Shown here: one piece after another, positions 1 to 29,675 of the stretch
How positions within the stretch are numbered: the first letter of the stretch is position 1
Layout of the letters: each line of letters starts with the position of its first letter
Source of the DNA: a virus
Reading direction: 5' to 3' (one strand)
IMG/VR virus record: IMGVR_UViG_3300047557_002289
Location: 1 to 29,675 of that record
DNA length: 29,675 nt
Program-made: the position numbers and the translations under genes
Notes under the pieces: model-generated
The model's input: the letters and a program-made list of their open reading frames with translations, nothing else
Database searches by the model: none
What the model was told of the DNA's origin: nothing

Positions 1-7
1 AAATAAG

Positions 8-31
8 GGAGTTCTCTGAACTCCTTTTTTT
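8..31 (+). terminator. Rho-independent terminator
   Basis: A 7-bp perfect stem (GGAGTTC, loop TCT, GAACTCC) is followed directly by seven T residues. It ends transcription of a gene lying before the window. An A-rich run precedes the stem, so it may also work weakly on the opposite strand. Confidence 0.9.
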
Positions 32-73
32 ATGTTCTTTATGCTCATAAGTTTTATACTCTTTGGAGTTTTT

Positions 74-106
74 ATGTTTATAATGTCTCTTATACAAGAA
101 TTATGA
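74..106 (+). CDS. Possible 10-residue leader peptide coupled to the next gene
   Basis: A minimal frame (MFIMSLIQEL) has GGAG five bases before its ATG. Its TGA stop overlaps the ATG of the 386-aa gene as ATGA. The large gene has no convincing ribosome-binding site of its own, so translation through this mini-frame would give it one by coupling. This is seen only as sequence layout; so short a frame could arise by chance. Confidence 0.3.
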   Translation: MFIMSLIQEL

Positions 107-1263
107 TAACTTCTGAAACACCCTATAAACTCGCAGAGATATATAGAGATACGTGGCCGCAACTTTATAGACCAATGAAAACACCAAGTGACACAATTAA
201 AGTAAATTTTCAAACATTAAATCTTTTTCTAACTGAATTGCAGAGCAATATGAACTCTGCAATTCCTGACATTTATCTTAAACTTCAGGAATCTGATGAT
301 AAAGACGTTGGGCAAAGTTTTCTTTCAAATCTTTTTTGGAGTGCTTTTGATTTAATTAGCACAATTGAAACCCTGGAGGGTAAAGAAATTATTGCTTGGT
401 TTCTAAGTGCGGTTGTTCAGGATATTCACGATCATCTAGACCATTATCCAGATTTGAATGAATCGATCTCAGGTCTTTATGAAAGAATGTCTACAACTAT
501 CACAACTCTGAAGGACACTAAGATTTCTCCAGTTGTAGATAATCCAGATGCACATCTGAATGATACTTACACTTATAATGGTAATACTGTAAAAGTATCA
601 GACTTTGGAACATTTGATTTTGTTTATGCATCATCTCCTTACAATCTTGCTCTTACAGCAGTCACTAAAGAATGTAAGTCTCAGGCACTTAAAAAGTGTT
701 TTCCATATTGGAAATGGAAGATTGGATTCTGGTTTGGTGAAAATCCAATGACAAATCCCTGTAAACAATGTAATTGGGGATGCAATGGATATGTTGATGA
801 AAGAGGTTTATATGAAGATATGAATCAACCTACTTTTGATGCTGAAGGTCATAAGATTGCAGATAACATTAATGATTATGTAAAACTTCTGTATCAGAAT
901 CAACCTGCAAGATTCTATGTAATCGAACCAATCTCAGCACCAAATGTTAGAATTGCAAATTATTATGAAGATGATTATAAGACCAAATATCCTAATGGAG
1001 CATTTATTAACGAATATTGTATGGTCTGGGGAAGAGATGATTTCTTTAATGACTGGAAAGACTTTGACGACAACGTTGCGAGATGGATGTTTGATGATGT
1101 GAATGAAAATGGATTTGTAGATCGTAATGACTTCTACTATAATTGGGGTCTTGATGCTGCAAATTGCATGTATAAAAAACCTGATTCTAGTGTAATTGTG
1201 ACTACAGTTCCAGTTAAAGAAACTTGGTTGGACAAGATTTTTAAATGGATTTTTAAACCATAA
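103..1263 (+). CDS. Unrecognised 386-aa protein with one EF-hand-like loop
   Basis: I do not recognise this protein. The first 160 residues look helical. Residues about 190-232 hold a cysteine/aromatic patch including CKQCNWGC, a possible metal-binding or disulphide site. Near the C-terminus, DVNENGFVDRND (332-343) matches the canonical 12-residue EF-hand/dockerin calcium loop: acidic or Asn at positions 1, 3, 5, 9 and 12, Gly at 6 and Val at 8. The end is hydrophobic and aromatic (WLDKIFKWIFKP), possibly an amphipathic membrane-touching tail. There is no signal peptide. ATG 103 is the first in-frame ATG and overlaps the stop of a mini-frame. The gene stands alone between a terminator and the next promoter. 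A virion or host-takeover role cannot be separated from sequence alone. Confidence 0.85.
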   Translation: MITSETPYKLAEIYRDTWPQLYRPMKTPSDTIKVNFQTLNLFLTELQSNMNSAIPDIYLKLQESDDKDVGQSFLSNLFWSAFDLISTIETLEGKEIIAWFLSAVVQDIHDHLDHYPDLNESISGLYERMSTTITTLKDTKISPVVDNPDAHLNDTYTYNGNTVKVSDFGTFDFVYASSPYNLALTAVTKECKSQALKKCFPYWKWKIGFWFGENPMTNPCKQCNWGCNGYVDERGLYEDMNQPTFDAEGHKIADNINDYVKLLYQNQPARFYVIEPISAPNVRIANYYEDDYKTKYPNGAFINEYCMVWGRDDFFNDWKDFDDNVARWMFDDVNENGFVDRNDFYYNWGLDAANCMYKKPDSSVIVTTVPVKETWLDKIFKWIFKP

Positions 1264-1267
1264 AGTC

Positions 1268-1296
1268 TTTACAATTGATATAAAGTATCTTATAAT
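1268..1296 (+). promoter_or_regulatory. Sigma70-type promoter TTTACA-N17-TATAAT
   Basis: The -35 box TTTACA (1268-1273, five of six consensus bases) and the -10 box TATAAT (1291-1296, six of six) are separated by exactly 17 bases. Transcription would start near 1303 and drive the 1319-2841 operon. The same two boxes with the same spacing recur at 12439-12467. Confidence 0.8.
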
Positions 1297-1318
1297 TAAT
1301 CAAAGACTTAAAAGCAAA

Positions 1319-1591
1319 ATGATCGAATCAACAGGTGGTATGTTGGGGCAACTTGCGATTGCTCTCCAAGAACTTGGGTGGGATAGAAATGATAAACTGG
1401 AAGTAAATATTGGTGGAGTTGCTGTAACTGGAACTGCAACCCATCCAGATGCAAATCCAAAGTGGGCAAAACCATTTGGAAGTGTAACATATCAAAATGA
1501 TGCTTTTATTGTGATTAAAAATGTAAGTCGTAATCCTGTAGTTCCATCTCAACCAAATCCCGATCTAAAACAACATCATGAAAAAGTATAA
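1319..1591 (+). CDS. Small unknown protein, 90 aa
   Basis: This is the first gene after the TTTACA/TATAAT promoter. The product is soluble, with a helical start (GMLGQLAIALQELGW) followed by a beta-rich stretch (LEVNIGGVAVTGTA) and a charged tail. No family is recognised. It overlaps the next gene by 14 bases, so the two are co-translated. The ATG is preceded by an A-rich stretch without a clear Shine-Dalgarno sequence. Confidence 0.75.
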   Translation: MIESTGGMLGQLAIALQELGWDRNDKLEVNIGGVAVTGTATHPDANPKWAKPFGSVTYQNDAFIVIKNVSRNPVVPSQPNPDLKQHHEKV

Positions 1592-1895
1592 TGAAGAATA
1601 TTTTTCAGTTTTGGATAAAAAAACTGGAAGAAAAATTTTAGATTGTGGTGATGAACAAGACGCACTTGCAATGGTTGCTCTTGATCCCCAGAACCGAACT
1701 TATACTCGCAATAAGTTTTTGATGGGTCCTGTTGTAGATATTGAGATGCCAAAGGCACTTCCAACTTCTAATCTTTCTGAACCTGTTTATGAAAAGGTCA
1801 GACAGGAGTATCTTGATTCTATGTACCCAGACATTCCCGAAGATGGAAGTCCACTTGTTCTTTCAGAGGGTCAAGGAGAACCTGTGGTTGTATGA
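1578..1895 (+). CDS. Small unknown acidic protein, 105 aa
   Basis: No family is recognised. The protein opens with a compact alpha/beta-looking segment (YFSVLDKKTGRKILDCGDEQDALAMVALDP) that resembles short phage proteins with a conserved GDEQDA turn, and ends in a Pro/Glu/Asp-rich tail. It overlaps the preceding gene by 14 bases and the following one by 4 (ATGA), which points to a translationally coupled early operon. Confidence 0.75.
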   Translation: MKKYNEEYFSVLDKKTGRKILDCGDEQDALAMVALDPQNRTYTRNKFLMGPVVDIEMPKALPTSNLSEPVYEKVRQEYLDSMYPDIPEDGSPLVLSEGQGEPVVV

Positions 1896-2113
1896 ATCAC
1901 CGTAAACATAAACAGGAAGAAAATCAAAAAATTAAAAGAAATAAAGAAGTGTATACACCTGAAGGATATATTAATGATCCCCCTGGTGCAAAATGCCCTT
2001 ATTGCGGGGAAGAAAATAAAGTCTGTTCATACATAGACAGCATGGCACGTGCTTGGGGGAGGCAGGCGTGTGCTTATAAACATAAAAATGTTAAACTGGG
2101 GGACAATCAATGA
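1892..2113 (+). CDS. Small basic protein with a zinc-knuckle-like cysteine pair, 73 aa
   Basis: The N-terminal 20 residues are almost all charged (Lys, Arg, Glu, Asn, Gln). CPYC is followed by C...C further on (C35, C38, C45, C60), a spacing compatible with a small zinc ribbon, though the second pair is not a CxxC. No family is recognised. It is linked by 4-base ATGA overlaps to both neighbours, so it belongs to the oxygenase operon. Confidence 0.7.
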   Translation: MNHRKHKQEENQKIKRNKEVYTPEGYINDPPGAKCPYCGEENKVCSYIDSMARAWGRQACAYKHKNVKLGDNQ

Positions 2114-2841
2114 CTCATATTAATGAAATGGAATCGGGGGTTATTCAGACTGGACAACAGCGCCATAAAGATTTTGTAAAGGGAAATTATATGGAAATTG
2201 CAGGGCAGTCTGATTATAATATTTTAAATGTTGATATTGGAGATGATTTTATTGGTGTCTTTGATACTGATTTTGATGGAACTGAGATGATCAACTTCTT
2301 TCATAACATGAAGAACTCCAATAATAATTTGTTCGATGGTCATTATATGCGTCGAAATACACAAACTCTTGATAAGGTTGCTTTACACCTTGAGGATGAA
2401 GCTTTATTTCTAGAAGTCAGTCCACAAAAACAAGATAGTTTTAATGTAACTATGAGTACGAGAGTTCTTGATTCTTATAATCAAATTATTGCAAAATGCT
2501 ATGCGGAATATGCAAAGAAATATACTATTCTCTATAATATGAAAGGTGCTCAGTATACTGTAAATATTCAAAAAACTGAACCTGGAGAAGGATATCACGT
2601 TTGGCATCACGAAGTTGAGAATATTCAAACATCAACTAGATATTTGGTCAGTATGTTATATCTCAATGATGTTATTGATGGTGGTGAAACAGAGTTTCTG
2701 CATCAACATCGTAGAGTCCAACCAAAGAAAGGAAGGGTAGTTCTTTGGCCACCTCAATGGACTCATACTCATAGAGGAAATCCTCCTTTAAAAGGTAAAA
2801 AATATATCGCAACAAGTTGGATTCATTTTGCTTTCGTCTAA
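2110..2841 (+). CDS. 2OG-Fe(II) oxygenase, prolyl 4-hydroxylase-like
   Basis: The C-terminal half is a double-stranded beta-helix of the P4H/2OG-Fe(II) dioxygenase family, which hydroxylates protein or small-molecule substrates using iron, O2 and 2-oxoglutarate. Visible landmarks are HxE at 166-168 for the proximal iron ligands, GGETEF at 191-196, the Pro-x-x-G-x-x-x-x-x-P strand, a distal His at 219 or 221 (WTHTHRG), and the basic 2OG-binding residue in GKKY (229-232). The first 110 residues include a region typical of phage versions. It is the last gene of the 1319-2841 operon and is followed by a late promoter. It is one of three such enzymes in the window. The substrate is unknown; virion proteins encoded next door are candidates. 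Confidence 0.85.
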   Translation: MTHINEMESGVIQTGQQRHKDFVKGNYMEIAGQSDYNILNVDIGDDFIGVFDTDFDGTEMINFFHNMKNSNNNLFDGHYMRRNTQTLDKVALHLEDEALFLEVSPQKQDSFNVTMSTRVLDSYNQIIAKCYAEYAKKYTILYNMKGAQYTVNIQKTEPGEGYHVWHHEVENIQTSTRYLVSMLYLNDVIDGGETEFLHQHRRVQPKKGRVVLWPPQWTHTHRGNPPLKGKKYIATSWIHFAFV

Positions 2842-2861
2842 TAAGTGGTATTGTTAAAAGT

Positions 2862-2869
2862 GATAAATA
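2862..2869 (+). promoter_or_regulatory. T4-type late promoter motif GATAAATA
   Basis: GATAAATA lies 26 bases before the start codon of the first virion gene. T4-like phages use TATAAATA-like -10 boxes with the phage late sigma factor (gp55) and no -35; cyanomyoviruses tolerate any base in the first position. Confidence 0.65.
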
Positions 2870-2894
2870 ATTAAAATCTTTTTATCCTGAATTA

Positions 2895-3401
2895 ATGGCG
2901 ACGATTATTAAGCCAAAAAGAAGTAGGAATTTAGGTATTGTACCTACGATTGCTCAACTTGCTGATGGTGAAATAGCCGTAAATATTCCCGATCAACGAA
3001 TTTATATTCGTGACGGTGCTAATATAAAGATTATTGCACAAGCTCCAACTGGTCTAACTGCTCAGTGGACTTATGTTGATTATAATGGACTTTCATCAGC
3101 AGAACTTTCTGCTGATGGTATAAGTATTGGTCTTGCAGTTCAAAAAAGATATCTAGCAGATTCTTCTTTGGGTGCATTCGAATTGAATTTGCCAACTAGT
3201 TCTTTAGCAGCTGGTGACAGTGTTGAGATTGCTGATCCATCAAATTATTGGTCAATTGCTCCAATTAAAGTAAATAGTCTGGCAGGTCATCAAATACGAG
3301 ATCAACTTGGTAATGTAGAAGATGGACCTTTTTGGTTGGATGTGTCAGGAGCACATATCTTCTTTCTTTGGACTGGTACTCTCTGGAGCGTAATACAATA
3401 A
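2895..3401 (+). CDS. Virion or tail-fibre-associated protein, 168 aa
   Basis: The opening (KPKRSRNLGIVPT.AQLADGEIAVNIPDQRIYIRDG) follows the 'R-G...P...L..GEiavN..d.kiyi.DG' pattern found at the N-terminus of many phage fibre and receptor-binding proteins, including the Mtd N-terminal domain family. The second half (LNLPTSSLAAGDSVEIADPS...FFLWTGTLWSVIQ) resembles the beta-rich domain that makes up almost all of the 111-aa protein at 7193-7528. Both patterns indicate a structural protein of the tail tip or fibres. It is the first gene after a late promoter, and its TAA stop overlaps the next ATG as TAATG. Confidence 0.7.
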   Translation: MATIIKPKRSRNLGIVPTIAQLADGEIAVNIPDQRIYIRDGANIKIIAQAPTGLTAQWTYVDYNGLSSAELSADGISIGLAVQKRYLADSSLGAFELNLPTSSLAAGDSVEIADPSNYWSIAPIKVNSLAGHQIRDQLGNVEDGPFWLDVSGAHIFFLWTGTLWSVIQ

Positions 3402-3766
3402 TGGCACTATCACTTAGCGGAGCTAATTCTAGTTCCTTTTCAGAATCAAACGGTTACTTTGTTTATGCCTTGAGAAGGGATGAAGATGATATGCTTTGGC
3501 TTACGAAAGTCAGTGCAGCATCTACTACAGAAACTGCTATAGATATTAATTATAGAAAAGATGGGACTCAAATTCCAGAAGTTTCTGATTATCAGGATTA
3601 CGTTGAGGAGACAACAGAAGAGAAATCTTTAACGAATCATCCACAAGATAAATACCAACAGATAAGATTTGACAAAAGAAATCTGAATTATTTTATTGAT
3701 AGTGATGGATTTTTTGTTATTCAGGTGAATGGCACCTACGATTACAACACCATAGGACCAAAATAA
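3401..3766 (+). CDS. Small probable structural protein, 121 aa
   Basis: The start is placed at ATG 3401 (MALSLSGANSSSFSESNG). It overlaps the previous stop by one base and has GGAG (3384-3387) about 13 bases upstream; the longer open frame begins inside the previous gene and is a shadow. The protein carries the phrase 'GYFVYALRRDEDDMLWLTKV' and a later echo 'DGFFVIQVNGTYDY', suggesting two related beta units. No family is recognised. Its position between virion genes suggests a structural or fibre-linked role. Confidence 0.7.
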   Translation: MALSLSGANSSSFSESNGYFVYALRRDEDDMLWLTKVSAASTTETAIDINYRKDGTQIPEVSDYQDYVEETTEEKSLTNHPQDKYQQIRFDKRNLNYFIDSDGFFVIQVNGTYDYNTIGPK

Positions 3767-3778
3767 GGAAACAAAAAA

Positions 3779-6700
3779 ATGGCAGAATTTAGACTTGGTA
3801 GACTAAAATTCAATTGGAGGGGTGAATGGTCGCCATCCACCGCTTATGTTGTTGATGATATTGTCAAACTTGGCGGTAATACTTATGTTTGTACTGTCAA
3901 CCACACTTCGGCTGCAAGAGAAGACTTGTGGTACTCTACAGACTTTAATATTGGAACACCAAGGTGGCAAATCCATGTAGAAGGTCTTAGACAAAGAGGT
4001 GCTTGGGTAGGATTAACAACGTACTCAATTAATGATGTCTTCCAATATGGTAACGGACAATTCCGTGTAATAACCCCACACTACTCTGTGGGTGCAGGTG
4101 TTAGTTTACAATATACTGCAGATTATATTTCTGGCAATAATGGTGAAGGTGGATGGGCATATGATACAGAGTATCAGTATGGTGATCTAGTTTATTATAA
4201 TGGCAGTATGTACGTTGGTATAATTACTGCTGGATCTGGATCTGTTAATAGAGGAATTAGACCTGCAGTTGGAATTAACACTGCCTGGCGTCTGATGACG
4301 ACTGGTATTTCTACTGCTGGTGTAACTACGTTCCAATATAATTCTACTTATGAGTATGGATCACTTGTAACATATGGTGGTAATACTTATGTTGCTACTG
4401 CATCATCAACAAGTGCTGTTGGTGCTCCTGCAGGATTAGGTGCAACTAGCACAAGTGAGTGGCAGTTACTTGTTCCTGGTCTTCGTTATGCTGGTGTATG
4501 GTCAACAGTCACTGAGTATCAATTAAATGATGTTGTAAGTTATATTCAATCATCTTACGTTTCGATTGCATCTTCAAACCAAGGAAATCTTCCTACAACA
4601 ACGGTAGGTAAGTGGGGTCTTTTAGCTCAAGGTGATGCTGGCGCTGTTATTGCTAATAGAGGTGATTTACTTACAAGAAATGCATCTTCTGTTGTTGCTC
4701 TTGGCATTGGTTCTACTGGAACTGTTTTAAGATCGACAGGATCTGATCCAATTTGGGATTATTTTGGAAATGCTCCTGCAAATTATTATGTTTCTTCTGT
4801 AGGACAAGATTGGGTAAGTTGGGGTAATACTCCAGAAACTCCATGGAAGACAATTAGATTTGCTTGCGATACGATTGCTTCTCAGGGGTTAGCCCCAGCA
4901 GTTCTGCACGTTGCTGCTGGTGTTTATCAAGAACAACTGCCAATTACGGTTCCTCGATTTACAGACGTTAGAGGTGCTTCTCAGAGAGCTGTGTTTGTTG
5001 AGCCTGCTAATGCTGGAATGTCAACAGGAACTATGTGGAGACTTAATGACTCCAACACTCTTTCTGAAATGACATTCAGAGGGATGACTGGTTGGGCAAA
5101 AACAACTTCTGATCCAGAGTTTATTCTGAAAGCAGATACAGGAACATTAAGACATCCTCCTGCTGGAGTTATTCTCGAATTAGATCCAAATAATCCTATT
5201 GAGTTTAAATCTCCATATGTTAAAGAATGTACTGGTATTGGTACTGGTTGTGTTGGTGCATACATTAATGGTAAGCACTATGTTGGAGTAAGTAGTTCAT
5301 ATAAGTCTTGTCTCTTCCACGCATATACAATTCTTTCTGATAATGGTGTTGGATATTGGGTTGATAATGGTGCAAAATGTGAAGTTATTTCAGGATTTAC
5401 TTACTGGTGTGATTATGGATATTTAACAACTAATGGTGGCGTTATTCGTGCTCTGAATGGAAATAATTCTTATGGCGAGTGGGGTGCAGTCAGCTTAGGA
5501 TATAGTCAAGATGAAGTCTTTAAACCAGCAGAACTTGATGGTGAGATGCTTGAGTATCCAACTGGTGGATTGATTGTTGTTGGTGGTGGTGTTACTGTTG
5601 GTGCGGCAATTACTGGTGAAACTTCAGGTGCTAGAGGAACGGTAATCTTTGATATTCCTTCGACACAAAGAATCATCTACAGACCTGTCGGAATGGAAAC
5701 ATTCCGTCCTAATGAAGTTATTTACATTGGTGGAGGATTTGTTGGATCTGGAGCAACTGCAAGATTGCTGAATAATCCTGATGCTATTAGTGGAATTAAA
5801 GGATTTATTTTCCCACTGAAAGGATTAACTCAAGAACCAAAACCACGTGGTAGTGTTACTTTTATTGGAGTTACTTCAACTTCACCAATTACTAGAAGAA
5901 CCGCAGGATCTTTATATGGTCCTGTTGCAGGATCTGGTTCAACCGTTGCTGCAGGTATTGGATCAGACTTGTTTGCATATGGTATTAGTGCAGTTAGTAA
6001 TTATGTTGCTCCTACATATGGTTTAGCTGGTTATGCTGGAACTTGGACACAAGCAGATCTTGGTGCTACAGGAACATATCCAAGTGTACAAGTCACTGGA
6101 AGTGCAACTGGCACTGGTGCATATTTAAATATCTCAATAGGTGCTACTGGGTACATTAGCAGTTTTGGAATTTCTACTTCTGGCATTGACTACGTTCAGG
6201 GAGAGCAGTTAACAATTGATGGTGCTCAAATTGGTGGTGTTGCGGGTGCAGCAGTTACATTTAATGCTGATACAATTCGTGGTACTGCAATCGTAAGAAC
6301 TAACGTTGAGAAAGTTAATCAAGGATTTGACGGTCAAGACATTAGAATTCGTTATGATTACAGTCAGATTAGACTTACTGGACACGATTTCTTAGAAATT
6401 GGTATTGGTAATAGATTAGAATCAAATTATCCAAACAAACCAGTTACACTACCTATTGATGGAAATCAAAAGGTTGAGGGGTATCCTGGACGTGTATACT
6501 TTGTAACTACTGACCAAGATGGCAACTTTAAAGTAGGTAACTATTTTGCTGTTGACCAGGCAACTGGTAGTGCAACTCTGAACGCTTCTGCGTTTAATCT
6601 TTCTGGTCTGACTTCTTTGAGGCTGGGTTCACTTGGTGGTCAAATTGGTGAAGCAATTAATGAATTCTCATCTGATGCAACAATGTCTGGAAACTCAAAT

Positions 6701-6793
6701 ACTGCAGTTCCTACTGAGTATGCTGTGAAGACATATGTTGATACTCAAACTCTTCTTGGAAGAGGATTTGCATACTGGATTGCTACCTCTTGA
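3779..6793 (+). CDS. Large tail-fibre-like virion protein, 1004 aa
   Basis: The protein is modular. Residues about 11-270 hold five tandem units (starting near 12, 71, 122, 181 and 236) with the pattern 'G.W...T.Y...D.V.Y....YV', like the small W/Y-rich carbohydrate-binding repeats of phage fibres and chitin-binding modules. A linker (RGDLLTRNASSVVALGIGST, from 294) leads to a segment starting near 340 (PWKTIRFACDTI...VLHVAAGVYQEQLPITVPRFTDVRG) typical of pectin-lyase-like right-handed beta-helices. The C-terminus (GRVYFVTTDQDGNFKVGNYF, then IGEAINEFSSDATMSGNS) matches the conserved tail of cyanomyovirus fibre proteins. The likely role is host-surface glycan contact, or a fibre shaft. It follows the 121-aa gene by 12 bases with an AAGGA-like site. 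Confidence 0.85.
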   Translation: MAEFRLGRLKFNWRGEWSPSTAYVVDDIVKLGGNTYVCTVNHTSAAREDLWYSTDFNIGTPRWQIHVEGLRQRGAWVGLTTYSINDVFQYGNGQFRVITPHYSVGAGVSLQYTADYISGNNGEGGWAYDTEYQYGDLVYYNGSMYVGIITAGSGSVNRGIRPAVGINTAWRLMTTGISTAGVTTFQYNSTYEYGSLVTYGGNTYVATASSTSAVGAPAGLGATSTSEWQLLVPGLRYAGVWSTVTEYQLNDVVSYIQSSYVSIASSNQGNLPTTTVGKWGLLAQGDAGAVIANRGDLLTRNASSVVALGIGSTGTVLRSTGSDPIWDYFGNAPANYYVSSVGQDWVSWGNTPETPWKTIRFACDTIASQGLAPAVLHVAAGVYQEQLPITVPRFTDVRGASQRAVFVEPANAGMSTGTMWRLNDSNTLSEMTFRGMTGWAKTTSDPEFILKADTGTLRHPPAGVILELDPNNPIEFKSPYVKECTGIGTGCVGAYINGKHYVGVSSSYKSCLFHAYTILSDNGVGYWVDNGAKCEVISGFTYWCDYGYLTTNGGVIRALNGNNSYGEWGAVSLGYSQDEVFKPAELDGEMLEYPTGGLIVVGGGVTVGAAITGETSGARGTVIFDIPSTQRIIYRPVGMETFRPNEVIYIGGGFVGSGATARLLNNPDAISGIKGFIFPLKGLTQEPKPRGSVTFIGVTSTSPITRRTAGSLYGPVAGSGSTVAAGIGSDLFAYGISAVSNYVAPTYGLAGYAGTWTQADLGATGTYPSVQVTGSATGTGAYLNISIGATGYISSFGISTSGIDYVQGEQLTIDGAQIGGVAGAAVTFNADTIRGTAIVRTNVEKVNQGFDGQDIRIRYDYSQIRLTGHDFLEIGIGNRLESNYPNKPVTLPIDGNQKVEGYPGRVYFVTTDQDGNFKVGNYFAVDQATGSATLNASAFNLSGLTSLRLGSLGGQIGEAINEFSSDATMSGNSNTAVPTEYAVKTYVDTQTLLGRGFAYWIATS

Positions 6794-6797
6794 TTAT

Positions 6798-6805
6798 TAT
6801 AAATA
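6798..6805 (+). promoter_or_regulatory. T4-type late promoter TATAAATA
   Basis: This is the perfect T4 late consensus, 45 bases before the 6850 start codon and just after the stop of the large fibre gene. Confidence 0.75.
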
Positions 6806-6849
6806 ACTTTAAGTAAAACATGAAATAAAACAAATTTGGAGTTTTCTAA

Positions 6850-7170
6850 ATGGCATCAGGAGTTTTAGGACAAGTTTCGTTGGCTGCGACGACATATACT
6901 ACAGTTTATACTGTGCCATCTCAAACTTTGTCATACGCGAACGTTAATATTGCGAATAGAAATACAACAAACGTTTCTGTCCGCGTGGCAATTACTACAG
7001 GAGCAACACCAACCACTGCTCAATTTATTGAATATGATGTTGATATTGCTCCAAACGGAGTTTTGGAAAGAACTGGACTTGTTCTTGATATTGGTAAGCA
7101 AGTGGTTGTTTATTCAGACACTGCAAATGTTTCCGTAGGGGTCTACGGAGTTGAGCAACTCGTATCATAA
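6850..7170 (+). CDS. Small beta-sandwich virion protein, 106 aa
   Basis: The protein is Thr/Val-rich and almost entirely beta. Residues about 27-104 (ANVNIANRNTTNVSVRVAI...FIEYDVDIAPNGVLERTGLVLDIGKQVVVYSD..NVSVGVYG) match, feature by feature, the two domains in the protein encoded at 20294-21493: N-x-x-x...V.V.I, then a D/E-Y-x-hydrophobic-Y/N turn, an acidic 'leading-edge' strand, 'G..V.V.S', then 'VS..V.G'. This is a repeated virion building block of cyanomyoviruses. It is driven by the late promoter at 6798; GGAG lies about 10 bases before the ATG. Confidence 0.75.
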   Translation: MASGVLGQVSLAATTYTTVYTVPSQTLSYANVNIANRNTTNVSVRVAITTGATPTTAQFIEYDVDIAPNGVLERTGLVLDIGKQVVVYSDTANVSVGVYGVEQLVS

Positions 7171-7192
7171 TATAAAGGAGACTTAAACTAAA

Positions 7193-7528
7193 ATGGCACG
7201 TTTCATCGCTACACCAAACACCACTACAACTTTGGTAGCAATTACTACCAACTACACTGCAAATCCTAATGAGACTATTCTTGCAGACACTGCAGGTGGT
7301 CCAATTACGGTTACGATTCCTTCATCGACCTCTGCAGTAATTGGCAGCAGAATCTCAATTGTTGATCCTGCAGGCACTTTTGGCAATTATAATTGTGTTG
7401 TAGGAACTACTACCTCAATTACAAAGATTGCTGCTCTTAACGAGAATCTAACTCTTAATGTTCCCTATACTTCTGTAGAACTTCTCTACTCGGGAGCATC
7501 ATATGGTTGGGTAATACTCAAGTCTTGA
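7193..7528 (+). CDS. Small beta-rich virion protein, 111 aa
   Basis: The pattern 'ETILADTAGGPITVTIPSS', then 'GSRISIVDPAG', then 'ELLYSGASYGWVI' is a common beta domain in phage tail and fibre proteins: 'D...G..TV.LP......G..i.i.D.....n...v......V.L.y.g..W.i'. A shorter version closes the 168-aa protein at 2895-3401. AAGGAG (about 7175-7180) precedes the ATG. The TGA stop lies inside a GATAAATG near-late-promoter motif. It is likely a minor virion or fibre component. Confidence 0.7.
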   Translation: MARFIATPNTTTTLVAITTNYTANPNETILADTAGGPITVTIPSSTSAVIGSRISIVDPAGTFGNYNCVVGTTTSITKIAALNENLTLNVPYTSVELLYSGASYGWVILKS

Positions 7529-7534
7529 TAAATG
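7527..7534 (+). promoter_or_regulatory. Degenerate late promoter motif GATAAATG
   Basis: The motif has two mismatches to TATAAATA and sits on the preceding stop codon, 31 bases before the first Gly/Cys-rich gene. Location and layout match the stronger motifs at 9800 and 10778, but the last base differs, so the call is weak. Confidence 0.35.
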
Positions 7535-7564
7535 ACTTATCTTTACTCGTGGGAGGAGTAGTAA

Positions 7565-8737
7565 ATGTCAAACCTAAGAGATTTAATCGCCTACGCTGAT
7601 AATACTACCTTCCAACAGGTTGTAGGTTTAACAACGGCTTCTATTGGATCGAAATATAAGCAAATTCGATTTATGAGCCACTGCGCTGTAAACCATCAGA
7701 CTCATTATTCTGCTATTAGATGGAAAGCACCAGTAAATACTAGTTTTATTAAATTTGAGATTTGGGGTCAAGGTGGTAGCGGCGGCGGTTCTTGTTGCTG
7801 TATGTGGGGTGGACCTGGTGGAGGCGGAGCATATGCGTTTAAAATTATTTGTGCAAAAGAATATGGTGATTTAAGTGGTTGTCCATATGAACTTTGTATT
7901 GCAACAGGTTCATGCTGCAGACCAGAAGGAAATCAATTTGGACAACAGGGTTGTAAGTCATATATTGTAGGACACGGTTTGTGTAATTTCTGTGCCGAAG
8001 GTGGTCACGGTGGAATTACAAAATGTGCTTTAAATAACGGATGTTGTTTCTGTTGGGGTAATAACTGGTCACCAGCATCAAGTTGTCTTGACCGTGCTGA
8101 TTCTGCTGGTCAGTGGATGATGGGTAAAACGTATGGTTGTGAATTTTTTTGTGGACCTCATTACATGCAGTGTGGACACTCTTGTTTCACTCCAGGTGGT
8201 GGTATTGGTCAAAGACAAACTTTCTTAATGGATGGATTACCTGAAATTTCAGTTTATGGAAATCTATTCGGCAACAAAGGTGATAGATATGATAGTTGCT
8301 GTGTAGAAGTATTCTTAGGACATCCTGTAAACCATTGTTATGGTGGTGCTTGCTTTGTTTCCATTCCGTATTGTGCTCCTTATTATGGTGCAGATGGTGG
8401 TGCCCACGGTTTACCTGGAATGATCACTTCTCCCTATAACCAGGATGCTGCACAATGGTGTATGGTTGTGGACCTTCACCCATATCCTGGTGGATTGATT
8501 AATACTCGTGGTGGTTGGGTTGCAATTCCACGTTGGGATATGAACAACTCTGGATATCAATCTCTTCACTCATACTCCAAATCGATGATGGGCGTAATGG
8601 CTGGTGGAGAGGGTTCTGATGATGCTCACAATCACTACATTCCTGGTTTAGGTGGAAAGAGTTCATCTTCTACTGGTGGTAATTGTTATTGTGGTGGACC
8701 AGGTGGTAATGGTATGATCCAAATTACATACGGTTGA
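7565..8737 (+). CDS. Gly/Cys-rich adhesin-like protein 1, 390 aa
   Basis: This is the first of three tandem paralogues. I count 29 cysteines (about 7%), including SCCCM at 76-80. After a short N-terminal domain (MSNLRDLIAY...) comes 'FEIWGQGGSGGGSCCCMWGG', then PGGGGAYAFK, then GCKSYIVGHGL.NFCAEGGHGG, YGADGGAHGLPG, HPYPGGLINTRGGW and a closing GGPGGNGMIQITYG. The layout is that of the common phage fibre domain 'V..WGGGGGG....PGGGGGY..K.......Y...VG.gG', but with many glycine-flanking residues replaced by cysteine. There is no signal peptide or membrane segment. A strong GGAGGAG ribosome-binding site precedes the ATG. A receptor-binding fibre tip is the likely role. It is also the most divergent of the three. 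Confidence 0.8.
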   Translation: MSNLRDLIAYADNTTFQQVVGLTTASIGSKYKQIRFMSHCAVNHQTHYSAIRWKAPVNTSFIKFEIWGQGGSGGGSCCCMWGGPGGGGAYAFKIICAKEYGDLSGCPYELCIATGSCCRPEGNQFGQQGCKSYIVGHGLCNFCAEGGHGGITKCALNNGCCFCWGNNWSPASSCLDRADSAGQWMMGKTYGCEFFCGPHYMQCGHSCFTPGGGIGQRQTFLMDGLPEISVYGNLFGNKGDRYDSCCVEVFLGHPVNHCYGGACFVSIPYCAPYYGADGGAHGLPGMITSPYNQDAAQWCMVVDLHPYPGGLINTRGGWVAIPRWDMNNSGYQSLHSYSKSMMGVMAGGEGSDDAHNHYIPGLGGKSSSSTGGNCYCGGPGGNGMIQITYG

Positions 8738-8748
8738 GGTAAACTAAA

Positions 8749-9801
8749 ATGGCAGATTTAAGACGTTTAACAAATACAGAAAACGCTGATCGTCTACAGC
8801 GTAATACCTTAACTGGACTGGCAAGTACTATTACTGGAAGAAGAGAAGGATCAATTCTCCCACCAGAAAGAGGTAGAGCGGGAAACATCTATCACAATGA
8901 TGTAGACACATCTTGGTCAACCTCTTGGGGTCCACACAAACCAGATGGATTTACAATGTTCTGGGGTGGACATTGTTGGAGTGAAAACTGTAACGCAAAC
9001 TATAATCGTTGGTGCCAAGCGTTCTGTGCAATGCCTGGAACCACCGAAATCACCTTCGAGATCTGGGGTGGTGGTGGATCTGGTGGAGGCGCTTGTTGCT
9101 GTATGCAAGGTTCTCCAGGCGGTGCAGGCGCTTATGGACGTAAAACAATTAGAGGATGTGATTTTCCTTCTGGTACTTTAGGAGGTTTTTGCTATCTCCT
9201 TTATGTTGCTCCACCTACTTGCTGCTCACAGTGCTGCACAGGTATTCGTGGATGTAAAACGTGGATTACTGGTTGTGGATTAAGTAATTTTTGTGCCGAT
9301 GGCGGTCTTCCTGGTAAGACTTGCTGCTTTGTCTGGTATTCTGGTGGTTCTTCACCAACTTATGGTCCTGGGTGCAGTGCTCATGAATTAAGATCTGCTA
9401 CAACGAATACTTCAGTTGGTGGTGGACCTGGATGCTATATCTTCCCACCTGACGGATTTAATTGGTGTGATTGTGCTTGTGCTTATGGTGCTGATTATGC
9501 TGTTGGTGGAAAACTTGGTTGGTTCCGTGTTAGCTGTGCCTGCGGTGATACTTGCTGGGTAAGTCTTGGTATTCCTCAACCTGGTGGTGTAAGAGATCAA
9601 TGTACAAGATACGTTGTATCACGTAATATGGGTAATGCCTGTATTAATGAATTTCCTGCTTGTGTTTGGGGAGAAATGACTGGTGATGTTTGTGGCAGAG
9701 GTATGTGGGGTCAGGGAGCTCCATCTGCAACCTCTTGTGGTGGTCCTTGCTGCTATGGTTGGCGTGGATCTAGAGGTTTAGTTAAAATTACATTTAAATG
9801 A
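8749..9801 (+). CDS. Gly/Cys-rich adhesin-like protein 2, 350 aa
   Basis: I count 33 cysteines (about 9%), the highest density of the three paralogues. Core: 'TFEIWGGGGSGGGACCCMQG' (CCCM at 116-119), PGGAGAYGRK, CCSQCC, GCKTWITGCGLSNFCADGG, PGGVRDQC, and a closing CGGPCCYGWRG...GLVKITFK. It has a longer N-terminal region (MADLRRLTNTENADRL...) than the other two. It begins 11 bases after the previous gene with a GAGG site and its TGA lies inside the next late promoter. If cysteines pair, they could brace a polyglycine-type sheet or helix bundle; pairing in a reducing cytoplasm would have to occur after release. Metal binding is an alternative, but no regular CxxC array is seen. Confidence 0.8.
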   Translation: MADLRRLTNTENADRLQRNTLTGLASTITGRREGSILPPERGRAGNIYHNDVDTSWSTSWGPHKPDGFTMFWGGHCWSENCNANYNRWCQAFCAMPGTTEITFEIWGGGGSGGGACCCMQGSPGGAGAYGRKTIRGCDFPSGTLGGFCYLLYVAPPTCCSQCCTGIRGCKTWITGCGLSNFCADGGLPGKTCCFVWYSGGSSPTYGPGCSAHELRSATTNTSVGGGPGCYIFPPDGFNWCDCACAYGADYAVGGKLGWFRVSCACGDTCWVSLGIPQPGGVRDQCTRYVVSRNMGNACINEFPACVWGEMTGDVCGRGMWGQGAPSATSCGGPCCYGWRGSRGLVKITFK

Positions 9802-9807
9802 TAAATA
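9800..9807 (+). promoter_or_regulatory. Late promoter motif GATAAATA overlapping a stop codon
   Basis: The motif starts on the G of the TGA stop of adhesin-like protein 2 (9799-9801) and lies 25 bases before the next ATG. GGGAG follows about 10 bases later as ribosome-binding site. Confidence 0.6.
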
Positions 9808-9831
9808 TCCTATAAGGGAGCGAAACAAAGA

Positions 9832-10779
9832 ATGTCTAATCTAAGAAGTTTACTCGGCACTAGAGATACTGAACTTATAGGAATTCACTCAGGTGGTATT
9901 GGCAATTTACGCAGAGGCCAGTCAACCTGGTTTATGATGCATATATGTGGTTCTTGCGCTGCTTTTGACTCCGCATATAATAATATGAATACATTGTATC
10001 AATGCTGGAGAGTTCCTGGATCACCTACAGGTACAGGAACAACTGTTGTTACTTTTGAGATCTGGGGCGGCGGCGGCGCTGGTGCAGGTGCTTGTTGCTG
10101 TATGATTGGTGTTCCTGGCGGTGCAGGTGCTTATGCACGTAAAACCGTTACAGGAATTGCATCAGGAACTGCTTATGATATTTGTATTGGAACTTTATCT
10201 TGTGGAGTTCCTGGTGATACTGGAAGTAGAGGTTGTAAGTCATATATTACAGGATCTGGTCTAAGTAACTTCTGTGCTGAGGGTGGACATTCTGGATGCT
10301 CTTTCTGCCATTTATGTTGGGGTTATGGTAGTGAATGGGTTGTTGCAATGGGTGGTGCCGCAGCTGGTTGCTGTGGTTTACTATATGGTGGTTGCTATGG
10401 TGTCGCTGGTTGGGGTGGTGCCTGCGCTGGATGTTGTGCTCTATTTTATGGTGCAGACTTTGGTGCATTTGGATTGCCTAGTGCCGCAACCATTTATCAA
10501 TGGACTGCTTGTAGAGAACTGAATAGATATCACTTTGCTTATCCTGGTGGATTGGTAAATGAGCAAGGTGGTTATGTTTCAGTTGCATTTTGTGAAAACA
10601 CAATCTGTTCTTACTTCGAATCTTGCGGTGGACATAATGCCGTTGGATTTGGTGGTGGAGATAGGATGGGTTATGTTCCAGGAATGCCTGGTGGTTCTGC
10701 ACGTGTTTGTGCTGGACCTTGTTGTTGTGGTATGCAGGGTCGTCCAGGCGCTGCAAGAATCACTGTTAACTGGATCTGA
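9832..10779 (+). CDS. Gly/Cys-rich adhesin-like protein 3, 315 aa
   Basis: I count 27 cysteines (about 9%) in 315 residues. Core: 'TFEIWGGGGAGAGACCCMIG' (CCCM at 88-91), PGGAGAYARK, GCKSYITGSGLSNFCAEGGHSG, CCGLLYGGC, GACAGCC, YGADFGAFGLPS, AYPGGLVNEQGGY and a closing AGPCCCGMQG...ARITVNWI. It shares a 14-base identical stretch coding CCCM with both sisters (7791, 9092 and 10091). It has its own late promoter and GGGAG site. The likely product is a third interchangeable adhesin or fibre-tip subunit; which fibre carries it cannot be read from the sequence. Confidence 0.8.
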   Translation: MSNLRSLLGTRDTELIGIHSGGIGNLRRGQSTWFMMHICGSCAAFDSAYNNMNTLYQCWRVPGSPTGTGTTVVTFEIWGGGGAGAGACCCMIGVPGGAGAYARKTVTGIASGTAYDICIGTLSCGVPGDTGSRGCKSYITGSGLSNFCAEGGHSGCSFCHLCWGYGSEWVVAMGGAAAGCCGLLYGGCYGVAGWGGACAGCCALFYGADFGAFGLPSAATIYQWTACRELNRYHFAYPGGLVNEQGGYVSVAFCENTICSYFESCGGHNAVGFGGGDRMGYVPGMPGGSARVCAGPCCCGMQGRPGAARITVNWI

Positions 10780-10785
10780 TAAATA
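10778..10785 (+). promoter_or_regulatory. Late promoter motif GATAAATA overlapping a stop codon
   Basis: It begins on the TGA of adhesin-like protein 3 (10777-10779), 22 bases before the 10807 ATG. AGGAG follows at about 10789-10793, slightly far from the start codon. Confidence 0.6.
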
Positions 10786-10806
10786 AACAGGAGTGTAAAT
10801 TTACTT

Positions 10807-11787
10807 ATGGCTAAACATATTCGCAAAGTATTTCAATACGATTTACCTGATGAGTATCTTTCGAATGAAAGCACTCTAGGTTTAAAAGCAGAATGGACAT
10901 ATGATGGTCCAGAAAAAATTTGGGTGTTTGTTGATTATAAAACAAACAAACTCTTAGCAAGAGAGTCTTTTAGAGAATATGATGAGGTTGAACCAGAAAG
11001 ACAGTATGAAATGTTAGAAGAATATACTGGCCTTAATTCATATCCAGTTCTCATCACATTCGATGATGATCCACTTTTATTGGCGGCTATTGCACAAATT
11101 GCCCCTTTTATGAAGGATCTTCCCACTAAAAAGTATTTTCATCCAGAAACAAAAGAACTGTTTTATGAAAGACCTCATCCAACAGTTCCAGATCACACAA
11201 TTGAAGTAGCAGATTGTGAGTATGATCCCACTCTAAAGAGATGGAAAAAACCATATCCATGGAAAATTCCTCATATTGTTAGAGCAGAATTTGAGTTTCA
11301 TCACAAGGTCATCGTTGAAGATGCTCTTCAGATTAAAGAAAGATATGATGAAAATAATTGGACTAAAGATCAAAGAAAGCAATGGGATGAATATATTGCT
11401 AAAATGCAAGAAGTTCCAACAAAATTTGCTGCTTGGTTAGATACTCCCTGGATGGTTCCATTTCCAGACGATCCAAGATTATCTCCTGATTGGCCAGATT
11501 TTGTTAATGCTGATCCTGATTCTGGAAATCTTCCTGCCCCAGATCCACAACCTAAGGTTATATTTGATGGTGGTTTAGTTAATGATCCTGCTGGTGCTTA
11601 TATTGTAGTTTCTTCTCCAACTGAAAGAGTCGAAAATCCAGGAGGTGGATTTGATGTTGGAATAGGACAAACAGCAGTGTTTAATATCGTTCCTCCAGAA
11701 AACGAAACTGATGAAGAAGCAGGTAGAGCACCTGGTATGATAGATTGGACAAAGGTTCAAGAACCAGAAGCACCCTCAGCAGAATAA
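10807..11787 (+). CDS. Conserved-type phage protein, possible fibre-assembly factor, 326 aa
   Basis: The protein is soluble and acidic, with no signal peptide. It is rich in Trp, Pro and charged residues, and ends in a Pro/Glu/Asp tail (DWTKVQEPEAPSAE nearby). The segment around 195-235 (WTKDQRKQWDEYIAKMQEVP followed by PWMVPFPDDPRLSPDWP) resembles the C-terminal pattern of tail-fibre assembly proteins, 'T.eQ...W..Y...L..ip...W..P'. It sits directly downstream of the adhesin-like genes, the place T4 uses for its fibre-assembly gene. Both points are suggestive only; I do not firmly recognise the family. A strong terminator follows. Confidence 0.65.
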   Translation: MAKHIRKVFQYDLPDEYLSNESTLGLKAEWTYDGPEKIWVFVDYKTNKLLARESFREYDEVEPERQYEMLEEYTGLNSYPVLITFDDDPLLLAAIAQIAPFMKDLPTKKYFHPETKELFYERPHPTVPDHTIEVADCEYDPTLKRWKKPYPWKIPHIVRAEFEFHHKVIVEDALQIKERYDENNWTKDQRKQWDEYIAKMQEVPTKFAAWLDTPWMVPFPDDPRLSPDWPDFVNADPDSGNLPAPDPQPKVIFDGGLVNDPAGAYIVVSSPTERVENPGGGFDVGIGQTAVFNIVPPENETDEEAGRAPGMIDWTKVQEPEAPSAE

Positions 11788-11793
11788 AAAAAC

Positions 11794-11815
11794 GGGAGGG
11801 CAACCTCCTTTTTTT
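11794..11815 (+). terminator. Rho-independent terminator
   Basis: GGAGG, loop GCAA, CCTCC, then seven T residues, starting seven bases after the stop codon of the preceding gene. It closes the late structural block. Confidence 0.9.
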
Positions 11816-11816
11816 G

Positions 11817-11825
11817 TGCTATAAT
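11817..11825 (+). promoter_or_regulatory. Extended -10 promoter TGCTATAAT
   Basis: The TGnTATAAT extended -10 follows the T run of the terminator at once. No good -35 is visible at 16-18 bases. The same TGTGCTATAAT string recurs at 24537-24547 before the glutaredoxin gene. It would drive the oxygenase starting at 11849. Confidence 0.55.
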
Positions 11826-11848
11826 GAAATTAAATTATTTTATAGGAC

Positions 11849-12421
11849 GTGCAGGTACTTGACGATTTTATTGTAATAGATGATTGTATTAATCCTGTTT
11901 ATCAGGATGCATTGGAGAATATGATTCTTAATGATAGAAATTTTTATTGGAATTTCTATCCAAATCTTGTCGTTTATGGTGGATCTAGAGCAGAAATTAT
12001 TTCTGATGCCATTGGTTTTTCTCATATTTGGATGGCAGACTACAAATCTACAAGCACTTATGCTGGATTTATGATGCCATTACTTTATGAAGCATCTGTG
12101 AAGGCAAATATAAAGGTTAATCAAATAATTCAAGGCAGATGTTTTATGCAAATCCCAACAATAAAAACAACAGAATGGGATGGAATGCACGTTGATTTTA
12201 GTAAACCTCACAATGTTTGTCTATACTATGTAAACGATTCTGATGGAGATACTTTTTTTAGCATTAAAAATAATTTGCATAAAAAACCAAATGAGTTTCC
12301 TATTTTAAAAAGAGTGACTCCTAAAAAAGGTCGGTGTGTATTTTTTAATGGAGAACATTATCATTCGAGTAGTAAACCAACTCAGAATCCAAGAGCAGTA
12401 ATCAATATCAACTTTAATTGA
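11849..12421 (+). CDS. 2OG-Fe(II) oxygenase-like protein, 190 aa
   Basis: The start is a GTG: the only nearby ATG (11824) is out of frame, and the family-typical opening (QVLDDFIVIDD) begins right after it. It opens with the 'v.DdFi' start seen in phage 2OG oxygenases. Iron ligands are HVD at 114-116 and His170 or His172 (GEHYHSS), with Arg182 as the 2-oxoglutarate anchor. The strands GDTFF and 'PKKGRCVFFNG' are the expected DSBH elements. It stands as the first gene after the fibre block and 69 bases before the glycosyltransferase, and has its own promoter. The substrate is unknown. The weak start signal suggests low expression. Confidence 0.75.
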   Translation: MQVLDDFIVIDDCINPVYQDALENMILNDRNFYWNFYPNLVVYGGSRAEIISDAIGFSHIWMADYKSTSTYAGFMMPLLYEASVKANIKVNQIIQGRCFMQIPTIKTTEWDGMHVDFSKPHNVCLYYVNDSDGDTFFSIKNNLHKKPNEFPILKRVTPKKGRCVFFNGEHYHSSSKPTQNPRAVININFN

Positions 12422-12438
12422 TTCGGAAAACCATCCAC

Positions 12439-12467
12439 TTTACAACATCTAAATAACAGAGTATAAT
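12439..12467 (+). promoter_or_regulatory. Sigma70-type promoter TTTACA-N17-TATAAT
   Basis: TTTACA (12439-12444) and TATAAT (12462-12467) are separated by exactly 17 bases, as in the promoter at 1268-1296. It would drive the glycosyltransferase-to-cupin operon (12491-19463). Confidence 0.8.
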
Positions 12468-12490
12468 TAAACATAATTATCGAGGCGAGA

Positions 12491-13663
12491 ATGAGATCGA
12501 CTGCGTTTTTTGTAAACGGTGGAGCTGGGCGTGTAATTTGCTCAATTCCTGCATTTGAGAAATATAAAGAAGAAAATCCTGACGACGACTTTATTATTGT
12601 TTGTGAGGGCGGAACAGACTTTTTTAAGGGACATACAGATCTTTATCCAAGAGTGTATGATCATTGGCATAAAGATTTGTTTAGAACTCACATCCAGATG
12701 CGTAATGTGGTTACGACAGAACCATATCGTATCTGGGAATATTACAATCAAAAGTGTAATCTAAGTCAAGCTTTTGACATTCAGATTAATAATAAAGGTG
12801 TTAGGGAACTTCCTAAACCAACTATTAAACTCTCTCGCCAAGAAATGATTCAGGCGAAATTTGTTGTCGAAGAAGTTCGCCAAGCAACAAAGAAAAACAA
12901 AATAGTTGTTTTCCAACCCTTTGGTCGTGGTGCTCAGATGATGGGCAATTTTATCACCGATTCTGGAGGAAGAAGTTATGAGCTTGTTAACGTTCTTTCG
13001 ATTGTCAAAAAATTGCAAAAGAGAGGATATGCGATTATTTTTATGAGTGAATTTGCAATTGATTTTCAGAAGGAAGGTTGCAAAGAACCTGTTGCAACTC
13101 CATCAGGAATTGATCTGCGTCAGTGGGCGGCGATTATTGCAGAGGCAGATCTTCTTCTTGGATGTGATTCTGTAGGACAGCATATTGCATACTCTCAGGA
13201 TATCCCCGCAGTTGTAGTTGTAGGATCAACTTGCAAAGAAAATATTAGTTATCCTGATTGTGAAAAGTTTGAAGTTCTTGATATGGGGGAAGGACTTCGA
13301 ATTTACGATCCAATTCGTATTTGTGCCGATGAAGTTACCTTCAGGAATAACGACGGCATTATGGCAATGAATGACAAAATAGAAAATGTTATTGTTGACA
13401 GTGTTGACAAAATGATCAAAAAATATTATGTTAAAAAAGAAGAAGTAATTGTTCTTCCGAATCAAAATTGTGGTCCGCAAGGATGTGAACCACAACAAAC
13501 AACATCACAATTTAAGGGAGCAACTGAAGTTTCTCAAGCAATAACTCCTGCATTGGACGTTCCTAAAAAAACAAGTGCTGTTGAAGAGTTAATTAAATCA
13601 ACAACCAATCTCAAAAACAATGGTAAAAAACCATCTGGATTTTTAGACACTATTAAAAACTAA
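12491..13663 (+). CDS. GT9-family glycosyltransferase (heptosyltransferase-like), 390 aa
   Basis: The sequence shows two GT-B halves: an N-terminal 'NGGAGRVICSIPAFEKY' (9-25) like the 'G.GD.l...P.l..l' of ADP-heptose:LPS heptosyltransferases, and a C-terminal 'VVFQPFGRGAQ' (139-149) plus 'LLLGCDSVGQHIAYSQDIPAVVVVGS' region (221-246), the donor-binding 'D...G..HlA.....P...lfG' signature. The family transfers heptose, or a related sugar, from ADP-heptose. About 75 extra residues (315-390) extend past the catalytic fold; they contain CGPQGC (327-332) and a Lys/Pro/Thr-rich tail, and may hold a partner or acceptor. It is the first gene of the operon and has a GAGGCGAG ribosome-binding site. A protein or a lipopolysaccharide acceptor is possible. 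Confidence 0.8.
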   Translation: MRSTAFFVNGGAGRVICSIPAFEKYKEENPDDDFIIVCEGGTDFFKGHTDLYPRVYDHWHKDLFRTHIQMRNVVTTEPYRIWEYYNQKCNLSQAFDIQINNKGVRELPKPTIKLSRQEMIQAKFVVEEVRQATKKNKIVVFQPFGRGAQMMGNFITDSGGRSYELVNVLSIVKKLQKRGYAIIFMSEFAIDFQKEGCKEPVATPSGIDLRQWAAIIAEADLLLGCDSVGQHIAYSQDIPAVVVVGSTCKENISYPDCEKFEVLDMGEGLRIYDPIRICADEVTFRNNDGIMAMNDKIENVIVDSVDKMIKKYYVKKEEVIVLPNQNCGPQGCEPQQTTSQFKGATEVSQAITPALDVPKKTSAVEELIKSTTNLKNNGKKPSGFLDTIKN

Positions 13664-13676
13664 TTAGAGGATTGAT

Positions 13677-15359
13677 ATGACTGTTATTGTTTCTTGTGCT
13701 CGTGGTCACAATGCAAGTACCACTCTTATGGTTGATGGTGAGATTGTTTTTTATCTAGAAGAAGAAAGACTTTCTCGTTTTAAATATGACGGATCTCCCT
13801 TAATGGGACTTCTTAAAGTATTTGAATATGTTGATCATATTGACCATCTTGTAGTTTGTCATACACATCGTCATGGACCTGTTCTTGACTGGTGTGGAGA
13901 CGATTTGTATCAAGGTTTGATTCGTAAGATTGCTCGAAAGAAATTTGATTTCCACACTCATTTTATTGATACTATTCACCACGAAATGCATGCTGCGTGT
14001 GGATTTTATAACTCAGGATTTGAGACTGCAGCTTGTGTAATTGCTGATGGTGCTGGAAGTTTCTTACAAATGGACGGTGTTAATGATACTTTCTATGAGT
14101 TCGAGACAATTTTTAAAGCATCTTATCCAAAAGAATTCGAGATTATCTATAAACATCTAGGAACAAAATCTCCTATTGGGTGCAATGAAACCCAACCTGG
14201 AGTTTTTGCAACTGAATATCCTGGACATACAAAGATGTATGAGGCAGTGACTGAATATTGTGGTTTCCCTGCTATTGAGGCAGGAAAACTGATGGGTCTT
14301 GCTCCTTATGGATCTCCCAATTCAGATCTTCCACCTTTCTTTAGGGGTGAATGGGGTAATCGTGAACTGATTATTCCAACCTATCCGAATGCTGCTCGTA
14401 TTAATACGACTCGTTTCCCCATTCTTGCAGAAGATGTTAAGCAACATAAGAAGGGTGAGTATACTCAAATCCAAAAGGATATGGCATATGCTATTCAGGA
14501 AGCAACTGAAAATCGTATGATTCAGTTGATTCAGAAAGCATATGAAGAAACAGGTGAAACTAACATTGTTGTTTGTGGTGGTTATGGTCTCAACTGTGTT
14601 GCTAACTACAAGTATTGGCAAGCATTCCCTGATCTGAATATTTACTGCGAGCCTATCTCTCACGATGGTGGTACTTCGATTGGTGGTGCTAAGTATCTCT
14701 GGAATCAACTTACTGACAATACAGAACCTTCTGTTCAGGCATCTGTTTATTATGGTCCTCAGTATGATCCCGATTTCTATATGGATGAACTTGATGGATA
14801 TGAAGTTTCCGATACCTCTTATGATGACGTTGCACAACTAATTCGTGATGGAAACATCGTTACGATTTATCAGGGACGTTCTGAAGGTGGTCCTCGTGCT
14901 CTTGGTAATCGTTCAATTCTTTTTGACCCAACAATTGTCAATGGTAAAGATATCGTAAATGCTGTGAAGCGTCGTGAATGGTTCCGTCCATTTGCTTGCT
15001 CTATCAAGAAAGAAGCGGTTCACGAATGGTTTGATCTTGCTGGTCGTGAAGAAACTCCTCATATGATGTACGCTGTCAAGTGTCTAGATGGTGTTGAGGA
15101 AAAAATTCCTTCTGTTATTCACGTTGATGGTACTTGTAGAATTCAGACTGTGACAAAAGAACAAAACGAACACTATTATAATTTGATTGATGCATTTGAT
15201 AAAGTCACGGGTGTTCCCATTCTGTTTAATACTAGTTTTAATCTTGGTGGAGATCCACTGGTAGAAACACTCGAAGATGCACTTTTAACTCTTCGAACCA
15301 GTGATATTGAGTATATGTATCTGCCTGAAATTCAAAAACTTGTCTATGTTCCTAACTGA
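13677..15359 (+). CDS. NodU/CmcH-family carbamoyltransferase 1, 560 aa
   Basis: This family moves the carbamoyl group of carbamoyl phosphate, through carbamoyl-AMP, to a hydroxyl, usually of a sugar or antibiotic. Visible landmarks: the N-terminal Kae1-like domain with the metal-binding HxxxH (101-105) and DGAG (124-127); the GGYGLNCVANY motif (301-311); and the C-terminal domain with GRSEGGPRALGNRSI (400-414), REWFRPFA (433-440), HVDGTCR (482-488) and PILFNTSFNLGGDP (514-527). Length is normal for the family. AGAGGA precedes the ATG. A second member follows after only 2 bases. Arg codons are mostly CGT (about 16 of 21), unlike the neighbour. Confidence 0.92.
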   Translation: MTVIVSCARGHNASTTLMVDGEIVFYLEEERLSRFKYDGSPLMGLLKVFEYVDHIDHLVVCHTHRHGPVLDWCGDDLYQGLIRKIARKKFDFHTHFIDTIHHEMHAACGFYNSGFETAACVIADGAGSFLQMDGVNDTFYEFETIFKASYPKEFEIIYKHLGTKSPIGCNETQPGVFATEYPGHTKMYEAVTEYCGFPAIEAGKLMGLAPYGSPNSDLPPFFRGEWGNRELIIPTYPNAARINTTRFPILAEDVKQHKKGEYTQIQKDMAYAIQEATENRMIQLIQKAYEETGETNIVVCGGYGLNCVANYKYWQAFPDLNIYCEPISHDGGTSIGGAKYLWNQLTDNTEPSVQASVYYGPQYDPDFYMDELDGYEVSDTSYDDVAQLIRDGNIVTIYQGRSEGGPRALGNRSILFDPTIVNGKDIVNAVKRREWFRPFACSIKKEAVHEWFDLAGREETPHMMYAVKCLDGVEEKIPSVIHVDGTCRIQTVTKEQNEHYYNLIDAFDKVTGVPILFNTSFNLGGDPLVETLEDALLTLRTSDIEYMYLPEIQKLVYVPN

Positions 15360-15361
15360 TA

Positions 15362-17101
15362 ATGTGGTTTTTATCTTTTAATATTCATCACGATTCTGCT
15401 GTAACGTTAATGAACGACACTGAAGTCGTTCTTCATATCGAAGAGGAAAGAATATCTCATAATAAACACGCTCGCTTTCCTCTTCATGTTTTACAATTAA
15501 TTCAGAAATATACTAAAGTTATTGATTATTGTTCCTATACGCACCTATGGGACTTTAATACAGATCCTACTGTGTATATTAAATACCTTGATGATTTTTG
15601 TGGTTTAGAAAAAGTTTATGATGTTCGATCAGCAGAACATCATCATTCTTTACACGCATCTTGTGCTTTTTATCATTCTGACTTTGATGAAGCAGTTGTT
15701 GTAGTTTTAGATGGAGCGGGAGCAGATCATCATTATGGAAAAGAAAATGAAACTATTTTTAAAATGGTTAAAAATAGTGATACTCCAGCACCAGAAATTT
15801 TATATCAATCTGTAGTAGGTAGTGGTATTGTTAAAAGTAATGAAAACAAACCTATTCCCAAATATGTAAATCCTAAAAAAACTGTTGGGGCAGGAATGGT
15901 TTATTCTGCTGCCACAGAATGGTTAGGATGGTCAGGTTTAGATTGTGGAAAAACAATGGGTCTTGCACCTTATGGTGAGGAAGATAAAAATATTAAACCA
16001 ATGTTAGCAAAATCTGGTGGAGTTGATGGAAGATTTGGTTTAGTTAGTTATCACAACGTAGAAAACATTGGTGTGATGTTAAAGGGATATGAATATATTG
16101 AGGCTTCTGAACCTATTTCAGGATATTCAGACCTTAATGGAATAACGATAGAAATGAAAATGCTTGCGGGAAGAGCAGACTATGGCGAAGAAGAATTGGA
16201 ACGTAGAAGAAGAAATTTTGCTTATAAAATTCAGAAAGAATATGAAGAGTATTTAATTCATCTTTGCAAAAAAGCTTTATCTTTATCTGGTTCTAAAAAT
16301 CTTATTTTGACGGGTGGGTGTGCATTAAATTGTGTTGCTAATTATAAGTTACTTAAATCTTTGCCAGAAGATGTTAAACTTTATGTAGAACCAATATCGT
16401 CTGATGGTGGAGTATCAATGGGTGCAGTCTTTAATTTAGTATCAAAAGCATATCCTGATAAGCAGAATGATTTAAAAATAAAAAATCTCTATCTTGGACA
16501 ACAAATGAAATATGATTATGAATTAAATGATGGTGAAACCGAGCAACAAATTACTCCCCAAGAAGTTGCACAACTTTTGGTGGATGGAAATATAGTTGCT
16601 ATCGCACAAGGGAGATCTGAGGCAGGTCCTAGAGCACTTGGTAATCGCTCTATTTTATTTGATCCTAGACATCCACAAGGTAAAGATATAGTCAATCGAG
16701 TTAAAAAGAGAGAATACTTTAGACCTTTTGCAGGAACTGTTCTTTTGGAACACGCTAGAGATTGGTTTGATATGGATCGTCTTGACGAAAGTCCTTTTAT
16801 GATGTATGCTATAGATGTATTGCCTGAAAAGCAAAAAGAAATACCTGCCATTACTCACGTCGATGGAACTTGTAGAGTTCAGACTCTTACAAAAGAGCAG
16901 AATGAAAACTATTATAATCTAATAGAAGAGTTTTATAAACTGACAGGAGTGCCGATTGTTTTTAATACTTCATTCAATTTGGCAGGTGATACTATTGTTG
17001 AGACTATAGAAGACGCATTTAGAACTCTCAGAAATAGTGAAATTGAGTATCTTTATTTACCAGAAATTAGAAAATTAATTAAAGTACCTAATAACCTATG
17101 A
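15362..17101 (+). CDS. NodU/CmcH-family carbamoyltransferase 2, 579 aa
   Basis: This gene has the same domain order as its neighbour: HxxxH (94-98), DGAG (117-120), a 'GGCALNCVANYKLL' motif, GRSEAGPRALGNRSI, REYFRPFAG, HVDGTCRVQTLTKEQNENYY and PIVFNTSFNLAGD. The sequence between these motifs differs, notably a charged insert (GREDYGEEELERRRRNF-like, near 265-285) and a different 140-180 region, so the acceptor may differ. Arg is coded by AGA in about 16 of 22 cases, against CGT in gene 1, so the pair probably did not arise by a recent local duplication. Its start is coupled to the previous stop (TGATAATG), and the stop overlaps the next gene as ATGA. Confidence 0.92.
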   Translation: MWFLSFNIHHDSAVTLMNDTEVVLHIEEERISHNKHARFPLHVLQLIQKYTKVIDYCSYTHLWDFNTDPTVYIKYLDDFCGLEKVYDVRSAEHHHSLHASCAFYHSDFDEAVVVVLDGAGADHHYGKENETIFKMVKNSDTPAPEILYQSVVGSGIVKSNENKPIPKYVNPKKTVGAGMVYSAATEWLGWSGLDCGKTMGLAPYGEEDKNIKPMLAKSGGVDGRFGLVSYHNVENIGVMLKGYEYIEASEPISGYSDLNGITIEMKMLAGRADYGEEELERRRRNFAYKIQKEYEEYLIHLCKKALSLSGSKNLILTGGCALNCVANYKLLKSLPEDVKLYVEPISSDGGVSMGAVFNLVSKAYPDKQNDLKIKNLYLGQQMKYDYELNDGETEQQITPQEVAQLLVDGNIVAIAQGRSEAGPRALGNRSILFDPRHPQGKDIVNRVKKREYFRPFAGTVLLEHARDWFDMDRLDESPFMMYAIDVLPEKQKEIPAITHVDGTCRVQTLTKEQNENYYNLIEEFYKLTGVPIVFNTSFNLAGDTIVETIEDAFRTLRNSEIEYLYLPEIRKLIKVPNNL

Positions 17102-17508
17102 AAAAAGTATTTGTTAACGGAACATTTGACCTTCTTCACGTTGGTCATCTTGAACTATTAAACTATGCTCGTCAGCAAGGTGATTATTTGGTCGTTGGTT
17201 TGGATTGTGACGAGCGAGTCAAACAACTTAAAGGACCAGGACGACCAATTCACAATCAACTCGAAAGAATGCATATGCTTATGAACATTCGAGCAGTTGA
17301 TGAGGTTGTTATTTTTCTGAGTGATGATGGTTTAGAAGATCTAGTAAGTCGAGTAAGTCCAGACCTTATGATCGTTGGATCAGACTGGAAAGGAAAACCT
17401 ATTATTGGTTCAGAGTACGCAAAAGAGGTTCGTTTTTATGATAGGCTACCCAACTTTTCAACAACAAACATCATTAAAAGTATTATTGATCGGAGAGACT
17501 TGCTCTGA
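17098..17508 (+). CDS. HldE/RfaE-type nucleotidyltransferase, 136 aa
   Basis: The nucleotidyltransferase fold with HVGH (14-17) in 'GTFDLLHVGHLELLNYAR', plus 'VVGLDCDERVKQLKGPGRP' and 'PDLMIVGSDW', matches the C-terminal half of HldE, which makes ADP-heptose from heptose 1-phosphate and ATP. A glycerol-3-phosphate cytidylyltransferase-like enzyme (CDP-activated polyol) is a real alternative, since the folds are shared. The gene overlaps the carbamoyltransferase by 4 bases and the kinase by 71. Bacterial HldE has kinase then nucleotidyltransferase in one chain; here the two are separate genes in the reverse order. Confidence 0.85.
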   Translation: MKKVFVNGTFDLLHVGHLELLNYARQQGDYLVVGLDCDERVKQLKGPGRPIHNQLERMHMLMNIRAVDEVVIFLSDDGLEDLVSRVSPDLMIVGSDWKGKPIIGSEYAKEVRFYDRLPNFSTTNIIKSIIDRRDLL

Positions 17509-18226
17509 TGAATTTGTTTATGGTGAATGTACTAGATTAAATCCAGAATCTCCTGTTCCTGTTCTTAACTTCAAAAGAAAAGAAGTTAAGGCAGGAATGT
17601 CTGCTAATGTTCTTGAGAATCTCAAAGCATTTGGCGTCAATGTGCGGCATTTAACTAATCGGGAAAAAATTACAAAGACAAGATATGTCGATGAAAGATA
17701 TAATCATCATCTTTTAAGAGTTGATGAAGATATTATTGTAGATCATTTTAGAGATTTTTTACCAGAACAAAATTTTGATGCTGTAGTTATTTCTGATTAT
17801 GCTAAAGGTTTTATTACCGTAGATAAATTAATTGAGATTGTAGAAACTTATAGTTGTCCTATTTTTGTAGATACTAAAAAAGTTACTCTGCCAGATGCCC
17901 CTCATTGCTTCATTAAAATTAATGAAACGGAGTCAAAAAGACTGAGAGGTAGACCAGAAAATTTAATCATCACTCTTGGTGAGAGAGGTGCCCTCTATAA
18001 AGATAAGATTTATCGTGGTGACAAAGTTAATGTTTTCGATGTTGTTGGTGCAGGAGATACTTTTCTTGCTGCATTGACATATTATTATTTGATGACAAAT
18101 AACATACATCATGCTATACTGTTTGCTAACAAGGCAGCTGCTATTGCTGTCCAACATCCTGGAACTTACGTTTTAACAAAAGATGACGTTGACCTATTGT
18201 GTAGATATAGATGGGACGATCTGTGA
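17438..18226 (+). CDS. PfkB-family sugar kinase (HldE/RfaE1-like), 262 aa
   Basis: The protein follows the kinase half of HldE: 'KVLLIGETCSDEFVYGE' and 'RLNPESPVPVL' (about 14-44), then DYAKGF (120-125), FVDTKK (143-148), KINETE (160-165), ITLGERGA (178-185) and DVVGAGDTF (201-209), with Asp207 as catalytic base. HldE-kinase phosphorylates D-glycero-D-manno-heptose 7-phosphate to the 1,7-bisphosphate. It is about 50 residues shorter than the bacterial kinase domain and lacks part of the usual N-terminal and lid region. ATG 17438 is chosen because AAAAGAGG lies 9 bases upstream; it lies inside the preceding gene in another frame. ATG 17375 is a longer but weaker option. Overlaps the HAD gene by 44 bases. 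Confidence 0.82.
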   Translation: MIGYPTFQQQTSLKVLLIGETCSDEFVYGECTRLNPESPVPVLNFKRKEVKAGMSANVLENLKAFGVNVRHLTNREKITKTRYVDERYNHHLLRVDEDIIVDHFRDFLPEQNFDAVVISDYAKGFITVDKLIEIVETYSCPIFVDTKKVTLPDAPHCFIKINETESKRLRGRPENLIITLGERGALYKDKIYRGDKVNVFDVVGAGDTFLAALTYYYLMTNNIHHAILFANKAAAIAVQHPGTYVLTKDDVDLLCRYRWDDL

Positions 18227-18521
18227 TAAACCTCCTCATATGCACCATGATGGGGACTATTCTTATTCAGTTCCAAAATTAGACCGTATCAAAAAAATTA
18301 ATCAATTGTATGATCAAGGAAACTATATCATATATTTGACTGCAAGAGGGATGGGAAGGCATAAAAATTCTCGTATGCTTGCACATAAAAATTTTTATGA
18401 GTTAACATATCAACAATTAAAATCTTGGGGATGTAAATTTCACGAACTGCATATGGGAAAACCAGCAGCACATTATTATATTGATGATAAGGGAGTAAAA
18501 GATAATGATTTTTTTGTTTAA
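18183..18521 (+). CDS. HAD-superfamily phosphatase, 112 aa
   Basis: A small HAD hydrolase: CVDIDGTIC carries the nucleophile and general acid Asp8/Asp10, TARG (53-56) is motif II, Lys93 (MGKP) is motif III, and YIDDKG (99-104) is the Mg-binding motif IV. At 112 residues it has no cap domain, like capsule-biosynthesis phosphatases. In this context it may remove a phosphate from a sugar bisphosphate, the job GmhB does in the heptose pathway, but it is not recognisably GmhB. The gene overlaps the kinase (44 bases) and the next oxygenase (17 bases), so all are translated together. Confidence 0.82.
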   Translation: MTLTYCVDIDGTICDKPPHMHHDGDYSYSVPKLDRIKKINQLYDQGNYIIYLTARGMGRHKNSRMLAHKNFYELTYQQLKSWGCKFHELHMGKPAAHYYIDDKGVKDNDFFV

Positions 18522-19104
18522 TAGAGATGATGATAACTCAAGTTGGGTAATTGAATCTGTTAAAAGACTTGATCCTTTAATCATTTCTAAAATAGAATTT
18601 TATGTTGAGAGTCATAAAGATCAGATACAGGATGGTCGCACGGTAGATCCTCGTGGAAATGATGGTAGCATAGATCTCAGAAGTTCACGTATTATGTGGC
18701 TTTCTGAAGAAAATAAATTTGATTATCTTTATAAAGAAATGGCAGGAATCATTAATCATATTAATGACCATTGTTATAAGTATTCTCTGTATGGATTTGA
18801 GAGTTTTCAGTATAGTGAATATCATTCTTCAGAGAATGGGCATTATACTTGGCATATGGATACTTCTGTTCGTGGGGGACAACAACACGTTCGAAAATTA
18901 TCGTTTAGTGCGGGATTAAATGATGCTTCAGAGTATGAAGGTGGTGAACTTGAGTTTTGGTTAGGACCAGAACCAATTCAATATAGGTTAAAGAAGGGAC
19001 AAATTATTGTGTTCCCATCTTATCTCCTACATAGAGTAGCACCAGTGACTAAAGGTGTTCGCAAAACATTAGTTGGTTGGAGTCGAGGACCTAATTTTGT
19101 ATGA
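18505..19104 (+). CDS. 2OG-Fe(II) oxygenase, PKHD/prolyl hydroxylase-like, 199 aa
   Basis: Iron ligands are HMD at 117-119 and His176 (PSYLLHRVAPV), and Arg186 (VRKTLVGW) binds 2-oxoglutarate. GGELEF (146-151) and the strand 'KKGQIIVFPSYLLHRVAPVT' match PKHD-type hydroxylases (PiuC-like group). It likely hydroxylates a protein residue or sugar using Fe(II), O2 and 2-oxoglutarate. GGAG lies about 12 bases before the ATG. It overlaps the HAD gene by 17 bases and the cupin gene by 4 bases (ATGA). With the genes at 2110 and 11849, this is the third such enzyme here. Confidence 0.87.
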   Translation: MIFLFNRDDDNSSWVIESVKRLDPLIISKIEFYVESHKDQIQDGRTVDPRGNDGSIDLRSSRIMWLSEENKFDYLYKEMAGIINHINDHCYKYSLYGFESFQYSEYHSSENGHYTWHMDTSVRGGQQHVRKLSFSAGLNDASEYEGGELEFWLGPEPIQYRLKKGQIIVFPSYLLHRVAPVTKGVRKTLVGWSRGPNFV

Positions 19105-19463
19105 CCGATATTAAGTACGTTCCCAAAGGTTGGGGATATGAAAAATGGATTGCTAATAGTGAAGAGTATTGCGGCAAACTTTTATTCATTTTAAAAGATA
19201 GAAGATGCTCCTATCATTATCATAAACTTAAAGACGAAACCTTTTACGTTCAGTCAGGTGCTATTCGTCTTTATTATGGTGTGAATGATGATTATGATAA
19301 TGCTAATCACATAGTTCTTGTTAAAGGTGATAAGTTCCACGTTCCTCGTGGAGTAAGACACCAAATGCTTGCACTCGAAGATACTGAGTTGTTTGAGTTC
19401 TCAACTCAGCACTTTGATGAAGATAGTTATAGAGTTATACCTGGAGATATTCTTCAACAGTAA
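19101..19463 (+). CDS. Cupin protein, type II phosphomannose isomerase-like, 120 aa
   Basis: Cupin motif 1 is HYHKLKDETFYVQSG (39-53; His39, His41, Glu46) and motif 2 is 'VPRGVRHQML' (81-90; His87). The opening 'VPKGWGYEKWIANSEEYCGKLL' is typical of sugar-phosphate isomerase-like or mannose-6-phosphate isomerase-type cupins associated with nucleotide-sugar clusters. It is a single-domain protein, so the metal and sugar substrate are not certain. It is the last plus-strand gene of the cassette, linked by an ATGA overlap to the oxygenase; its 3' end overlaps the convergent epimerase gene by 29 bases. No clear terminator is visible. Confidence 0.82.
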   Translation: MTDIKYVPKGWGYEKWIANSEEYCGKLLFILKDRRCSYHYHKLKDETFYVQSGAIRLYYGVNDDYDNANHIVLVKGDKFHVPRGVRHQMLALEDTELFEFSTQHFDEDSYRVIPGDILQQ

Positions 19464-20229
19464 TAAAAGGATAGTTTCCAATCCAGGACATATCAGCACA
19501 AGTATAATCTTGATATTTACCAACTAGATGCTCAGGGAAGGGGACATACTGTATATCTCCTCCCTCTTTTTTTGCGACGCATTCTGCAACGTGTTGGAAC
19601 GATACTGGATTACCTGTTCCGATGTCGTAGATACCACTTGGTTTATTATTATATAAAACGAGACGAGTTAAATCATTAACGCAAACAAAGTCACGATAGA
19701 ACTTATCAGATCCCTCAAAGAGATTTAGATATCCTTTTTCTCTAATCTGCCAAGTAAACTTGGAAACAGGACTTGCTTGATCTTTTTTATGATCTTCCCA
19801 ATCTCCATAGACATTAAAGTATCTGAATCCCTGAATATTTTTAAACTTGTCTATGTTGTCTTGTACCCAGTAATCTACTTGCAACTTTGAGATTGCATAG
19901 TAGTTCAGGGGGTTTACAGTACCATCAGTTTTGTTTCCATAAACAGATGCTGATGATGCATACTTGACTGGGATATTATACTCGATTGCTTTCTCAAATA
20001 ACTTGATTGAGAAGTCAACATTGTATGTGTGGATTTTGTTTATATCTTTTTCTACCGTACTAGAGATTGCTCCTTGATGAATTATTAGATGAACTCTTTC
20101 CCAATCTGTAAATTCTTCCAGGAATCTGAAACAATGACTCATATCAACTTTATATACTTGCTGACTCCATAATGAATCCCTAACAAAATGTTGCCCAATA
20201 AAACCTTTATATCCAGTCAGAAGGATCAT
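19435..20229 (-). CDS. hldD: HldD/RfaD-like ADP-glyceromanno-heptose 6-epimerase, 264 aa
   Basis: It is an extended short-chain dehydrogenase with the NAD(P)-binding TGYKGFIGQHF near the start, SSASVYG (about 92-98), and catalytic YxxxK (about Tyr111/Lys115). The signature 'GFRYFNVYGDWEDHKKDQAS' and 'LFEGSDKFYRDFVCVNDL' match HldD, which turns ADP-D-glycero-D-manno-heptose into the L-glycero form. It is about 45 residues shorter than the E. coli enzyme (310 aa). The start is put at ATG 20229; GTG 20235 would add two residues. A GGGGTGG run just upstream serves as the ribosome-binding site. It is the only minus-strand gene in the window and runs convergent to the cupin gene. A weak extended -10 (TGATAGAAT, 20254-20262 on the minus strand) may drive it. 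Confidence 0.85.
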   Translation of the reverse strand: MILLTGYKGFIGQHFVRDSLWSQQVYKVDMSHCFRFLEEFTDWERVHLIIHQGAISSTVEKDINKIHTYNVDFSIKLFEKAIEYNIPVKYASSASVYGNKTDGTVNPLNYYAISKLQVDYWVQDNIDKFKNIQGFRYFNVYGDWEDHKKDQASPVSKFTWQIREKGYLNLFEGSDKFYRDFVCVNDLTRLVLYNNKPSGIYDIGTGNPVSFQHVAECVAKKEGGDIQYVPFPEHLVGKYQDYTCADMSWIGNYPFITVEEYLQV

Positions 20230-20262
20230 AACCACCCCAATGCTATACTATGTATTCTATCA

Positions 20263-20270
20263 CATAAATA
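20263..20270 (+). promoter_or_regulatory. Late promoter motif CATAAATA
   Basis: It lies 23 bases before the GTG start of the next virion gene, in the divergent gap between that gene and the minus-strand epimerase, and is the obvious plus-strand signal there. Confidence 0.6.
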
Positions 20271-20293
20271 TTAAAAAAGATCTGTGTAGATAA

Positions 20294-21493
20294 GTGGCAA
20301 TAGGAAGACTTGCTTCATTAAAAACATCTTTAAGCACTGGCGGTGTTAATAAGAATGCAGAACTGTATTCTTTTTCTGGAGTCCTGTCAAATATATCAGT
20401 TCATATCACTAATCAGGGATTAGAAGATGCAAAAATTTTCGTTGGAATTGCATCAGGTAATATTTCTAACGTCTCCCAATCTGATTACTTAATTTATAAC
20501 AAAGATGTTGAGAGAAATGGCAACATTACATTATCCAACATAGGAATTAAAAGTGGTGATGTACTATTTTGTAAGTCGTCTAAAGCAGATGTTTCATTTA
20601 TTGTACAATCAACTTTTGATTATAATAATGTTTTAAATTATAATTTTTCTACTGGCATTTCAACCTCTTATGGTAAAGAAGGTTCTGGTATAACAACTGA
20701 AACTGGGTTCGTTATTAATAGAAATTTTTCTCTTTTTACATCAAAGAAAAACTCTTTAGTAAGTATAAAAATAATAAATCAAAATGTATCTGAAGAATGC
20801 AGATTTTTTGTAGGTCTTTCTTCAGTCGGTGCTTCTGATTTTTCTTCCAAAGATTATATTATCTACAATAAAAAACTGAAACCAAGAGAAGAATATATCT
20901 TGGAAGATATTGGAGTAGGAATAAATCAAAGTATTATTGCAAGGGCAAATAAAACAAATGTAAGTTTTAACGTCTCTTCAGTTCCTGCAAATGCATATGA
21001 AGGATTAATTAATTTTAATACAATTGGAATTGGAACTCAGTGGACAACATCCGTTGCTGGTATTCATACATCTGCAAATATTGGTATAGGATCTGCTACC
21101 CCATCATCAAAATTAGATGTATCTGGCGACATAAAAACATCTGGTGATATAAAAGTATCTGGTAATGCAAACGTATCTGGTATTGTAACTTCTGGACCAT
21201 TAAACGCACAATCCCTGACCGTTACTGGAGTTACAACTTCTTCAGGTGGATTTGTAGGAAATGTTTCAGGTGCAGTAAACACAACAGGCATTTCTACATT
21301 TGGGTCTTTATTAGTTGGTGTAAATACAAATGCTCAGGTTAGAGTATCTTCTGGTTCGACTGCACTAATAGTTTCTGGGGATGTTAATGTTTCTGGTATG
21401 AGTTCAGTTAATAATCTATATGTATCTGGAAACTTACTAGGTCCAGGAGTTGAATCAACAATATTAGCATACGCTATAGTTTTCGGATCATAA
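20294..21493 (+). CDS. Tail-fibre-type virion protein, 399 aa
   Basis: The start is a GTG (GTG-GCA-ATA-GGA, MAIGRL). Two tandem beta domains (about 33-106 and 154-229) share the pattern of the 106-aa protein at 6850-7170: 'V...I.N....A..FVG....I...DY.IYNK....G...L..IG...G......SS...VSF.V'. After residue 240 comes Gly/Ser/Thr-rich 'NIGIGSATPSSKLDVSGDI', then 'K-T/V-SG-D/N...VSG' repeats ending in '...TTSSGGFVGNVSG', the usual distal shaft of cyanomyovirus fibres. The closing part is 'ILAYAIVFGS'. It is driven by the CATAAATA late promoter; the TAA stop lies inside the next late promoter. Confidence 0.8.
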   Translation: MAIGRLASLKTSLSTGGVNKNAELYSFSGVLSNISVHITNQGLEDAKIFVGIASGNISNVSQSDYLIYNKDVERNGNITLSNIGIKSGDVLFCKSSKADVSFIVQSTFDYNNVLNYNFSTGISTSYGKEGSGITTETGFVINRNFSLFTSKKNSLVSIKIINQNVSEECRFFVGLSSVGASDFSSKDYIIYNKKLKPREEYILEDIGVGINQSIIARANKTNVSFNVSSVPANAYEGLINFNTIGIGTQWTTSVAGIHTSANIGIGSATPSSKLDVSGDIKTSGDIKVSGNANVSGIVTSGPLNAQSLTVTGVTTSSGGFVGNVSGAVNTTGISTFGSLLVGVNTNAQVRVSSGSTALIVSGDVNVSGMSSVNNLYVSGNLLGPGVESTILAYAIVFGS

Positions 21494-21496
21494 ATA
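21489..21496 (+). promoter_or_regulatory. Late promoter motif CATAAATA overlapping a stop codon
   Basis: The TAA stop of the previous gene (21491-21493) is part of the motif. The next ATG is 32 bases downstream. Confidence 0.6.
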
Positions 21497-21527
21497 CTCA
21501 AAAGTAGATTTTTGTGGGATATCATTA

Positions 21528-24500
21528 ATGGCAAAGACATTACTTTATAATTATGTTTTTACTCCAGGAGCACCTAACGTTGGAACAATTTCTGTTCTTG
21601 GTAATTATGACATTAAAAGATTACTAGTTATTACAAATGTAACTCGTAATATTATTCTGTATAACTTTGCCGATCCCTCAAAAGGAGCAACATATAATTA
21701 TAGCTCAGCAACAGGAAGAACTACATATACCTTAGCAACTAACACCGCAACAATGTCATCATCTGACAAGTTGCAAATCTATGTTGATTCTGATGTTCAG
21801 GCGATTACTCCAAGTTTAACTCTGACTGATCCTACAGATAAATTTAGAGTAACTCAACCACAAGCACTCATTGATACTGACTTTGAGTATGGAACTCAGA
21901 TTACAAAATGGGAAAATCTTGGACTAATTAATAATAGACCTTTTGCGTTTTCGACAGGTACTCCCATTAGTGGTGTAAATTATATTTTAAATCCTACAGG
22001 ATCTAGAACGGTTACTGTAGGATTGCAAGGAGCTACACCTGGAACTGTTGGAACTCCTGTTTCGGTATTAGATTCCTTTTTAAATATTGCTAATGGTAAC
22101 TTTGTAATTGAGAGTATTTCTGGAGCGGGAAATACAATTTTTACATACACTGGAAGAGCACAAAATACAACAACAATTACTCAACTTCTTGACGGAAATA
22201 AAACAGGAATTTACACAGGAGCTTTATATACAAATGCTCAGATTGGTGGAACACCAACTATTACTTCATCAGATAGAAAAGTATCAGTTACAACAACTGT
22301 TCCACATGGATTGGGAATTGGTAATGAAATTGCTGTAATTGGAACTTCTGCCGCAGGATCTAACCCACCAAATGGATCTTTCGTTGTCACTAGAATTGCT
22401 AGTTCAACCTCATTTGAATTTTATGCAAACGTCGCTCCAGCTGGAGCAATTAGTGGTGGTGGAATTTATGTAAGACCTCAAGCACAATTCTTACATAGAC
22501 CTTTCGATGGTGGTGTTTTATTTTCGAGCAATGCGAATGCGAACTATGAAACAGCAATTCGTCAAACAAGAAGATATTTTAGATATCAATCAGGTAAAGG
22601 TATACAAGTAAGTTCAGGTACAATCATCAAGCCCAACCTTCAGATTGATTCTATGGTTGGTATAGGAACAACCGTTACTGTCACTACCAGAGAACAGCAT
22701 AATCTGCAGGGGTCTGGAAGTGTTGTTACTATTTTTGGTGCAAATCAACCAGAATATAATGGAACTTTCCCAATTACTGGAATTACAGGTTATAATACTT
22801 TTCAATATAATACCAATGTTTCAGTTGCAACTACTCAAGCTACTGGATTATTTAATGCTTCTATTTCTGAATGGTATGGGTGTGTCAATCGTTTAGGAAT
22901 TTTTGATTCTCAAAATGGGTTATTCTTTGAATTTGATGGACAAACAATGTCAGTTGTTCGCAGAAGCTCAACGTTTCAAATTTCTGGAAAAGCAACTGTT
23001 ACAAATGGTTCATCAACAGTTACTCAAACAAATCCATCTTTCAGAACATTCTTTGCTAGTCAATTAGATGTTGGTGATTTTATTGTAATTCGAGGACAAT
23101 CGTATAGAGTTACTGATATTGCAAGTGAGACGCAATTTGAAATTAGTCCTGCTTATCGTGGAACAACTGCAGAGTATGCTATTATTTCTAAAACACAAGA
23201 CTTAAAGATTCCACAATCTCAATGGAATCTTGATAAGATGGATGGTACTGGACCATCAGGATACACTCTTGATTTGACCAAGATGCAGATGTTTTACATC
23301 GATTATTCTTGGTATGGTGCAGGATACGTTAGATGGGGATTTAGAGCTGCTGATGGTACGGTAACTTATTGCCATAAGTTACAAAATAATAATGTAAATA
23401 CTGAAGCATACATGAGATCAGGTAACTTACCTGCTCGTTACGAAACAACATCATTCCCTCCAATTACAAAACTTAGAAGAGCACTTGGTCAATTTGATAC
23501 AACCGTTGGAGTTGCAAGCACTGCTGGATTTCCTAGAATAGGAACATTGGTTATTCGTGATGCTAATACATATGAATTCGTTAATTATACTGGATTAACA
23601 ACTGATGGATTTACTGGAGTTATTAGAGCACAACCTGGAACAGCATCTGTTGACTTTAGTATTGCCGCAAATAGTAATGTTGGTATTGGAACTACGGCAG
23701 ATCTTCAGATTGGAATGAGAGTGGTTTCTACATCATTCCCTGAATCAACCTTTATTACTGGAATTGGTCGAAGCACTATTACATTCAGTCAAGCTGCTAC
23801 ATCTGCAAATCCAACGGGTGTTATTGTTCCACCATTGGGAATTAATACTGGAGCATCATTCCAGTATAGTTTAACAAATCCAGTTGCTGTTGAGTTAGCA
23901 TATCCATCATTCGGCCCATCAATTTCTCACTGGGGTACGAGTGTAATTATGGATGGTAGATTTGACGATGATAAATCTCTGATTTTCACATACGGACAGG
24001 CAACATCTACTAGTGTTCCTGCATCTTCATCAAGGGCACTATTCTCAATTCGTGTTGCTCCTTCTGTCGATAATGGTCAAATTGGTGCTTTTGGTGCTAG
24101 AGAACTTATCAATCGTCTACAGTTAAAATTAAACGCTTTAGATCTAACCACACAAACGGCAAATGCTAACTTACTTGTACGTGCATACTTAAATGCTGCA
24201 CCAAATGCGGCAACTAACTGGACGAATGCTGTTGGTAATGTTTCTGGTGCGATTAACTCTTCTCTTGCACAAATTGCTGATTATGCTGGTGGTGCTGTAA
24301 TAGTAAATGGTGGAGAAGTTACTGCAGGATTCTTCGTAGGGACAGGCGCTAACTCTATTGATCTTAGTAACGTTCGTGATCTTGGTAACTCAATTCTTGG
24401 AGGTGGTGGAGCTACTGCAAACGCACAGATTTATCCTGATGGTCCTGATACGCTTACTATCGTTGTTACAAACTTAAGCACGACAACAGCGGCAGTTGTA

Positions 24501-24536
24501 TTTGGTCGTCTATCTTGGACCGAAGCACAAGCATAA
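21528..24536 (+). CDS. Large virion structural protein, 1002 aa
   Basis: It is a beta-rich Ser/Thr/Gly protein with few Cys and charged residues. It has a modular layout. An N-terminal domain (MAKTLLYNYVFTPG, about 1-100) is followed by repeated 'TGxxTFxY' units. A section (RQTRRYFRYQSGKGIQVSSG, near 350) with 'NLQGSGSVVTIFGANQPEYN' is typical of a large structural protein shared by cyanomyoviruses. Near the C-terminus is a Gly-rich 'NSILGGGGATANAQIYPDGP' stretch. I cannot give it a T4 name. Candidate roles are fibre, baseplate decoration or capsid-surface protein. It has its own late promoter and no terminator before the next gene. Confidence 0.85.
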   Translation: MAKTLLYNYVFTPGAPNVGTISVLGNYDIKRLLVITNVTRNIILYNFADPSKGATYNYSSATGRTTYTLATNTATMSSSDKLQIYVDSDVQAITPSLTLTDPTDKFRVTQPQALIDTDFEYGTQITKWENLGLINNRPFAFSTGTPISGVNYILNPTGSRTVTVGLQGATPGTVGTPVSVLDSFLNIANGNFVIESISGAGNTIFTYTGRAQNTTTITQLLDGNKTGIYTGALYTNAQIGGTPTITSSDRKVSVTTTVPHGLGIGNEIAVIGTSAAGSNPPNGSFVVTRIASSTSFEFYANVAPAGAISGGGIYVRPQAQFLHRPFDGGVLFSSNANANYETAIRQTRRYFRYQSGKGIQVSSGTIIKPNLQIDSMVGIGTTVTVTTREQHNLQGSGSVVTIFGANQPEYNGTFPITGITGYNTFQYNTNVSVATTQATGLFNASISEWYGCVNRLGIFDSQNGLFFEFDGQTMSVVRRSSTFQISGKATVTNGSSTVTQTNPSFRTFFASQLDVGDFIVIRGQSYRVTDIASETQFEISPAYRGTTAEYAIISKTQDLKIPQSQWNLDKMDGTGPSGYTLDLTKMQMFYIDYSWYGAGYVRWGFRAADGTVTYCHKLQNNNVNTEAYMRSGNLPARYETTSFPPITKLRRALGQFDTTVGVASTAGFPRIGTLVIRDANTYEFVNYTGLTTDGFTGVIRAQPGTASVDFSIAANSNVGIGTTADLQIGMRVVSTSFPESTFITGIGRSTITFSQAATSANPTGVIVPPLGINTGASFQYSLTNPVAVELAYPSFGPSISHWGTSVIMDGRFDDDKSLIFTYGQATSTSVPASSSRALFSIRVAPSVDNGQIGAFGARELINRLQLKLNALDLTTQTANANLLVRAYLNAAPNAATNWTNAVGNVSGAINSSLAQIADYAGGAVIVNGGEVTAGFFVGTGANSIDLSNVRDLGNSILGGGGATANAQIYPDGPDTLTIVVTNLSTTTAAVVFGRLSWTEAQA

Positions 24537-24538
24537 TG

Positions 24539-24547
24539 TGCTATAAT
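24539..24547 (+). promoter_or_regulatory. Extended -10 promoter TGCTATAAT
   Basis: It begins right after the stop of the 1002-aa gene and is identical over 11 bases (TGTGCTATAAT) to the promoter at 11815-11825. It gives the glutaredoxin gene a host-type start separate from the late structural block. Confidence 0.6.
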
Positions 24548-24590
24548 TAATTACTTATAAACTTATAAAAAATTTTATTAAATTAAAATA

Positions 24591-24827
24591 ATGAATTTCA
24601 CTGTATACTCAAAAGAGGATTGCCCATATTGCTACAAGGTTAAACAAGTATTGGAGTTGACAGGAAGTAACTTTGTAGTGTATACTTTGGGAGAGCACTT
24701 TACTAAAGACGAGTTTTATGCTGAGTTTGGTAAAGGATCTACTTTCCCACAAGTAATTTGTGACGATAAAAAACTAGGAGGATCTGTTGAGACGATCAAA
24801 TTCCTTAAAGAACACAAAGTTGTCTGA
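24591..24827 (+). CDS. Glutaredoxin, 78 aa
   Basis: The active site CPYC is at 11-14, the cis-proline turn TFPQV at 51-55 and the GG turn at 63-64, which together define a monomeric glutaredoxin of usual length for phages. It reduces disulphides with glutathione and typically feeds ribonucleotide reductase in T4-like phages. It sits behind an extended -10 promoter, upstream of a small membrane protein and the gp26-like gene. Given the many cysteines in the adhesin-like proteins here, a wider redox role can be imagined, but there is no sequence evidence for that. Confidence 0.93.
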   Translation: MNFTVYSKEDCPYCYKVKQVLELTGSNFVVYTLGEHFTKDEFYAEFGKGSTFPQVICDDKKLGGSVETIKFLKEHKVV

Positions 24828-24993
24828 TGCACCCATAAATAACAATATCTCGAACAGAGGTGTAGACTACATTTTATCTGGAGGCAAAGCAAGGAAGTTC
24901 ACAACTCGCGCAATAAAATTTGGAAGAATATTTAATTTTTTCCGAAGAGAAATTCACTTTTATTTTGAAGTGTCTTTGGGAATTAAAAAATAA
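24820..24993 (+). CDS. Possible small basic protein without an ATG start
   Basis: An open frame, running from TTG 24787 or TTG 24820, encodes VDYILSGGKARKFTTRAIKF followed by an aromatic/basic stretch ending in GIKK. The composition looks like real coding sequence, with Phe/Arg/Lys-rich segments. There is no in-frame ATG or GTG, and the late motif CATAAATA lies inside the frame, so a product from that promoter would need a non-canonical start. It may be a decayed gene or an artefact. The remainder of 24994-25015 carries the ribosome-binding site of the next gene. Confidence 0.3.
   Translation: MSDAPINNNISNRGVDYILSGGKARKFTTRAIKFGRIFNFFRREIHFYFEVSLGIKK
24834..24841 (+). promoter_or_regulatory. 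Late promoter motif CATAAATA
   Basis: It lies seven bases after the glutaredoxin stop. The nearest good start codon is the membrane protein at 25016, about 175 bases on, so the 5' leader would be long. Confidence 0.45.
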
Positions 24994-25015
24994 GAACCCT
25001 AAGGAGGGCAGAAAA

Positions 25016-25243
25016 ATGTTAGCAGTAAGTTTAGTTTTTGGATCCTTTCTGACTATTTTGTTTCTTCTAGTGGGGCTTATAACTGGATGGACTGCGAGAG
25101 AGTATATGATGAATTATCGAGAAGTTCCTAGACCTCATCCCGAAATGTTCGATTCTCAAGGAAACTTGATTCCAGACGAAGTGATTGCATTTAGATTTGA
25201 AAATACCGATTATGACTACGACGAAACCGAAGACGACGAGTAA
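25016..25243 (+). CDS. Small single-span membrane protein, 75 aa
   Basis: The strong AAGGAGG site (25001-25007) about 9 bases before ATG 25016 picks this start over the longer frame from 24920. Residues about 3-25 (AVSLVFGSFLTILFLLVGLI) form one transmembrane helix. The rest is a short acidic C-terminal tail ending in Asp/Glu-rich residues (ETEDDE). No family is recognised. It overlaps the gp26-like gene by 32 bases. Small inner-membrane proteins of this size in phages are often lysis or superinfection-exclusion factors, but no diagnostic motif is visible. Confidence 0.75.
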   Translation: MLAVSLVFGSFLTILFLLVGLITGWTAREYMMNYREVPRPHPEMFDSQGNLIPDEVIAFRFENTDYDYDETEDDE

Positions 25244-25823
25244 ATCAACTACTCCAAAGACAACTAAAAAAGCAACAACTCCTGCGCCAATTCCTCAACT
25301 TCCAGCAAATCCTTTTTCTTTTGAGGTTTTGCAGGCGGTTGATAAGCAGAGGACTAATGCACGTAAAGTAGAGGTACTGCAAAAGTATAGAGATCCATCA
25401 TTAGTATCAGTTTTAATCTGGAATTTTGATGAAAGCATTATTTCTGTACTTCCTCCAGGTGAAGTTCCTTATGGTGGTTTGGATGAACAAAACACCAGCA
25501 GTGGAACTCTGAGCAGTAAAATTGACGATGCAGTCTATAAGATGGGAGAATTGGGTTCTAATTCTCTTGGTGCATCCGATCAAGGAAAATCTACAATTAG
25601 AAAAGAATATCAAAAGTTTTATAACTTTGTAAAGGGTGGTAACGATAGTCTGAGTTCTCTTCGTAGAGAAACGATGTTTATCAATATCCTTAATGGTCTA
25701 CATCCACTCGAAGCACAAATTCTTATTCTGGTGAAAGATAAGAACTTACAATCTAAGTATAAACTTACGAAAGAAATTGTTGCAGAAGCTTATCCTGACA
25801 TTAAATGGGGTAATCGTTCCTGA
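25212..25823 (+). CDS. 26: T4 gp26-like baseplate hub protein, 203 aa
   Basis: The start is ATG 25212, inside the end of the membrane-protein gene; an upstream TTG is less likely. A Thr/Lys/Pro-rich N-terminal tail of about 35 residues precedes a conserved body: 'PANPFSFEVLQAVDKQR.N', 'VLQKYRDPSLVSVLIWNFDESIISVLPPGEVPY', 'YNFVKGGNDSLSSLRRETMF', 'ILNGLHPLEAQILILVKDKNL' and 'YKLTKEIVAEAYPDI.WG'. This matches the T4-type baseplate hub family of gp26 (length about 208 aa in T4), found in all cyanomyoviruses I know. It acts in assembly of the baseplate hub. Confidence 0.82.
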   Translation: MTTTKPKTTSKSTTPKTTKKATTPAPIPQLPANPFSFEVLQAVDKQRTNARKVEVLQKYRDPSLVSVLIWNFDESIISVLPPGEVPYGGLDEQNTSSGTLSSKIDDAVYKMGELGSNSLGASDQGKSTIRKEYQKFYNFVKGGNDSLSSLRRETMFINILNGLHPLEAQILILVKDKNLQSKYKLTKEIVAEAYPDIKWGNRS

Positions 25824-25846
25824 ACAATTATATTGGAGTGTATATA

Positions 25847-26200
25847 ATGGAAGCAAATATTACTGAGGTATCTGAAACGACACCTAACCAAAAGCATATG
25901 GATCATTGGACATCAGCAGAAAAGGAAACTTGCAAGTCACGCTACGGTTGTGACATTATGATTGAGAATGGTTCGTATGCTGACGTTTGTACAAAAGAAG
26001 CACCGAATGATGCTTACATCGTCAAGTATCTTGTAGATGATCAGATTTGTTTTGATCTTACAAGAGGTACGAGATCTCGTTTGTTTGATATGTACTGGGA
26101 TAAGTTTCGTGAGAATCTGAAGAGTATTGACTTTGGATATGGACGATACAATCCAAAGACGTGGGGTTATCAAGCACCCAAAACCAAAAAGCGCAAGTGA
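25847..26200 (+). CDS. Small conserved-type phage protein, 117 aa
   Basis: ATG 25847 follows TTGGAG by about 7 bases; a GTG 25838 start would add three residues. The product is soluble, with no signal peptide: 'SAEKETCKSRYGCDIMIENG', then 'APNDAYIVKYLVDDQICFDL', and a C-terminal 'FGYGRYNPKTWGYQAPKTKKRK' with a strongly basic end. I do not recognise a family with confidence; the pattern is that of a cyanomyovirus-specific protein. It follows the gp26-like gene by 23 bases and is closed by a strong terminator. Confidence 0.75.
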   Translation: MEANITEVSETTPNQKHMDHWTSAEKETCKSRYGCDIMIENGSYADVCTKEAPNDAYIVKYLVDDQICFDLTRGTRSRLFDMYWDKFRENLKSIDFGYGRYNPKTWGYQAPKTKKRK

Positions 26201-26204
26201 TTTC

Positions 26205-26239
26205 AAAATACCTGGAAAAATTTTTCCAGGTATTTTTTT
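26205..26239 (+). terminator. Perfect palindrome terminator, likely bidirectional
   Basis: AAAATACCTGGAAAAA (26205-26220) is followed immediately by its exact reverse complement (26221-26236) and more Ts. A 32-base perfect palindrome with A-run before and T-run after can end transcription on both strands. The centre is AAAAATTTTT, so the folded loop takes several of those bases. Confidence 0.9.
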
Positions 26240-26253
26240 GTCTGTAAGGTTTT

Positions 26254-26261
26254 TATAAATA
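26254..26261 (+). promoter_or_regulatory. T4-type late promoter TATAAATA
   Basis: This is the perfect T4 late consensus, 21 bases before ATG 26283, just downstream of the palindromic terminator. Confidence 0.8.
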
Positions 26262-26282
26262 CCTAAAAAGTGTTTAAGGATA

Positions 26283-27311
26283 ATGAAGTCTTTTAAGGAA
26301 TTTATTACGGAAGCAGATAAATGGTCTGACGCATCTGGTACTCCCGCCTCTGGGGGTGGGATGAGTGTTGACGAAATTGATGCTAGAACTGATTTAACTC
26401 CTGCTCAAAAGGCAAAATTAAAAGCAAGAAGAACTAAAGTTCCTGGATCGACTGTTAGAGGTACAACTCCCAAACCATCAACAGCTGCTAATGTGACAAA
26501 AGCTCTTAAAGGAGTACAGAATGTTAAAACTGCTGCTGAACTTGGATCTTCAGCACTAAAGGATGCTGGAAGATTTGGAAAACTAAAAGGATTTATTGGT
26601 AAAGCAGCAACTCCAGTACAACTTGCTCTTGATACTGGATTGGAAGCAGCAGCACAAAAACAAAGAGGGCGTAAGACTGGATCCTCTCTTGCAATGGGTG
26701 CAACTAAAGCAGCGGGTGGTCTAGCAGGTATGAAGGCTGGTGCTGCTGGTGGCGCTGCTATTGGCACCGCACTGGGTGGTCCTGTAGGCACTGCAGTTGG
26801 TGGTGTTGTTGGTGGCATTGGTGGTTATATGGCAGGTTCAGGACTCGCTGGAAAGGCATCTGAGGTGGTTGCAGGTGCAACAGGTAAAGAGAAAGCAGCG
26901 ATGGCGCAAAGGCAGCGTCAATCGCAAGCAGGGGGTGGATTATCAGGTATTGGTGGTAAGACTACCTTTAGTAAAGGTAAGGGTGGAACTGCCTTTATGT
27001 CCACTGGTGTTGGTAAGCAAAGAAAAACTGTACAACTAGATAAGACTTCTGTTGTAAGAGATGCCAAAGGAAAAGAAGCAGTAGGACACCTTGCATTTAA
27101 GGGTGGTAAAGCAGTTTATAAGAGAGCAGCAGATCCAAGCACTCTTGCTAGAACTTCCTCTAATCCATTTGAGAGAATTGGTAGATCACTATTTGCAGGT
27201 GCTTATAAGAAGCAAGATGAAGCACAAAGACAACAAGCACTTGCAAAAGCAAGACAATCTGATGTTAAGCGTCAACAAAAACTTGGCGTTAAAATGAAGC
27301 CTGGTGGGTGA
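26283..27311 (+). CDS. Probable internal head protein with capsid-targeting-like start and glycine zipper, 342 aa
   Basis: The N-terminus MKSFKEFITEA resembles the capsid-targeting sequence of T4 internal and prohead proteins (MKTYQEFI.EA-type), which ends in a site for the prohead protease (hydrophobic-x-E before A; here I-T-E-A at 8-11). Residues about 144-190 are a glycine-zipper stretch (GGLAGMKAGAAGGAAIGTALG, then GGVVGGIGGYMAG), the kind seen in membrane-inserting and ejection proteins. The C-terminal part is Lys/Arg/Gln-rich. It is driven by its own perfect late promoter, so it is made late. A head-packaged protein that enters with the DNA is the best reading, but the family is not recognised. 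Confidence 0.8.
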   Translation: MKSFKEFITEADKWSDASGTPASGGGMSVDEIDARTDLTPAQKAKLKARRTKVPGSTVRGTTPKPSTAANVTKALKGVQNVKTAAELGSSALKDAGRFGKLKGFIGKAATPVQLALDTGLEAAAQKQRGRKTGSSLAMGATKAAGGLAGMKAGAAGGAAIGTALGGPVGTAVGGVVGGIGGYMAGSGLAGKASEVVAGATGKEKAAMAQRQRQSQAGGGLSGIGGKTTFSKGKGGTAFMSTGVGKQRKTVQLDKTSVVRDAKGKEAVGHLAFKGGKAVYKRAADPSTLARTSSNPFERIGRSLFAGAYKKQDEAQRQQALAKARQSDVKRQQKLGVKMKPGG

Positions 27312-27342
27312 TACAAATTTTAATATAAAATAGTATAATATT

Positions 27343-27358
27343 GATACATTTTTGTATC
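27343..27358 (+). other. Short AT-rich hairpin in the 27312-27433 gap
   Basis: GATACA, loop TTTT, TGTATC form a 6-bp stem. No T-run follows, so it is not a standard terminator. A second GATACA at 27310-27315 repeats the left arm. The rest of this 122-base gap holds a promoter (27384-27413). Confidence 0.35.
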
Positions 27359-27383
27359 TATTGTTACGGTTTTAAGATATTAC

Positions 27384-27413
27384 TTGCATATATAGAGTGA
27401 ATAGGGGTATAAT
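27384..27413 (+). promoter_or_regulatory. Sigma70-type promoter TTGCAT-N18-TATAAT
   Basis: The -10 TATAAT (27408-27413) is perfect; the -35 TTGCAT (27384-27389) has TTG of the consensus and an 18-base spacer. It would drive the run of small genes 27434-28204. Confidence 0.6.
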
Positions 27414-27433
27414 AATCCCCTAACGTTCATCCT

Positions 27434-27640
27434 ATGTCTAAAGCACTTTTGCTTTTAGCATGGGTTCCACTTCTTTCTTTTTCTACGCCACAACTTGCTC
27501 AAACTAATCAAGTGACAATAAGTTGCGACGCAGCGTGGGAACTAATGGACATCGTTAAAAACGACGATGTAGTAGACCAAAGAAGAGAAGACCGATTGCT
27601 GTCAGAACTCCGAAAGGATGTTGTGAAACTTAAGTGCTAA
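27434..27640 (+). CDS. Small exported protein, 68 aa
   Basis: A signal peptide is visible: a short Lys start, a hydrophobic core (ALLLLAWVPLLSFS), and a Q-L-A-Q cleavage-like region near residue 22. The mature part (about 45 residues) is charged, with 'TISCDAAWELMDIVKNDDVV' and a C-terminal Cys ('VVKLKC'); its two cysteines could form a disulphide outside the cytoplasm. No family is recognised. It is the first gene after the promoter at 27384 and resembles small periplasmic proteins found in cyanomyovirus small-gene clusters. Confidence 0.7.
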   Translation: MSKALLLLAWVPLLSFSTPQLAQTNQVTISCDAAWELMDIVKNDDVVDQRREDRLLSELRKDVVKLKC

Positions 27641-27658
27641 ATTGAATAGGACGGAAGT

Positions 27659-27846
27659 AAGCCGACTCGGAACGGATCGTTCATCTATGGAAACACTCAT
27701 TCTAACTTGCCTACAAGCACAGTTAATTGCTGGGAGAGTTCACAAACAGGACATTCCCAAACAAGCAAAGAATGATTTAATTTGGGAGATCAAACAGATT
27801 TCTCCAAAAAATTGTCCCATAGACGCAAAAGCCGACTGAAGGAACG
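27659..27846 (+). repeat. Imperfect direct repeat flanking the 50-aa gene
   Basis: AAGCCGACT-c-GGAACG (27659-27674) recurs as AAGCCGACT-gaa-GGAACG (27829-27846). The units start 170 bases apart; the right copy runs over the stop codon of the 50-aa gene and its spacer is two bases longer. The left copy also forms a short hairpin (GAACG, GAT, CGTTC, 27670-27682) before the ATG. These repeats may be a regulatory element or the footprint of an inserted or duplicated segment. Confidence 0.7.
27687..27839 (+). CDS. Small unknown protein, 50 aa
   Basis: ATG 27687 is used because it lies after the repeat and hairpin; the longer frame from TTG 27642 runs through the repeat and looks non-coding. The product (METLILTCLQAQLIAGRV..) is a short, partly helical protein with a 'P-K-x-C-P-x-D-A-K-A-D' C-terminal end. 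It lacks a strong ribosome-binding site. No family is recognised. Confidence 0.6.
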   Translation: METLILTCLQAQLIAGRVHKQDIPKQAKNDLIWEIKQISPKNCPIDAKAD

Positions 27847-27879
27847 CTCTTTAACCTAAAAAACTAAGGAGAAAACCTA

Positions 27880-28008
27880 ATGTCTCAAGTCGTATATCGT
27901 GGTGTTCCTTATGACACCGAAGTTCGCCGCCAAGAGCAGGCGCAACAACAGCCTCAACAATACAACGAAACCTATCGTGGTGTTAAGTTTGTAAAGGAGG
28001 CAAAGTGA
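27880..28008 (+). CDS. YRGV-repeat protein resembling DUF4278, 42 aa
   Basis: Two YRGV units (VVYRGVPYDTE, then ETYRGVKFVKEA) flank a Gln/Arg-rich spacer. Tandem 'YRGV.Y' motifs are the hallmark of DUF4278, small proteins of unknown function in cyanobacteria and their phages, so this may be host-derived. AAGGAG lies 8 bases before the ATG, and its TGA overlaps the next ATG as TGATG. Confidence 0.75.
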   Translation: MSQVVYRGVPYDTEVRRQEQAQQQPQQYNETYRGVKFVKEAK

Positions 28009-28121
28009 TGCAAAAGCTAAACTTCCTACAACTTATTAAAGAACAAAAACAAAAAGAAGAGCGTCGTCATCAAGCATCCCTCTGCAGCGCAGGTCACTGC
28101 ACTGTAGGAGCGAAAAAGTGA
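28008..28121 (+). CDS. Tiny basic protein, 37 aa
   Basis: The frame MQKLNFLQLIKEQKQKEERR... ends in CSAGHCTVGAKK. It starts on the TGATG overlap with the YRGV gene and ends on another TGATG overlap. AGGAGG (27994-28000) is well placed for the ATG. The N-terminal half is helical and highly charged; the C-terminal CSAGHC may bind a metal. No family is recognised. Confidence 0.65.
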   Translation: MQKLNFLQLIKEQKQKEERRHQASLCSAGHCTVGAKK

Positions 28122-28204
28122 TGTTTGCAATATTGCAAATTACTGCAGGATGTGCAGTTGCAATTGTGTTGATATCTCTTTATATACAATTTCTATTCAA
28201 ATAG
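28121..28204 (+). CDS. Tiny membrane peptide, 27 aa
   Basis: The frame is almost entirely hydrophobic (ILQITAGCAVAIVLISLYIQ and FLFK), a single transmembrane helix. It overlaps the previous gene as TGATG; GTAGGAG lies 14 bases upstream. Its small size means a chance frame cannot be excluded, but the chained overlaps support translation. Confidence 0.5.
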   Translation: MFAILQITAGCAVAIVLISLYIQFLFK

Positions 28205-28224
28205 AGTAGAATAAAATATATAAT

Positions 28225-28252
28225 AGAAGGGGTTGACTCCCCTTCTTTTTTT
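28225..28252 (+). terminator. Rho-independent terminator with a -35 box as its loop
   Basis: An eight-bp stem (AGAAGGGG / CCCCTTCT) is capped by the six-base loop TTGACT and followed by seven T residues. The loop doubles as the -35 of the next promoter. Confidence 0.92.
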
Positions 28253-28261
28253 GTGTAGAAT
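28233..28261 (+). promoter_or_regulatory. Sigma70-type promoter TTGACT-N17-TAGAAT
   Basis: The -35 TTGACT (28233-28238) is exactly the loop of the upstream terminator; the -10 TAGAAT (28256-28261) follows after 17 bases. It drives the 28284-29419 operon including thyX. Confidence 0.75.
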
Positions 28262-28283
28262 TAGACTACTTAATAGAGGAAAA

Positions 28284-28466
28284 ATGACTCCAGAACTTTT
28301 AGATAAGTATGCAGACATATTTTTTGAGGGAATCAAACTAAAACTCTCTCAGTTCTTAATTGAGGGTAGAGAAATGTATTTCCCCTCAAATGAAGTTGAG
28401 GGTATGAAAGAAATAATGAAAGAGTGGTTAACTGATTTTTACAATGAATCCAATGGACAAGGATAA
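28284..28466 (+). CDS. Small unknown protein, 60 aa
   Basis: ATG 28284 follows AGAGGA by a few bases; a longer frame from TTG 28233 starts inside the terminator loop and is rejected. The product MTPELLDKYADIFFEGIKLK... is helical, with no signal peptide. It is the first gene of the thyX operon and overlaps the next by 23 bases. No family is recognised. Confidence 0.7.
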   Translation: MTPELLDKYADIFFEGIKLKLSQFLIEGREMYFPSNEVEGMKEIMKEWLTDFYNESNGQG

Positions 28467-28623
28467 ACTGAAACTGATTGTAAGAAACTTAGAATTACTT
28501 GTAGACTCTCTTAAAGCAGAAATATACTCTGATGTTTCTGCTTACACTCCCCCTAAGAAAAATATTCCCCCCATCGCAGATTATGATGAATTGTATGATG
28601 ATGACGATGGATACGCTGATTGA
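28444..28623 (+). CDS. Small acidic unknown protein, 59 aa
   Basis: The frame begins MNPMDKDKLKLIVRNLELLV, continues with DSLKAEIYSDVSAY and ends in an Asp/Tyr-rich stretch (YDDDDGYAD). Most of it is one helix followed by an acidic tail. It is missed by a 60-residue cutoff but fits between two coupled genes: it overlaps the gene before it by 23 bases and ends 2 bases before the one after. Confidence 0.65.
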   Translation: MNPMDKDKLKLIVRNLELLVDSLKAEIYSDVSAYTPPKKNIPPIADYDELYDDDDGYAD

Positions 28624-28625
28624 TA

Positions 28626-28790
28626 ATGTCTAGAGGAAAAGAACTAATTAAATTGCTTGAGAGACTAATCAAGCAAGATCACCTATATTCTGGTGAAGAA
28701 ATTAAAGAATTAAAGTCTCAACTTCGTGAGTTAAAAGAGCAGTTGAGAGAAATTGAATCATATACATCAAAAGGATTTGGAAAAAAATGA
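28626..28790 (+). CDS. Small coiled-coil protein, 54 aa
   Basis: The frame (MSRGKELIKLLERLIKQDHL then EEIKELKSQLRELKEQLREI) is an almost continuous charged helix with leucine/isoleucine heptads, a likely coiled coil. Its TGA overlaps the thyX ATG as ATGA. No function can be assigned. Confidence 0.65.
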   Translation: MSRGKELIKLLERLIKQDHLYSGEEIKELKSQLRELKEQLREIESYTSKGFGKK

Positions 28791-29419
28791 CTGTAAAACT
28801 TATTAGTGTGACTCCTGATGCAGAAAAAACAATGGCATTTATTGCACGAGTTAGCAATCCTGCGAATCAAGACAACGAAAACTATGCCAAGTTGCTTGCT
28901 TATTGCATTAAGCATAATCATTGGTCTGTGTTTGAGCAGTCTTCTATGACGCTTGAGATTGAGACCACTCGTGGTATTGCTGCTCAAGTGCTTCGCCATA
29001 GGTCCTTCACATTTCAAGAATTTTCACAACGATACGCCGATAGTTCTCTTTTAGGAGATATTCCTTTGCCAGATCTTCGTCGTCAAGATAGTAAGAATCG
29101 TCAGAATTCAATTGATGATGTAGACCCTTATGTTATCCAGAAATATCAAATTCTGATGCAGGATCACTTTAAACACGCAATGGACCTATACCAAAAGATG
29201 CTTGATGATGGCATTGCAAAAGAGTGTGCAAGATTTGTGCTGCCTCTGGCGACTCCTACTCGCATTTATATGACGGGTTCTTGTCGTAGTTGGATTCATT
29301 ATATTAATCTCCGTTCTGCTCACGGAACTCAAAAAGAGCATATGGATATTGCGAATGCTTGTAAGCAGGTATTTACCGAACAATTTCCTTCAGTTTCAGA
29401 AGCCCTTGAGTGGGTCTAA
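28787..29419 (+). CDS. thyX: FAD-dependent thymidylate synthase ThyX, 210 aa
   Basis: The ThyX motif RHRSFTFQEFSQR (70-82, pattern RHRxxxxxxxSxR) is intact, and the rest (e.g. ARFVLPLATPTRIYMTG near 147-163 and the C-terminal 'WIHYINLRSAHGTQKE') agrees with the family. It methylates dUMP to dTMP with methylene-tetrahydrofolate and FAD, supporting phage DNA synthesis. Length is normal. It is the last gene of the operon starting at 28284, with no terminator before the next ORF. Confidence 0.97.
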   Translation: MTVKLISVTPDAEKTMAFIARVSNPANQDNENYAKLLAYCIKHNHWSVFEQSSMTLEIETTRGIAAQVLRHRSFTFQEFSQRYADSSLLGDIPLPDLRRQDSKNRQNSIDDVDPYVIQKYQILMQDHFKHAMDLYQKMLDDGIAKECARFVLPLATPTRIYMTGSCRSWIHYINLRSAHGTQKEHMDIANACKQVFTEQFPSVSEALEWV

Positions 29420-29445
29420 ATAAAATATCTTGATTTGATAACTTT

Positions 29446-29675
29446 ATGGCAATCTATCCCATTATTCATGTTGATACAGGAGAAAAAAGAGTAGTAGAAA
29501 TGAGTGTTCATGATATTACTCAATGGTATAAAGACAATCCAGAATGGAAAAGAGATTGGTCTGAGGGTTGTGCAACTCCAGGAGAGGTTGGTGAGTGGAA
29601 AGATAAACTCATCAGCCGTAATCCTGGATGGAATGATGTGTTACATAAAGCTTCTAAAGCACCTGGTTCTACTGT
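29446..29675 (+). CDS. Partial cyanophage protein, runs off the window
   Basis: The open frame continues past the end of the window. The visible part (MAIYPIIHVDTGEKRVVEMS, then 'ITQWYKDNPEWKRDWSEG' and 'LISRNPGWNDVLHKASKA') resembles small cyanomyovirus proteins in which a 'W..DNP.WK.DWS.G' and a 'GWN.vL..isKa' segment recur, sometimes with an N-terminal zinc ribbon. The zinc-ribbon cysteines are absent here. It lies 26 bases after thyX. Confidence 0.7.
   Translation, partial: MAIYPIIHVDTGEKRVVEMSVHDITQWYKDNPEWKRDWSEGCATPGEVGEWKDKLISRNPGWNDVLHKASKAPGST

Follow-up and report, generated by a model that had tools for sequence, protein, structure and literature searches.

The 29.7-kb virus record analyzed here over its whole length (the window) resembles part of the genome of a marine T4-like cyanophage and carries genes for a long tail fiber, virion structural proteins, 2OG-Fe(II) oxygenases and carbamoyltransferases as well as sugar-nucleotide genes. 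Three adjacent genes on the + strand, i.e., trio gene 1 (7565..8737; 390 aa, a predicted glycine-rich fiber-tip protein), trio gene 2 (8749..9801; 350 aa) and trio gene 3 (9832..10779; 315 aa), encode proteins with an unusual composition. A recount bore out the first-pass annotation, which had reported 29, 33 and 27 Cys, respectively, in a glycine-rich frame; these numbers correspond to 7.4, 9.4 and 8.6% Cys, and Gly represents 17.7, 17.7 and 21.0% of the residues. By comparison, Cys does not exceed 3.8% in 27 of the 28 other open reading frames (ORFs) listed for the window, the sole exception being a 73-aa ORF with 4 Cys (5.5%). The CCCM core that had been described for each protein is present as SCCCM, ACCCM and ACCCM. 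All three proteins match phrog_4205 over most of their length (E 1e-54, 4e-54 and 4e-50).

A search of cyanophage genomes for this family and its copy number, as had been suggested in the annotation, yielded many members, usually arranged as an exact trio. A profile search over all loci, with additional members gathered by scans of IMG/VR, identified 440 complete members of the phrog_4205 family (approx. 360 distinct) in more than 150 records, and exactly three members were found in 105 of the 134 loci of at least 6 kb. Every complete member contains at least 6% Cys (range 6.0 - 13.0%, median 10.2%). All 134 proteins of the family set match phrog_4205, which has no function label, and the family is annotated merely as hypothetical; 18 of these 134 proteins also match PHROG 863, labeled "tail fiber assembly". 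Among cyanophages, members occur in S-CAM1 and S-CAM3 (three genes at the same place as in the window), P-SSM2 (PSSM2_304 and 306), S-SSM7 (SSSM7_114-116) and Sf-FS3 (genes 97-99). When twelve phage genomes were searched whole by profile, Cys-rich members were found in three (P-SSM2, S-SSM7 and Sf-FS3), Syn9 contained a distant relative alone (gp38), and eight (S-SM1, S-PM2, P-HM1, P-SSM4, S-SM2, S-CRM01, HTVC008M and T4) gave no match. A host origin of the trio was rejected, as a scan of genome contigs found no relative.

The trio is part of a conserved gene cassette that recurs in many viruses of aquatic origin. Among 28 diverse loci, the usual order is a long fiber gene, one or two genes for small proteins, the trio, a phrog_9740-type gene, a glycosyltransferase gene and a carbamoyltransferase gene; several loci carry an additional phrog_9740-type gene directly after the first trio gene. 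In the window, the upstream members of this cassette, all on the + strand, are the gene for a long tail-fiber protein with CBM5/12-like modules (3779..6793) and two genes that are kept in most cassettes and encode a 106-aa protein matching tail-fiber PHROGs (6850..7170) and a 111-aa protein matching domains of fiber and baseplate PHROGs (7193..7528). Downstream of the trio, a gene on the same strand (10807..11787) encodes a 326-aa phrog_9740 protein, a putative Tfa-type chaperone for fiber assembly. The chaperone role is assigned by family, as it is relatives of the window copy that match PF16778: six of these relatives exceed the cut-off for PF16778 (Phage_tail_APC) and also match tail-fiber-assembly PHROGs, while the window copy matches phrog_9740 only, with no Pfam match and no match to chaperone models. 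The P-SSM2 gene located between its two family copies likewise did not match the chaperone models.

All nine copies of the motif ATAAATA in the window are on the + strand; seven of them precede a start by 15 to 60 nt, as compared to 0.44 expected, with trio gene 3 and the 10807 gene among the genes concerned. The late promoter consensus of phage S-PM2 is NATAAATA (PMC2984593). Late-promoter-like motifs on the + strand include GATAAATA at 9800..9807 (25-32 nt ahead of trio gene 3) and again at 10778..10785 (upstream of the chaperone-like gene), as well as TATAAATA at 6798..6805, upstream of the 6850 gene, which may possibly serve the genes from 6850 to 9801. Judging from these motifs, the trio is probably expressed late.

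Comparisons of predicted structures assigned the trio to a known type of glycine-rich fiber tip. AF2 models of copy 2 (pLDDT 71.5, pTM 0.73) and copy 3 (pLDDT 78, pTM 0.79) both match the Bxb1 tail tip (9d93) and the fiber of the cyanobacterial myophage Pam3 (7ypx/7yfw) in Foldseek searches. The Pam3 fiber 7ypx is the best PDB match of copy 2 (E 4.9e-5), while 9d93 is the top PDB match of copy 3, with the Pam3 fiber among its three significant matches; the glycine-rich domain of ALK/LTK is a weaker PDB match of both models. For the Pam3 gp24-type fold, the two E values are 1.8e-4 and 4.9e-5 with a probability of 1.00 and a TM-score to the target of 0.53, from models that are themselves moderately confident, and TM-scores against solved structures are modest overall (0.3 - 0.53). 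Matches in BFVD include S-CAM3, P-SSM2, Syn9 gp38 and many proteins with Gly-rich domains. At the sequence level, 59 of the 134 members match PF21722 (Gly_rich_2) at E <= 0.01 (best E 2e-17), as does Syn9 gp38; the three window copies gave 21.9 bits, 15.8 bits and no match, all below the gathering cut-off of 24.3 bits (trio gene 1, E 2e-4). Family profiles did not match any PDB sequence even at E 10. The match to the Pam3 and Bxb1 folds together with the Gly_rich_2 matches indicates that the trio proteins are very probably fiber-tip adhesins, and the cassette of long fiber, trio and chaperone-family gene agrees with the adhesin-like reading already put forward from the sequence.

Pam3 gp24 consists of a TNF-like domain and a glycine-rich domain, the distal loops of which were proposed to bind the receptor, and it requires a Tfa-type chaperone, gp25, that does not form part of the virion (PMC9608196). 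The trio shares with the Pam3 pair (7YPX, 7YFW) the predicted TNF-like plus glycine-rich fold, and in both cases the phage is a myophage of cyanobacteria. However, gp25 is itself a Tfa-type chaperone, whereas the candidate adjoining the trio is assigned through its relatives, and gp24 is a single fiber with a helical shaft and a domain with 39% Gly, whereas the trio represents three paralogues with 18 - 21% Gly and 7 - 9% Cys beside a separate long fiber. A 2023 PNAS study reportedly found Pam3 fibers to be tied to the baseplate by disulfides. The Bxb1 brush domains (9D93) form a comparable glycine-rich PPII bundle at the tip of the tail, but that of a siphophage, and they are not known to have an extreme Cys content. 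Salmonella phage S16 gp38 (6F45) also carries a polyglycine II bundle at the fiber tip; it differs in its N-terminal domain and is absent from the best 50 PDB matches listed. This adhesin is not known to have a Cys-rich composition. A 2026 paper places Pam3, Bxb1, S16 gp38 and ALK together in a class of glycine-rich PPII helical bundles (PMC13243192). The first-pass annotation had stated that related fiber domains carry the glycine frame but few Cys, and a distant relative of this kind exists: Syn9 gp38 shows the same first-loop frame of Gly_rich_2 (WxxP, GGGGxG, GGAGAY) and contains 2 Cys in 266 aa (0.8%), as compared to 6 - 13% in the trio family. It is the extreme Cys content that sets this family apart, and nothing on cysteine-rich cyanophage fibers was found in the papers searched.

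Analyses of 93 disjoint close pairs of family members (85 - 98.5% identity) found that Cys is unchanged at 99.5% of its places, the highest value for any residue, as compared to 97.1% in control pairs of flanking proteins (n = 84), which corresponds to a rate of Cys change approx. six times lower in the trio family. The Cys residues are thus under strong selection. At least 90% Cys is reached in alignment columns such as those of Cys 2 and 3 in the CCC core and of C39, C148 and C227 (copy 3 numbering), with top columns at 97%. Among the 134 members, adjacent Cys are overrepresented (774 CC pairs vs. 357 in shuffled sequences, and 190 CCC vs. 33), while the metal-type ligand spacing CxxC is near expectation (379 vs. 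355, sd 16). The Cys conservation and the CC and CCC enrichment reject chance composition. Even and odd Cys counts were equally common among proteins (179 and 180, respectively), so parity was rejected as a sign of intrachain disulfides; the total number of Cys per trio showed no even bias either (34 even, 53 odd). Moreover, 14 of the 19 close pairs with any Cys change differ by exactly one. These data argue against strict intrachain pairing, i.e., not every Cys has a fixed partner within its own chain, and are compatible with inter-chain disulfides, metal sites, partial pairing or a mixture of these. Co-variation of Cys columns, which is confounded by phylogeny and alignment, revealed no clean pairing.

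The CCCM cores are encoded by an identical 14-base stretch, CTTGTTGCTGTATG, on the + strand at 7791..7804 (CCC codons at 7793-7801), 9092..9105 and 10091..10104, exactly where it had been placed in the annotation, which took it to point to duplication or gene conversion and perhaps adhesin switching. No other 14-mer is shared by the three genes, and the exact match in each of them would favor recent conversion; grouping of copies by phage lineage in trees across lineages also makes ancient homogenization conceivable. However, the same codon is used at shared residues at rates of 0.45 to 0.57, as compared to 0.48 expected from codon usage, two close relatives (L007 and L008) choose other codons at CCC, and within the S-CAM type the tree groups orthologues by their position. 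The codon identity therefore identifies the 14-mer as mainly a conserved peptide with shared codon choice, and together with the within-lineage trees it led us to reject gene conversion in the window. Switching fares no better, as three intact ORFs are retained side by side and share no repeat beyond the 14-mer. Overall, we consider it highly improbable that the 14-mer marks recent conversion or switching.

The trees also bear on the origin of the trio. Within the S-CAM type, orthology follows position, with full support for group 2 and less firmly for groups 1 and 3. All 18 copies of the S-SSM7 type, on the other hand, form one clade, as do 12 copies from another four contigs, and among distant trios same-position best matches drop to one third. 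A single origin with position kept in all lineages was thus not supported across lineages, and the trio seems to have originated repeatedly. Either there were several triplications or the copies underwent homogenization early within each lineage; since the trees are long-branched and midpoint-rooted, this reading is suggestive only.

One explanation, which we favor as somewhat probable, is that the genes specify a chaperone-assisted fiber-tip trio of a cyanomyovirus that is hardened by Cys cross-links after release. Each protein would serve as a receptor-binding fiber tip and consist of a TNF-like β-sandwich extended into a glycine-rich bundle, like Pam3 gp24 and the mycobacteriophage brush domains, with Cys studding the glycine loops and neighboring strands as the feature that distinguishes the family. 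The proteins would probably be made late, folded with the aid of the chaperone-like 10807 product and borne by or beside the long fiber encoded from 3779. Their thiols would stay reduced inside the cell until release; in oxygenated water, disulfides would then form within and between subunits, locking and stiffening the tip. We judge disulfide cross-linking, taken by itself, to be somewhat probable as the main role of the Cys.

Other roles for the Cys would lead to different virions. Clusters of Fe-S, Zn or Cu, seated within the glycine-rich bundle or at its end, could be loaded in the cell and carried by the virion, where they would either stabilize the tip or engage a host metal-uptake receptor. 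Metal is compatible with a reducing cytoplasm and is not challenged by odd counts or by single changes, and the strong enrichment of CC and CCC resembles metallothionein-like clusters. An Alteromonas phage is reported to have potential iron-binding fiber domains (PMC11705849). However, there is no enrichment (see above) of CxxC, the spacing most often found in metal binding, the fold neighbors found are no known metal proteins, and no metalloprotein family was matched in Pfam; we thus regard metal binding, in either role, as unlikely. Quite improbable, in our view, is a function of distal-loop Cys as free thiols that exchange with host surface proteins and make adsorption covalent or irreversible. 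Such a function would fit odd Cys counts and the location of the CCC core. By comparison with the few-Cys Syn9 gp38, this core is flanked by the two glycine runs of the first loop and lies near the turn, and for Pam3 it is the distal ends of these loops that were suggested to contact the receptor (PMC9608196). Against this, few parts of the protein are as conserved as the CCC core (82 - 97% Cys), which is unlike a variable receptor site, and the approx. 27 to 33 Cys per chain far exceed what an exchange reaction needs.

It is also conceivable that the proteins do not reach the virion and act as late intracellular or secreted proteins or as assembly factors that are not retained, with Cys important for folding only. 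The literature searched contained no proteomic detection of the family in virions, and some Gly-rich relatives are annotated as "tail fiber assembly". Conversely, the fold matches fibers that do occur in virions, a separate chaperone-type gene adjoins the trio, the cassette is located among fiber genes and a late-promoter motif lies upstream, which makes a non-virion role quite improbable.

Three non-identical copies suggest either a hetero-oligomer or three parallel tips. The exact trio in most loci, the lineage-specific triplication, the odd Cys counts and the position of Cys as the most conserved residue lead us to propose, tentatively and with considerable doubt, an obligate hetero-oligomeric and probably heterotrimeric tip densely linked by inter-subunit disulfides, which would close only once lysis exposes the tip to oxygenated water. 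If true, this tip would represent a redox-matured receptor-binding organ. Few receptor-binding proteins of marine cyanomyoviruses have been assigned, and the trio represents a concrete candidate set that resides in cultured isolates (S-CAM1, S-CAM3, P-SSM2 and S-SSM7), where databases label the proteins "hypothetical protein". A content of 7 - 13% nearly invariant Cys is unusual in a predicted fiber tip produced in a reducing cytoplasm and raises questions about virion maturation by post-lysis oxidation, carriage of metal and the presence of three paralogues in one tip. Precedent for disulfide-locked virions exists in the Agrobacterium phages Milano (cryo-EM and mass spectrometry; PMC10811340) and 7-7-1 (cryo-EM; PMC12796354), in which disulfide networks involve virion proteins with many Cys; in these phages, however, 1.4 - 2.6% Cys is distributed among proteins of the sheath, baseplate and capsid, whereas approx. 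10% is concentrated here in one predicted fiber-tip family.

Family-wide, the three consecutive cysteine codons of the CCCM core, which in the window lie within a 14-mer common to the three Cys-rich genes, read TGC TGC TGT in 38 of 117 cases as compared to 7.2 expected from codon usage (i.e., this combination is 5 times commoner), and the second codon was TGC in every relative among the matches listed. These codons may be under constraint at the DNA or mRNA level. The family also occurs in higher copy number; a profile search placed five members on a single contig (L042, 2180-8109), where an adjacent sixth ORF (6068-7069; 333 aa, 9.6% Cys) scores under the profile threshold.

In cyanophage P-SSM2, PSSM2_305 (11382-12059 of locus L061) sits between the two Cys-rich genes and weakly resembles the start of phrog_9740, the putative fibre assembly chaperone family (E = 0.017); it may represent a divergent chaperone of the P-SSM2 lineage.

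Downstream of the trio, positions 12491-19463 of the window carry glycosyltransferase and carbamoyltransferase genes, a pair found at the same place in nearly all cassettes compared and joined in some by cytidylyltransferase and cupin genes; this region possibly encodes a sugar or carbamoyl modification pathway tied to the fibre. Two clear 2OG-Fe(II) oxygenase genes (PF13640; 2110-2841 and 18505-19104) are also located close to fibre genes, and a third candidate, under the cut-off, directly follows the chaperone-like gene (11849-12421).

The window further encodes a glutaredoxin (24591-24827; PF00462, E = 4.5e-11), and P-SSM2 likewise carries one (nrdC), which lies downstream of the Cys-rich genes of that phage at a distance of approx. 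8 kb. As the usual partner of phage glutaredoxins is ribonucleotide reductase, a link between this gene and the trio cysteines is only an idea.
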